From contig CM036764.1 in NCBI GenBank assembly GCA_020796225.1, positions 57,245,817 to 57,309,816 on the forward strand: a stretch of 64,000 nt of DNA, read 5' to 3'. This DNA comes from Arion vulgaris. Taxonomy: Eukaryota > Mollusca > Gastropoda > Stylommatophora > Arionidae. Shown one piece after another: positions 1 through 64,000 of this stretch (its first letter is position 1; each line of letters begins with the position of its first letter). A program made the translations under genes and the position numbers. The notes beneath the pieces were generated by a model, which searched no databases, was not told where the DNA came from, and saw only the letters and a program-made list of their open reading frames with translations.

Positions 1-734
1 TATCCTATGAGAAAGAAAAACCCGAGAATTGTTGGGGTGACATTTGTTTTGCATCAGCTTTCTTCTGTCTAGATTGTATCAATTTAATATTATCAACATT
101 GATCAATTGTCAGCTTAATGCGTTAAACACCTTACCTGCAAGTTTCCACCCAAGTGCTGCTAAATACGTTCACCAACACACTCTACCTGCAATTTTCCCA
201 CCCAAACGATGCCTAAATACGTTCACCAACACATTCTACCTGCAATTTTCCCATCCAACAATGCTGCTAAACCAGTTTGTCTCCCTCACTACGTGTCCTT
301 GTATGCCCAAGACGATACAAACTTAAAAAAGTAATGTAACAATACTGATATAATCATAGAGGTATTGGACACTTTACTTGTATAAAAAAACTGAGAATTG
401 TGTAATATATGAGCTAAAGTTATTTTTTAATATTAAAAACACAGAGATATATTGGTGTCCCAAAACATTGAATAAAATTACAAAGTCAGATTTTAGTTCA
501 GATACATTTAATACTGGTTTCTTTGAACGTATTTTTAACATCACATCAATGTATTCATTGAAAATGTTCAGACAAAAGGAAAATTTCTATCTTGTCGGGA
601 TAATTCATTTCACTTTTGTTGACTGTAAAATGTGATTGAAGAATGATAGAAGTAAGATTCAAATATTGATTTAGATGAACTTGTCTTTATTGTATTTTTA
701 ACGAACTTTAATATATATATCTACATTTTTCCCC
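1..734. other. Unassigned AT-rich DNA with a short tandem repeat
   Basis: About three imperfect copies of a 56-bp unit (ttcaccaacacactctacct...) lie at 120-275. I see no gene or recognisable transposon in the rest; the short open frames have no family signature. Confidence 0.6.
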
Positions 735-1085
735 GAAAGTTAAACTTTCAAGGGCATGCAAGTTTTTCTCCATACCGCTCTGTAATGGGTAACTTGTTCA
801 ATCTCTTCAATGGAATTGAGCCGGATATTTCTTGCTCTTTCAGGAAAGTTTTTTTTTGGATTTTTTTAAAGGCGTGCTATTTTTTTTGAACCTTTTTGAC
901 AAATTCAAGCTTGCTTTGATATTCTTTATCGTTTCTTTCATCTATCTTCTCAACATTTCTTTTGTGCCCACCACATTTATATCGTCCCCTTTCTATAACA
1001 GTTGTTTTAGTGGTTGACCAGATTTTTTTGATTGCACCTTCTCCGTATTTTGAATTTATATTCATTTTTTTTTTGCAGACATATT
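735..1085 (-). mobile_element. LINE-X 3' end fragment
   Basis: The antisense strand matches the LINE 3' regions at 30,825-31,700 and 43,610-43,790. Shared landmarks are 'atggaattgag', the 'cttataacagttgtt' stretch and 'agtggttgaccag'. Antisense translation gives a worn form of the C-terminal LINE segment written P-[PV]-T-T-V-I-[RK]-K-R-R-W-R-Y in better copies. Homopolymer T runs disturb the frame. Only the last few hundred bases of the element are present. It is a dead 5'-truncated copy. Confidence 0.6.
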
Positions 1086-1194
1086 TTTCATATATATTTA
1101 TACAGACATTTTCTTAAAATACACAAATTTTTTGAGAAAAAAGCAAATATGAATGAGTGTTTGATCTGGCATGATCTAGGGGTTTCCCATGCAA

Positions 1195-1625
1195 TCAAAT
1201 CACATACTAAAGTCGAAGAGTAAAAATGACTACACATCGAGGAAGATGCTGTTTTTTTACGATGGTTCTGTTAGGGGCACAGTCAAGGCATGGGCGTTTC
1301 AGAAAGGAAGGAAAAGTCATCAAAGATGCAAGTGGCACGTATACGACAACCCCCAAAGAGCAGACTATGGAGGTTATGGTGGTGACAAAATCTCGGGAAG
1401 GGCAAGATGCATACATTCACCACGCATGCCTGCCCCCGGACTTTTGAGCATGATACAGAAGATCAAGACCGGTTATGTGCGAAGACAGTGTATAGAATTT
1501 AATATAAAACCGTCAATGCAGATTTTTCCTTTCATCTTTGTCCCAGGTCAGGCTGGGGTGAAGGGCAATGGAAGCAGACGCATTGTCGGCAATACACCAT
1601 TGAAAAGGGTCTTATATAAGAAGCG
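1195..1625 (+). pseudogene. RNase H domain remnant of an I-like LINE
   Basis: RNase H domains of this kind remove the RNA strand during reverse transcription in I-group LINEs. 'YDGSVRGTVKAWAF' at about 1,256-1,298 holds the catalytic Asp-Gly-Ser opening. The stretch around 'ASGTYTTT' matches the copy at 40,840-41,060, where the same protein reads 'ASGAYTTTASSLTMEVWAV'. A later 'FIFVPGQAGVKGN' (about 1,534-1,572) is the usual VPGHAGV-GNE motif with His changed to Gln. Several frameshifts separate the pieces. It is a fragment, and the family is assigned by motif only. Confidence 0.65.
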
Positions 1626-1639
1626 ACATAATTAACGCC

Positions 1640-2265
1640 CCAAAAAAACAACGTTTTGAAGATTTAACGACGAAGATGGGATTTCTATCTCTTTGGGGTT
1701 TGCATACGATAGCGGCGGAAAGACGGGAAAATCACGAGAAAAAAACCCTAGATAATTAATAAACACCGAACGGGGTTGTTGCCTAAACACACTGAAATAT
1801 ATGCTTGGGAGGAGTTTGGGAAAAATTATGGACATGGCGATGAAGATGACCGTAAATGAACAATGAATCCCTTTTATACCATTCTCCCCCTTTCCTTAAC
1901 CCCACCTCTCTTTACTTCCCCTCTCAAGCCTGTGACCCATTGTGCATAGGTCAGCAAAAATGCACACCTTTCTTTCTAATATCTTTTAAAAAGAAAGAAA
2001 GATGGAATTTTGGGCACACCTTGAAGAAAATGATCAATGAATATCAAAGCAGGATTGCATTGGGATGAAAAGGATTCAAGAAAAAAAGGGCGACCAAGGA
2101 GCCCCTGAAATGAATTTTTGCGGGGAAGAGGCAGGAAATATCGGTCTCAGTTCCATGGAGGAGATTGAGCGAGTTGCCCAGGATAGAGCAGTATGGAAAA
2201 ATTCTTGCACCCCTATGTAACGTATAACGGCAGAGGGGAAAATTATTATTATTATTATTCCCCTA
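1640..2265 (+). mobile_element. RTE-type LINE C-terminal fragment with (att)n tail
   Basis: At about 2,080-2,220 the forward frames show 'KKGRPR' and then 'EEIERVAQDRAVWK'. This is the usual end of RTE-group pol proteins (K-R-G-R-P-...; A-Q-D-R-..-W-K). A short att microsatellite follows at 2,246-2,260, as expected of an RTE-like 3' tail. The part before 2,080 is too degraded to assign. It is a dead fragment. Confidence 0.5.
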
Positions 2266-2369
2266 ATCGTGTCTATTATAAAACTGTTTTCTATCTGTGA
2301 GTAATGTCTTTCAGTTTTTTTTCCATTAATCTCTTCTTGTTCGTTTTAAGTCCCCAATCTGGTTTGTCG

Positions 2370-2835
2370 TTTGTCCCTTGATGTCCATCTCATTACAGTT
2401 AGTCCCGTGCGAATAAATACACGATCCATCCCCATATATTTTGGGATAATGTTGATCATATTCTTAGTACATCATTTTTTTTGTTCCGGGCACCCAGGAG
2501 GGGAAAATAACGAGCTGATAGTTTGGGCTGGCTTAGCTCTATCAGGGGGAGCTGCAATGGATCAAGTGAATTTTCACCATTGAAAGAGTTTTCCGAACAG
2601 AGGATTTTCGGGGCGGAATCACACTCGCTGACCAGATTAAAAGAGGGGGGGGTCAATATTGGTGCAGGCCGAAAAGAACCACATACTAAAAGAAAGAGAT
2701 TGATTAATCAACATCAAACTGGCGTGTTGGGACGCTGAACGCGCGGGATTTGTTAAAGCGGAATGGGAGCACCGGGATATGCCCGGGAGTGTTATGATGA
2801 TAGTCCCAATAACTGATAATATCATTTTACTGCAT
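2370..2835 (+). mobile_element. 3' end of an I-like (RNase H) LINE
   Basis: This stretch aligns along its length with 41,120-41,478, including 'gagctgata', 'gaccagatt', 'ggtcaatattggtgcag' and 'gattgattaatcaacatc'. It ends in the same 'ataactgataa' tail. It encodes the end of the RNase H domain (a worn V-P-G-H-x-G motif at about 2,478) and the tail region. It carries more homopolymer runs than the 41-kb copy (for example eight G at 2,646-2,653). It is a separate copy from the RNase H piece at 1.2-1.6 kb, because the VPGH segment occurs in both. Confidence 0.65.
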
Positions 2836-2839
2836 ATAG

Positions 2840-3165
2840 TTTTAGCAATACTAACATTTGAAGAGAGAATTAGAAAATAACTAATCTTTTTTAAAAGTTA
2901 ATTGAATGTTTTAAAAAACAAAGTCTGAGAAAACAAAAAATGAATATAAACGGGGATGAATTAAAAGAGGTGGTTAGATCAGAGAAATGACCTGTCAATC
3001 ACTAGTAACAATGTTAAAAAAGAAAAGTTGGGATAGGGAGCATACTCTGAGAAGAAATAATCAAAGAATGACAAAACAAAAAGTGAGAGGGGGTTGGGAG
3101 GGGGATGTGGGGTGAAGATTTTTGGATCATTGGGGTAAACAGACTGATAGAAGCAAGTATAAACA
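2840..3165. other. Unassigned AT-rich DNA
   Basis: No gene, inverted repeat or transposon signature was seen between the LINE end and the repeat that flanks the Polinton. Confidence 0.6.
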
Positions 3166-3319
3166 ATACAATTCAATGAAAGAAGTTGAAAATTTGCCCA
3201 AGATGGAGGTTAAAGATATTGCTTACAGGTCATGTAAAGTATAACAGTGAGATAAGAATGAAAACAATGAAAAATTTAAAAAATTTGCCCAAAATGGAGG
3301 GTTAAAGATTTGCTCTATG
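3165..3319 (+). repeat. 97-bp tandem repeat, left flank of the Polinton
   Basis: One full unit ('caattcaatgaaagaagttg...' to 'aacagtgagataag') is followed by a second, broken unit ending in 'gctctatga'. The same unit in the same orientation lies right of the element at 15,522-15,650. The Polinton therefore appears to have inserted into a pre-existing tandem repeat. The second unit breaks off at the inferred left boundary. Confidence 0.7.
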
Positions 3320-4265
3320 AATAATATCATGTTCCCTACATAAAATTAGGGCAAATAGTAAGGAGGAAGGATATACTCATAGTCGTTCCTAGTAGTCGGA
3401 TAGGAGCAACCCCAAAAAAGGGATTTACAAAGGGGAGATAATATTGGTTTATATAAGGGGAGATAACTTGTAGATTATTAACAGTGAGATGTTTTTTATT
3501 ATATAGGGGGGTACTTCCCCCCCATTTGGGGGGACTAATAGGCTTTATTAAAGGATATACGAATCCTACCACCCTTAATAAAAGTAATATACTCCAGAAA
3601 AAGTAATATATATTAGGGAGATTTTTTTGTTAAAAAAATCGAAATTTTTTTATTTAGATATGTATTATATAAAATTTTTTTTTGGAAAATCGAAAATTTT
3701 TTAAAAAATATTATATTTGTCAAATTTTTTTTTTTAATGGGGAAATATAAAAATCGATAAATTATTATTTTTTTTTTTTTGGGGGGATTTTTAAGGGTTT
3801 ACCATAAGCTATTTAGATATGAGAATATTTTTTTATATAAGTGTGTATGTGTGGTTGTATATATAAAAGGGAAGGGGTAAAGGGAAGAATTTATATGTTA
3901 AGGTATATGATAAGTATTACTTATGGGAGGGATGTGTATTTAGGTCAATATTTTAAAAAGCTCTTTTTTTAGCTTTGCCCATACCAGTAATTTACTATGG
4001 ATACATATATACATATACAAGGAGAGACAGGTATACATTTGAAAATAAAAAACCTTTTTGTGAATAAACGATATTTTTATTAAAATACATATATAGGATA
4101 TAAAAAACCTTTAAAAAAATGAAATTTTTCACCCGTTGTAAGGCTATAATACTAAACGAGAGGAAAACCCGACATATGATATATAAAAACGGTTGTGCGT
4201 ATATAAGTTAGCATTAACTAGCTATGGATCCTAGGTGGAAACATCCATTTACAGGGCTTATAGCG
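3320..4265. repeat. Polinton left terminal inverted repeat
   Basis: It matches the reverse complement of 14,466-15,521 through landmarks such as 'gtagtcggataggagcaa', 'ggatatactcat', 'ataagttagcatta' and 'actatggatcct' or close variants. The inner limit is where the two arms stop agreeing, near 'catttacag'. The left arm has many longer A, T and G runs (for example at 3,719-3,785) and is about 100 bp shorter overall than the right arm. Confidence 0.85.
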
Positions 4266-5110
4266 AGCCCAACCGGTAGCTGAAAAACCTTTTTTTGGCC
4301 CAAGTTTTGCCCCATCTACCTAACATTGTCGTCCCTACCCCAGATGAGATTATATTGTGTTACGAAGAATGGAAACATTACGAAAATATAAAGGGGTGCC
4401 CAATTTATCAAAGTTCTGCCAGATATGGACCAATGGGGGGGGGATAGCGGGGTTGTTTTTTTGGACCATCTAATGTCCGAAACAGGGAAAAATACCTAAA
4501 TTATTTACAAAAGGGTGTCACCATCGCAACATTAGCGCTATTATTGTAAAAACTTATTTGGAAAAATAAAGAACAACGGCAAGTTTAAATTCCTTACATA
4601 GTGTTTTTTTAAAACCCGCAGAGGCCCCAATTCCCAAACGGAACAGATGTACCTGGGGGGTATCATGTCCAAGAAAGTTTTAAAGACGCTACATCGTCAC
4701 TACATGGTTATTTGTTATTCGACCTTCGACAAAAACACCGATCAGTTGAGGTTGGTGGGATATTTTCCGACAAGAAAAATTTTTTTTCCGTCCCCAAGTA
4801 AAAGAATGGCCGAACTATGAAACAGACTGCGAAATGCTGCGATTCTTAGGTGGGGAACCAAAGGCTGTGAAGGCTATAATGAAAAAAGCTTCCATAGAGC
4901 TAGTACGAACGCTTTGTGAATGTTTTACAGCTTGTTAAAGGTAATGTTCCACTTACATCGGCTCAAAAACCGATTGGGGGGCATTAAAACAGTCTAAACA
5001 ATCACACAAAAAATTGTCCAAAAAAGGCAAAGAGATCCTTCAACAAGGCGGTTCATATGCGCTTTTTGAGTCATATATTAAACCCAAAAGGCGTTTGGTA
5101 GGTTAACCAT
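4266..5110 (+). pseudogene. Polinton-associated small ORF ('KGNVPLTS' protein), frameshifted
   Basis: A short basic protein with this motif commonly accompanies Polintons in invertebrate genomes; its job is not established. At about 4,896-5,060 the frames show 'ELVRTLCECF' followed by 'KGNVPLTSAQK' and a lysine-rich, heptad-like stretch ending 'KEILQQGG'. A premature stop lies between the first two pieces. The sequence at 4,280-4,890 may hold its N-terminus or another gene, but I cannot read it through the frameshifts. It lies just inside the left arm, before the integrase. The assignment is from memory of the family. Confidence 0.55.
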
Positions 5111-5560
5111 TGTAAGAAAATGCTATTGATTGATCCCCGTTTGCAGAGTCTATGAACAAAACAATACGCACCACCCCCACACCTTTAAAAGATAACCTAC
5201 GGGGTTTAGATGACCAAAAGCAAAAGTCTTAGAACGAGAAGATTTGTTGCGACGACAAAACAGACTGTATCTGCAAATGTTTCAGCCTTTTTAACTGTAT
5301 AGCTAGTACAGAAACAAGTCCCAGGGTTATTGAATCAAACCACCCCCACCTATCCCAACTAGTGAACATCAACAACTCTTACCGACAACCCCGTTACTTA
5401 AAGCTGAAGACGGACAAAGTCTTCAGTCGTCCCCAGGGTTGATATTTCAGACAAAGTAAAGAGACACCCCGGGTCTCCTCCAAATCTCTGAACGGGAAAA
5501 AGAAGAGAAGATTTCAACTCCCAAAAGGGGGGAAAAAGGTCCTCGAATAAGTACGATTTT
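5111..5560 (+). pseudogene. Second Polinton-associated small ORF, frameshifted
   Basis: This begins about 20 bases after the previous gene's likely end with a readable 'KKMLLIDPRLQSL' at about 5,117-5,155. A charged segment with 'LEREDLL' follows near 5,230. Invertebrate Polintons often carry a gene with an M-[VL]-[LI]-D-P-R opening and an E-R-x-D-L repeat between the KGNVPL gene and the integrase, and the order here fits. Function is unknown. Stops break it after the opening and again near 5,230. Confidence 0.45.
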
Positions 5561-5564
5561 TAAA

Positions 5565-6445
5565 AAATGGTACTTGAGCCGAATGGACCGGAGCGTATGG
5601 AGGGGGGTGGTTTAAGAGAAGCGGGAAAATTTTGTGCAAAGAATTAAGGAATGGTTTTCCCAGGATGGGATCTTACATAAAACCCGTGCGTAATTTTAAA
5701 AGACGCCCTACCGAACTGGGGGGAAAACCAACAGTTCCAAGCCCATCTAACGCCGAAATTGAAAGCACAATGACGGTTTTTATTAGGGGGTGTATAGGGG
5801 TATTCAGTAAATACGTGTGGGCGATTCCATAAAAACTAAAACGGGGGAAAAAATTTGGGGACCCATGGTATAACTTTTTCTGCGCAAACCATACATCTTC
5901 CCAGATAAAGGGTCGGGTTTTTCAACAAAACATTTTGAACTTTTTAAGAGGGGGGTACATTTTTACTACCGAAAACGATGACGTAAAAACCACTTGGGAG
6001 AGCGATTTAACAGGGCCTTGAAAGAAAACTGTGGCGGTACTTTTAAAAACCAACAAACTTCGATATATCCATGATGTCGACCGCTACACAACTACAATGG
6101 TTTGTATCATCAGATTCATGACCCAGGCATTAATATTGGAACCAAAAGCGTTTGGGAAAAGTATTTGACCCCACGTCATCGGAAAAAAGCGTTTAAAAAA
6201 GAGGATCGAGTCAGGGTCAGTCAAAAAACAACTTTTAAAAAGGGGGATACACCTGCGTGGGAAAAGGAAATGTTTTCCGTTAGTCGAGAAAAAAAACAAT
6301 GGTAACTAAGATTAAAGATGATTTGGGCTGAACGAAAAGGGTTCTTTTTTAAAAAAGGCTACAAAAATTCGCCACAAAAAAGTGTATCGAATCGAGTCGA
6401 TTCTAAAGAAGTCTATCATTGGCGTAAATAAAAGTATTTAGTTAC
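5565..6445 (+). pseudogene. Retroviral-type (rve) integrase of the Polinton, frameshifted
   Basis: Polinton integrases share the DDE fold of retroviral and Ty3 integrases and insert the element with a 6-bp target duplication. Readable pieces in order are 'KPVRNFKRRP' (about 5,678-5,708), 'GVFSKYVWAIP' (about 5,799-5,830, the core strand after the first catalytic Asp) and 'VWEKYLTPRHRKKAFK' with 'EDRVRVSQKTTFKKG' (6,150-6,245). The last is the C-terminal SH3/chromo-like tail typical of Polinton integrases. At least three frame changes separate them. I cannot place all three acidic residues securely. This is the clearest Polinton gene in the window apart from the protease. Confidence 0.8.
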
Positions 6446-7465
6446 GTGGTTTGGATATAACTCTACATTCAACAGTTGATTTCAAAAAATTCAAACCAGA
6501 TATGACGACTAGCGATAGGAAGCAAAACCGTAAAAAAACTACATCGTTTTGGAAAAGTAGGGGCAGGTTTAAAAACCCCCTTTTTTTGGGAAATTGCTTC
6601 CGCGACGAACCAGTCTTTATATTTAGATGGTGTTAATTGAGTCATCGGTGTATCATTTTTAATAGCACAGGGGTCCCACGGGGAAAAATTTGACAGTTCT
6701 TTTCAGGGCTGGGTTACATGCACCTAATCCTAAAAAGCCAAGACCAGCGATCAATCAACTGAGTTTTTTCGTCCCTTGGACAATGCCTCCTCTTTAAAAT
6801 TTTTCCAGACAACGAGCCTGGCCACTTTTTTTCAAACTACCTCAGACTATTGATTTATCATCGCAGTACAAATTCCTGGGGGACATTCAATTTCCCAAAT
6901 ACGTATTTTAACATTTTGGCGTGGGGTTTGGTTGAATATACACTATCCAAAAAAAAATGCAGAAAAGGTAAACAACCTATAATCATTATCGCCTGGTTTA
7001 AAATCACCAGAAAGGGGTTATCGATACGTTAAACAAATTGCTAATAGGATTCGAGGGTGGTGAGAAGCCCCTGGTTCCATTGGAAAAGGTGGGAAAAGGG
7101 GGATCTTAAAAATTTTTGAAAAAGGTGCCCAAGTTATCCTTATGACTGTTGACACATATTTTTTCTTTTCCACATCCCAAGATAAGATGCTAACCCAGTA
7201 GTAGAAGGGGGAAATTTTAAGTAAACCAGAGCCAAAAAAAAATTGGTGTACTTGACCTAGTAGCCCCTCGAAAGTCGGAACGTTATGGTACCCTATTACG
7301 CACTGTTCCTATTTTGACAGGCTTCGGCGTCAGCATTTCGTATTTATGACAAACCCCTACGGGCGTGAGTTTTTTTTTTTCGACACTGTAAATGTTTAAC
7401 CAACGATATGGGAAAACTATCCCATTCAAGGGTGGGGAAGTCGATAACGTTATATTTTTTCCCCG
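6446..7465 (+). pseudogene. Penton/fibre-like Polinton structural protein, frameshifted
   Basis: Many animal Polintons carry a protein of this type between the integrase and the pVI-like gene, and it is thought to be a virion surface component. The clearest piece is 'TIDLSSQYKFLGDIQFPK' in one frame at about 6,846-6,900. Polinton homologues have a 'P-x-T-I-D-L-...-E-I-x-F-P' segment here. The C-terminal part, near 7,400-7,450, matches the usual T/N-D-x-G-x-P-I-P-F...ending only loosely and across frames. The first 350 bases are uncertain. Role and boundaries are inferred from gene order plus this motif. Confidence 0.5.
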
Positions 7466-7885
7466 AAAAAATTTTGATCTGGAATAAAAATAGTGAGGCG
7501 CCCGTTACCCGGGGAAATCCTGAGCTTTCGAAAACTTTTTCTGTACTCGCTGGAACGGGTTCGGGGTTTTTAGGTGGGGAAGTCAACAGGGTGATTGGGA
7601 GTTTCTTTGGGGGGTTTTGGGGCCCTGGTTCTCCGGGTTAAAGAAGGGGGTAAAGCCTTATTAGGGGAAAGGGGTAGGTACTGGTTTAAAATTGCCCGGA
7701 TGCTTTGCTGGTAGGAAATTGGGACTCATTTAAAACCACCCAAAAAACGGGGAAAAATATGCCAAGGTCCTCACCACTGGGTAACCAATCAGGTAGTGGA
7801 ATTAGAAGGAAGTTGAATTTTCCCCCCAGGGGGAAACCCCTTTTTAAAAAAAATAAAACGGAATGCCCAGCCTCGTCAACTCATT
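7466..7885 (+). pseudogene. pVI/minor-capsid-like Polinton protein, frameshifted
   Basis: A glycine-rich opening, 'GTGSGFLGGEVNRVIGSFFGG' in part at about 7,552-7,612, leads into a lysine-rich, Gly/Ala-poor C-terminal region ending near 7,885. Polinton minor capsid proteins resembling adenovirus pVI/pX start with a G-x-G-[IVL]-G-[SG]-[FL]-F-x-x-L-F stretch and end in basic repeats. Several indels break the basic part. It lies immediately upstream of the capsid gene, the usual Polinton position. The assignment is moderate and from pattern memory. Confidence 0.5.
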
Positions 7886-9080
7886 AGAAACTCAAGACCA
7901 ACCAAAACGGATTCGGATATTTTGAATAATTCCTATACCCCCAACTCGGAATGTCTTCACTCTGGTTTGGGGTTTATTTGAAAAACCCCCCAAACAGCCG
8001 GAGGAGGGTCGTTTTTAGAGATAATCCCGCTTCTTAAGCCGCAAAACCCGGATGTAGGGGGAACTTTGGGTCTTTTTAATACCTTTCTGCACTCGAGCCA
8101 AAGTCACCTTACGTAAAGGGGGCAAAATTTCCTCCAGATCAAGTCGCGCCCGTCAACTATTAACATAGCTTATTTTTCAAGTTGACGTTTCCCAAAAACG
8201 ATAATTTTTATCACTTTTGAAAAAAACAATTGACTACTTTGGGAAGGGCGTTGAACTAGGGAAGGGAAAAAGGACATTTATCTCCTCCTTTTTCCCCAAC
8301 CCAAAAGATTGGCGCGCAGGGGGATGCTAACCGGCCAAAAAAACGCCAAAATTGGGCAATAAATTAATATGATGGTCGTTTTTCATCGGGAAAATTTGTC
8401 CCAAAACCGCTACATGCTAAAGGGGTTGATGAAAAAAATTTAAAATCACACCTTTAAAGACGTATTCAAACTTATTGCACAACCCTGGGTTGGGTTAAAT
8501 AATTATAACCCCTGCCCGGTAGTTTGAAAAGCCCCAATTTAAACTGGCTATTTCCCCAGCCCACGAGAAAGCGCAACAATTAATAACGCCAAGACCCCTT
8601 AAAAAGGGTTTTAATTAAAAAACAGCTATTTTAAAAAGGGAAAGTTATCGCCCCAGGGAAAACCTTTCCCGAGTCAAACTCCCCCCCGCGTGTGGTTTAA
8701 ATAAAACGACGGCCTTTTTCGGTTCACAAGGCAAACCTTCAACTTCCCAAAAATTTTGACATTTTAACTTTCCATTGATGGTGGAGTTTTAAGGGGAAAA
8801 AACTAACGATGGACTTTAAAACAAACATACTTAGGCTTTTTTGTATAAACGGGGGTGGGGCTGATTGGGAAAGGACGCCAAAAGGGGTTGGGCAATAGAA
8901 ACTTTAAGAATGGTATCTTGAGCCTTTTTATCGCCCAGTCTTTGCGGCGATCATTAGATTTAAAACAGGTCCCCTTGAAAATGGAAATTAAATTGCTGTT
9001 CGTTTGACAAACTGCGGTTATAGTTTAGCTGAACAAGATGCCATTCTCGAAATTTTTAAAACACCAAGTTTGTTTTATTG
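7866..9080 (+). pseudogene. Polinton major capsid protein (double jelly-roll), heavily frameshifted
   Basis: The gene would encode the hexon-like double jelly-roll capsid subunit. Recognisable pieces follow the order of Polinton capsid proteins. An L-F-x-x-F-L-H-S-like segment lies at about 8,065-8,100. A C-terminal block at about 8,700-9,050 includes 'NKHT' (8,821-8,835), 'PSLCGDH' (8,936-8,956) and the 'KMEIK' environment near 8,980. These fall in different frames with many stops, so no intact domain can be read. The span of about 1.2 kb is near the 1.3-1.5 kb usual for the family. The capsid identity is inferred from these blocks and from its place between the pVI-like and protease genes. 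Confidence 0.55.
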
Positions 9081-9082
9081 TC

Positions 9083-9535
9083 TTAAACGGAAAATGAAAA
9101 ATAAGTAGTACGGATAATTCTCGCCGACCTTTTTTTTCTTTTGTTGTAAAATCTTTCCTTGCATAAAATTTCTACCATATTGATCGAAATAAATCTGCTT
9201 ACATAGTAAAAACGATTACAGAAACCCGGGGCCCTTGGGTGGGTTTTTATTACGATTAGGGCGATTTGAAAAATTTGATTCATTTGGCCTACCACCCACC
9301 ACTGATATTACACATTTTATCGAACATAACTCCCCTAACCTTTTTTACAATCCCCCTGTTTTACAAGACATTTTTAACACCTGGGACGCGCTTTTATTTC
9401 ATAAAATTAAGGCTCAAGATTTAAAAATTTCTAGCTTCTCCTACCGTTTTCCCCCCTCACATCGAAGTAATCAACATATAATGTTCTCGATTATTGTTTT
9501 TCAAAACCAGAAATGTTTTGATTGTTGAAACAAGT
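9083..9535 (+). pseudogene. Adenain-like cysteine protease of the Polinton
   Basis: Adenain-like (C5/C48-clan) proteases process capsid precursors in adenoviruses and are a standard Polinton gene. 'KSAYIVKTITET' (about 9,189-9,224) precedes a damaged catalytic-His region. 'FEKFDSFGLPPTTDI' (about 9,266-9,310) is the F-D-S-[FY]-G-x-P-P block that contains the active-site Asp in this family. The catalytic Cys region would lie near 9,440-9,530, where frames shift and the motif 'S-x-x-C-G' is not visible. The family's usual length (130-200 aa) fits the span. An early in-frame stop lies just after the likely start. Confidence 0.7.
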
Positions 9536-11190
9536 CACGTATCTAATGACCGCACCACTGGTATAAGAAAAAATCTGTGGATCGAAAAGGTGTTTTCCCC
9601 GAAAGATGCTTTCAGCTCCAACCAACTGGGGATACATGACAGAGGCGTAAATGTTTAAACCCTGAAGGTTTCAAAGTTTCAACTGTACGGGTTTTAGAGG
9701 ACACAAAGTTATTTGGCCCTTCTTTTGGGGAGTCTGAACTAAAATTTCCTCAAAGTCGGTCTTTCATGAATCGTCGGGGTTTGAAAAACCGTCACTTCAA
9801 CGGATACTCCGAATTTGGACACAGCAGCAAAAACAGCTAACAAAAGCACAACTTGTTCTGCCATGCGTGCAACTAACAAACACCCACAAACGTGAGTAAC
9901 CAGACGTTGTGTTACGATACCACCAACTACCAACTCTTCTACAACGTCAGCCGGTTAATCCTATAAACAAACAGAAAAAAAAAACCCCGTGAAACTTACT
10001 AACATCACAAAGTTCCCGGGCCCATGATAAACAAACTGTTCCAGTCGACAAAAAGCCCCAAAAAGTCTCGCAAACAAAAATATGAATATAAATGTTGGGT
10101 GTTGCTTTTTCGATGTTGTAAAAAAAATTTTATAAAAACCCAAAAAAAAATTTTTCCTTGCAATTTATTTTTGGTGTATACGGTTGTATTTAAAAAGTTT
10201 AATTTTTCTATTTTGAATGTATTTCCCTTACCCTTTTCTTTTTCAATTGTTTTTCCAAAAACAAGTTTGAACTTGTTTGTGCAAAAAAAGAAATTGGCAA
10301 ATTTCAAAGTTCCCCTGTTGTCAAATAAAACTTTGTTCCCAAAATGAGTTTATCGACAATTTTAAAAAATTTTCCCTTTTCAAATATCCATACAACAATT
10401 TTCAAGAAAATAGTCATAAGTGAAAACAGGGTGGCCCAATTTGAGCATAAATTAAAAATATAACCGAATTTATCATCATCGCTTTTCTAACATATAACGA
10501 ATTTCGAGAGATATAGGCGTGTTATATTTTATATTCCCTTTTTTATGAATCGCTGCGGTATATAAAAGTTTTGGGGTTATCAGAATTATTTTCGGGTAGG
10601 GATAAGGGCACTTTTAGACCAAAGGGAAAAAAACTACGAATATTCAACAAATAAAACAAAATTCAAATGTAAGTTTTTTTTTTTTATTTAAACAACATAG
10701 TTTTCCCCAAAATTTTAAAAAAGACAAAACCTTGAGGTAGTCCACCTGTCTCGAAAAAATTTTTCGAATGCATCCCAGCCCCTTGTTTGAAACCACGTAC
10801 CTACTTGTCACCAATGTATTTACCAACAAGAAAGACATTTTTCAGGTTCATCAACGTTTACACTACGTTGTAGAATTAGCAATCAGATGGTTACCAGATG
10901 AAAAACCCAAGGCACAGCGACTATCCGTCCCCATTTTAACGACCATCTTCCAAAACCATCCTCCCATGAGGAAAAACCGGTGGTGGGGAGGCTTGCGTCT
11001 CCAATGATACGGAAAGGGGGGAACTTATGTTCCCCGGGAAAGGGTTTCCGGGGGTCACTGGGAGGGGACAGACGAACATGGCCCCGGTCCCCCAGGTTGG
11101 GGGTTGGGGATAAAGATCCCATCCTTTAAAAAAAAAAGGGGAAACAACAACAAACATACAACCCATCTACGGGTAACCCCAAATCATTGC
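9536..11190. other. Unassigned Polinton interior
   Basis: This stretch lies between the protease and the nested LINE and is full of homopolymer runs. Open frames up to about 107 codons exist on both strands (for example 10,024-10,347 +), but none shows a PolB YxDTDS motif or a GxxGxGKT ATPase motif that I can see. A Cys/His-containing patch near 9,850-9,920 (+) could be a PolB N-terminal remnant, but this is weak. Confidence 0.5.
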
Positions 11191-11299
11191 TCACATGACT
11201 GGAAGTGGTGAAAACCAAAAGGGAAACTCTTTTTGAGGACGGAAGTCCTAATGCCAAAAACCCAAAACCAGAATTGAGTGGGAAAGTAAGAACAATGTA

Positions 11300-12010
11300 C
11301 GAAACCGAAAAATATCACAAATAAAGCAGAAATGGGAAAATATAATCACATATCCTAGGGGGGTTAAGGGGCAATGGACAGGAAATGGAAAATCCACTGC
11401 AACAGGTGAAACAGTCCTTTTTTTTGGACGAGACGATGACCTACACCATGAAGGAGTAGCATTAATCCTAAGAAAGGGCGTGGAAAAGTGTCTGTTAGAA
11501 TGGAAACCTATCAAGCAGCCGCTTGATTAAGATCAGGCTAAAGGGGAAGCATACAAACATCACAATCCTACAATGCTATGCGCCAACTAATGATAGCGAA
11601 GATACAAAGAAAGACTCGTACTACGAAAACCTACAAGCAGAATTGGGACAAGTCACCATCCCATGATGTTATCATTGTTATGGGAGATCTAAATGCGAAG
11701 GTCGGACAAGACAACACGCATAGTTATAGAACTATGGGAAAATATGGATGTGGTATGATGAACGAAAATGGGGAACGTTTAGTAAACTTCTGCAGCATGA
11801 ACAACCCTGTATAGGAGGAACCTATTTCAACATTTAGATATCCACAAATTAACATGGTATTCCCCTAATGGCAGAGAAAAAAACCAAATAGACCATATAA
11901 TTATCAATGGACCCTGGAGACGCTCGCTGCTAGATGTTGTAGTCAAGAGAGGTGCAGATGTTGGTAGTGACCACCACCTAGTCACAGCTTATGTCAAACT
12001 TAAACTAAGA
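11300..12010 (+). pseudogene. APE-type endonuclease domain of the nested RTE, frameshifted
   Basis: This domain nicks target DNA to prime reverse transcription. Readable pieces are 'GRDDDLHHEGVALILRKG' (about 11,427-11,480), 'DVIIVMGDLNAKVGQD' (about 11,663-11,711, the G-D-x-N-A-x-V-G metal-binding block), 'NQIDHIIINGPWRRSL' (about 11,885-11,930) and 'GSDHHLVTAYVKLKL' (about 11,965-12,007), which holds the terminal S-D-H active-site motif. At least two frame changes break the chain, one near 11,520 and one near 11,815. All key motifs are present, so the damage is recent or artefactual. Confidence 0.8.
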
Positions 12011-12764
12011 AAAACAGGACAACAGAAAACTTCCAAAAGAGGTTCGATGTGGATAGACTAAAAGACACGGAAGTAAGGGATAAGTTTATAATGCAGATAA
12101 AGAAAAGATTCCAAGCCCTAGAAAGTAATGAAACTACGGATGAAACTGACAACATAGATAAAACATGGGACAACATAGCATCTATATATAGCAAGAGCAG
12201 TGAAAATGTCTAGGCTACGCACAAAGAAAAAAAAGAATGGATAACACCAACAACATGGAAAATAATAGACAGCCGAAGAATATTAAAAAGAAATTGTTAG
12301 AAGCAAAGTCCGAAAGACTGAAAGCAAGATACCAAGAACAGTACAAAAGCGCAAGTAAAGAAATCAAACGGGCTGGAGAGCCGACAAAGAATGTATGTTG
12401 AAGACCTGGCAGTACAGGCAGAAGAAGCAGCAAAAAGTGTGATCAGGGAACAGTGTACAAAATTACAAAGCTAATAAGAGGGAAACATTACAGAAGATCA
12501 AATACCCCATAAAGGATAAGAATGAATACTATTGACAACGGAAAAGGAACAAGAAATACGATGGACAGAGCATTTTAAAGAATTGCTAAACAGACCACCT
12601 CCAACGAGTAGAGCAGACATACCAGAACCAACAGAGGAGTTAGAAATTGGCATTGAAACACCCAGCCAGGATGAGATCATTACAGCAATTAAATCTCTTA
12701 AGAATAACAAGGCACCAGGGAATGATAACTTTAAAAGCAGAACTATTCAAAATAGACCCAGAAC

Positions 12765-13943
12765 TTGCAAACTAATAATTGCAACCCTTGTTTACTACTA
12801 TATGGAATGCCCAAAATACCTGATGCATGGAAAGGGGGAGTCATCATCAAGATACCCAAAAAAGGGCCCCTTGCCGATTGTAATAATTGTGGAATAACAC
12901 TGCTTTCTGTCCCAAGTAAAATCTTAAGCAAAATCATCGTACAACGTATTACTGACGCTGTGGATAAGAAACTGAAAAAGGAACAAGCAGGATTTCGCAG
13001 AGGACGGAGCTGTATAGGCCAAATATTTGCTCTTAGAAATATCATAGAACAATGCAAAGAATGGCAAAGCAAACTCTATATCAACTTTGTAGATTTTGAA
13101 AAGGCTTTTGATAGCATACACCGCGAAAGTCTATGGCGTATCTTAAGATGGTATGGAATCCCACTGTGTTTTATAAATATTATAAAAAGCTGTTACAGCA
13201 AGTTTGCATGCAGTGTTGAAACTTCAGAACTAAAGTTTGAAGTAAAAACAGGCGTGCGACAAGGATGTGTTATGTCAGCCCTATTATTCAACACTGTCAT
13301 AGATTGGGTGATGCGTAAAACAACGGAAGATAAGGCAAGAGGTATGAGATGGACGCTCACATCCACTCTGGAAAACCTAGATTTTGCAGATGACATCGCA
13401 CTCCTATCTCATACAAATAGAGATATCCAGGAAAAGACCAGCCGCCTTAACCAATATAGTGAGATGGTTGGGCTGAAAATAAATCAGAAGAAAACTGAAG
13501 TAATGACTCTGAACATAGCAACCCCAGCACCAGTCAAACTAGAAGGTAAAACCCTTTCCCAGATACACCGCTTTCCTACCTTGGAAGTGTTATTTGCAAT
13601 GAAGGAAGGGGCTGGATCTGACATTAAAAACAGACTGAGTAAAGCACGCAGTGCATTCATGACCCTTCAGACAGCCTGGAAATCTGCCCAATACAGCATC
13701 AGAACCAAGACTAGTATCTATAACAGCTGTGTGCTGGCAACTTTGCTGTATGGAGCGGAATGCTGGAGAATGACAGAACAGGATATGTCCAGACTCTCCG
13801 CCTTTCATACAACTTGTCTGCGAAAAAACTTACCCCGTACTGGCCGACTACTATCTCGAATCAAGAATTGCTTGCACGATGCCAACAAGAGAATATGGAC
13901 ACTATCATCCGAAGACGACGCTGGAGATGGATTGGGCATGTGA
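12765..13943 (+). CDS. Reverse transcriptase core of the nested RTE LINE
   Basis: The reverse transcriptase copies LINE RNA into DNA at the nicked target. This open frame of 392 codons holds the RT palm motifs in order: 'FVDFEKAFDSIHRESLW' (motif A, first catalytic Asp), 'VKTGVRQGCVMSALLF' (motif B) and 'FADDIALLS' (motif C, the catalytic Asp pair in its F-A-D-D form). A thumb region with 'LKINQKKTEVM' follows, and then 'LLYGAECWRMT'. The frame starts inside the protein at a convenient Met. The true polypeptide runs in from about 12,000 in other frames and continues after 13,943 with a frame change. It is the longest intact transposon frame in the window. Confidence 0.85.
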   Translation: MQTNNCNPCLLLYGMPKIPDAWKGGVIIKIPKKGPLADCNNCGITLLSVPSKILSKIIVQRITDAVDKKLKKEQAGFRRGRSCIGQIFALRNIIEQCKEWQSKLYINFVDFEKAFDSIHRESLWRILRWYGIPLCFINIIKSCYSKFACSVETSELKFEVKTGVRQGCVMSALLFNTVIDWVMRKTTEDKARGMRWTLTSTLENLDFADDIALLSHTNRDIQEKTSRLNQYSEMVGLKINQKKTEVMTLNIATPAPVKLEGKTLSQIHRFPTLEVLFAMKEGAGSDIKNRLSKARSAFMTLQTAWKSAQYSIRTKTSIYNSCVLATLLYGAECWRMTEQDMSRLSAFHTTCLRKNLPRTGRLLSRIKNCLHDANKRIWTLSSEDDAGDGLGM

Positions 13944-14240
13944 TGCGCATGGAGACTGGCCCGACACGAAAACTGCACTGAGATGGACTCCAGAGGGTAG
14001 GAGAAAGCGTGGAAGACCCAAGACGACCTGGAGGAGAACGATAGAGCAAGAGCTGAAGGAAATGAATCATAGCTGGAACACAATACAGAGGAAGGCCATG
14101 AATAGGGAAGAATGGTGTACGTTTGTTGCTGCCCTAAACGCCAGGCGTAAAGCAAAGAGAGAGAGAGAGATCTTCCCAAGACTTGATCCGAAATCTCTAC
14201 AAAAGATTCAAATACATCTCGGTGATTCGTTTCATTAACC
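13760..14240 (+). pseudogene. C-terminal region of the nested RTE pol, frame-shifted
   Basis: 'IIRRRRWRWIGHVMRME' (about 13,904-13,955) and 'GRRKRGRPKTTWRRTIEQEL' (about 13,998-14,057), followed by 'WCTFVAALNARRK', are the standard C-terminal blocks of RTE-group proteins. They are basic and probably bind nucleic acid. They occupy two other frames than the RT core. The last frame stops near 14,238. Confidence 0.75.
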
Positions 14241-14465
14241 AATCTACTGAAAAACAGAACGTACGTATTTGAAAGTACTGTAACTAAACGTTCAAGTGTT
14301 TTACAATATATATTTTTAGTACCACTACCATATGACGGGATTATATATATTGCCATTGTTATTGCTTCGAGTTGAACTCCCGACAATGAAACGCCCTCGG
14401 TTTCGGTCATGCTGGTCATTAAATAAAGCGTATAATGTGGTGAAAGAATAACTGTATACTTTTGG
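14241..14465. other. Polinton interior right of the nested LINE
   Basis: No motif was recognised in this short stretch up to the inner edge of the right inverted repeat. Confidence 0.5.
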
Positions 14466-15521
14466 CCCCCGCATAAGCGCTGTAAATGAATGTTTCCCCC
14501 CAGGATCCATAGTATTAATGCTAACTTATATACGCAGAAGTTTTATATATATCATAGGCCGGGTTTCCTATTGGTTAGATATACCCTTTGCAACGGGTGG
14601 TGGCAAAGTTTCACTTTTAATGTTACTATTATATCCTATATATGTATTCCAAAAAAAATATCGTTTATTACGCTAAATACGTTTGTTATTTGCAAATGTA
14701 TACCTGTCTCTTCATGTATATGTATATATGTATCTATAGCAAATTACTGGTTTTGCAAAGCTAAAAGTAGCCCTTTCAAAAATGTTAACCTAAATACAAC
14801 AGACCCTCATTAGTGAATACTTAACATATACCTTAACATACCTAAATTCTTCCCCTTTACCCCCTCCCATTTTATATACACAAACACACATACACACTTA
14901 TATACACAAAATATTATGTCATATCTAAATATAGCTTATGGTAAACCATTTAAAATCACACCCCCCAAAAAAAAAAAACATAATAATAATTTATCGATTT
15001 TTATATTTCCCTATTAAAAATAAAATTTTACAAAAATAATCGATTTTTAAAATATTATCGATTTTCCCAAAAAATAATTTTTTTATATATAACTACATAT
15101 GGTACATATCTAAATAAAACAATTATCGATTTTCAACTAAAATTATCTCCCTTTATATATATAAAATAAATATATAAACCAATAGTTATCTCCCCTTAGT
15201 AAATCCTTCATGCTTTGCTGGGGTATATTACTATAAAAGCTATATTAAGGGTGGGTTAGGTCGTTGATATCCTTATATAAGCATATTAGCCCTCAAATGG
15301 GGCTTAAGTACCAATATATAATAAAATCATAAACCCCCTTTTAATAATCTACAAATTATCTCCCTTATATAAACCCATAGTTATCTCCACCTTAGTAAAT
15401 CCTTCTTTGTCTTTGCTCCTATCCGACTACTAGAACGATTATGAGTATATCCTCCACTCCTATCACTATTTGCCCTCATTAGCACCTCATTTACTACATG
15501 TTTCCTTCCTACCTTACTACT
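14466..15521. repeat. Polinton right terminal inverted repeat
   Basis: This is the reverse complement of the left arm. The inner edge is at 'ctgtaaatgaatg' and the outer edge at 'ccttactact'. It is cleaner than the left arm, with few homopolymer runs over 6. It has an internal direct duplication of the 'atagttatctcc...ttagtaaatccttc' segment at about 15,182-15,212 and 15,386-15,414. AT-rich microsatellite-like patches lie near 14,880-14,900. Confidence 0.85.
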
Positions 15522-15650
15522 TCTATATAATCTATAACAGTGAGATAAGAATGCAATTCAATGAAAGAAGTTGAAAATGTTGTCCAAGATGGAGCGGTTA
15601 AAGATATTGCTTACAGGCTCTATGTAAACTATAACAGTGAGATAAGTAAA
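15522..15650 (+). repeat. 97-bp tandem repeat, right flank of the Polinton
   Basis: A partial unit ('tctatataatctataacagtgagataag') is followed by a full unit ('caattcaatgaaagaagttg...' to 'aacagtgagataag'), in the same orientation as the left-flank copies. The left flank ends in 'ctctatga' and the right begins 'tctatata', which fits a duplicated 5-6 bp target. Confidence 0.7.
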
Positions 15651-16955
15651 CAATAAGAACGTTTCCCTTTAAAGATGCAAGTTTGTCTATTATCTTATTA
15701 GTACAAATATATACATGTCCATTATAGTGTATACATGAAATACTTTGTAGATTGTAACTTACTAAAGATTACACTCACAGATAGAACAAAAGGGGAAACA
15801 TCTGTTTTATACATTTCTATACAAGGCCTGAGAGTAAAGCACGATATATGGGTCAAAGGCGCAGTCAAGAGACAACGATGCGCCAGGTTTAGAGAGCTGG
15901 CACTAATCAAGATCCTGCCCCACTTCCATGTGGTGACCTGGAAACAGATATAGCATCCCGTTTGGCTATGGGTAAGGATCGAGGGAGAGCTACTTCTGTA
16001 TAGGTAGTGGTGCAAGAGCAGTCACGTTATACGAGATCTACTCGCAACACAGACGAACACAAAACCCAGAGTCACTGTTTTTGCACGTTCTCCCGGGCCC
16101 TTGGGAAAAGGTAAACAAATAAAAACGAATCGTAAGAATTGACAAGGTACAAGTCGTCAAGAGACACCCCCCCTAAACAATATGTTCGCCCGAATTTTCC
16201 AGCTTTCGGCAAGAGTCGTCCGAAAACATTCATGTGACGACACAAGGAAAGATTCAGTAAACTCCGATCGAGACCGAGCGCAAATGCATTTAATGTGTAA
16301 AGGTTGACCGAGTGTAAATCCTAAAGTTGGTTCTTTGTTTAACGGAACTGCTCACGTGGAGCAATCGGACACGGTGCTGTTGTAATAACAACTAACATCC
16401 CCGGAAGAACTGGAGCGGGTGATGTTGGCGAGCGCAAAATTTCAGTTGTGTTGTTAGCGCTGAATGAATAGACTTTTCTAGAATATCTGTGGGCGGCCCC
16501 AGTTCAGTGTTTCTAGGGGAAAAGGGAAAATTCAGGTAGACATTGCAAATTGCTAAGTACCACACGTGCATTGAAACCGACGAGAAAACTCCTTTTCAGG
16601 AATAAACTCACCGTGGATAGAAAAGTAAGGTTGTAAATATATCGGCTTGACTTGTACACATTCGAGCATTGGAGAAGGGCGATACTTTTGGGTCGCCGAG
16701 CATCCTACACAGAGTAAGATATCCAAACATTATGGCTCAGATCATATAAAGGACAATTAAACAGCTCAAAAATGATCGTTTATGTGACAATCCCTCATGC
16801 GTCTCCAATGACAGAGAATGTTCCTAATCCGGAATGACCTCACATAGTCAAAAAGGACGCCTACTATAGACATACTCTTAGGCTAAGATCATACAGCCCA
16901 AATATACGGCGAATATGATCTTTAAAAACCAATGAATACAAGACAAGTGACCATT
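15651..16955. other. Unassigned DNA
   Basis: GC content is higher than in the neighbours and open frames are short (for example 15,722-16,015 -). No recognisable protein motif or repeat was seen. It could be the 5' part of the Penelope-like element that becomes readable at about 16,960. Confidence 0.5.
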
Positions 16956-16959
16956 CCAA

Positions 16960-17960
16960 TGACCAGCCCTAGAAGGGTTGAGAAACCGGAATGACCTAGT
17001 CCAGTCAACTCTGACAGGGTGAAACTTATCTTAACTTTCCACCCGCATAGTTCCCTTGTGAAGAAAGTTTTATTCCGTCATCTCTCTAGTCTTCAGTCTG
17101 ATCCTGAGACACGTTCAGTCTTCCAACACTATCCTTAGGTGGGGTATAGACGGAACAGATGTCTATGTCTTAAGGATATGTTGGTACACAGTCGCATTAA
17201 GTCCAATATCTAGTCATTTTGGCATGGTCCAGTGGCTGTCGGCGCTGCAATACGTGTGCTTAGGTGATACAGACCCGTACTGTATCTTTCCAAATGCCAC
17301 GTTTGTTATTGAAGATTGTTTAACATGCGAGTCCCGTGATATTATCTACACCATCACTTGCAAGCGGTGTGATAAGGCTTATATTGTTGAGACAATCAAG
17401 AGGCTTAGTGACCGATTAGACCAACACTTGCGCTTTATACGCCAATGCTCCGTGACCCATGTAGTCATTTCCATGATACTGACTATTTAGGAGCTTGCGA
17501 TGTCCAAGTTACAGTCATCCGATCATGTTCCTCTGACGATCGTAGTCGATTTGCTCTGGTCAATCGTTTTTTTTAGTTGTATCATACCTTGCGATCACAT
17601 GGACTCAACGCACTACAATCCTATGCTTCTTCGTACTTTCTCTTCTCATGCCTTGTATTCTATATGAGTATATGTTCCATGTATATAAGTTATATATTTA
17701 CATAATTTTGTAAAATTGTTTCTCTTCTTTTCCACTTCTAGTTTTTGTGTGTGTTTGTTTGTGTGCATTTATTTCTGTTATTCTTTTTATTCCCAGATTT
17801 TCACTAGGAACATTTGAATGTATTCGTATGTAATAGTCCATGTGTAGTGTTCTTTGTAATACTATTCTCAGATGTGACTGATCGTCGCTGTGTATCTCTG
17901 CCTCACCTATTTTCAGATGTGACTAGTGAATACTCTGAAACAAATGTACTTAAACCTTGT
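16960..17960 (+). mobile_element. Penelope-like element fragment 1 (RT end plus GIY-YIG)
   Basis: Penelope-like elements join a telomerase-related reverse transcriptase to a GIY-YIG nuclease. 'DRVKLILTFHP' (17,015-17,048) is the RT-end block written D-R-[IV]-P-L-V-L-T-[FY]-H-P in better copies. A GIY-YIG segment lies at 17,299-17,440: 'CESRDIIYTITCKRCDKAYI' then 'RLSDRLDQHLRFIR', where the usual Y-I-G-E-T has become Y-I-V-E-T. About 70-80% of the sequence by eye matches 23,700-24,500. Frameshifts occur upstream of 17,224. Confidence 0.7.
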
Positions 17961-17989
17961 TTGATAGTTTTAGACTGAAGAGATACAGC

Positions 17990-18475
17990 TATGAGTTTTG
18001 AAGCCGTGCTATTGTAAATGGCGTAATTGTAATATGTAGAGCAAGTTATTCAGTGCTACATAGAACCAATACTGATATACGGATGCGAATCATAGACAAT
18101 AAACAAAAAGTTCGAACAATCTCTGGAGGTTACAGAGATTTTATTTTACAGAAGAATGATGAGAAAACCATGGACTGCTAAAATCAGTAATGTTGAGGTC
18201 TTGAATGAGGTCAAGACACTTATCATCAATATAAGAAAGAGGTAGTCATCATTTTTGGGGCATTTGATGAGGAGGGGAGGTTTAGAACACATGGGCAACC
18301 GGTAAAATCAAGGGTACACGAGACAGAGGAAGACAGAGAGAGAAAATGTTGGATATCCTGACTTCATGGCACGGTAGAGCGTCAACATCTGAGTTGATAG
18401 CAAACACCAAAGATAGAGATGTGTGGAGATCATTGATCGCCTACGCCAGCCGGCACGGCACCTGATGATGATTAT
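17990..18475 (+). mobile_element. LINE-Z 3' end fragment
   Basis: The nucleotide sequence tracks 41,690-42,145: 'catagaaccaatactgatatacgg', 'ttttacagaagaatgatgag', 'gacagaggaagacagagag' and 'gatcgcctacgcc' up to 'cggcacggcacctgatgatga'. It encodes the decayed thumb and C-terminus of the pol protein, ending G-R-H-G-T-stop. The tga-type microsatellite tail is typical of this group. It is a dead, truncated copy. Confidence 0.7.
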
Positions 18476-18600
18476 GAGAACAGGTGATACTTCAAAATCA
18501 AACCGATGCCAGTGACAATTGCAATATTGTTAATATTTTAAAATATAGTTTTTAGTTATAATTATGTTGAGATCATGCAGTATATACTCACATTCAACTT

Positions 18601-18801
18601 TCAGAAATGCATGACTTTATCTTTCAATTTCTCTCCTAACCAGCAAAGTCTATTATGCAGCTTTGTAGTTCCAGTATCGTCACAAGTAGCATCAGGCACA
18701 TATATCTCAATCTTCATTGTATGAACATCTGAAAGCCAGCGTTGGGTGGAGAGAAAGTCATTTTCCAACGTCTTCCTTGAGGAATGTACTAAAGTATTCA
18801 C
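18601..18801 (-). pseudogene. Truncated Ig-like exon resembling the exon at 62,911-63,105
   Basis: Antisense translation includes 'MKIEIYVPDATCDDTG', close to 'LKIVLRVPEATCDDTG' of the 62.9-kb exon. In Ig V/I-type folds the D-x-G-x-Y-x-C pattern follows; here the Y-x-C part is lost and the frame runs into unrelated residues and a stop. An acceptor-like 'actttag' precedes it at about 18,788-18,794 on the antisense strand. It looks like a broken duplicate of an Ig exon. The FREP/VIgL connection is a resemblance only. Confidence 0.5.
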
Positions 18802-18894
18802 GATTCAGGAATAACAGAGTAAAAACCGAAAAAACAAAAGCAAACTATGACTCTGAAATTTTAGCCACAGACATTCGAAAATAACACATATGTA

Positions 18895-19160
18895 GTAAAT
18901 CTGCGCCCGTGTGGTTCCAGGACCGATAAGGGAAGCAAGCAATAGTACCACTGCGATGTGCCAAGGCATGTCGTAAGAGGCGACTGATGTAGAGCCTAGG
19001 AAGCTACCTGGTAAATAAATAAAGAATGCAGAAATCGGATGCTGACCTACTAGTGTGTGAAAAAAATAGAACAACGTATACTGCTCTGGGCTCGATCAGA
19101 TACAAATCACAGAGCATTAATAAGCAGTCGATATAGAGCATTCGAAGAACAAGATACCTA
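18895..19160 (+). mobile_element. SINE-B (subfamily B1) copy
   Basis: It carries the core 'catgtcgtaagaggcgactg', then 'gcctaggaagctacctggta' and an 'aaatcggatgctgacctact' segment. It ends near a 'gcattcgaagaa' tail. Other copies lie at 38,335 and 61,145 (+). The 5' end ('gtggttccaggaccgataag') is tRNA-like in position but too worn to identify boxes. Confidence 0.7.
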
Positions 19161-19634
19161 TAGTGTTTCAAAATGCTTTTCCATGTACCGAATATCTCTG
19201 CAACCGCTTGACCGTAATTGTTGTAACTTTGCATATAATCTAATGATCGTAATGTCCTGAGGTTTATAATTTTACTCAATAACAAACGTATGGTTTAAAA
19301 ATTTTCTTTATGTAAAGTATATAAAAAGACCATCTCCTTAGCCAACCATAATGAGAAGTATTACCCCTTCATATTTGTGAGATGCTGTGCGTTCCACGAC
19401 TTTGCACGTTTTGCAGGTGGTTTTCCTGATTTGAATCGCTTTATCGCACTTCTTTAAAAAAATGTATAATGATCTTTCCGGTGTGTTTAGTTACAATTTA
19501 CCGTTTGTGTTTTCAGAGCATAGGTGTATTACAAAAAATATTTAGTATTCTAGATTTTTATAATGGGTATGAAAATCAAGTTCTTACACTGCATACAGTG
19601 TCTGTGAAAATGTATAAATATTTTATCAGAGAAT

Positions 19635-20845
19635 CTAATCGTGGAAAAATCAGATCGGAGTATATCAAATCCTGAACAGAGAACTATGCATGCTTTGGGC
19701 TTAAGTAAAGATATCTACATAAATTGCACAATGTTAATGAGTTGTCAGTACAGTCAATACATTGACTCATGCAGAAAGAAAGAAGTAGATAATTTTGACA
19801 GGGATGTGATTAGAAGAGAAATTTGCAGAATGTTCGATTCCAAAGAAACTGTGACACTAAGAAAGCTGAAGATTAGGTTAAGAATACACAATGACATTGA
19901 TGTATCGAACTAACGTTATGGAGAACTGTTAGAAGCATCGGCTTTACTTTAAGGAAGTACGCTAATGGGAGAAATGTCATCTGCGAGAAGCCGATTTAGC
20001 ATGTCTGAGAAGTAAATATTTACGTGAAGCGGCGGAAATGTGTAATCAAGGTTACGATATTGCGTATGCGGATGAAACCTGGACTCAATGCTCACCACAC
20101 TAATGAAAAGGAGTGACAGCGGTCCGATGGAACAATTGAACGATATGTACCAGTGGAAAAGGACGTCTGATAATGGCACATGCAGGCAGCAGACAAAAAT
20201 GGGTTAAAGATGCTGAACTTATTTTCACTTCCAATTATACGGACAATAGGAACTATCATACCGAGATGAACGGTAACATATTTAGAGATTGAATTGAACA
20301 TACTCTTCTTCCGTCCCTAGACATAACAACATCCTGTGTGATAATGAATGTAACGCATCATACCACAACACTGTCAGAAGAAGACAAAATCCTGATATCT
20401 TCTAGTACAAAAGATGCTATATAAAACTTTGGCTCAGAAAGGAGAACATTCCATTTAACGAGGGGTTTTTGAAGCCTGAATTACTATCTATTGTTAAAAC
20501 ATCACAGAAGACCAGGGTATTCCAAACAGACAAGTTGATTCAACAGCATGGTCATGTGCTTGAGACTACCACCTTATCATTCACACTTAAAACCCAATTG
20601 AACTCATTTGGGCCAAAGTTAAAGGACTTGTAGCAGCTGAAAATAAAACTTTCAAGCCAAGCCAACATGAAAGAATTAATATATTCCGCCCTGTCGAATA
20701 TAGACAGAGATTATTGGTGTAAATGCGAAGACCATGTTCAAAGGAGGAAAATGACTACTGGGACAAAGATGGACTGTCGTTCGTTCAGCCAAGAATAGTC
20801 ATCATTACAAGTTAGACTCATCGGACTCAGAATAAGTGAGTAAAC
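19635..20845 (+). pseudogene. IS630-Tc1-mariner superfamily transposase relic
   Basis: DDE transposases of this superfamily cut and paste DNA transposons. The N-terminal region 'DNFDRDVIRREICRMFDSKE' (19,790-19,850) is the helix-turn-helix/linker type seen in animal relatives. 'YADETW' (20,054-20,071) carries the first catalytic Asp. 'GRLIMAHAGS' (20,161-20,190) and 'NRNYHTEMNGNIFRDW' follow. The second-Asp region reads 'VIMNVTHH' where relatives have V-x-M-D-N-A-x-Y-H, so that catalytic residue is lost. The third region, '[LT]-x-N-P-I-E-L-I-W-A', is damaged near 20,590-20,620. Multiple stops and frameshifts; non-functional. No inverted repeats were identified. Confidence 0.65.
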
Positions 20846-21139
20846 ACTTTATATGATTTATATAATATGAGTTATCTCACCCTCCAAAATTCGAATTGTA
20901 CGCCTATGCCGAAAATATGTGATTTTTAAATTTACGGTAAATTATTTTCTTCCAGCACCAAATAATTACTAGGATTGAAAAGATCAAAGGAATTCGCCGT
21001 TGCTAGAAAAGTACACTACCTGCAACATTGAATTTTAGAAAATCGTTGGGACATCGGAAATACAACACCACATGCAAAAAATCACGTTCATCCATGAAAT
21101 GAATATGGAGATATTTGAGGTCAATCGTTACCGACTGTT

Positions 21140-21320
21140 TTGAAACGCACTATAGTAAATATAACTATAGTTCGTTCCAAAATTCGCGATCACATCAAAG
21201 TTTAATTTACGAAATCTACATGATACAAACTCTAGTAAATATAATTCATAGTTCGTTCCAAAATTCCAGATCACACTAAGGTTTAATTTGTACGAAATCT
21301 ACCTGATGCATACCAGTGAT
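21140..21320 (+). repeat. Two-copy tandem duplication, about 90 bp
   Basis: 'tagttcgttccaaaattc' followed by 'gatcacat' or 'gatcacact' and 'gtttaattt...cgaaatctac' occurs twice in tandem with about 10-15% divergence. Confidence 0.75.
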
Positions 21321-21439
21321 ATTTTGCAAGCAGTCTTATATACCTCACGACCTTGCGAATACATGTTTAACTACTTGGTAGTTAGGCTAGTTGATGCTTT
21401 TTTAAATATAATTTCAGCAAGCACAACACAATGATCATC

Positions 21440-22705
21440 AACGTTTATATATATGTCCTTTTTCATCTTTACAGACGGGTCAATTGTAAGTGTTTTACTG
21501 TAACAACTTCTGAGTTTTCGCTTTTCTCTCTTGTCGTTCAGCCTGCATATAAGTCCCTTCTCAAAAGACTCTGCGCTCCTTTCGTAATTTGGCTTTTGCA
21601 CACAACTTGTCATCAGCTAGTCCTTCCCACGTTCTGGGATCTATAGAAAAATTTTTAATTGAGGCTCTGCAGACATCTTTATATATGAGCAGTGGTCTGC
21701 CTCTGGTGCCTCTTCCCTACGAAAGTCTGCAGAACAGCATTTGCTCGGTATGCGGCAAGTTTCCATTCTTCTCACATGTCCCAACCATCTTAGTCGTTCA
21801 CGCTGATCATGTCCACGATGGAAGTCAGTTTTGCACGTTGCAGTACTTCAGAGTTGGTTATCTTGTCGTACCACCTGATGTTCATAATCTTGCGGGAGAC
21901 ATCGAAGGTGAAAGATGTTAAGTCTCCTCTCGTGTCTTGAGTAGGCTGTCCATGTTTCTGAGAACTAATTACACAGGCTCGATATATTTGGATCTTCGTC
22001 TGCAATGTCAGTTTTGTGTTATCCCACGCTCGCTTTGATAGTACGCCGAATGTAGTAGCCGCACTCCCTACACGAGCGTTGATTTCTTCATCAAGAGAAA
22101 GGATGGCAGTGACCGTGGACCCAAGATAGCAGAATTTGTGAACTGGTGTTAGATGGTTGCCATTTAAGGTGATATTTGATGTGTTACCTCCTTGACATAA
22201 TACAACTGTTTTGGAGACACTTATTGTCAAAGAAAATAGGTCGCATGTTTTTGACAAATTGTTGATTAGGCATTGCAGTGTAGTCTCACTGTGGGCGACT
22301 AAGGCAGCATCGTCATGAAGAGGAGGCCCTGAGAAGAATTTCCGTCGTTTTTCGTCTTGGCTCTTAAGCGAGCCAAGTTAAAGAGTGAACCATCAGATCT
22401 AGTGCGGATGAAAACGTCACCATCAGCGTCCTCTAAGGCGTGGTCTAAAAAGGACTGCGAAGAAGATGCCAAAGAAAGTGGGAGCAAGGACACAGCCCTG
22501 CTTGACTCCACTCTTAACTTCGAAACTATCAGATGTACTGCCATCGAACTGTATGCTGGCTTTCATGCCCTCGTGGAAGGAGACAATCAATTGGAGCAAC
22601 TTTGGCGGGCAGCCAATATGTGTTTCAGTATTTATAAAGACTTGGCCTGGGTTGACTGGGTGTCAAATGCCTTAGTCAGATCCACATCAAAGTTTAGAAC
22701 TTAGA
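21440..22705 (-). mobile_element. LINE-Y family copy, 5'-truncated, antisense
   Basis: On the antisense strand, motif A 'DLTKAFDT' lies at about 22,675-22,700 and motif B 'GVKQGCVLAPTFF' at about 22,470-22,510. Motif C appears as 'DDAALVAH' near 22,290-22,315. The thumb/C-terminus is open at 21,790-22,257 with 'FCYLGSTVTAILSLDEEINA' and 'NIRWYDKITNSEVLQRAKL'. The end (21,448-21,640) matches 60,822-61,000. It is the same family as the element at 55.9-60.1 kb ('WQDKIPDNEVLTRAKIPS' there). Frameshifts separate the RT motifs. Confidence 0.75.
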
Positions 22706-22709
22706 GTAA

Positions 22710-23395
22710 TACACAAATTGGTGGCAAATGTTTGCAAAGGCGTATCCTCATTACATATTATTAAAAGAAAGGTGACATAGGTGAACAAATGATACCTTCC
22801 ACTTCTATAAATGAAAGTAAATGTTGCGTACATACGATAATGATAGTCAAAGTGAAACATTGTGAACTGATTAACTCCACGGATCCTGATTCTTTGTCTT
22901 GCACTGAATTGATGTGGAACACCGACATGCTTAATTATAGACAAACTTGACAATCGTAAAGTAAAATTTCGACAAGTATACCATATCAACATGGCAGCAA
23001 TTTTAGTAATAACATAATAAAAATCTTACAGAACTAAAGGTCAGATGAGCAAAAACATTTCTTGGAAGGTCGTCACTGTTACTCAAATGAAATGCAAAAA
23101 TCAAGAATTAATGTCTAGTGGATGATTTTTTATCGGTCTGTAACGATGATAACGAATTTTGGAAAGAGGAAGATATATAGTAAATATAACTATAAAGGTT
23201 AGATATGAAGAAAACAACATATCTGCTGATGCCGTGCACCTTGCGTAGAATAGTAGTTTTCAGTTCAACAGATACATTCATGACTGTATTGGCATTACTG
23301 ATATGCCTGAAGCAGATTTATCACGATTCATAAATTCCCCCATTAATATTTTCAACCTTCTATCTGCATTACTTCTCACATCTCCACTACTTGTA
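22710..23395. other. Unassigned AT-rich DNA
   Basis: No gene or repeat was recognised between the antisense LINE and the second Penelope-like fragment. Confidence 0.55.
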
Positions 23396-23399
23396 TGAA

Positions 23400-24665
23400 C
23401 TTTCTTGACATTATCACCATACCTATCCACTATCACTACATCAGTATATTACAAGCCTACTGATGCACATAGTTTACTTCATACTTCTCTCCCATCCCCA
23501 GGCTTGTCGTGACCTCTGCCATTCTCACAGCTTTGCGCCTTCTCGTCGACTTTGCAGCGGAGTGACGATGATCATCTTGATAGAGCCTACACGAGATACT
23601 AGATTTCTTCCCCAGGCGCCTATACCCGGAAACGGTGCTCGTATCGGCTTTGCATCGAGTTAGAAATCATCGCCAGTGTGGCCCTTACCAGCCAGCACAG
23701 GACTACTAACTCTGACAGAGTAAAACTTATCTTAACTTTCCACCCCATTGTTCTCTGGTGAAAATTTTTTATTCCGTCATCTGTCTATCCTTAAGTCAGA
23801 TCCTGAGACCTGTTCTGTCTTCCCCAACTATCCTTTGGTGGCTTACAGACGGACAGAAGTCTGGCGATATTACACACAGTCGCCTTAAGTCCAATATCCA
23901 GTCTCATTTTGCACTGTTCAGTGTGGCTGTCGGTTTTGGTAATACGTGTGCTTATGGATACAGACGCGTACTGTATCTTTTCCTTTAGCCACGTTTGTTA
24001 TTGACAATGGTTTCACATGTGAGTCCCGTAATCGTATCTATTCCATTCTCTGTAAGCGGTGCAACAAGGCTTATATCATGAGACAGGCAAGAGGCTCAGT
24101 GACCGATTCGCCAAACACTTGCGCGACATACGCCAATGCTCTGTGACCCCTGTAGCCACCAATTTCACGAGACTGGTCATTTAGAGCTCACGATGTCCAG
24201 GTCGAAGGTGCCATCCGATCATGTTCCTCGGATGATCGCAATGATTTGCTCTGGAGAATCGGTTGATTTTGTTGTATGGCACCTTGCGACCACGTGGGCT
24301 CAATGTAGTACATTCCTATGCTTCTTAGTACTTTCTCTTCCCATGCCTTGTAATCTATATGGGGATATGTTGCATGTATTCAAGTTATATATTTACTCGA
24401 TTTTTCATTGTTTCTCTTCTTTTTCATTTCTTGTTTTTATATGTGTTTTTGTGTTACATTTATTTCGTTATTCGTTTTTATTCCCAGATTTTCATTAGAA
24501 ACGTTTGTATGTAATCGTTCATACGTTTTTTTTTTAAATTCGTCACTCCTGTTGTTCGTTTACCTGATAAAGGCCTTGTTGGTCGAAACGTTGCTGTATT
24601 TGTCATTGTTTTTGTAATTTGTAAAATTACAGTACTTTGTGATTACATGTTTTGCCGAGAAAACC
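23400..24665 (+). mobile_element. Penelope-like element fragment 2 (RT, GIY-YIG, 3' region)
   Basis: 'YKPTDAHSLLHTSL', read near 23,452-23,493, is the Penelope RT block Y-x-K-P-T-D-...-L-L-x-x-x-S. The conserved '[RL]-R-L-C-S' stretch is near 23,540-23,565. The C-terminal '[DR]-R-V-K-L-I-L-T-F-H-P' block lies near 23,715-23,745. The GIY-YIG module is at about 23,990-24,130 ('CESRNRIYSILCKRCNKAYI'), with its Gly-Glu core lost. The 3' part contains a hammerhead-like motif at 24,561-24,600. Several frame changes. Confidence 0.7.
24561..24600 (+). ncRNA. Hammerhead-ribozyme-like motif in the Penelope-like element
   Basis: The motif reads 'CTGATAA', a 4-bp stem GGCC/GGTC closed by TTGTT, then 'CGAAAC'. 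This follows the hammerhead core CUGANGA - stem II - GAAA, with one core change (G8 to A). Hammerheads are known in Penelope-like elements. I could not build a convincing helix I, so activity is doubtful in this copy. Confidence 0.4.
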
Positions 24666-24784
24666 ACACACATTTCGATTCTCTTACAATTCATCATCAT
24701 GATCAAGTAGCTTGTCCTTCCGGCTCTTGACTCAGATGACAGCTGGATTTTGAAAACTCTCTATTCTGTGCAAGATGCATGACG

Positions 24785-24995
24785 TCACCAGCAGTCGCCC
24801 AAGTGGTTACCTGACTCACATGTGGGGTGTAAAGAATAGAACTCGGTTATCTGCCAGTATGTCGTAAGAGGCAACTAAAGAGGTTTGGCTGAAATAGGCT
24901 GCAAGTGTCCTAAACGTGTAGAAATATATGTGTTTAGAGGACTACCAAACCAATATACCATACACATTCTGCAAAGATCATAAACATTTCAGAAA
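24785..24995 (+). mobile_element. SINE-B (subfamily B2) copy
   Basis: It opens with tRNA-like 'cccaagtggttacctga', followed by 'ggggtgtaaagaatagaac', the core 'tatgtcgtaagaggcaact', and a 3' part 'cctaaacgtgtagaaatata'. The same layout occurs inverted at 38,700-38,890. Confidence 0.75.
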
Positions 24996-24999
24996 GAAT

Positions 25000-25850
25000 G
25001 ATTAAAACTGATTGTAAAAACGAACATAAAGCAGTTATTAAAGAAGATGCAGCAGTGATTTTTATCTTGTCAATGCTATTCTGCTCTCATCGTCCCATGT
25101 CTTCCTCTCGCTCTTGTTCAAGGCACCTTGTGGCCCTCCCTCCTCCAGGCAGTTTACAATGCGCGGTAATATTATTTCAAAATTACGATACGCAGGGATT
25201 ACAATTCTCAGTGCAAATAATGGCTTTTGATTACATCAGCTAATCGTGTCCAGTAAAACAGACCTTTCCAGAGAAGTGACTTTTTTATATACAGACAACT
25301 TAACCCAACGGGACTGCAGAGCCGATATATCGGTTCAGAGTAATGTTCATGATGTTTCAAAACCGATATATCTGCTTTTGGATGTATATTTACAAAAAAC
25401 GAATGTATCTTCAGAACCCTTTCATTGAAGTTTAAAAAATCTTCAGAAACGGAAAGTACTTATATCTAGGTACATTTATACCTCCTTTTAACATAGATTT
25501 TAAAGCAGGAAAGCAGTGCATTATTATATTAAAGTCGAATCATATTTTTTTTTAACGAAAATGTTCCCGACATTTGCCGATAAAGAGTAAAATGAGTTAT
25601 ACAGTGTAATCCTGAGTATTGCTAAATCAAATTATAACTTGTGATAGTAATGAAAAAGATGAAATTGATGGTAATTCTGACATTTGATTGTTTATGGAAT
25701 GCAGTATCGATAGTTGTACTTCTAAGTCTAATGTAATAATTAAATTTTAAAGAATGGTTGCTGCAATATACCATTTGTTGACATGGCTGCACTCAAAAGT
25801 GAATATTATAAAAACTACAGAACCTAATTAGATAAACTTATAGAATATGT
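25000..25850. other. Unassigned AT-rich DNA
   Basis: Only short frames are present (up to 81 codons at 24,998-25,243), with no motif. No repeat was recognised. Confidence 0.55.
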
Positions 25851-25851
25851 T

Positions 25852-26125
25852 TGAGAGCCGCGGTAGTGTGGTTGTTAGTGAACTCGCTTCCTGGGCTGGT
25901 GGTCTGGCTCAACACCCGCGCGTGGGAATTTTTCCGGGACTGGCGACGGTTTTCAGGTCGATCTCCAGTCTCAACTTGGGTACCAGAAATGCTCTGGGAA
26001 AGTAAAGGCGGCCGGCGTGATGCTGATCACATCACCCATCGTGTGCCGAAGGTGCACGAACAACACAGGCATAACACTGTATTGCCCTATATACCACAAG
26101 GTATGAAAAAGGTTCTTTATTTTAC
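25852..26125 (+). mobile_element. SINE-C copy (near full length)
   Basis: A tRNA-like head ('gccgcggtagtgtggttgtt', about 25,857-25,876) is followed by 'cttgggtaccagaaatgctc', 'ggccggcgtgatgctgatca', 'catcacccatcgtgtgccga' and a tail ending 'ggtatgaaaaaggtt'. Partial copies lie at 38,925-39,125 and 39,635-39,760. It is the best copy in the window. Confidence 0.75.
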
Positions 26126-26555
26126 TTTAATGTAGAAATGTTCAAACATGGATTATCGTCATTTAACTTATTTCTGGAAACATTTATAAATCTTAAGATG
26201 TAATACAAACCTAAGAGCAATAAATATTTGTTTACGAATTTTATATTTTTTCAAAATAGTTGTGCTACAATAATCTAATTGTCTCAGACAAGTATCACTT
26301 GATTTAAAAATATTATTATATTAACGTATTTCACATCCCATTAGCAACAATTTAATATATAATATGATATACTTTAGAGAAACAGTACTAGAGTTATATA
26401 GGTTTAAACTAATTGACATTGACATTGAATGTTAAATTTGAAATGTAAAAAAATGCGTCCAGAGGTCAAAATAACACAGAGCGAAAGGGTTAAAGCATGT
26501 TCGCTAATGAAATAGGTTATCAACAATAAATTATCATTGATAAAAGGAAATGAAC
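26126..26555. other. Unassigned AT-rich DNA
   Basis: No gene or repeat was seen before the 49-bp array. Confidence 0.6.
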
Positions 26556-26559
26556 TGTT

Positions 26560-28160
26560 TTAGTATACAATTATAAAAATATTGACGGCAATTAGCAAAC
26601 AATAAGAACCGTATACAATTATACAAATATTGACTTCGTAATTAGCAACAATAAGAACTGTATACAATTATAAAAATATTGACTTTACAATTAGGCAACA
26701 ATTTTTTTTTTTCCGATCCAGAACACTTGAGCTTTCAGCTTCTTCGGCTCGGTGCCATGGACATCGTAACCTTCGGTTCGGTGCCACGAACACCGTAAAT
26801 CTGGGAATCTGTGGCTTTTTCTGCCATCCCACGGAATTGAACCCATACACACAGAGGGATAGTCACCCGAAGTCCAACGCGCTACGAACACGCTGGGAAG
26901 ACGGGCAATTATTAGCAACAATAAGAACTGTATACAATTATAAAAATATTGACTTCATAATTAGCAACAATAAGAACTGTATGCAATTATACAAATATTG
27001 ACTTTACAATTAGCAATAAGAACTGTATACAATTATAAAAATATTGACTTCATAATTAGCAACAAAAAGAACTGTATACAAATTATACAAATATTGACTT
27101 CAATTAGCAACACAAGAACTAAATACAATTATAAAAATATTGATCATAATTAGCAACAATAAGAACTGTATACAATTATACAAATATTGACTTCATAATT
27201 AGCAACAATAAGAACTGTATACACTATAAAAATATTGACTTCATAATTAGCAACAATAAGAACTGTATACAATTATACAAATATTGACTTCATAATTAGC
27301 AACAATAAGAAATGTATACAATTATACAAATATTCCTCATAATTAGCAACAATAAGAACTGTATACAATTATACAAATATTGACTTCCTAATTAGCAACA
27401 ATAAGAACTGTATACAATTATACAAATATTGACTTCATAATTAGCAACAATAAGAACTGTATACAATTATACAAATATTGACTTCATAATTAGCAACAAT
27501 AAGAACTGTATACAATTATACAAATATTGACTTCATAATTACACAATAAGAACTGTATACAATTTATAAAAAATATTGACTTCATAATTAGCAACAATAA
27601 GAACTGTATACAATTATACAAATATTGACTTCCTAATTAGCAACAATAAGAACTGTATACAATTATACAAATATTGACTTCATAATTAGCAACAATAAGA
27701 ACTGTATACAATTATAAAAATATTGACTTCATAATTAGCAACAATAAGAACTGTATACAATTATACAAATATTGACTTCATAATTAGCAACAATAAGAAC
27801 TGTATACAATTATATAAATATTGACTTCATAATTAGCAACAATAAGAACTGTATACAATTATAAAATATTGACTCTATAATTTTGCAACAATAAGAACTG
27901 TATACAATTATACAATCATAGACTTCAATTAGCAATGAATAAGAACTGCATACAATTATACAACATTGACTTCATAATTAGCAACAAAAAAAGAACTGTA
28001 TACAATTATACAAATATTGACTTCATAATTAGCAACAAAAAGAACTGTATACAATTATAAAATATTGACTTCATAATTAGCAACAATAAGAACTGTATAC
28101 AATTATACAAATATTGACTTCATAATTAGCAAAGGGTCAAGAACTGTATACAATTAAGTT
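26560..28160 (+). repeat. 49-bp AT-rich minisatellite, about 29 copies
   Basis: The unit begins 'caacaataagaactgtatac' and ends 'attgacttcataattag'. Most units differ by single bases or short indels, the commonest variant being 'tataaaa' against 'tatacaa'. A SINE-A copy interrupts it at 26,699-26,906 and the array resumes directly after. Confidence 0.95.
26699..26906 (-). mobile_element. SINE-A copy inside the 49-bp array
   Basis: On the antisense strand it reads 'tgcccgtcttcccagcgtgt', the A-box-like 'gtagcgcgttggactt' and the B-box-like 'gggttcaattccg'. The body 'ggtgttcgtggcaccgaacc' follows, then an A-rich tail of 11-12 A after 'ctggatcgg'. The layout is that of a tRNA-derived SINE. Array units lie on both sides, so it inserted after the array had formed. 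Confidence 0.85.
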
Positions 28161-28324
28161 AACATTAGATTAGACTTCTTTTCTAATTAACGCTTCATAT
28201 CGATCACTTGTTAACCACTCTGTGTGATTTGTATGTGATCTGAGCTTAAGAACGATTGTACATTGTGCCAGTAATGCGCCTTCAAGTATGCAAGCACGTC
28301 CGATTTCTGCAATGTTTTTTATTT

Positions 28325-28445
28325 ACTAAGGTAGCTTCCCTAGGTCTCGATCATCGCCTCTTACGATATTCATCGCAGGTCGCAGTGGTACTATTCTTTG
28401 CATCCCTTGCGGGCCCCAGCCCCACACAGACGTGCCTGATGTGTA
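28325..28445 (-). mobile_element. SINE-B (B1) fragment
   Basis: Antisense core 'atatcgtaagaggcgatgat' with the flanking 'gacctagggaagctacctta'. The order matches the B1 copies at 18.9 and 38.3 kb. The rest of the element is missing. Confidence 0.65.
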
Positions 28446-28634
28446 TGACATACCAGGAAGAGCTGATTCTACAAAACAAGTCAGAAAATAACAGTAAACC
28501 TCTGAGGACAGGCATGTTTCTTCTGGCACCACAAGTTTTTGAATTATGACTTCTTTATAAAAGGATAAAGCACAAAATCATAGCTTTTGAAACAAAGTGC
28601 TACCAAAAATAATCATCTTGTTCATGAAATCAAC

Positions 28635-28770
28635 CAATGGTTACCTGGGCCCAAATTGGGGTGTAAAGAATAGAACAACTGTTACTCGCCAGCTACGTCG
28701 TAAGAGGCGACTTTAGGAGGTAGGATATTGGGTTAGCTTACCCCACACCGTAAAAAAACACTAGATGGCT
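28635..28770 (+). mobile_element. SINE-B (B2) fragment
   Basis: 'ggttacctgggcccaaattg', 'ggggtgtaaagaatagaaca' and the core 'acgtcgtaagaggcgacttt' appear in B2 order; the 3' end is truncated. Confidence 0.7.
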
Positions 28771-30820
28771 ATGAACGGAGAGCAAACCGAGTAAACGCTT
28801 GCCGAAACCGGACACATCGCCGTGAAGGATAAGCACCAGAGCCCAATTGGTGCTGAAGATGATGTAAAACACACCAAGGCTGCATGAATCAGATTTCCAC
28901 ATGAATAGAATTTATGGGGAGGTCTGGTACATCGGTCTGAGTGGTGATCGCGAGAGAGAAAAACAACCACGAAATGAAAACGCTTTATCTTCTTAAAAGA
29001 CACGTGGATTTAGAGGTGCATTTACTCATTAAACAAATATGCATTAGATATTGAAATATGATCGTCACATTACACATCACAGTTGTTCAGAGTGGCGGGC
29101 CATCATACACCCTGTTCATGAACGAATGTACACTTGACGATGAAGATGATTATGGTAACATTGAAACAAATATATACATTGAATGAGTGCTAGAACTGAC
29201 TATGAAGGGAGCATCTTTCAACGGAATGTGAGGAGGGTAGCATTCTGCAAAGTGCAGGATATTTGGTGAAGAAATCAGAGCTCAAGAAGGCAAAAGTCCA
29301 TTGTCAATGTTCCAATTGTTTCACCCCATAATGTTTTTTTTTTAAAAAAGCATGCACTTTATTCAACGTCGGTAACCACTTTTAAAAAAATAAAAATAAT
29401 CAAAGGTAATACTTCTATTGCAATTTCTTACTAGCTGACTTATATCACCAGCGTGGTCAATAGACCGGGAGCTGTTAAGAACGTGGTGTACTGTTTGTCT
29501 TTTGCTGCGGTTGCTATGGACTTTCTATTTTCTTGTTTTGATTTGTAGACATGGTTTCGTAGTCGAGTTACTCAGTTTGATGCTTGAACACTGGAACTGG
29601 TGCAGATTTCTTTCGGAATGCTTTATTTGTGCCAACGGTGTTGTGCAATGCATATTCAAAAAATTACGGACATATGTTCGCCTGCGATCTACGACGATTA
29701 TTTGCACGTCTGTGTAACTAGTTATTATATATATGCGTAGTTATTGCCAATCTGAACTTACTAGTATATATTTGTAGTTAATGATAATTTAAGTCTGAAA
29801 TAACTTTCAGTAAACGTATATAAGTCGATATCTGCGCGAATAAATAATTATACATGCTACACGTTAGCTCAATCAGATTCGTCGTCATTTAACGAAATCT
29901 TTTAATTTGAAGTTTCAACATAAATAAAACGTCTCTGCACTCATTGAAGCATCGCATAACACGCAGAACAATTGATTTAAAAAAAGTTCAGAATTGAATA
30001 TTAATAGTCAAGAATATATGCAACAATACTCAAGTGTAATACCATCTCAACAAACAACAAATACATAAACTATAGTGTAATACAATGACCTTTCTTAAAC
30101 TAACACGCCGGACATAGATTTATATTTTTTTACTAGTGGGCCGAGCTTAAACAATGGAATATTTAAGCAACAAGTTTGAAGTTAGGACGTTGTATTTCTA
30201 CCAAATTTGGCTATTCTTGTGGATTTATGTAATCGTATGTGAAGGATTAATCATTTTTCATTTAGCAAGTTATGTGCATGCATGTAGATCAAACTTCAAG
30301 AGTGAAGAATATACTACAGTGTTTCAATTTCCATCTCAAACAAGCACAAGAGCTTCTCTGAAGCAGTCATTCTGTAAGGATTGGGTTACAAAACTAAATA
30401 CAGTTTTGTGTGTATAAACATTTCAGAATGAAGTAATTACTTCCAGAGAATGTAGAGATTCTACTGGGATAGAAAACACTTTTCAACGTCGCACACATGC
30501 TTGAGCGATGAATATGTTCTGTTCTACAAATTAAATGTTCAACTCCTACAGAGTTACATGTGAACAATTTTAAACTCAACTCTATCACACAGGGGCCTGT
30601 AGGTTCAGTAATAAAACCTGTTCAAGACATGTCTTCACATTGTATTCAGTTATAAAATCATTTAAGTGGCTTTTCAGTAATGGGATAATTAGAGATATGG
30701 TCCTAGTTAGAACATTTTGTTTAGTCACAGATGTAGAAACAATGTAGTTGTTGATGATTACCAGTGCTCATGAGAATTTGCAAAGGCGGTGGGTTCTGAC
30801 ACACACACCTTCCTGTACCG
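28771..30820. other. Unassigned DNA
   Basis: I see no recognisable gene or transposon over 2 kb. The longest frames (30,154-30,417 +, 87 codons, hydrophobic stretch at residues 16-43) have no family signature. Confidence 0.5.
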
Positions 30821-30824
30821 TTAT

Positions 30825-31700
30825 ACGTTACATAGGGCCTGCAAAGTAATTTCTTCCTACCGCCTCTATCCTGGGCAACTCGGGCTCAATCTCCTCCATG
30901 GAACTGAGACTGATATTTCCTGCCCTCTCAGCAAAAGTTCGGCTTCAGGTCCTCTTAGGTCGACCTCTTCTTGAACCCTTTGCATCCCCTCTGTCGCCTG
31001 CTTTGATATTCTTGATCATTTCTTCAAGGTGTGCCACATATCTCCATCTTCTTTTTCTTATAACAGTTGTCACTGGTGGTTGACCAGACATGTCTCTGAT
31101 TTCATCACTTCCTGAATTCGTTCCATTTATATTCATTACTTTTCGCAGACATCTATTTTCAAATGAATTCAACTTGCTTATATCTTTAGTCATTTTCCAA
31201 CTCTCGCTGGCATATGTTAGGATTGATACAACATTTGAATTGGAAATTCGTAATTTAGTTTTAATACTATATAACTTGCAGTTCCATATTTTGTTTAGAC
31301 TTTTAAAGATGATGTTATTTCACAATCTATCATAATTTCTTTTTTAATATTTCCTGTGCAATCAAAATTGCTACCCAAATAGGTGAACTGCTCTGTTATT
31401 TTTATCATTTTAGATTCCAGTGTGCTATCTGCATTACTTGCTATAGGTGTCTTCATTATATTTGTTTTTTCATAGCTTATCTGCAGTCCAACTTTTGATG
31501 CTATAGATGACAAGTTGTCTGTTTTGTCTTTGCATATCTTGGTTGTTTCTACTTAACAAGGCAATATCATCTGCAAAATTCAAATTCTAGTTGACTATTT
31601 CTACCCAATCGATGCCATTTAAGCCTGCAACATTTTCGCATCACCCAGTCAATGGCCACTCCAAACAATAGCGAGATAGAATACAGCCTTGGTGAATTTA
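30825..31700 (-). mobile_element. LINE-X copy, 5'-truncated, antisense
   Basis: On the antisense strand the RT motif C region ends 'DDIALLS' (about 31,535-31,570). It is followed by 'VGLQISYEKTNIM' and 'FTYLGSNFDCTGNIKKEI' near 31,350-31,400. The C-terminus reads 'FENRCLRKVMNI' then 'PPVTTVIRKRRWRYVAH' (31,035-31,090). The 3' UTR runs to about 30,825. It is the best LINE-X copy here and the reference for the fragments at 0.7, 37 and 43.7 kb. Frames are broken near 31,190 and 31,520. Confidence 0.75.
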
Positions 31701-31949
31701 ATGTTTAATTTAAATATAGAGAATATTGTTAAAGAAGAAAATCTGCAGTTTCTGAATGAACACAGCTGTTGTTGATAAGAACTACTGACAGAAGGCAGCA
31801 TTATAGCAGCAAAACTCAATGTTTGGCATTTATGGCTTACATCAAGTCTCCTGCCTGCTATAGGTTTTCAGAAATCAAAATTGCTATACCTTTCCGCATC
31901 CATCTACACTTAAAAACTTGATTCTACCTTGGTAGTAGAACTAATCCCC

Positions 31950-33240
31950 ACAAAGAAGAGGACAGCAGGTGATTCAGGACCAATTTGCTTCAGACTATAC
32001 ATTATGTGAAGTCATCTGGATTCGCTGTCATTGCGGACAATAGTGCAGTTAACAGAAGGGTTGATAAGGAACTGTGTTTACAAAACAAATACAGCTGTGA
32101 TAATCTTCAGCACATTGAGAAACCCATATTCCTAATTCATAACTGTTCATTTGTTGAAATGTATTTGGCACAACTAGCTAAATTTAAAGAATGCAGAACA
32201 GACATTTGAATGCTCTTCACATACCTCTGTAAACTCTGATAATCCAGTTTTGAAAGCTACACTGTTTAGTCTGAAACTATTTTCTGGATTATATACAAAA
32301 TTGTTAAATCGTCACAAATCTAACATCCAATCTTGATAGGCAAAAGGTACCACTGGCATTAGGTGTGTTTAATGATTATAATGTAGCAGCGCTGAGGCTA
32401 GCCGCGAGAATGACAGTGCCAGTTTCATCAGTATAATCCTTCAGTGGTCGAACATTGTCAATGTGAAGAGTAAGTTTGGCGGCATGAGAACACGCAACCC
32501 TTTCTCACAGCCTGTCACTAATGAAGATCAGGCTAATTTGATGCACTTAATGTAGTTTTCTAAGTGGCTGGAGGCATTGCAATATCTTCATGGTCAGAGC
32601 GGTAAACTTACTACTGAGACCTTCAATGCACTGACTCGTACCATGAATGCAGTGATCCAGTTGTCTGAGTATGCCCTCTTGTGAATTTTAGGTATTGAAC
32701 ATATTATACTGGGAAAAATTGCAGACAGATAACATTGAAGCAAGATTTGCGAATACAGGCAACTGTCAGGAGCGAACTATCTTGTTTCAGTACAACAGAT
32801 ACTGGAATCAGAGAAGTTGAAAATTTATTCTGTACTAAGCATGCGTTCATTAAGCCGTGGGGATGTTGCTATTTCTGACTCAATAACAGCATTCAACATG
32901 GCTGATATTGACACGGAGGAAACAACCTCGAGTACACCAAATGTGTTCAGCCATTGATGGTTCTGGATTAATGTGACACAAGTGAAATGTTTGTTCCAGA
33001 TGGAACAATGAATGTGCTGGTGTACATAAGCGGATTTATTGCCACAGTATAACAAAAACTGAAGTGCTCTCTACCTGCTGTAAGTTTCTGCAGCAGGACA
33101 AGTATTTAACTGTAGACATTGAGCCGGACTTCTCCATTGTTTCATGGATAAAGTACACTCGGCTACTCGACCGAGGTGGCTTAAAAATACCTAACACATT
33201 CTTTAACAGTTTTGTCTTATAGCTTACAAATAAGTACAAA
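31950..33240 (+). pseudogene. P-element/THAP9-like transposase relic
   Basis: P-superfamily transposases (Drosophila P element, vertebrate THAP9) use an RNase H-like core interrupted by a GTP-binding insertion. 'HYVKSSGFAVIADNSAVNRR' (32,002-32,062) fits the S-D-N-x-x-[IV]-N-R block around a catalytic Asp, with S-D changed to A-D. 'KPIFLIHNCSF' (32,124-32,156) fits P-I-F-L-x-F-D-...-H. 'LQTDNIEARF' (32,713-32,742) and 'KIYSVLSMRSL' (32,820-32,853) fit the conserved Q-T-D-x-[LI]-E-x-R-F and S-V-x-S block. 'VLVYISGFIA' (33,015-33,045) is the C-terminal Y-I-[AS]-G-[YF]-[IV]-A motif. Stops and frameshifts throughout. The THAP zinc finger was not found. Confidence 0.6.
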
Positions 33241-33244
33241 CACT

Positions 33245-34120
33245 AACTCTTCAGATTATAGTCTCACATTTTTTTCATTAATTTCAACCACATGCACTAA
33301 AATGGGAGTATAAATGTGACAGCTGAATCATCATTATCAATGAATAGTAAAATGTTTGTAGCCAGACTATCGCACAGCCAGATGTTTTATGATAAGATCT
33401 CAACATATGCAAACAACATTTTCTTAAACAACTACAGAAACAAAATCGACGTAGAGAACTGAACAGGCTAAAATGTCAAATAAAAGAAAGCTTGGGAAAT
33501 TTAAATAGCTAAAAAGTAATGCAGAAGAATAAAAATGGTTTACAGTGTACATAATAATACCTAATGTGTATATAACAATTATTTGTGATGTAACAACTTA
33601 GACATTTATATTATGCCATTTGAGAGTGTACGCTGAGTTAGTGTGTAAACAGTGCTGTATATAAACAAATAGACAAGTGTAACGTTAGTGTTTGGTTCAT
33701 TTACCACAGACAGAGAACTACACTCAGATCATATAAATTAAGATTCTTCTGGTGAAATCTATTAAGGGTTCATTCGTTTACAAAGGTGGTGTGTTTTAAT
33801 TTTGTTTCAAATGCCTTAGTTTTAAAAAATTCATTAATAAGTTGCAATCTTTTTATATACCTTCTATAACAATTGATTGTATGTAATAGTAATAATAATT
33901 CCTCTCGTACCGTTATAAATTACATAGGGCCTGCACTTATCTATTGTATGCAAGGAGTAAAATATAAACAATGCAAAACAATACCCATTTTAGCCTCCCT
34001 GTTCTTGTTTGAAAATCGTGGCATATTTGTGATCGTGAAGACAACCACAGTAGTCGCCGATTTAGCACATTATGTTCAAAGCTTCTACACAGCTTGACGG
34101 TGGCGCCACGTCCTTTGCCA
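33245..34120. other. Unassigned DNA with a LINE-X tip
   Basis: About 45 bp at 33,900-33,945 ('taccgttataaattacatag', 'ggcctgca') match the very 3' end of LINE-X at 30,815-30,860. The rest is unrecognised. Confidence 0.5.
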
Positions 34121-34124
34121 AAAC

Positions 34125-34385
34125 TCTGACCTGAACACTGGCGTCTGGTGGCCTAGGTTAGTGACTTGCCCATTAACCCTGACGTTCTGAGTTCGAATCA
34201 CGCTGCGGACAGTTTGCTTGCACATTGTTTCCGTTGATTTTAACAAAAGGACGATGGCGCCACCTGTTCAGAAAGCAATGGCAAACTACTGAACGTATAA
34301 GTGGTGCCTAGAAAATCAACGACTTGTTTACTGTGGTTGATGGCTACGTCCTTTGGGGTATGCCACGATTTTCATTTCATCTTAG
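34125..34385 (+). mobile_element. SINE-E candidate (tRNA-headed)
   Basis: The A-box-like 'tggcctaggttagtgact' and the B-box-like 'gagttcgaatcac' are spaced about 30 bp apart as in a tRNA. A unique body ('ggacgatggcgccacctgtt') follows, ending near 'gattttcatttcat'. It is the only copy in the window, so repetitiveness is not shown here. Confidence 0.5.
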
Positions 34386-34389
34386 TTTT

Positions 34390-35925
34390 CTTAGTTCAAT
34401 ATTCATAATCGTGATAGTTACTGGTAGTTGTACATCATGAGGCAATATTAAGGTCAGTTAAATGGCCTCATATGGGTTTAAGTATATGAAGGTAATACCA
34501 TCTAAACAAAAATAAATACACAAAAGATAAGAAGTTGCACACATATAAGATTAAAAATATACATTAATTATTTGTGTATTGAGCAGAAACGCATAATAAA
34601 CACGAAGTTGCTGAAAAGAATTGAAGCTGTTGAATGTCAGTGTACATAAGAATAGTACAAATGAATGAAGAGAAAGGAAAACTAATAAGTAAGTATTTAA
34701 ACAGCAACGAATGAAAAAAGAACTGCACAAGTAGTTATCTACCCAACAATTAACTAATATGTTGGTCACATTAACAGACAAAACACTTTTGAAAAGCATC
34801 TTGAAAGTAAAAGTAGGAAACAGAGAGCAATGGGGAAGAAACGGATGCACATGGGAGGAAAACAGAAAGTGAAGAAGCACAAATTTGGCGCAGTGTACTG
34901 TCAGGGGAAAGCACAAACCTTCTTGGAGAGCTATTACAACCAACATTCCATTGTTTGCAACAACAAATTAATGATTAATCGATTAGCAAAATAAACTGTC
35001 CTGGACAATGTAATTTAATATAATTAAGTAATTCTCAAACTGCTGTATAAGAGAACAACTAACCTTATTTATTGGCTTTACTGTAGGAAGTCCTTTCATA
35101 AAATATAGGCTAGTGTCTCTGCTGATCTGCTTCCCAATTGTCTATTGATCTTGACTATAAATATTCCCACGGACTTAGGTTCCGACATCAACACACGACT
35201 TGCATCACAAGTGACAGTGAATGTGGATCCATGCAATGTTTTATTGACTGAAAGAATTGCCTTCTGACAACTGACTGTTGATAAATAATGACAATCAGAT
35301 TAGGAATAGCATGATTGTGAGAATATATAATTTAGTCAAATATATAACAAATTAGATCATGTTTGTAAATCGATTGATATGTGTTAGAAAGGTCAAAGTT
35401 GACTAGAAAGACAAGAAAGATGGTTCCTACAGAAAATTCAAATAAAAAAGTTAATCACCACAAATATGTAGATACACATCAATGTTTGAAATATAAAAAA
35501 ACGTAAACATAAAACATTCTTCTTATACTATACTGAATACCTTATATAGTCCGTTCAACAACTCATGCCCACAGTCCAATGCGAATTGCAGCAAAACCAT
35601 CAATTTACAGTAGCGAAACTTTGCAGCCAATCTTGAAATATACCGACGCAAATGTAAGATGGAAGAAATTTATAGGAAACCTGGATTTTGTAATATAACG
35701 GTTTACTTTGATGTTGGCTGCATATTTGGCGAGTCTGATACAGAAGTTTAGTTTTTACAGTAAACGAACCAATATGACATTTGATGACATTTGACTTATG
35801 CAAATGTGTGTCATCCCAGCACATACATGGGGGTCAATGTTGATCTTTACAATCGAGTCATGAACTAAACAGGAAGTGTAGACATAGTTGTATTATTGTT
35901 TTTAAATAACTTGCATTACAATTAG
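34390..35925. other. Unassigned AT-rich DNA
   Basis: The open frame of 131 codons on the antisense strand (34,551-34,946) is rich in Phe, Leu and Ser and has no recognised motif. No transposon signature was seen. Confidence 0.5.
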
Positions 35926-35941
35926 TTAGCTTCCATGTCAT

Positions 35942-36143
35942 TTTTTTTACGATCCAGAGCAATTGAGCTTTTCAGCTCTTCGGCTCTGTGCCATGGACAT
36001 CGTAACCCTCGGCTCGGTGCCACGAACACCGTAATTCTGGGGAATATGTAGCTTTTTCTGCCATCCCGCGGAATTGAACCCGCACACAAAGAGGGATAGT
36101 CACCTGTAGTCCAACGCGCTACGAACATGCTGGGCAGACGGGC
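35942..36143 (-). mobile_element. SINE-A copy with target site duplication
   Basis: The antisense strand reads from 'gcccgtctgcccagcatgtt' through the A-box-like 'gtagcgcgttggacta', the B-box-like 'gggttcaattccg' and the body to an A-rich tail. It is flanked by 'agcttccatgtcat' (35,928-35,941) and 'agcttcctgtcat' (36,144-36,156), a 13-14 bp target duplication with one indel. Confidence 0.9.
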
Positions 36144-36159
36144 AGCTTCCTGTCATAAT

Positions 36160-36640
36160 GTCATCCCCTTTTTACGTCCAGGCTTGGACTGCAATGGCGG
36201 AGCTACTTACTGAGACGTTCTTTCAAATCGCTACTTCTTCATTACAAGTGCGTGTGTGTAACATATGTGGTAGGGAGGCATCACTATAACCAAATAGCTC
36301 TTTCTGGTTCGTGATACTGTAATACAGATGACCATATGTGCCTCTCTTTGTGAACTGTGCGTATAGTATTAATGACACTTTTTGCAATGTAACTTCAAAT
36401 TTATTAGAAATGTTATATCAGTGTCTGTTTTGAGAAGTCAAAATATGAGCTAATAGCTTCACACTAATTTCGATATACGCCTTTAACTAAAGTCCGCGTC
36501 GCACTCATGACATCATTTGTTTACCATCGGTAAACGGCGTTTAGAATTGGTGTGCGTTAAATGCAAGAATCAGTTTTAAAAACTACGGGTTTCGTGCGAA
36601 TGTTGCTATTTTTGATCAATATATTAAATGGGTTTTAAAA
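36160..36640. other. Unassigned DNA
   Basis: No gene or repeat was recognised. Confidence 0.55.
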
Positions 36641-36649
36641 ATTGTTTTT

Positions 36650-37098
36650 TAAAACCCCCTGCAATGTCTGCTTTCTTGAACCCTTTACCTCCCACTTCAA
36701 TGTCTGCTTTGAACCCTTTACCTCCCACTTCAATGTCTGCTTGCTTCTTGAACCCTTTACCTCCACATCAATGCCTGCTTTTGAATCCTTTACTCCCACT
36801 TCAATGCCTGCTTCTTGAACCCTTTACCTCCCACTTCAATGCCTGCTTTCTTGAACCCTTTACTCCCACTTCAATGCTTGCTTTCTTGAACCCTTTACTT
36901 CCCACTTCAATGTCTGCTTTCTTGAACCCATTACCTCCCACTTCAATGTCTGCTTTCTTGAACCCTTACTTCCCACTTCAATGTCTGCTTTCTTGAACCC
37001 TTTACCTCCCACTTCAATGTCTGCTTTCTTGAACCCTTTACCTCCCACTTCAATGCCTGCTTCTTGAACCCTTTACTTCCACATTCAATGCCTGCTTT
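36650..37098 (-). repeat. 37-bp minisatellite derived from the LINE-X 3' region, about 12 copies
   Basis: The + strand unit is 'cttgaaccctttacctccca' plus 'cttcaatgcctgctttc', with lengths of 33-40 bp. LINE-X at 30,970-31,010 has a single copy of a related string ('cttgaaccctttgcatcccc' ... 'gcctgctttg'). Directly after the array, LINE-X sequence continues at 37,099-37,230. The array therefore sits exactly where that string belongs in the LINE. Confidence 0.85.
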
Positions 37099-37235
37099 GG
37101 TATTTCTTCATTTCATTCTTTTGATCATTTCTTCTCAATGTATGCCCAACATATCTCCATCTTCTCCTTCTTATAACAGTTGTTACTAGTGGTTGACCAA
37201 ACATTTCTCTGATTTCATATTTTCAAATTAACTAT
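37099..37235 (-). mobile_element. LINE-X 3' end fragment next to the 37-bp array
   Basis: 'gatcatttcttctcaatgta', 'acatatctccatcttctcct' and 'ataacagttgttactagtgg' followed by 'ttgacca' match 31,010-31,090. Antisense translation gives the same T-T-V-I-R-K-R-R-W-R-Y region. Confidence 0.75.
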
Positions 37236-37344
37236 TCAAATTACTGTTACAATAATAGAAATGTTAGTTTTATTCACATATAATTCGATAATTCTCCTCA
37301 TTATCTGCATATTAAACATAATAATTGATGAATATATCTAAAGA

Positions 37345-37660
37345 TGATAAAGGATTGACTTCATTGCACCGGGTTTTAACCCATAGGGTCGGCCCTCTTC
37401 GCAGAAATGACATGCCACCTGCAGAGAGTATTGCACAAAGCATGAACTTGGCAGCTTTGGCAACAGTCTTAGGGTTCGGCCTCTCTCCGCAGAAATGGCA
37501 CGCCACCTACAGAGAGAGTATTGCACAAAGCACAAACTCAGCAGCTTCAGCAACAGTCTTAGGAATCACTGGATAAAATGCACATGTGAACAAATGGCAT
37601 CGAACCTCAACCTTAAGAACTCAAGGTAACGGCGTAACCACTTAGCCACAGGGAGATTAA
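37345..37660 (-). mobile_element. SINE-D copy with an internal tandem duplication
   Basis: The antisense strand begins with a tRNA-like head ('gtggttacgccgttaccttg', B-box-like 'ggttcgatgcc'). Its body contains 'tggcatgtcatttctgcgaa'. The segment of about 90 bp around 'cagaaatgacatgccacc' is present twice (37,400-37,480 and 37,487-37,560). The same family lies at 47,030-47,455. Confidence 0.65.
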
Positions 37661-37704
37661 TATTAGAACAATTCTCATAAACTTCACAAACGTGATATAT
37701 CTAT

Positions 37705-38165
37705 ATATAGAGATCATCATCATCAAATAGCTTGTCCTGAGCAGAACTTTGCACCCCAACAGTCCTCCGAACTTCTCTCTCTCAGGCCAGATGTCCTGCC
37801 TCTGCAGCCGTCATGTTCAAACCATCAGCTACATCCTGAATCCATCTTCTCCGTGGTCTTCCTCTTCTTCTCTTTGCCGATATGCCTCCTTCCATGATGG
37901 TCTTCTCAGCCCTTCATGTCTTTTTATATGTCCAAAATATCTCAATTTTCACTTTCGTATTTGTAGCATCAGCAAGTTTTCTTTGATTTTGAGTTCTTTC
38001 TGGATAGATCTATTTATTCTCTTCTCTGTCCAAGATATACGGAGGACTCTTCTATAACACTTATATTCAAAAGCACATATATGTTTTTCCACTGCTTTAT
38101 TAAATGTCCATGCTTCACACCCATACGTTTCCACTGGGAATATGTATGCTCTTAGTATTCTGATC
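37705..38165 (-). mobile_element. LINE-W fragment, antisense
   Basis: Antisense translation gives 'YGCEAWTFNKAVEKHICAFE' then 'CYRRVLRISWTEKRINRSIQ' and 'ELKIKENLLMLQI' (37,950-38,130), the thumb/C-terminal region of a RTE/CR1-like LINE pol. A second copy with a SINE inside is at 61,620-62,760. The 3' part (37,705-37,950) holds 'atcatcatcaaatagcttgtcctgag', shared with that copy. Confidence 0.7.
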
Positions 38166-38334
38166 TTTGTTTTATATATATAGATACATGTTTGAATTGA
38201 TAGTCACAGGTCTGATTGATCTTATATTCTAATCAGAAACTTCAACAAAACATTAACTTTCTTATTCATATTTTGGATAGATCTGACAGGTAGAAATCAA
38301 TCACATCAGAAAAGTTTGCATTTTTGCCAGTGTT

Positions 38335-38565
38335 TTGCCGGGCTGCAAGGAAGCAAAGAATAGTACCATTGCCACTCTACAGCGCATGTCGTAACAGGCG
38401 ACTGAGATAGGGTCTAGGAAGCTACCTAGTAAATAAAAAGTGTCACAGAAATCAGATGTGCTGGCCTACTTGTAGGCATATAGCTGGAACAGCGTACAAT
38501 TGCTCTTACGCTCAGATCACAGAGTGGTTTAACGAGTGGCAGATATGGAGAGTTTGAAAAAGAAG
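38335..38565 (+). mobile_element. SINE-B (B1) copy
   Basis: 'gcaaagaatagtaccattgc', the core 'catgtcgtaacaggcgactg', 'gggtctaggaagctacctag' and 'aaatcagatgtgctggccta' are followed by 'gctcagatcacagagtggtt' and 'gaaaaagaagaa'. It is close to the copy at 61,145. Confidence 0.75.
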
Positions 38566-38699
38566 AACAATTCTCATAACTTACTTGACAAACAAACCTG
38601 CAGTCCATCAACATCTATCTATTTCACAATTGTATTCATCTTCTTCTTCTTTGCGTTTGTTCTTTACCACCAATTTTAATCATTCTTTGTGATATGTTT

Positions 38700-38892
38700 G
38701 ATCTTTGCCAAGAACGTGTATACGCTGCACATTAGGTTGGTAGGTCCCTAAACGCATAGACTTCTACATGTTTAGGACACGCGCATCCGATTTCAGCAAA
38801 ACCTCCTTAATCGCCTCTTACGACATGCATGGCAGGTAACAGTGGTTATATTCTTTACACCCCAAATTTGGGCCCGTAACCACTTGGGCAAC
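38700..38892 (-). mobile_element. SINE-B (B2) copy, antisense
   Basis: The antisense strand reads 'ccaagtggttacgggcccaa', 'ggggtgtaaagaatataacc', the core 'atgtcgtaagaggcgattaa' and 'cctaaacatgtagaagtcta' up to 'cgttcttggcaaagatcaaa'. It is the cleanest B2 copy. Confidence 0.8.
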
Positions 38893-38924
38893 AATTGTAT
38901 TAAATACTAGCTCTACTACACAGC

Positions 38925-39130
38925 TTTGTCTGGTATTTATGTGGGGGGAATTTTTCAGGCCATAACGGCTTTTAGGTTGCTCCTGTCTCAATTGGGTACC
39001 AGAGATATGATGGAAAGTCAAGGTGGCCACCATAATGTGACCACATCACCAACCATGTGCCACAAGTCAAAGAAAAATACGGAACACCATATTTCCCGAT
39101 AAACCTAGTGGTATGAAAACAAGTTCCAGA
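38925..39130 (+). mobile_element. SINE-C fragment
   Basis: 'caattgggtaccagagatat', 'gatggaaagtcaaggtggcc', 'gaccacatcaccaaccatgt' and 'gtggtatgaaaacaagttcc' follow the order of the 25,852 copy; the tRNA-like head is lost. Confidence 0.7.
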
Positions 39131-39289
39131 CATTTTGTTAAATATATAAATTGTATGATATTCTACAGAAAAGATCAAAATGAAATTGATGTTTGAATAA
39201 TAGGAAAAAAAAAGGTGGTCAATGAAATTCAGTAATCAGAAACTGCTTACTCATTGTGGATCATTAGCTTGAAGTGATATTTCTGTATT

Positions 39290-39585
39290 ACCATTGTTCA
39301 TGGTCTCTGGCTGTTTTCTTTATGGTCTCCCAGGATAGTCAAGCACCATTCAGTTCCTCAAGAAGACTTCGTCTCCAGGTCTGTTTAGAATATCCTCTTT
39401 TCCATTTTCCTTGCAGGTTCCACTCAAGTGCTTGTCTAGTGACAATCGACTGTGTCTTCCATAGAGTATGCCCAACCCATCGCCATTTTCTCCTCTTAAC
39501 TTGGGTCATCATGGGTTCCTGTCCTGTTCTTATCCACAGGTCTGACTGCTGCACAGTGCTCTTGATCAATGACCTAGTATAATGG
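39290..39585 (-). mobile_element. RTE-type LINE C-terminal fragment
   Basis: Antisense translation gives 'VKRRKWRWVGHTLWK' then 'TRQALEWNLQGKWKRG' and 'KQTWRRSLLEELN'. These are the C-terminal blocks of RTE pol, comparable to 'RRRRWRWIGHVMRM' and 'RGRPKTTWRRTIEQEL' of the 11-14 kb element. It is a different family and truncated. Confidence 0.7.
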
Positions 39586-39634
39586 CCGAATGAACATATT
39601 ATGAAATCTAGACACTATTTAACCCACTTAAACC

Positions 39635-39765
39635 TGCACTGGGTGTACCAGGAAAAGCACTGGGAAGTAAAAGTGGCTGGTGTGATGTTGACCACATCAT
39701 CCATCATGTGCCGACGGTCAATGAAAAATACAGGCCTAACACAGTATTCTCCAATATACTTCATG
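39635..39765 (+). mobile_element. SINE-C 3' half, seed of the adjacent array
   Basis: 'gtaccaggaaaagcactggg', 'aagtaaaagtggctggtgtg' and 'gaccacatcatccatcatgt' match the SINE-C body. The tail then runs directly into the 47-bp array. Confidence 0.7.
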
Positions 39766-40195
39766 TATGAAAATACAGGCTTAACACAGTATTCTCCAAT
39801 ATACTTCGATGTATGAAAAATACAGGCTTAACACAGTATTCTCCAATATACTTCGATGTATGAAAAATACAGGCCTAACACAGTATTCTCCAATATACTT
39901 CCATGTATTAAAATACAGGCCTAATACAGTATTCTCAATATACTTCATGTATTAAAATACAGGCCTAATACAGTATTCTCCAATATACTCCATGTATTAA
40001 ATACAGGCCTAACACAGTATTCTCAATATACTTGATGTATGAAAAACTAAGGCTTAACACAGTATTCTCCAATATACTTCGATGTATGAAAAATACAGGC
40101 CTAACACAGTATTCTCCAATATACTTCGATGTATGAAAAATACAGGCCTAACACAGTATTCTCCAATATACTTCCATGTATGAAAAAGGGTTCCT
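39715..40195 (+). repeat. 47-bp minisatellite built from the SINE-C tail, about 10 copies
   Basis: The unit is 'gaaaaatacaggcctaacac' continued by 'agtattctccaatatacttc' and 'gatgtat'. The single-copy SINE-C at 26,060-26,110 has 'acaacacaggcataacactg', then 'tattgccctatataccac' and 'aaggtatgaaaaagg', the same string. The last array unit ends in the SINE's own terminal 'gtatgaaaaagggttcctt' (40,177-40,195). Confidence 0.85.
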
Positions 40196-40480
40196 TAATT
40201 AAATCTTAAATGTAAATTGATAACAAGAATAATACACACATAATACAGATATATTATATATACAGATATATTATATATATATAGAGACACATCCTCATTA
40301 TTATCATCATAATATCAGTAAATGTTAAATGTTGATGAAGTATGAAAATATGAACAATCTAAGATACGCTGATGACACAATTCTCATGGCTATAAATGAA
40401 CAAGATCTGCAAGACTTGATAGATATACTAGTGAGAGAAAGTGAAAAGAAAGGATTAAGCATGAATATAAAGAAAACAGA

Positions 40481-41478
40481 ATTATTATAGACCTCCCAAC
40501 TACTATTGCTGACAGAATTGAAACTTGGAGGGTTCGATCATATCTAAGAATCAATGCAAACAAGGAACATCCTTTCCATGAAGAACTCGTTAATGAGAAA
40601 GGTGTAGACTCAAGAGAGGCAGATCATGGCTGAGTCAGGCGGAAGATACGCTTAGGAAAATGTGATCCTTTCGGAATTGAAACAGGAGAGGAATGGATTG
40701 CTGTGCCACCTCAATTTTAGACTGCTTTCACCATTATTACATCTATTAAGAAAAACTGCAAACAAAATAATCTATCACTGCTAAACGTGAAGGCTCTCTT
40801 GAATGACATCATCAATGATACAGATATGGTTATTTACACCGAAGGTTCACTAATTCGCCAACAACGCTGTGCGTGGGCTTTTTCAGCACGCTCAGGAGGA
40901 AAATAATAAGAGAGGCCAGTGGAGCCTACACAACAACCGCAAGTAGCTTGACAATGGAGGTTTGGGCAGTTACGGAGGCGGTGAACTGGTTGGCATCTCA
41001 CAACTACTCTCGTGTTTTCATACTAAGTGACTCCATGAGCATGATTCGTAAAGTCAAATAAGGTATGGTGAGATGCAACTGGGTGGAGGTACTGGTACAG
41101 ACAGTGATCAGAGAAATCATCTTCATTTTTGTCCCTGGGCATGCAGGAGTTAGGGGTAATGAACGAGCTGATAGATTGGCTGGCTTGGCTACAATATCAG
41201 AGGAGCTGCCATGGATTGAAGTGACATTCTTCACGCATTGAGAGTCTTTCCGAACACAGGAGTTTCAGGGCTGTGAATCCCACTGGCTGACCAGATTGAA
41301 AGAGATGGGTGTCAATATTGGTGCAGCCGAAAAGAACGACATACTAAATATGTAAAGAGATTGATTAATCAACATCGAACTGGTGTGTTGGGTCGCTGGA
41401 TGCTGCTGAGGTGGAGATCGGAGCACCTATGGACATGTCCGAGTGCTATGATGATAGTCCTCATATAACTGATAACTG
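40481..41478 (+). mobile_element. I-like LINE (RNase H end) inserted in LINE-Z, with 14-bp duplication
   Basis: The 14-bp string 'ataaagaaaacaga' lies on both sides (40,467-40,480 and 41,479-41,492), so this is a bounded insertion of about 1.0 kb, 5'-truncated. It contains an RNase H domain (next entry) and ends in 'ataactgataactgat', the tail type of I-group LINEs. Other copies of this family lie at 1.2-1.6 kb and 2.4-2.8 kb. Confidence 0.85.
40830..41190 (+). pseudogene. RNase H domain of the inserted I-like LINE
   Basis: 'YTEGSLIRQQRCAWAFSAR' (about 40,834-40,890) has the first catalytic position changed from Asp-Gly-Ser to Glu-Gly-Ser. 'GAYTTTASSLTMEVWAVTEA' (40,924-40,983) carries the catalytic Glu. 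'VFILSDSMSMI' (41,013-41,046) has the second Asp. 'FIFVPGHAGVRGNERADRLA' (41,122-41,181) has the final His and Asp. A stop at about 41,058 and a frame change before 41,120 break it. Confidence 0.8.
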
Positions 41479-42237
41479 ATAAAGAAAACAGAGGTTATGG
41501 TTGTCTCCAAGAAACACCAACATGTAATATCAAAATAAATAACACAACACTGAAACAAGTCCATCGATTCAAGTATCTGGGAACATTCCAAACATCAGAT
41601 GTACAACAGAGATTAGGAGTAGAATAGCTCAAACGAAAGCAGTTTTTATGAAAATGAAGAACACACTATGCGTGAACTCACTACCAATGACATTGCGAAA
41701 CGAGTACTCCAGTGCTATATTGAACCAATACTTATGTATGGCAGCGAATCATGTACAATGAACAAACAATCAATACGATCATTGGAAGCCACAGAGATGT
41801 GGTTTTACAGAAGAATGTTGAAAATTCCATGGACAGCAAAGAAAACAAATGTGGAGGTTTTAAATCAGGCCTGCACACAAAGAAAACTTATCAAAAGAAT
41901 AAGAATCCGACAATCAAGGTTCTTCGGGCATATAATGCAAAGAGAAGGTTTAGAACATTTGGTGACTACAGGTAAAATTCAAGGAAGGAGAGATCGTGGA
42001 AGACAGAGGGAGAAGATGTTGGATGGCCTGACATCATGGTTCGACAAAATATCGATGTCAGAACTGATTAAATGCACCAAGCAAAGAGAGTTGTGGAGAG
42101 ACATGATCGCCTATGCTGGCAGACACGGCACTTGATTGATTGATTGAAGTATTCACATAACAATATTATTATAGATAAATGGTTTTAGTGTATTAATTGG
42201 GGGATCAACAGAGTGAGATTCTTGTTCAGTTTGAGAA

Positions 42238-43345
42238 AAAGAAGTTGCTTGCCTATGCTGTCATCACACAGTAAGCCAGGGGAAATGGCTCTGAAAGGAT
42301 ACAAATAGTTTGCCCATGCTGTCATCCCGCAGAGTGCGTTGGGGTGGGGGTCTGAGATGGTAAAAGCAGTTTACCCATACTGTCATTACACAGTGTGTTG
42401 GGGTGGGGGTCTGAGATGGTAAAAGCAGTTTACCCATACTGTCATTACACAGTGTGTTGGGGTGGGGGTCTGAGATGGTAAAAGCAGTTTACCCATACTG
42501 TCATTACACAGTGTGTTGGGGTGGGGGTCTGAGATGGTAAAAGCAGTTTACCCATACTGTCATTACATAGTGTGTTGGGGTGTGGGTCTGAGATGGTAAA
42601 AGCAGTTTACCCATACTGTCATTACACAGTGTGTTGGGGTGGGGGTCTGAGATGGTAAAAGCAGTTTACCCATACTGTCATTACACAGTGTGTTGGGGTG
42701 TGGGTCTGAGATGGTAAAAGCAGTTTACCCATACTGTCATTACACAGTGTGTTGGGGTGTGGGTCTGAGATGGTAAAAGCAGTTTACCCATACTGTCATT
42801 ACACAGTGTGTTGGGGTGTGGGGTCTGAGATGGTAAAAGCAGTTTCCCATCTGTCATTACACAGTGTGTTGGGTGTGGGTCTGAGATGGTAAAGCAGTCT
42901 TACCCATACTGTCATTACACAGTGTGTTGGGGTGGTCTGAGATGGTAAAAGCAGTTTACCCATACTGTCATTACACAGTGTGTTGGGGTGTGGGTCTGAG
43001 ATGGTAAAAGCAGTTTACCCATACTGTCATTACACAGTGTGTTGGGGTGTGGGTCTGAGATGGTAAAAGCAGTTTACCCATACTGTCATTACACAGTGTG
43101 TTGGGGTGGGGGTCTGAGATGGTAAAAGCAGTTTACCCATACTGTCATTACACAGTGTGTTGGGGTGTGGGTCTGAGATGGTAAAAGCAGTTTACCCATA
43201 CTGTCATTACACAGTGTGTTGGGGTGTGGGGTCTGAGATGGTAAAAGCAGTTTACCCATACTGTCATTACACAGTGTGTTGGGGTGGGGGTCTGAAAGGT
43301 TAAAATAGTTTGCCCATGCTGTCATCATATAGAGTGCAGGTTAGG
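42238..43345 (+). repeat. 59-bp minisatellite, about 19 copies
   Basis: The unit starts 'cagtttacccatactgtcat' and contains 'gttggggtgggggtctgaga'. Central copies are nearly identical, with a recurring gg/tg switch in 'ggggtg(g/t)gg'. The outermost copies on both sides are clearly more diverged ('gtttgcccatgctgtcat'). This is the usual pattern of an array growing from its middle. Confidence 0.95.
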
Positions 43346-43374
43346 TTTTCAAGTTGCTCCTGAAGGAAACACAG

Positions 43375-43575
43375 AATCTTACCAGGATTTGAACCTGTGC
43401 TCTAAAGATTAGGAAATGTATCATAACTGTTCGGCCATACACTTCTCTATACATAATATCCACCAATATGGATAAAATGAGAGCTGTAATAGCACAGTGG
43501 ATAACGTACATGCATCCTAGACTGATGATCTTGGTTTGAGAATTACAGAAACACTAGGAAGAAAATGCAGCCGGT
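43375..43575. other. Two tRNA-like segments (SINE remnants)
   Basis: Antisense 43,380-43,440 has a B-box-like 'caggttcaaatcctggta', and forward 43,490-43,545 has an A-box-like 'tagcacagtggataacg'. Each may be the head of a worn SINE. The first sits directly against the 59-bp array, which could be its expanded body; this is inference. Confidence 0.4.
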
Positions 43576-43609
43576 GCTACATTGACCAAAGCACACATTA
43601 TATCCTTCT

Positions 43610-43792
43610 CATATTGTTAAAAGTTACATATGACCTTCAAGTAATTTCTCCATACCATTCAATCCTGGGCAATTCGCTCAATCTATTCTATGGAATTGAA
43701 TCCAATATTTCTCGACTATCTAAGTAAACTTCATTTCAGGGTTTTCCTTCTTTCTTGAACCGTTGCCTCCTGTTTTGTGATTCTTTGATCAT
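43610..43792 (-). mobile_element. LINE-X 3' end fragment next to the 30-bp array
   Basis: It matches 30,830-31,020: 'atttctccataccattcaat', 'cctgggcaattcgctcaatc', 'tatggaattgaatccaatat', 'ttcttgaaccgttgcctcct' and then 'ttctttgatcatttcttctc', where the array starts. Confidence 0.75.
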
Positions 43793-44372
43793 TTCTTCTC
43801 TGAGTATGTCGTCTTTGATCATGTCTCATCTGATAATTTTTTCTCTGAGTATGTCGTCTTTGATCATTTCTTCTCTGAGTATGTCGTCTTTGATCATTTC
43901 TTCTCTGAGTATGTCGTCTTTGATCATTTCTTCTCTGAGTGTGTCGCTTGATCATTTCTCTCTGAGTATGTCGTCTTTGATCATTTCTTCTCTGAGTATG
44001 TCATCTTTGATCATTTCTTCTCTGAGTATGTAGTCTTTGATCATTTCTTCTCTGAGTGTGTCGTCTTTGATCATTTCTTCTCTGAGTGTGTCGTCTCTGA
44101 GTGTGTCGTCTTTGATCATTTCTTCTCTGAGTATGTCGTCTTTGATCATTTCTTCTCTGAGTATGTTGTCTTTGATCATTTCTTCTCTGAGTGTGTCGTC
44201 TTTGATCATTTCTTCTCTGAGTGTGTCGTCTCTGAGTGTGTCGTCTTTGATCATTTCTTCTCTGAGTATGTCGTCTTTGATCATTTCTTCTCTGAGTATG
44301 TCGTCTTTGATCATTTCTTCTCTGAGTGTGTCGTCTTTGATCATTTCTTCTCTGAGTATGTCGTCTATTATC
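43788..44372 (-). repeat. 30-bp minisatellite from the LINE-X 3' region, about 19 copies
   Basis: The unit is 'tttgatcatttcttctctga' plus 'gtatgtcgtc' (or gtgtgtcgtc). LINE-X has one such string at 31,010-31,035 ('cttgatcatttcttcaaggt'). Because 30 is a multiple of three, both strands give long repetitive frames (MSSLIISSLS... and EEMIKDDILR...). These are a by-product of the repeat. Confidence 0.9.
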
Positions 44373-44539
44373 TTTCCCAAGATGGATGATGTAATTGGTT
44401 GTCCACTGTTGCTATTAAGTGTAGGGATAGGAGCTTTAATTTGCGTTCCAGGACCAGATGAGTCGCCCTTGTGTTTTATCCATGTTTATTTAGTATGGTC
44501 TTGATATTGTCCATCTTTTTCTTGGTCTTCCCTTGGCTT

Positions 44540-44665
44540 TAGTATCTGCCTCTTTTTATTGTATGCTGTTATTGGTGGTTGGTTGTATTCCATTCTCATT
44601 AAATATCCGAACCACTGCATTTGTTGTCGTTCATCAATGTCATATGTCCAACATATCTCCATCTA
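44540..44665 (-). mobile_element. LINE fragment, antisense
   Basis: 'ctgttattggtggttggttg', 'cattctcattaaatatccga' and 'accactgcatttgttgtcgt' resemble the C-terminal LINE segment at 60,570-60,660, where antisense codons give [QR]-R-[IL]-[KR]-W-F-G. It is short and worn. Confidence 0.45.
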
Positions 44666-44669
44666 TTAT

Positions 44670-45035
44670 ACATTGTTTAAAATAAATAAAATAAATCTCA
44701 CATTATATTCTCCCCTCATACATAACACTGCAATGAAAACAATTTCTATACCTGGTTTTTTTCAATAGGAACAAGTGGTTAGCTGACAAAGTTTGTAAAA
44801 TAGTATTATTTATAATCTAGACAATAATTAGCCACTATGAAGCAGAAACAAGCTGTGATGATTGGGTTGTTGTTAAGTTATAGATGAGAGAACTGTCTAG
44901 TATGTTCTGTATTCTTTAAGCTCTGAAAAATAAGACAAATAGAAAATGGTGATTAACTGAGTAGAAAAGTTAGTATTCATTAAGTTTGTAAAACAAAAGT
45001 GTTATATCATAGCTTTGATGCTATAAACGAACAAT
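44670..45035. other. Unassigned DNA
   Basis: Nothing recognised. Confidence 0.5.
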
Positions 45036-45072
45036 ATAACATACACATAATAATCCTTTGCTCAAATCACAC

Positions 45073-45614
45073 ATAGTTCATATGTACGGTTCCAACTTCA
45101 CTGCAACGGGTCACCCCATAATTGCTCTGTTCCTGTGCCAACGAAAAACACACGAAATGCTAACAACTGTCTCCTGTGTGAACTAATTCCAAATGAAACA
45201 GCCATTCCGCCAGTAAAAGCAACCCGCACCGCATAAATGCATATGGCCGTCGATAAAGTGTCAACACAAAACTGTTCATCACTTAAATTGCAATTCATGT
45301 CAAAGGGAACATCAATCACGACAAAATCCAGCTTTCTGCACACGCAATATCACTGCATATGACAGATTGAGTCTGTTCGTCATAACCACTGTCTGCCATT
45401 TTCTGAATACCCACAACAAACATACGGTTGACAAAGCAAAAAGCAATCCAAGTAACATTCATAGCTTACAGCATTGCTCAAGCACTAACTCAGTAGCTCG
45501 GCAAATGAAACCGGAAAATACCCGACCAAACATGGTGGAAATGCGCTAGCAAAGTCGTGTCTAGAATCAAACAGTCCTGATTCTGAATGCCCCCCCATTG
45601 CTGGCCAAATTTTT
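45073..45614 (-). other. 540-bp unique segment between array units, with an unrecognised small frame
   Basis: One array unit lies left (45,036-45,072) and the main 35-bp array lies right. Both edges carry 'ctcaaatcacaca' (45,060-45,072 and 45,615-45,627). Antisense 45,098-45,343 is open for 81 codons with no motif I know. Upstream of it, antisense 'aaaatggcagac' has a good start context but reaches a stop after 27 codons. It could be an inserted non-autonomous element or a first exon of a host gene. Confidence 0.35.
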
Positions 45615-46530
45615 CTCAAATCACACACTGTACACATAATAATCCTTTGTTCAAATCATACACTGTACACATAATAATCCTTTGTTTAAATCACACAACA
45701 TACACATAATAATCCTTTGTTTAAATCATACACCGTACACATAATAATCCTTTGTTTAAATCATACACACTACACATAATAATCCTTTGTTTAAATCATA
45801 CTCCGTACCATAATAACTTTGTTTAAATCACAACATACACATAATAACCTTTGTTAAATCTACTCCGTACACATAATAATCCTTTGTTTAAATCATACTC
45901 TGTACACATAATAATCCTTTGTTTAAATCATACTCTGTACACATAATAATCCTTTGTTTAAATCATACAACATACACATAATAATCCTTTGTTTAAATCA
46001 TACTCCATACACATAATAATCCTTTGTTTAAATCACACAACATACACATAATAATCCTTTGTTTAAATCATACTCCATACACATAATAATCCTTTGTTTA
46101 AATCATACAACGTACATATAATAATCCTTTGTTTAAATCATACACATACACATAATAATCCTTTGTTTAAATCATACACGTACACATAATAATCCTTTGT
46201 TTAAATCATACTCCTACACATAATAATCCTTTGTTTAAATCATACTCCGTACACATAATAATCCTTTGTTTAAATCATACACTGTACACATAATAATCCT
46301 TTGTTTAAATCATACTCCGTACACATAATAATCCTTTGTTTAAATCATACTCCGTACACATAATAATCCTTTGTTTAAATCATACTCTGTACACATAATA
46401 ATCCTTTGTTTAAATCATACACTGTACACATAATAATCCTTTGTTTAAATCATACACCGTACACATAATAATCCTTTGTTTAAATCATACTCCGTACACA
46501 TAATAATCCTTTGTTTAAATCATACAAACA
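45615..46530 (+). repeat. 35-bp AT-rich minisatellite, about 26 copies
   Basis: The unit is 'acacataataatcctttgtt' plus 'taaatcatactccgt', with a variable 5-base end (tccgt, actgt, accgt, aacat). Copies are otherwise highly uniform, with a few 1-7 base deletions at 45,805-45,860. Confidence 0.95.
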
Positions 46531-46589
46531 AAGTGTGGTTTATATCTGATTCAACAAATACACAAGAAAAATAACAGCAGTGCAAAATT

Positions 46590-46860
46590 GAACAGCTCAT
46601 AGACTATCTTCTTCTTCTTCAGCGATCTCTGATGATGCACTTAATTTACTGTGGACCACAAACTGGGCAATCAGCTTCATTTCTGTCAGGTTTCCCCAAA
46701 GTTTAGTTTTCAGGTTGAATGTGTGTGGCCACATGTTGCTTCTGCGCTCATACAGAAAGGATAGTCTTGCAGGACATGCTCCGTTGTCTGTTCCACCCGC
46801 TGACACTGGCAGAGCTGTTTGACTTATTCCTTGTCTATTATATGTGTCTGTTGAGTCTGC
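46590..46860 (-). pseudogene. C-terminal zinc-knuckle-like end of an I/RNase H LINE, antisense
   Basis: Antisense codons give 'RRSNMWPHTFNLKTKLWGNL' and 'TEMKLIAQFVVHSKL'. This is the ending R-x-x-[VIM]-W-P-...-K-L-[YW]-G-...-L-x-x-T-A-x-F that follows a C-x-C...H...C knuckle in RNase H-bearing LINE proteins. The Cys knuckle itself is damaged. The segment is truncated at both ends. Confidence 0.5.
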
Positions 46861-46936
46861 AGTGTCTGGTACGTAGGTGAAATATAATGACCTGGCTGAG
46901 GTCTTTGATGAATTGTGTCCACAATCATATATAGTG

Positions 46937-47012
46937 TTTGTCTTTCAGTCTACGGCAGATTATGCTGGTTGCATTTGTCTTTCAGTCTACGGCAGATTAT
47001 GCTGGTTGCATA
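46937..47012 (+). repeat. Two-copy 38-bp direct repeat
   Basis: 'gtctttcagtctacggcaga' followed by 'ttatgctggttgcat' occurs twice in tandem without a mismatch. Confidence 0.85.
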
Positions 47013-47029
47013 AGGAAGCCTCTAAAGTT

Positions 47030-47455
47030 GAAGGATTGACATCATTGCACGAGTTTCCCCATACACGGCTCTGACCCTGTCGGCAGAGATGGTATGCAAT
47101 CTTGCCAAAATCATTGCACATAGCAGGAACTATAGCTCCGACCCTGTCGGCAGAGATGGTATGCAATCTGCCAAAATCATTGCACATAGCAGGAACTATA
47201 GCCCGAATTCCCTGTCGGCAGAGATGGTATGCAATCTTGCCAAAATCATTGCACATAGCAGGAACTATAGCTCCGACCCTGTCGGCAGAGATGGTATGCA
47301 ATCTTGCCAAAATCATTGCACATAGCAGGAACTATGGCTCCGGCAAAATCCTAGCGATTTCATAGAAAAAGTGCACATGTGTCTCTGTCTCGATACGAAC
47401 CGGCAACCTTCAGTACGACAGGCAAATGACGTAACCACTTTGCCATTGCATAAGA
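47030..47455 (-). mobile_element. SINE-D copy with internal 67-bp array (four units)
   Basis: Antisense head 'gtggttacgtcatttgcctg' and B-box-like 'ccggttcgtatcgag' lie near 47,390-47,445. The body segment 'tgtcggcagagatggtatgc' ... 'gcacatagcaggaactatag' is present four times (47,078-47,340) at very high identity. In the 37.4-kb copy the equivalent body is present twice. Confidence 0.7.
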
Positions 47456-47459
47456 AAGG

Positions 47460-47880
47460 CAATCATATTATGGTGGTGTTTGAGAAGTGATACTGAAGTA
47501 CACTATTTTTGAATTGAATGGCTAATTGGGTCCAGTTGTTGAGATGAATATGGTAGAGATGCCTACAACTATGAGCTTTGCTTGACAACTTAAACATAAG
47601 ATCATAGTTGGTTAATGTCATCATTAAACATAGTCAACTAATCTCAAGACTTACACTTGATCCCTGATGGCACAACATAGCAACATTGAGAATATCATGC
47701 CCAGAAGCTGAAACATTGAAAGAAAAACAAGGAATAAATCAGCATATTTCAGAAGATATTATCAAACACAAATTGTAATGAATGTCATGATAAGTTCTAC
47801 AATGATTATTACAATCAAATTATAACTGTCTTGATCGTCTGTAATACCACTTTTAGGGTTATGTAGTATAGCGGATACAT
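47460..47880. other. Unassigned DNA
   Basis: Nothing recognised before the large satellite. Confidence 0.55.
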
Positions 47881-47884
47881 GAGA

Positions 47885-50800
47885 GAGGAACGAATGGTTG
47901 CATGGTTAGTGAAGTGTAAGATATGTCGGAGGAATTGAATGGTTGCATGGCTAGTGCAGTGTAAGATATGTTTGAGGAATTGAATGGTTGCATGGCTAGT
48001 GCAGTGTAAGATATGTCGGAGGAAAGTCGGAGAATTGAATGGCCGCATGGTTAGTGCAGTGTAAGATATGTCAGAGAAAAGTCGGAGGAATTGAATGGTT
48101 GCATGGCTAGTGCAGTGTAAGATATGTCGAGAATTGAATGGTTGTGTAATGGTTAGTGCAGTAAGATATGTCGGAGGAATTGAATGGCTGTACGTTTAGT
48201 GCAGTAAGATAAGGTCGGAGGAACGAATGGTTGCATGGTTAGTGCAGTGTAAGATATGTCGGAGGAATTGAATGGCTGTACTATTAGTGCAGTAAGATAT
48301 ATCGAGAAAGTCGAGGAATTGAATGTCAGTCATGGCTAGTGCAGTGTAAGATATGTCGGAGGAATTGAATGGTTGTGGCTATTAGTGCAGTGTAAGATAT
48401 ATCGGAGGAAAGTCGGAGGAATTGAATGGTTGCATGCATAGTGCAGTGTAAGATATGTCGGAGGAATTGAATGGTTGCATGGTTAGGAGGTAAGATATGT
48501 CGGAGGACTGAAATCACGTACGCCGGTTAGTGCAGTGTAAGATATGTCAGAGGAATTGAATGGTTGCATGGCTAGTGCAGTGTAAGATATGTTTGAGGAA
48601 CTAAATGGTTGGCATGGCTAGTGTGCAGTGTAAGATATGTCGGAGGAAAGTTTGAGGAATTGAATGGCTGCATGGCTAGTGCAGTGTAAGATATGTCGGA
48701 GGAATTGAATGGCTGCATGGTTAGTGCAGTAAAAGATATGTCGGAGGAATTGAATGGTTGTGGCATGTTTAGTGCAGTGCAAGATAATCGGAGAATTGAA
48801 TGGTTGCGTGGTTAGTGCAGTGTAAGATATCGAGGAATTGAATGGTTGTACGGGCTAGTGCAGTAAGATATGTCGATGGTGCCGGAGGAATTGAATGGTT
48901 GCATGAAGAAGTAGTGTAAGATGTCGGATGAAAGTCTATGAATCTGAATGGTTGTACGGCTATGCAGTGTAAGATATGTCGGAGGAAAGTCGGAGGAATT
49001 GAATGTTTGCATGGCTAGTGCATTGTAAGATATGTCGGAGGAATTGAATGGTTGCATGGCTAGTGCAGTATAAGATATGTCGGAGGAAAGTCGGAGGAAT
49101 TGAATGGCTGCATGTATTAGTGCAGTGTGAAGATATGTCGGAGGAATTGAATGGTTACGTACTAGTGCACTGTAAGATATGTCGGAGGAATTGAATGGTT
49201 GCATGGCTAGTGCAGTGTAAGATATGTCTGATGAAAGTCGGAGGAATTGAATGGTTGCATGGCTAGTGCAGTGTAAGATATGTCGGAGGAAAGTCGAGGA
49301 ATTGAATGGTTGTGCGGCTAGTGCAGCAAGATAAGTCAGGAGGAATTGAATGGTTGCATGGCTAGTGCAGTGTAAGATATGCTCTGAGTAATTGAATGGT
49401 TGCACGGCTAGTGCAGTGCAAGATATGTCGGAGGAAAGTCGGAGGAATTGAATGGTTGCATGGCTAGTGCAGTGTAAGAAGTGTCGATGAAAGTCGGAGG
49501 AATTGAATGGTTGCATGGCTAGTGCAGTAAGATATGTTTGAGGAAATGGAGGAATTGAATGTTTGTATGGCTAGTATTGTAAGATATGTCGAGGAATTGA
49601 ATGGTTGCATGGCTAGTGCAGTGTAAGATATGTCGGAGGAAAGTCGGAGGAATTGAATGGTTGCATGGCTAGTGCAGTGTAAGATATGTCGAGGAAAGTC
49701 GAGGAATTGAATGGCTGTATGGTTAGTGCAGTGTAAGATATGTCGGAGGAATTGAATGGTTACGATGGTGCAGTGTAAGATATATCGAGGAATAGAAATT
49801 TGCTGCATAGCCAGTGCAGTAAGACAAGTCTGAGGAATTGAATGAGTCAGATGCAACCATTCACCGATATGTTTACACTGCATTATTCATGCAACTATTT
49901 CATCTTTCGACATATCTTTAACAGCGCAACCATTCAATTCCTTCAATTTATCCACACCGCAGCAAGAACTGAATGGCCGTACGGCCAGCAGTGCAAGATA
50001 TGCGTCTGATGAAAGTCGGAGGAATTGAATGGTTGTACGGCTAGTGCAGTGTAAGATATGTTTGGAGGAAAGTCGGAGGAATCATTGAATGGTTGTACGG
50101 CTAGCAGTGTAAGATAAGTCAGAGGAATTGAATGGTTGCATGTTTAGTGCAGTGTAAGATATGTCGGAGGAATTGAATGGTTGCATGGCTAGTGGCGGTA
50201 AGATATGTCGGAGGAAAGTTTGAGGAATTGAATGGTTGCAATGGCTAGTGCAGTGTGTAAGATAAGCTCTGATGAAATGGAGGAATTGAATGGTTGCATG
50301 GTTAGTGTAAGATATGTCGGAGGAAAGTCGAGGAATTGAATGTTTGCATGGCTAGTGTATTGTAAGATATGTCGGAGGAATTGAATGGCTGCATGGCTAG
50401 TGCAGTGTAAGATATGTCGGAGGAAAGTCGGAGGAATTGAATGGTTGTACGGCTAGTGTGAAAAGATATGTCGATGAAACGGAGAAATTGAATGGCCGTA
50501 CGGCTAGCAGTAAGATATGTCGATGAATTGAATGCATGTACGGCTAGCAGTGTAAGATATATCGGATGAATAGAACGGTTGCATAGCTAGTGCAGTGTAA
50601 GATAAGCTCTGGAGGAATTTGAATGGCTGTACGGCTAGTGCAGTGTAAGATATGTCGAGGAATTGAATGGTTGCATGGGTAGTGCATTGTAAGATATGTC
50701 GGAGGAATTGAATGGTTGCATGGCTAGTGCAGTGTAAGATATGTCAGAGGAATTGAACGTATTGCATGGATAGTGCAGTGTAAGATATGTCGGAGGAATT

Positions 50801-53800
50801 GAATGGCTGTACGGCTAGTGCAGTGTAAGATATGTCGGAGGAATTGAATGGTTGCATGGCTAGTGCAGTGTAAGATATGTCGGAGGAATTGAATGGTTGT
50901 ATGGTTAGTGCAGTGTAAGATAAGTCGTGAGAATTGAATGGTTGCAATGGCTAGTGCAGTAAGATATGTTGAGGAAAAGTCGGAGGAATTGAATGGTTGC
51001 ATGGCTATGCAGGCAAGATATGTCGGAGGAATTGAATGGTTGTACGGCTAGTGCAGTGTAAGATAAGTGTCGGAGGAAAGTCGGAGGGAATTGAATGGCT
51101 GCATGGTTAGTGCAGTGTAAGATATGTCAGAGGAAAGTCGGAGGAATTGAATGGTTGCATGGCTAGTGCAGTGTAAGATATGTCGAGGAATTGAATGGTT
51201 GCATGGTTAGTGCAGGTAAGATATGTCGGAGGAATGAACGGTTGTACGTTTAGTGCAGTGTAAGATATGTCGGAGGGAATTGAATGCTGCATGGTTAGTG
51301 CAGTGTAAGATATGTCGGAGGAATTGAATGGCTGTACGGCTAGTGCAGTAAGATATATCGGAGGAAAGTCGGAGGAATTGAATGGCTGCATGGCTAGTGC
51401 AGTGTAAGATATGTCGGAGGAATTGAATGAAGGTGCATGGTTAGTGGAGGAAGATATGTCGGAGGAATTGAATGGCTGCATGGTTAGTGCAGTGTAAGAT
51501 ATGTCAGAAGAATTGAATGGTTGCATGGTTAGTGCAGTGTAAGATATGTCGGAGGAATTGAATGGTTGCATGGCTAGTGGTGTAAGATATGTCGGAGGAA
51601 AGTTTGAGGAATTGAATGGCTGCAATAATAGCAGTGTAAGATATGTCACAGAGGAATTGAATGTTGCATGGTTAGTGCAGTGTAAGATATGTCGGAGGAA
51701 TTGAATGGCTGTATGTTTAGTGCAGTGTAAGATATGTCGGAGGAATTGAATGGTTGCATGGTTAGTGCAGTGTAAGATATGTCGGAGGAATTGAATGGTT
51801 GCATGGTTAGTGCAGTGTAAGATATGTCGGAGGAAAGTCGGAGGAATTGAATGGTTGCATGGCTAGTGCAGTGTAAGATAATATGTTCGGATGAAAGTCG
51901 AGGAATTGAATGGTTGCATGGCTAGTGCAGTGGGGCATATGTCGAGTGGAAATGGAGGAATTGAATGTCGGCATGGCTAGTGCATTGTAAGATATGTCGG
52001 AGGAATTGAATGGTTGCATGGCTAGTGCAGTGTAAGATATGTCGAGGAAAGTCGGAGGAATTGAATGGCAGGTATGGTTAGTGCAGTAAGATATGGTCGA
52101 GGAATTGAATGTTGCATGGTTAGCACTGTAAGATATGTCGGATAATTGAATGGTTGCATGGCTAGTGCAGTGTAAGATATGTCGATGAAAGTCGGAGGAA
52201 TTGAATGGTTGCATGGCTAGTGCAGTGTAAGATATGTTTGAGGAAAGTCGGAGGAATTGAATGGTTGCATGGCTAGTGCAGTGTAAGATGTCAGAGGAAT
52301 TGAACGGTTGCACGGCTAGTGCAGTGTAAGATATGTCGGAGTAATTGAATTGGTTGTGCGGCTAGTGCAGTGTAAGATATGTCGGAGGAAAGTCGGAGGA
52401 ATTGGAATGGTTGTGCATGGCTAGCAGTGTGAAGATGTTTGATGAAAGTCTGATAACCATCGGTTGCATGGCTAGTGCAGTGTAAGATATGTCGTGATGG
52501 TCGGAGGAATTGAAATCGTTTGCATGATGGGTGCATTGTAAGATATGTCGGAGGAATTGAATTGCCGTGTAATGGCTAGTGCAGTGCAAGATAAGGTCGG
52601 AGGAAAGTCGGAGGAATTGAATGGTTGGTAATGAAGAAAAGCAGTGTAAGATATGTTTGAGGAAAGTCTGAGGAATTGAATGGTTGCATGGCTGGGTGCA
52701 GTGTAAGATATGTCGGAGGAATTGAATGCTGCATGGCTAGTGCAGTAAGATACATCGGAGGAATAGAATGGTTGCATAGCTAGTGCAGTGTAAGATAAGT
52801 CGGAGGAATTGAATGGTTGCATGGCTAGTGCAGTGTAAGATATGTCGAGGAATTGAATGGTTGCATGGGGTAGCATTGTAAGATATGTCGGAGGAATTGA
52901 ATGGTTGTACGAAGCAAAAAGATATGTCGAGGAATTGAATGGCTGCATGATATGCAGTGTAAGATATGTCGGAGGAATTGAATGGCTGCATGGCTAGTGC
53001 AGTGTGTTATATGTCGAGGAATTGAATGGTTGCATAAAAGTAAGTAAGATATGTTTGAGGAATTGAATGGTTGTATGGTTAGTGCAAAGGTAAGATAAGT
53101 CAGAGGAATTGAATGGTTGTATGGCTAGCAGTGCAAGATATGTCGAGGAAAGTCGAGAATTGAATGGCTGCATGTATTAGCGCAGTAAGATATGTCGGAG
53201 GAATTGAATGGCTGCATGGCTAGTGCAGTATAAGATATGCGTCGGAGGAAAGTTTGAGGGAATTGAATGGCTGCATGGTTAGTGCAGTGTAAGATATGTC
53301 AGAGGAAAGTCGGAGGAATTGAATGTCGTACGCTATGGCAAGATATGTTGGAGGAATTGAATGGTCATGGCTAGTGCGTGTAAGATACGTCAGAGGAAAG
53401 TCGGAGGAATTGAATGGTTGAAATATTGAAAAGTGTAAGATATGTCGTTGTTTGAGGAATCTGAATGGCTTACGGTTAGTGCAGTGTAAGATATGTTTGA
53501 GTAAGTCGGAGGAATTGAATGGTCGCATCGGGCAGGTGCAGTGTAATATATGTCGGAGGAATTGAATGGTCGCGCGACTAGTGCAGGTAAGATATGTCGA
53601 GGAATTGAATGGTTGCATGGCTATGCAGTGTAAAATATGGTCGATGAAATGGAGGAATTGTTGAATGGTTGCATGGCTAGTGCAGTGTAAGATATGTTTG
53701 AGGAAAGTCGGAGGAATTGAATGGTTGCATGGCTAGTGCAGTGTAAGATATGTCGGAGGAAAGCTTCTGAGGGGAATTGAATGGCTGTACGAATAGTGCA

Positions 53801-55168
53801 GTGTAAGATGTTTAGGAATTGAATGGTTGCATGGCTAGTGCAGTGTAAGATATGTCGGAGGAATTGAATGTCTGCATGTATTAGTACAGTAAGATATGTC
53901 GGAGGAAAGTCGGAGGAATTGAATGGTTGCATGAATAGTGCAGTGTAAGATAAGTCTTGAGGAATTGAATGGCTGTAATGGCCAGTGCAGTGTAAGATAT
54001 ATCGGAGGAAAGTCGGAGGAATTGAATGGTTGCATGGCTAGTGCAGTGTAAGATATGTCGGAGGAAAGTCGGAGGGAATTGAATGGTTGCATGGCTAGTG
54101 CAGTGTAAGATATATCGAGGAATAGAATGGGTTTTCGTATAGCTAGTGCAGTGTAAGATAAGTCGAGGAATTGAATGGTTGCATGGCTAGTGCAGTGTAA
54201 GATATGCCGGAGGAATTGAATGGTTGCATGGCTAGTGCATTGTAAGATATGTCGGAGGAATTGAATGGCTGCATGGCTAGTGCAGTGTAAGATATGTCAG
54301 AGGAATTGAATGGCTGCAATGGATAGTGCAGTGTAAGATACATGTCGAGTGAATTGAATGGTTGCAATGGCTAGTGCAGTGTAAGATAAGGCTCTGAGAA
54401 TTGAATGGCTGCATGCTAGTGCAGTGCAAGATATGTCGGAGGAATTGAATTTGGAATGTATGGTTAGTGCAGTGTAAGATAAGTCAGAGGAATTGAATGG
54501 TTGCATGGTTAGTGCAGCGTAAGATATGTAGGAGGAAAGTCGGAGGAATTGAATGGCTGCATGGTTAGTGCAGTGTAAGATATGTCAGAGGAATTAAATA
54601 GCTGCATGGATAGTGCAGTGTAAGATACGTCTGGAGGAAATTGAATGGTTGCATGGCCAGTGCAGTGAAGATATGTCGATGGAAAGTCGGAGGAATTGCC
54701 TTTGGCCGCATGGTTAGTGCAGTGTAATATATGTCGGAGGAATTGAAATCGGTTGCATGACTAGTGCAGTGTAAGATATGTCGAGGAATTGAATGGTTGC
54801 ATGGCTAGCAGTGTAAAATATGTCGATGAAAGTCGGAGGAATTGAATGGCTGTGCATGGCGTGCAGTGTAAGATATGTCGGAGGGAAAGTCGGAGGAATT
54901 GAATGGTTGCATGGTTAGTGCAGTGTAAGATATGTCGGAGGAAAGTCGGAGGAATTGAATGGTTGCATGAATAGTGCAGCAAGATAAGTTTGAGGAATCG
55001 AATGGCTGTACGGCTAGTGCAGTATGTCGGAGGAACTGAATGTCCGCATGGCTAGCAGTGTAAGATATGTCGGAGGAAAGTTTGAGGAAATCATGGCTAC
55101 GAATAGTGCAGTGTAAGATGTTTGATAGAATTGAATGTATTGCATGGCTAGTGCAGCAAGATATACGG
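47885..55168 (+). repeat. Satellite of 45-bp and 57-bp units, about 7.3 kb
   Basis: The 45-bp unit reads 'gaattgaatggttgcatggc' continued by 'tagtgcagtgtaagatatgt' and 'cggag'. About a third of the units carry an extra 12 bp ('gaaagtcggagg'), making 57 bp. I estimate 140-150 units. Point variants (gcatgg/gtacgg; atatgt/ataagt) and small deletions are mixed along the array without an obvious higher order. Both unit lengths are multiples of three, so the antisense strand shows long repetitive frames (A-T-I-Q-F-L-R-H-I-L-H-C-T-S-H); I do not regard them as genes. Confidence 0.97.
49851..49955 (-). repeat. Inverted patch of about two satellite units
   Basis: Here the sequence reads 'tgcaaccattcaccgatatg', then 'tacactgca', 'catgcaac', 'cgacatatctt' and 'gcgcaaccattcaattcctt', the reverse complement of the surrounding unit, imperfectly. 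Normal orientation resumes by about 49,965. Confidence 0.8.
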
Positions 55169-55169
55169 G

Positions 55170-55315
55170 GGGTTTTCTTTCTAAGTCATCATTTATTTCA
55201 TGAACGTGTACAACACATGGATACATGTTCTTGTCTAAGTCATCTTTTTATTTCATGAATGTGTACAACACATGGATACATGTTCTTGTCTAAATCATCA
55301 TTTATTTATCCACAG
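55170..55315 (+). repeat. Short tandem repeat, about 2.3 copies of 66 bp
   Basis: 'gtgtacaacacatggataca' followed by 'tgttcttgtctaagtcatc' and 'tttatttcatgaa' repeats directly after the satellite. Confidence 0.85.
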
Positions 55316-55319
55316 TAAG

Positions 55320-55866
55320 ATGTCAGAAGCCAGTTCTCTCAGTTAATAGAACGATAGAGGGAGGATCATTTTCTGTATATTGTGATTACACTCGTTCTGA
55401 TATCGCATCTTCTGATATTGACTACATGCATTTTATACAACTCAAGCAAATCTCAAACAGCATAAATGCAACATATTTTGCAAATTATGTTGCTCACACC
55501 CATCACGTAAAACAATAAATAAGGTAAACAGTTTTGATCAACTGTATTTTAAACATTACTTAAGAACATTACATTTAAATGAGCGTGTACATGAATGTTG
55601 CATTTATTTTATCAGTGCAAATTAAATATTTGTTTCTGAAACTTGTTCATGAATATTGCGAGAACAATGACATCAGCCACACAATCAATCTAGATCGCTG
55701 ATGAAATGAAACGATAACAATTGGATATGTTGATGCTAAGTGAGGCCAGATGGCATGGAACAGATAAAATTAGATTAGCGGACTAACTTTCATTACTCAG
55801 GAAGAAATATGAAGAAAATTATCAATCGTTTTCTATGCAATTTAGAACGACAATTAATTATTTCAG
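55320..55866. other. Unassigned AT-rich DNA
   Basis: No gene or repeat was recognised. Confidence 0.55.
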
Positions 55867-56082
55867 CATAGCAATGGTACATCATAAGATCGTGTTTCTA
55901 GTCGACACCAGTTATCGATAAAAATCTCAATTAACGACAAGCGCTGAAAACTACCGCAGATTCCACCCCACAAAAGAAACGCTTCACGCATCACCATTTA
56001 GGTCGACAGGAAGGTCAAGGTCACGTACGGAACCTGTTAAAAGCGTCAGTGTGTTGTCTGCAAAGGTTCCTGTTATGTGCTT

Positions 56083-56277
56083 GCCCGCGTACCCAGCGTG
56101 TTCGTAGCGCGTTGGACTACGTGTGACTTGTCCTCTGTAAGTGCGGGTTCAACTCCGCGGACTAGCAGAAAAGCTACAGGTTTCCCAGATTTACGGTGTT
56201 CGTGACACTGAGCCGAAGGGTTACGATGTCCATGACACCGAGCCGAAGACTTTCAGCTCAAGTGCTTCTGGATCGGC
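56083..56277 (+). mobile_element. SINE-A copy upstream of the LINE-Y coding region
   Basis: 'gcccgcgtacccagcgtgtt', the A-box-like 'gtagcgcgttggactacg', the B-box-like 'gggttcaactccg', 'tttacggtgttcgtgacact', and the end at 'ctggatcgg' without an A tail. It could be an insertion into the LINE or part of a composite 5' region. Confidence 0.85.
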
Positions 56278-56799
56278 TGGGGGATGTACTGATGAAAAAT
56301 ATCAGCACCTTGGGACAAGAGAATTGTCCAGTAATTATTCGGAGACAGACACACATGCCAGGACAGGTCTATTCTACCGCCATCGCGCCGCTTGTGGAAA
56401 TGTAAACTTACACACAGCAGGGTGGCCGGAACAATAGTTGTAACGTGACTACAACATACAACTCTTGCCTGTAGTTTAGCTGTAACATGCACAGCGACTA
56501 CAACGATTACATCGCCTATTCGGTGGTCCAACCAGGTGAGGGTAACCGATGGGACTAACAGCATCGGTAATCTAGGCACGGGTCTGTCTATGCGATGCAA
56601 AGACTGGATCCGGCTAACTTTACGGATGGGGCCACTAGTTGGCTCAACGGTTAGAAAGGCGGATCACAGCAGAGCGTTGTGGACCGCATAGAGCACGGCG
56701 AGGCACTTTAGAAAGCCCTGGTCATCCACTGCATCTGGCACTATCTCCAGTCGTCTTAACCTGTCTTGCCCCTGGATACAGATAGTCCTGGACGAGAGA

Positions 56800-57665
56800 G
56801 TGAGGTTGACGAATAGCGCAACTTTTCCTCACTATAATCCAAATACAGCGCAAGATACAGTTTCAGACAACTACACACAACACAAATCACACAACATGAA
56901 GAACAAGCTTAAAGCTCTCACCATAGGCGCGTGGAACGTGCGAACACTATTAGATAACAACAAAGCTGACAGACCTGAGAGACGGACTGCACTCGTGGCT
57001 AGAGAACTGGCACGCTACAATATCGACCTAACTGCCTTGAGTGAGACCAGACTCCCTGACGAGGGTCAGCTGTCAGAGGTGGGCGGTGGTTACACTTTCT
57101 TTTGGAGTGGGAGAGTCAATACAGAACGTCGGGAACGTAGGGTTTGCTGTCAAATCTCATCTTGTGCGCGGCCTCACAGACTCCCAACAAGTGTCAGTGA
57201 CAGAGTGATGACTCTTCAGATCTCACTAGGAGAAAAGAAGAGTGCCACTTTACTCAGCGTCTACGCCCCGACAATGACAACTCCAAGCGAAATCAAGGAT
57301 GGTTTCTACGAGGACCTTGACTCAGCCATCTCAGTGGTCCCAAGGTCTGAGAAGCTCATCATACTCAGGGACTTCAATGCCAGAGTAGGGACAGACCATC
57401 GGGTCTGGGATGGAGTATTAATACTAGACGGCTTGGACAAGTGCAATAGTAATGGGCTTCTATTACTCAGACTATGTGCTGCCCACGACCTAACAATCAC
57501 AAACTCCTTGTTTCGTTTACCAACCCGAAACAAAACGTCATGGATGCATCCCGTTCCAAACAATGGCACCTCATTGACTACGTCATCGTGAGGAAAAGTG
57601 ACAGACGTGACGTCAGAGTCACAAAGGCTATGTGCGTGCAGAATGTTGGACCGATCATAGATTGA
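56800..57665 (+). pseudogene. APE endonuclease domain of LINE-Y
   Basis: 'ALTIGAWNVRTLLDNNKAD' (about 56,918-56,975) is the opening G-x-W-N-V-R-T-L block with the metal-binding Asn. 'DLTALSETRLPDEGQLSE' (57,026-57,079) carries the catalytic Glu. 'LLSVYAPTMTTPSE' (about 57,250-57,292) is the Y-A-P-T block. 'LIILRDFNARVGTDH' (57,355-57,400) is the G-D-F-N-A-R-V-G block with Gly changed to Arg. 'TSWMHP' and 'HLIDYVIVRKSDRRDV' (57,569-57,615) follow in a second frame. The terminal S/T-D-H (here 'DHRLIVSK') is near 57,653 in a third frame. The missing Gly and the two frame changes make it inactive as read. Confidence 0.85.
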
Positions 57666-58639
57666 TAGTGTCAAAGCTTTACCTCCGCATCAAGTCTAGA
57701 AAACGTCTCCAGGGTTGCAAACCAACAAAAAAGTTGGCAGTCTCCAAATTGAAAAGCTCCGCTGTCACCGAAAGTTTAATAAGAGACCTGGAGGACAAGT
57801 TGAAGGACCTTCAGTTTGGCAAAACCAGCGTGGACGAGGACTGGACTGCCCTCAGAGACACCGTGTACCTATCTACCTCTGAGCTCATAGGACACTCTGT
57901 ACGCAAGAGCCACGACTGGTTTGACGAAAATGACGAAGAAATAAAGTCTATTCTCCTCATGATACATAATACAGAGCCTATCAAAATGACCGTCATCATC
58001 ATCCAAAAAACAGCTTTCCTAGATGCTCGGAGAAGGGCTCAAGCGAGAATCAGGAAATTACAAGACGCTTGGCTAAGCAAAAAATCTGATGAAATCCAAA
58101 TATATGCAGACAGACATGATTGCAAACGCTTCTACGATGCCCTAAAAACTATTTACGGCCTCATAATCTCACCCCACACCTATACTGATGCAGGTGGAGC
58201 AAGGCTACTAATTTACAAACCTCAGATATTAAACCGCTGGGCAGAACACTTCGTTCTGTCCTCAACCATCCATCCACTATATGTTATGAAGCCATAGAGC
58301 GCATGCCTCAGGTCCCAATCAATGCCAAGCTTGATATTCCATCTACCTAAGCAGAGGTCAAGAAGGCAACAAGCCAGATGTCCAGCGGGAAGGCACCGGA
58401 GTGCGGACTCATACCAACAAGTATAAAAGAAGGAGGGCCCATGCTGATGCTAAAATTGACAAGTCTTTTACATCCATTTGGTGAACGAACGTGTTCCACA
58501 GGAACTAAAGGATGCCACTATTGTCCACCTGTACAAGCGGAAAGAAACCGCCAGGCCTGCGATAATCACAGGGGATCTCCCTCCTGTCAATTGCTGGCAA
58601 AATACTGGCCAGAGTCCTCCTCAATCGATTAATCGATCA

Positions 58640-59300
58640 CCTGGAACAGGACTTACTCCTGAGACCCAATGTGGCTTCAGAGCAGGTCGTGGAACAGCAG
58701 ACATGATATTTGCTGCTCGCCAATTACAGGAAAAATGCCAAGAGCAGCACCGTAATCTTTACATGGTCTTTGTCGATCTGACGAAAGCTTTCGACACTGT
58801 CAACAGAGAGGCTCTATGGAAGATCATGGACAAATTTGGATTCCCAGTGAAATTCATCAAGATCGTCCAACAGTTTCACGAGGGCATGATGGCACGTGTG
58901 CTTGACGAAGGAGCTGTCGAAACCTTCCATGTCCAACGGCGTCAAACAGGGCTGTGTACTGGCCGCAACACTCTTCAGCATGATGTTTGCTGCCATGCTC
59001 ACGGATGTCTTTTCGGAAGGCGACGAACATGGGGTAAAGATTAGATACAGGACAGACAGTAATCTATTCAATCTTCGGAGGTTAAAATCCTCCACCAAGG
59101 TAAAGAATCAACTATCTCAAACCTGTTGTTTGCTGATGACTGCGCCTCGCTACCAACTCTGTGGAAGAAATGCAGACTTACATGGACAAGTTCTTAATGG
59201 CCTGTAATAGGTTTGGCCTCACCATTAACACCAAAAAAACAGAAGTCATGTTCCAGCCCGCCCCTAGAGAACATTATTTCGATCCAGTCATCAACATTAA
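58640..59300 (+). pseudogene. Reverse transcriptase core of LINE-Y, frameshifted
   Basis: 'CGFRAGRGTADMIFAARQLQ' (about 58,670-58,728) and motif A 'MVFVDLTKAFDTVNREALW' (58,763-58,820) are in one frame. Motif B 'GVKQGCVLAATLFSMMF' is in another (58,938-58,990). Motif C is 'FADDCA' near 59,130 in a third. 'GLTINTKKTEVMFQPAP' (59,215-59,265) is in the frame that continues to 59,820. All RT motifs are retained and only frame changes break the chain. Confidence 0.85.
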
Positions 59301-60085
59301 ACATCCGCGTCTCCAGTCAACGAACAACTTTGCTTATCTTGGCAGCCTCCTATCCAGATCGGCAAACATAGATTCTGAGGTCAACAATAGGATATCCAAA
59401 GCCAGTGCTGCGTTCGGAAGGTTACGTGTCACTGTGTGGGAACGGAAGGGGATAAGCATAGTCACAAAGCTGAAAGTTTACCAGGCCATAGTGCTAACCA
59501 CGCTGCTGTACGCAAGCGAGACATGGACAGTGTATAGCAGACACCCAAGAAAATTAAACCATTTCCACACAATCTGTCTACGCAGAATACTAAAAATAAA
59601 CTGGCAGGACAAAATTCCAGATAACGAAGTCCTCACAAGAGCAAAGATCCCAAGCGTCAACACCCTGTTGCAGAAGGCCCAACTGAGATGGGTCGGTCAC
59701 GTTGCTCGAATGCCTGATAAACGCATCCCAAAACAGTTGATGTATGGCGAGCTTGAAGGGGGCAGCCGTTTAGCTGGTGGACAGAAAAACGCTTTAAAGA
59801 CACTCTTAAAGTATCTCTGAAATGCTTCGATATAGACAATACGTGCTGGGAATCCTTGCGCAAGATCGCCAAATGTGGCGCTGTAACAGCAAAGGAACCG
59901 AATAGCTGAGAATCATCGTATTGTTGAGTCACAGAGAAAACGAGCAGCGCGAAAGACAGACACAACACACGCCATGTCTAACCTTGATCATGTATGCCCC
60001 ATGTGGTCGGGGATTCTGTTCTAGAATTGGACTCTACAGTCACCTCCGCACACACCAGGGAGGTGCAACAGCACATGTCTGAGAT
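59161..60085 (+). pseudogene. LINE-Y thumb, C-terminus and C2H2-like tail
   Basis: 'FAYLGSLLSRSANIDSEVNN' (about 59,330-59,388), 'TTLLYASETWTVYSRHPRKL' (about 59,498-59,557), 'CLRRILKINWQDKIPDNEVL' (59,575-59,635) and 'LRWVGHVARMPDKRIPKQLM' (59,683-59,742) are open in one frame to 59,820. After a frame change, 'CGRGFCSRIGLYSHLRTHQG' (59,999-60,060) is the family's C2H2-like ending, with Y-A-P-C where the pattern C-x-x-C is expected. The stop is at 60,078-60,080. Confidence 0.8.
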
Positions 60086-60119
60086 TGTTGTCATCATCGC
60101 TTGCGATGGACGGCTATTA

Positions 60120-60365
60120 TTACATCATAGCAATGGTACATCATAACAATGGTACATCATAGCAATGGTACATCATATCAATGGTACATCATAGCAATCG
60201 TACATCATAGCAATGGTGCATCAAAGCAATGGTGCATTACAGCAATGGTACATCATAGTAATGGTACATCATAGCAGTGGTACATCACAGCAATGGTACA
60301 TCATAGCAATGGTACATCATAGCACTGGTAAATCATAGCAATGGGACATCATAGCAATGGTACGT
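60120..60365 (+). repeat. 16-bp tandem array at the LINE-Y 3' end, about 15 copies
   Basis: The unit is 'tacatcatagcaatgg', with single-base variants. It begins immediately after the LINE-Y 3' end ('cggctattat'). The same 21 bp that starts the array also stands once at 55,867-55,887, before the element. Confidence 0.9.
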
Positions 60366-60479
60366 ACCTAGAAAGCAGTAGCCAATATTATCTTCTGTCT
60401 TCTCCATTTGTTGTCATCCTACTACTAGCTGTTGCCCAGTGTAGCGGTTTTCTGTTTTTGTCTTGCAATGTTATATTGG

Positions 60480-60750
60480 CTTGCGCTGTGATAGTTATTG
60501 TTGTTCTTTGACAGGATTCTGATATGCAATTTTAATGTGTTTTATGTTTTTCCTCTCACCTTTTTTTCTGGTGTTCTGTTTTAGAAGACTGTATAATGTG
60601 GAGTTTGGTTGCATTCTTATTAAGAGGCCAAACCACTTAATTCTTTGTTTATCAATGTAATTCCTGCAAGGTTCTGTCCCAACTTGCTGTGTTATGTTAA
60701 TAATATAAACACGCAAATCTAGGTAGGACAATGAGAATACTACAGACTAA
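60480..60750 (-). mobile_element. LINE C-terminal fragment, antisense
   Basis: Antisense codons give 'IDKQRIKWFGLLIRMQPNS' and 'KQNTRKKGERKNIKHI', the R-[RL]-[RK]-W-[FY]-G-H-[VL]-x-R-M block of LINE pol C-termini with His lost. Short and dead. Confidence 0.55.
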
Positions 60751-60821
60751 TGAAATGGTAACTGAAGATGGAGAATAAGATCAACACGACCGAAATATTG
60801 TTGTCAATATATATATATATA

Positions 60822-61005
60822 TATGTCCTTTTTCCTTGTTACAGACGGTCAACTCCCAAGTGTTTTACTGTGAAAACTTCTGAGTTTCCTTTTCTCTTTA
60901 TCTTTCAGCTAATGCATAAGTCTCTTCTATAAAGACTCGCGCCCTTGCACAATATCCTTTCCACACAACTCTGTCATCAACTAGTTTTTACTTGTCAAAA
61001 TACGA
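60822..61005 (-). mobile_element. LINE-Y-like 3' end fragment, antisense
   Basis: It matches 21,448-21,640 ('agtgttttactgtgaaaact', 'tctgagttt', 'gcataagtctcttct'). Antisense reading resembles the last W-[KR]...E-x-x-x-A-E-x-K-R segment of the protein. A (ta)n run precedes it at 60,809-60,824. Confidence 0.55.
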
Positions 61006-61074
61006 ATGAAATAGTCATCATTTTGTTCTTGAACATGTCATGAGAAAAGAAATTTTAGAACACACGGCGTTTCT

Positions 61075-61112
61075 CTGTTTGTTTGTTTGTTTGTTTGTTT
61101 GTTTGTTTGTTA
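61075..61112 (+). repeat. (tttg)n microsatellite
   Basis: Nine or ten copies of tttg without interruption. Confidence 0.95.
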
Positions 61113-61144
61113 GTGGACTAGAATTCTTTAAATCGAAGCATCAC

Positions 61145-61410
61145 CTGTGTGTGTTGCAGGGCTCTCAAGGGAGCAAAGAATATAACACTGCGACCTACAA
61201 GGCATGTCATAAGAGGCGGCAGAGGTAGGGGCCTAGGTAAGCTACAATATTTAAAAAAAAGAGTCGCAGAGATCGGATGTGCTGGCCTACTTGTTTGTAG
61301 ACGATTAACTTGCACACCGTTCAATCACTCTTAAGCTCAGATGACATACAAATCACAAAGATTGGTTAACAAGTGGTCGATAGGGAGCGTTCGAAGAAGA
61401 AGAAGAAATC
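61145..61410 (+). mobile_element. SINE-B (B1) copy
   Basis: 'caagggagcaaagaatataa', the core 'catgtcataagaggcggcag', 'gggcctaggtaagctacaat', 'gagatcggatgtgctggcct' and a gaagaagaag tail. It has the same layout as the copies at 18.9 and 38.3 kb. Confidence 0.75.
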
Positions 61411-61619
61411 GATACACTGCCTGTTTGACATAGTACCAGAATCAGTTTGATTTATTTCCAGATGTATATTATTGTCAAGCTAATTTCATAACGTGAAAAA
61501 TATAAACATTTGATCTACAATAATTTTCTATTTTCTCCAAATGACACTTATTACAGTTGAAGGAAGTGAATGGTGCAAGATGGCATAGACGAGTTGATTG
61601 TGACTGGGACCGTTGACAA

Positions 61620-62760
61620 AGACCTCTTACATGATGATAATCATCATCATAGAACAGCTTGTCCTGAGCAGACCTTTGACATCTTAACCGACCTTCGGAA
61701 TTTCTCTCTATATATTTGGCCAGAAAGCAGTCGTTATGCTCAATTTATCAGTAACATACCTTGTGCATTGTCTACGCTGCATTTATCTATGTCTGCTCCA
61801 ATAACGCTTCTTCTTTAATGATCTTCACCAACCCTTCGTGTCTTTTAATATTTTCAAAACGATTTAATTTGTGCTCATTATTGTTTGTAACATCAGGTAA
61901 TCATATGTTATTTTGAGTTCCTTTTGGATAGATATTTTTGTTTTTCGTTCCAGAAGCACTTGACTTCATCTCTTCGGCTCGGTGCCATGGATATCGTAAC
62001 CTTTCGGTTCGGTGCCACGAACACCGTGAATCTGGGAACCTCTGGCATTTCTGATTCACAGAGGGCAAGTCCCCGTAGCTCCACACTATGAACACGCTGG
62101 GCAGGCGGGCTCTGGATAGATATATGTGTTCATTTCTCTTTTCATGATATACGAATGACATTTCTGTACAATGTATATTACAAGAAATATATATTTTTCG
62201 CTGACTTTTAAATAGCCATGCTTCACACTATTACGTAAGCCACTGTGAATCTGATCTCTCTTATTATTCCATTCTTTGTTTTCCTACTAGTTCCATCCCA
62301 TACTGCTTTAATTATTAATTTGTTTGTTGTTTTCAATTTTTCTTTATCCCATTTTCATCTCTTGTAAAAGAAAACTGAGATATTTAAAACTGTTTACATT
62401 TATTTTCTACTGTCTTGATAAAAATATTCTTTGTCCTGCCCATGTTATCTGTTTTCGTTATATTTGTTTTTAATACTTTCAGATATAGTTTTAGTTTTTC
62501 ACTTGTATCTTTCGTGCTGGCATTATTTTCACAATGGGTTTTTGCTATGTTGACTATAACTCTGTATCGATAGCATATCTTAGTTTAGATATTTCTTTTC
62601 TTCCGATTATAAGAGAATCGTATTTTTCATATTCGTTATTTTCTGCAATATTCAACATGATGTTTTCTAAATATATATTAAATAAACAATTGGACAGAAT
62701 GCAACCTTGTCTTACTTCCTTATGTCAAATTATGTGGATGTATTACTGAACGTATTACTT
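61620..62760 (-). mobile_element. LINE-W copy, antisense, split by SINE-A
   Basis: Antisense motif B reads 'EVRQGCILSNCLFNIYLENI' (about 62,665-62,725), and motif C should be near 62,560, where 'LRYAIDT' replaces L-R-Y-A-D-D-T. The 3' part at 61,630-61,930 matches 37,720-38,000 ('atcatcatagaacagcttgt', 'ttttgagttccttttggata'). The copy is 5'-truncated and carries the SINE-A described next. Confidence 0.7.
61936..62112 (-). mobile_element. SINE-A copy with 11-bp duplication inside LINE-W
   Basis: 'tggatagatat' stands on both sides (61,925-61,935 and 62,113-62,123). The antisense strand reads the SINE-A order 'gcccgcctgcccagcgtgtt' ... 'ggtgttcgtggcaccgaacc' to the tail. The tRNA-like part lacks about 25 bp around the B box. 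The LINE-W copy at 37,990 has this site unoccupied. Confidence 0.9.
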
Positions 62761-62910
62761 GTAAACATAGCATATGCTAGGCGATTTAGGTTCAACTTTA
62801 AAGTTATCGTTTTATTTTTGCTATATTTATATCACGAGTATTTATTGCAAAATTTTAATTTTCTGCTTTCATCTTTCTCTTTACAATGTTGTATTTCTTT
62901 AACAATTTAG

Positions 62911-63105
62911 AAAACACCCAGGAAGGCGATGGAATTTTCAAGTCACTGAGAAAACACGTGAACAATGCACGTACATTGAAAATTGTGTTACGTGTGCCTG
63001 AAGCTACATGTGATGATACTGGATCGTATGAGTGCTATTTTTCAGCTCATACCACTACTCCGACTGTAGGTCTACGTCAAATATATGGAAATTTGATAGT
63101 TACAT
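62911..63105 (+). CDS. Ig-like exon, phase 1-1, resembling snail FREP/VIgL Ig domains
   Basis: The exon is bounded by a 3' splice site 'tttctttaacaatttag' ending at 62,910 and a 5' splice site 'gtgagt' at 63,106-63,111. It is 195 bp with both ends in phase 1, the usual arrangement of exons that code for Ig domains. It encodes 'LKIVLRVPEATCDDTGSYEC', in which D-x-G-x-Y-x-C is the Ig F-strand hallmark, followed by a strand ending 'GNLIVT'. The first Ig Cys would lie in the exon before this one, outside the readable neighbourhood. No fibrinogen or lectin exon was found in the window. Family and gene are inferred; an isolated pseudo-exon is possible. A broken relative lies at 18,601-18,801. Confidence 0.55.
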
Positions 63106-63264
63106 GTGAGTATCCTTTAGATTAAACATTATATTCATTTGTTTAAATCAGTGGTTCTCAGATTTTTGAAGTTATGGATCACTTGAAGTCCTACACAAAA
63201 ATCGTAGGCTCATTACACATAAAAACTTAATAAAAAAAGGTACAAAAAGTAAAGATATACAGAT

Positions 63265-63440
63265 GTATTTGGAAAGTGCTCATCATCAGGTGCCATGCAG
63301 GCTGTCATGACGATATGGATCTCACAATCACTGTCGTTAGTGTTTGCTTCAACTCAGATGTTGACGCTCTACCGTCCATGAAGGCTATCCACAATTTTCT
63401 CTCTCTGTCTTCCTATGTCTCGTCTTCCTGCTGAAATTGA
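63265..63440 (-). mobile_element. LINE-Z 3' end fragment, antisense
   Basis: Antisense 'ggaagacagagagagaaaat', 'ggtagagcgtcaacatctga' and 'gcatggcacctgatgatga' match 18,335-18,470. It is the terminal 170 bp with the tga-type tail. Confidence 0.7.
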
Positions 63441-63539
63441 TACGTACTTTAATTCATTATTTAATTTCTGTCTATGAGAAGCATGGACCTGATGTGTATT
63501 TGCGATTTTTTTGTCCTGGAGCCCGATGGTACCGCCTTG

Positions 63540-63692
63540 ATGAACACTGATCTGGGTTTTTAAAGGGGATATAGCAGCTTACAGGAAACATGGCTATTAG
63601 ATTGCTGGTTTACCGCCGTAAAACACTGATTGGGATTTTCAAGGGAATATGGCAACTATACAGGAAACATGGCTATTAGATTGCTGGTCAGT
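63540..63692 (+). repeat. Two-copy tandem repeat, about 75 bp
   Basis: 'caggaaacatggctattaga' followed by 'ttgctggt' occurs at 63,581 and 63,661 with matching upstream 'aacactgat...ggg...ttt' segments. Confidence 0.8.
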
Positions 63693-63734
63693 GAAAAAAA
63701 GGTCACAAATTAGTCTGACCGGACTTAGACACAA

Positions 63735-63965
63735 ATGAACCTTGACTATTGAGTCGGCTTTGCTGTGCACAATAAACTTGAAATCTATCCTACACCAGTA
63801 GCTGTATCAGAGCGAATAATATCCCTTCTACACTGTGTAAATGGTGGACTCCTAAGCATCATAAGTGTCAACGCTCCAACATTAACAGCGTTTGCAGAAG
63901 ATAAAGACAAGTTTTATGACTCATTACAGAACGTCGATAACTCATTTTCAGGCGATGGGGCAATT
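63735..63965 (+). pseudogene. APE endonuclease fragment of a LINE
   Basis: 'GFAVHNKLEIYPTPVAVSER' in part and then 'LLSIISVNAPTLTAFAEDKD' with 'KFYDSLQNV' are readable at about 63,755-63,940. This is the L-x-x-[VI]-[SY]-x-Y-A-P-T...K-D-x-F-Y-x-x-L block of LINE endonucleases, with Tyr changed to Asn. The window ends soon after, so the rest of the element is not visible. Confidence 0.65.
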
Positions 63966-64000
63966 GTAAAAATTTTTTGCCCCATTAAAATTGCACTTAG

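What the first reader, a model, noticed from the sequence alone, without database searches (positions are those of the whole stretch)
3320..15521. A Maverick/Polinton with arms of about 1 kb in a probable mollusc genome
Inverted arms at 3,320-4,265 and 14,466-15,521 enclose integrase, capsid-type and adenain-protease remnants on one strand. Polintons link DNA viruses and transposons, and each well-bounded copy helps show which host lineages carry them.
Basis: partly seen in the sequence, partly recalled or inferred. Interest (0 to 1): 0.8.

Follow-up and report, generated by a model that had tools for sequence, protein, structure and literature searches.

The report
Polymerase-less Maverick-type virus with Bcl-2 gene
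A virus-like mobile element buried in a snail-like genome carries capsid, integrase and cell-death-blocking genes but no DNA polymerase, and some sister copies keep only the small protein thought to start DNA copying, so it probably spread with borrowed replication machinery.

Summary
In detail: 3,320-15,521 is bounded by inverted arms and an imperfect 6-bp target duplication. Maverick/Polinton morphogenesis genes are detectable inside: packaging ATPase, rve integrase with chromodomain, double-jelly-roll capsid, minor capsid, adenain protease. So are a PC4-like gene and, on the other strand, a Bcl-2 homologue split by a 3.2-kb LINE. Much of the 'decay' is not biological: window 1-12 kb is a poor consensus.

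The surprise is what is missing. No DNA polymerase was found in this copy or in 25 other stretches (about 23 insertions in all). In eight insertions the polymerase's N-terminal zinc-finger plus presumed terminal-protein (primer) domain survives as a separate gene, ending with TAG at the presumed terminal-protein/OTU boundary. Its dN/dS is 0.56 (0.42-0.74), like the capsid genes; two outside proteins (40-43% identical) end at the same residue. The window belongs to a second subfamily whose right end was replaced by an inverted copy of the left end, losing even that gene, yet it is found at about seven places.

Likely reading: a Polinton-derived, helper-dependent satellite. The genome-wide search for a helper polymerase did not complete.

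The parts
3314..3319 (.). left target-site duplication TCTATG (5 of 6 with the right one)
   Evidence: sister copy C3 has a perfect 6-bp duplication TACAGC
3320..4265 (+). left inverted arm; its inner end carries the ATPase start codon
4218..4798 (+). packaging ATPase (A32/FtsK-HerA type), frames broken
   Evidence: tblastn 1e-24 with L018 piece; that piece hits Pox_A32 1.5e-5
5009..5591 (+). conserved Polinton ORF between ATPase and integrase (ORF2; called PZ here by position)
   Evidence: tblastn 2.6e-22; homologue in contig L022
5614..6509 (+). rve integrase with C-terminal chromodomain
   Evidence: tblastn 7.6e-17 and 5e-14; pieces hit rve 5.1e-11 and Chromo 3.9e-9
6734..7484 (+). minor capsid (penton-like) protein
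   Evidence: tblastn 1.8e-24; weak fold match to mavirus minor capsid from a low-confidence model
7495..7971 (+). PW/pVI-like small protein (named by position)
   Evidence: tblastn 2.7e-15
7940..8992 (+). major capsid protein, double jelly roll
   Evidence: tblastn 1.8e-7 and 1.5e-5; 522 homologues; model of relative P0002 matches mavirus MCP 6g44 at 1.5e-14
9038..9523 (+). adenain-type cysteine protease
   Evidence: tblastn 4.6e-13; piece hits Peptidase_C5 7.4e-5
9606..10015 (+). PC4-like gene
   Evidence: tblastn 6.7e-15; piece hits PC4 2.5e-5, 24.1 bits, just under the 25.0 cut-off
10694..10956 (-). Bcl-2 homologue, 3' part
   Evidence: tblastn match 11,074-10,694 at 1.6e-6, trimmed by me at the LINE breakpoint
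10957..14169 (+). nested non-LTR retrotransposon with reverse transcriptase, about 12-bp duplication (10,945-10,956 / 14,170-14,181), antisense to Bcl-2
   Evidence: RVT_1 5e-34; absent from the sister insertion L013
14170..14496 (-). Bcl-2 homologue, 5' part
   Evidence: tblastn 4e-54; sister piece hits Bcl-2 1.2e-16 and PDB 6wgz, Bcl-2-like 4, at 4.2e-12
14466..15521 (-). right inverted arm, extended by a copy of the left end including the first codons of the ATPase (type A end)
15522..15527 (.). right target-site duplication TCTATA

Best explanation
The element is an endogenous, compact Polinton-lineage virus that has lost its DNA polymerase. SHOWN: it keeps a morphogenesis set and an integrase, plus Bcl-2 and PC4 homologues; none of about 23 insertions looked at shows the polymerase body; subfamily B keeps only the zinc-finger plus presumed terminal-protein (TP) part as a separate gene ending in a stop at what looks like the domain boundary; subfamily A, to which the window belongs, lacks that as well and has its right end replaced by an inverted copy of the left end; both subfamilies are found at several places, with coding constraint among copies. 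INFERRED: it replicated as a linear protein-primed DNA. In subfamily B its own TP would prime at its own arms, and the polymerase came in trans from a polymerase-bearing relative or a second genome segment. It was packaged by its ATPase into its own capsid, cut in by its integrase with a 6-bp duplication, and used the Bcl-2 homologue to delay host-cell death. In short, a helper-dependent satellite of a Polinton.
For: Same gene order, with deletions in some, in the window and 10 sister copies. With the PolB of contig L022 (DNA_pol_B_2 2.9e-9) as query, no match beyond its residue 235 at E 1e-3 in 26 stretches, while its N-terminus is found in several of them at E down to 1e-21 and a polymerase fragment in L024 at 3e-34. 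TP gene in 8 insertions; TAG at the same place at 8 of 8 junctions seen, from 7 copies, in frame at 7. TP dN/dS 0.56, codon bootstrap 0.42-0.74, 0 of 1,000 at 1 or more. P0121 and P0122 end at the same FPIG. Type A junction the same in 10 of 10 stretches. MCP, INT and BCL2 ratios 0.44, 0.37, 0.60. Perfect 6-bp duplication and AGTAGTA ends in copy C3.
Against: No helper polymerase was looked for genome-wide: the PF03175 request did not complete 34 times. Only 40 of 365 arm candidates were scored, so polymerase-bearing members may exist among the rest. The 15 stretches reach at most 10 kb from one arm. Sensitivity in the window itself is poor: of seven other L022 genes only the ATPase was found there, so its lack of PolB rests on the sister copies and on want of room. 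Contig L023, otherwise canonical, gave no PolB match either, so the query may miss divergent ones. The TP reading rests on position and a published model, not on a fold of my own. The TP frame is itself interrupted in most copies, and its middle piece alone does not exclude neutrality (0.44-1.21). The ratios mix constraint with decay and use non-independent pairs. Virions, expression and transposition were not tested.
Confidence: 0.6

Rival explanations
1. Internal-deletion derivatives of an autonomous Polinton in the same genome: A and B are MITE-like passengers mobilised by full-length relatives; the TP piece is a leftover.
For: No polymerase in the copies examined while the arms are kept; arms not exhaustively scanned; TP frame interrupted in most copies.
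Against: A leftover should not stop with the same TAG at what looks like a domain boundary, stay constrained (0.56), or share its end point with 40-43% identical outside proteins. The virion genes are kept and constrained, unlike in MITEs.
Confidence: 0.25
2. A bipartite virus: the vOTU-exonuclease-palm part of the polymerase sits on a second linear segment with similar arms.
For: Stand-alone TP with a clean end; some bidnavirids have several segments and a Stylophora polinton has a separate TP gene (passages of PMC11071296 and PMC11071308).
Against: No second segment seen among 26 stretches; not testable while the genome search was down.
Confidence: 0.12
3. An ordinary dead Polinton whose polymerase was lost after insertion and overwritten by the LINE.
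For: LINE inside the element; no long open frames in 4.3-11 kb.
Against: The LINE interrupts Bcl-2, not a polymerase, and no polymerase was found in sisters without the LINE. Broken frames are largely poor consensus.
Confidence: 0.03

Closest known systems
Maverick/Polinton elements (vertebrate set, PMC8097293, passages read)
   Same: (AGT)2-type ends, 6-bp duplications, ATPase, rve integrase, minor capsid, MCP, protease; PZ and PW matched by position only
   Different: no polymerase found; about 9-10 kb without inserts, against 15-25 kb typical (passage of PMC6431247); Bcl-2 and PC4 genes; TP as a separate gene or absent
Adintoviruses (PMC11071296, passages read)
   Same: integrase with C-terminal chromodomain and a related-looking capsid; that paper says most mammal-associated members appear to encode anti-apoptotic homologues and/or candidate oncogenes
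Stylophora polinton with split TP (PMC11071308, passages and section 7 read)
   Same: TP encoded by its own gene
   Different: there the vOTU-polymerase part is still present; here it was not found
Polinton-like viruses and virophages
   Same: double-jelly-roll capsid (mavirus MCP match); virophages show dependence on a helper
   Different: per PMC11071308 PLVs mostly lack pPolB and rve integrase and carry other replication proteins; here rve is kept and no replicase was recognised

Membership tests
Maverick/Polinton | terminal inverted repeats with AG(T)-type ends | tested here: met
   in the window the left end is degraded to AATAATA
Maverick/Polinton | 6-bp target-site duplication | tested here: met
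   six insertions with both ends seen: C3 perfect, window, C16, C10 and C22 5 of 6, C1 none; the ends of the other copies were not settled
Maverick/Polinton | rve integrase | tested here: met
Maverick/Polinton | packaging ATPase and adenain-type protease | tested here: met
Maverick/Polinton | double-jelly-roll MCP | tested here: met
   on relative P0002, 74% identical:
Maverick/Polinton | single-jelly-roll minor capsid | tested here: inconclusive
   homologous to the corresponding ORFs of L022-L024; model pLDDT 54, weak matches
Maverick/Polinton | protein-primed PolB | tested here: not met
   none beyond residue 235 at E 1e-3 in 26 stretches; four chance-level matches at E 1.2-4.4
Adintoviridae | PolB with OTU-like domain plus Hexon plus integrase-chromodomain | tested here: not met
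   integrase-chromodomain met; PolB/OTU not found; reciprocal BLAST with adintovirus Hexon not done
Bcl-2 family | Bcl-2 core domain | tested here: met
   PF00452 1.2e-16 over the full profile; PDB 6wgz 4.2e-12, both on sister piece L013
Protein-primed terminal protein (D1) | D1 fold and priming residue | not testable with these tools

The most novel reading that the evidence does not exclude
An animal lineage of helper-dependent satellite Polintons: viruses that keep their capsid, integrase, an anti-apoptotic Bcl-2 and their own protein primer as a separate gene, but live on another element's polymerase. From it arose a second-order satellite (type A) that also gave up the primer by copying its left end onto its right.
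Probability: 0.4. Interest if true: 0.8.

Novelty: new variant of a known kind. Interest (0 to 1): 0.62.

Why it matters
Polintons are called self-synthesising because they bring their own protein-primed polymerase. A multiplied, constrained family without it asks who copies it, and would be an animal counterpart of the virophage way of life. A TP gene that ends at the TP/OTU boundary, kept under constraint without the polymerase, would be independent natural support for the recent structure-based claim that this N-terminal domain is the primer. The right-end replacement is a trace of how linear genomes may renew their ends. The window also shows how a bad stretch of assembly can pass for ancient decay.

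Tried and rejected
Six-frame Pfam on 4,201-7,102 of the window: nothing relevant, because of sequence quality. PF00770 six-frame genome search: nothing, but its controls also rang nowhere, so no evidence of absence. IMG/VR for MCP and TP: none. Bcl-2 piece against 5.8 billion proteins: 130 candidates, none at E 0.001. Papers: 'F54H12.2' 0 hits; Polinton with Bcl-2 gave 3 papers, and in the one I opened, PMC6431247, the Bcl-2 sits in the section on planarian Gypsy elements (passages); one search returned 48,433 papers and was useless. Starrett 2021 and Jeong 2023 are not held. I cannot claim that polymerase-less Polintons are absent from print: searches gave listings only, and I read passages of four papers (PMC11071296, PMC11071308 with its section 7, PMC6431247, PMC8097293). 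I first thought the C15:29.6 Mb copy (L026) a fold-back like C7 (L030): L030 is (inverted pairs 311-874/4,822-5,385 and others), L026 shows no inverted pair in its first 5 kb. Rejected: PolB overwritten by the LINE; loss in the window only; an intron after PIG in these copies (TAG follows with no GT donor).
Full report
1. Observation. The arms at 3,320-4,265 and 14,466-15,521 are real inverted repeats, with a 5-of-6 target duplication TCTATG/TCTATA; the right end is of AGTAGTA type, the left degraded to AATAATA. The window is the last 64 kb of contig C12 of a 1.52-Gb, 3,227-contig assembly. The left arm has 84 reported matches there, a lower bound since only 40 of 365 candidates were scored, and many pair up as inverted arms several kb apart.

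2. Sequence quality. Six-frame Pfam on 4.2-7.1 kb finds nothing relevant. The sister insertion at C12:48.08 Mb (L013, L041, L042) shares the right flank: 95.5% over 14,170-15,708 and 95.6% over 15,709-25,672, with homology continuing to 35.6 kb. Over 5,848-10,956 it is only 81% identical, with 614 gap columns. There 354 of 429 mismatches are window bases equal to a neighbour, against 75 for the copy (controls 37:36, 74:73, 64:58), and 536 bases are missing against 64 extra; homopolymer runs are in excess over the first 12 kb. The part right of the LINE leans the same way, but with few differences (24:7 of 33). So window 1-12 kb is poor consensus, and the two places hold the same insertion, allelic or duplicated.

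3. Genes. Open pieces from sister copies hit Pox_A32 (1.5e-5), rve (5.1e-11), Peptidase_C5 (7.4e-5), PC4 (2.5e-5, just under its cut-off), Bcl-2 (1.2e-16) and Chromo (3.9e-9). The minor-capsid, PW and MCP pieces hit no relevant Pfam family. The MCP piece has 522 homologues, the best named ones from Pomacea 68%, Littorina 66%, Plakobranchus 61%. The model of the 74% identical relative P0002 (pLDDT 75) is a double jelly roll matching iridovirus, PBCV-1 and mavirus capsids. The minor-capsid model is poor (pLDDT 54). tblastn lays the genes out in the window as ATPase-ORF2-integrase-minor capsid-PW-MCP-protease-PC4 on the + strand and Bcl-2 on the - strand, the same order as in 10 sister copies apart from deletions. 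A LINE (RVT_1 5e-34) sits inside Bcl-2 at about 10,957-14,169; L013 lacks it, which gives a duplication of about 12 bp.

4. The missing polymerase. In contig L022, filed in a bacterial MAG of an Escarpia (tubeworm, recalled) endosymbiont and probably animal contamination, a 1,409-codon frame with DNA_pol_B_2 (2.9e-9) lies directly upstream of the ATPase. This PolB finds nothing beyond its residue 235 at E 1e-3 in 26 stretches; up to E 10, one search lists four chance-level matches (E 1.2-4.4). The 26 are the window, ten sister copies, and 15 stretches reaching at most 10 kb inward from unpaired arms. Controls: a PolB fragment in L024 is found at 3e-34; L022's ATPase finds 10 and its MCP 11 of 13 sequences (the window and 12 loci of the ten copies), integrase 8, minor capsid 8, protease 7, ORF2 4, PW 4; in the window itself only the ATPase is found. 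L023, canonical in gene order, gave no PolB match. So sensitivity is limited, most of all in the window; but there the ATPase begins inside the left arm, and only about 0.7 kb separates PC4 from Bcl-2, leaving no room for a polymerase. I count about 23 insertions, treating L013/window, L017/L009 and L039/L018-19 as pairs on flank or tree evidence.

5. Type B. Eight insertions (L010, L011, L030, L031, L033, L034, L035, L037) keep the zinc fingers and the following domain of PolB between Bcl-2 and the right arm. The piece stops where L022 runs ...HPIG|CVDIT... into a stretch (DNLCFFRC) that I take for the OTU domain (recalled motif). TAG follows at 8 of 8 junctions seen, from 7 copies, in frame at 7; L011 is shifted just upstream, and L031 was cut by its stretch. 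The last codons lie in the arm, so some copies read PLV instead of PIG. The frame is interrupted elsewhere in most copies. Three sub-pieces over 8 copies give dN/dS 0.49 (0.32-0.74), 0.73 (0.44-1.21) and 0.53 (0.32-0.93), together 0.56 (0.42-0.74); MCP 0.44, Bcl-2 0.60, integrase 0.37. Over more copies the other genes lie at 0.45-0.62; an earlier smaller set gave 0.43-0.97, with the minor capsid at 0.97. Since the cut is shared, the constraint should post-date it. Of 47 candidates of suitable length in 5.8 billion proteins two matched, P0121 and P0122, and both end at FPIG; whether a stop follows there I could not see. PMC11071308 (section 7) assigns the N-terminal D1 domain of such PolBs to the terminal protein that primes replication.

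6. Type A. The window, L009, L013, L014, L015, L016, L017, L018-19, L020-21 and L039 (7 insertions) show no TP. Their right arm runs on through a copy of the left end into the first codons of the ATPase and joins Bcl-2 at one junction, the same in 10 of 10 (L017, of poor quality, lacks a few bases). One event is therefore likely, followed by further insertions. Gene trees mix A and B, mostly with weak support. The remaining 8 stretches (L025-L029, L032, L036, L038) could not be typed. C7 (L030) is a fold-back of two right ends. Arm-to-arm substitution is 1.9% in C3 (inner part), 4.3% in C16, 4.2% in C8 and 5.9% in C1.

7. Mechanism. Shown: gene content, no polymerase in the copies examined, a separate constrained TP-like gene, replaced ends, several insertions. 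Inferred: linear protein-primed replication with a polymerase supplied in trans; end renewal by copying one end onto the other (A, fold-back C7); packaging and integration by its own proteins; Bcl-2 as a death blocker. Not known: the helper. The genome search for PolB did not complete.

8. Known or new. The parts are known kinds, and anti-apoptotic genes and split TPs are in print. A polymerase-less, TP-keeping, multiplied Polinton lineage I did not find in the listings and passages seen. Because PolB was tested and not met, I do not file it as a Polinton or adintovirus proper but as a Polinton-derived variant.

Noticed in passing
window 64000: The window ends at the end of contig C12; the last 400 bases hold no telomere-like repeat by eye.
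   Followed up: partly
window 15,709-35,589: About 20 kb match C12:48.09-48.11 Mb at 90-96%, while the left side of that place matches other parts of the window inverted: an allelic or misplaced duplicate near the contig end.
   Followed up: partly
window 47,885-54,678: Large 45-bp minisatellite with strong G-over-C skew (0.5-0.6).
   Followed up: no
window 26,742-26,798 and 56,191-56,248: Similar short repeats in opposite orientation (GGCTCGGTG... / ...CACCGAGCC), perhaps ends of a small transposon.
   Followed up: no
window 56,692-59,820; 21,790-22,377; 41,623-42,135: Further LINE-like endonuclease/RT reading frames, judged by eye.
   Followed up: no
L016 (C1:52.2 Mb): A 19-base sequence CACCTGGCAACCACTCTGT lies inverted (one mismatch) just outside both element ends and there is no target duplication: a longer arm or a nest in another element.
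   Followed up: no
L021:2980-3555: A DDE-transposase-like frame (LNPIELVWAKVKG, recalled motif) lies inside the PC4 gene of the C12:4.18 Mb copy.
   Followed up: no
L036:2561-6872: In the C2 copy the minor-capsid/PW block is repeated about four times in tandem.
   Followed up: no
L022, L023, L024: Polinton contigs filed in MAGs titled as two marine symbionts and a Breoghania, probably animal contamination. L023 gave no PolB match: another candidate without polymerase, or a divergent one.
   Followed up: partly
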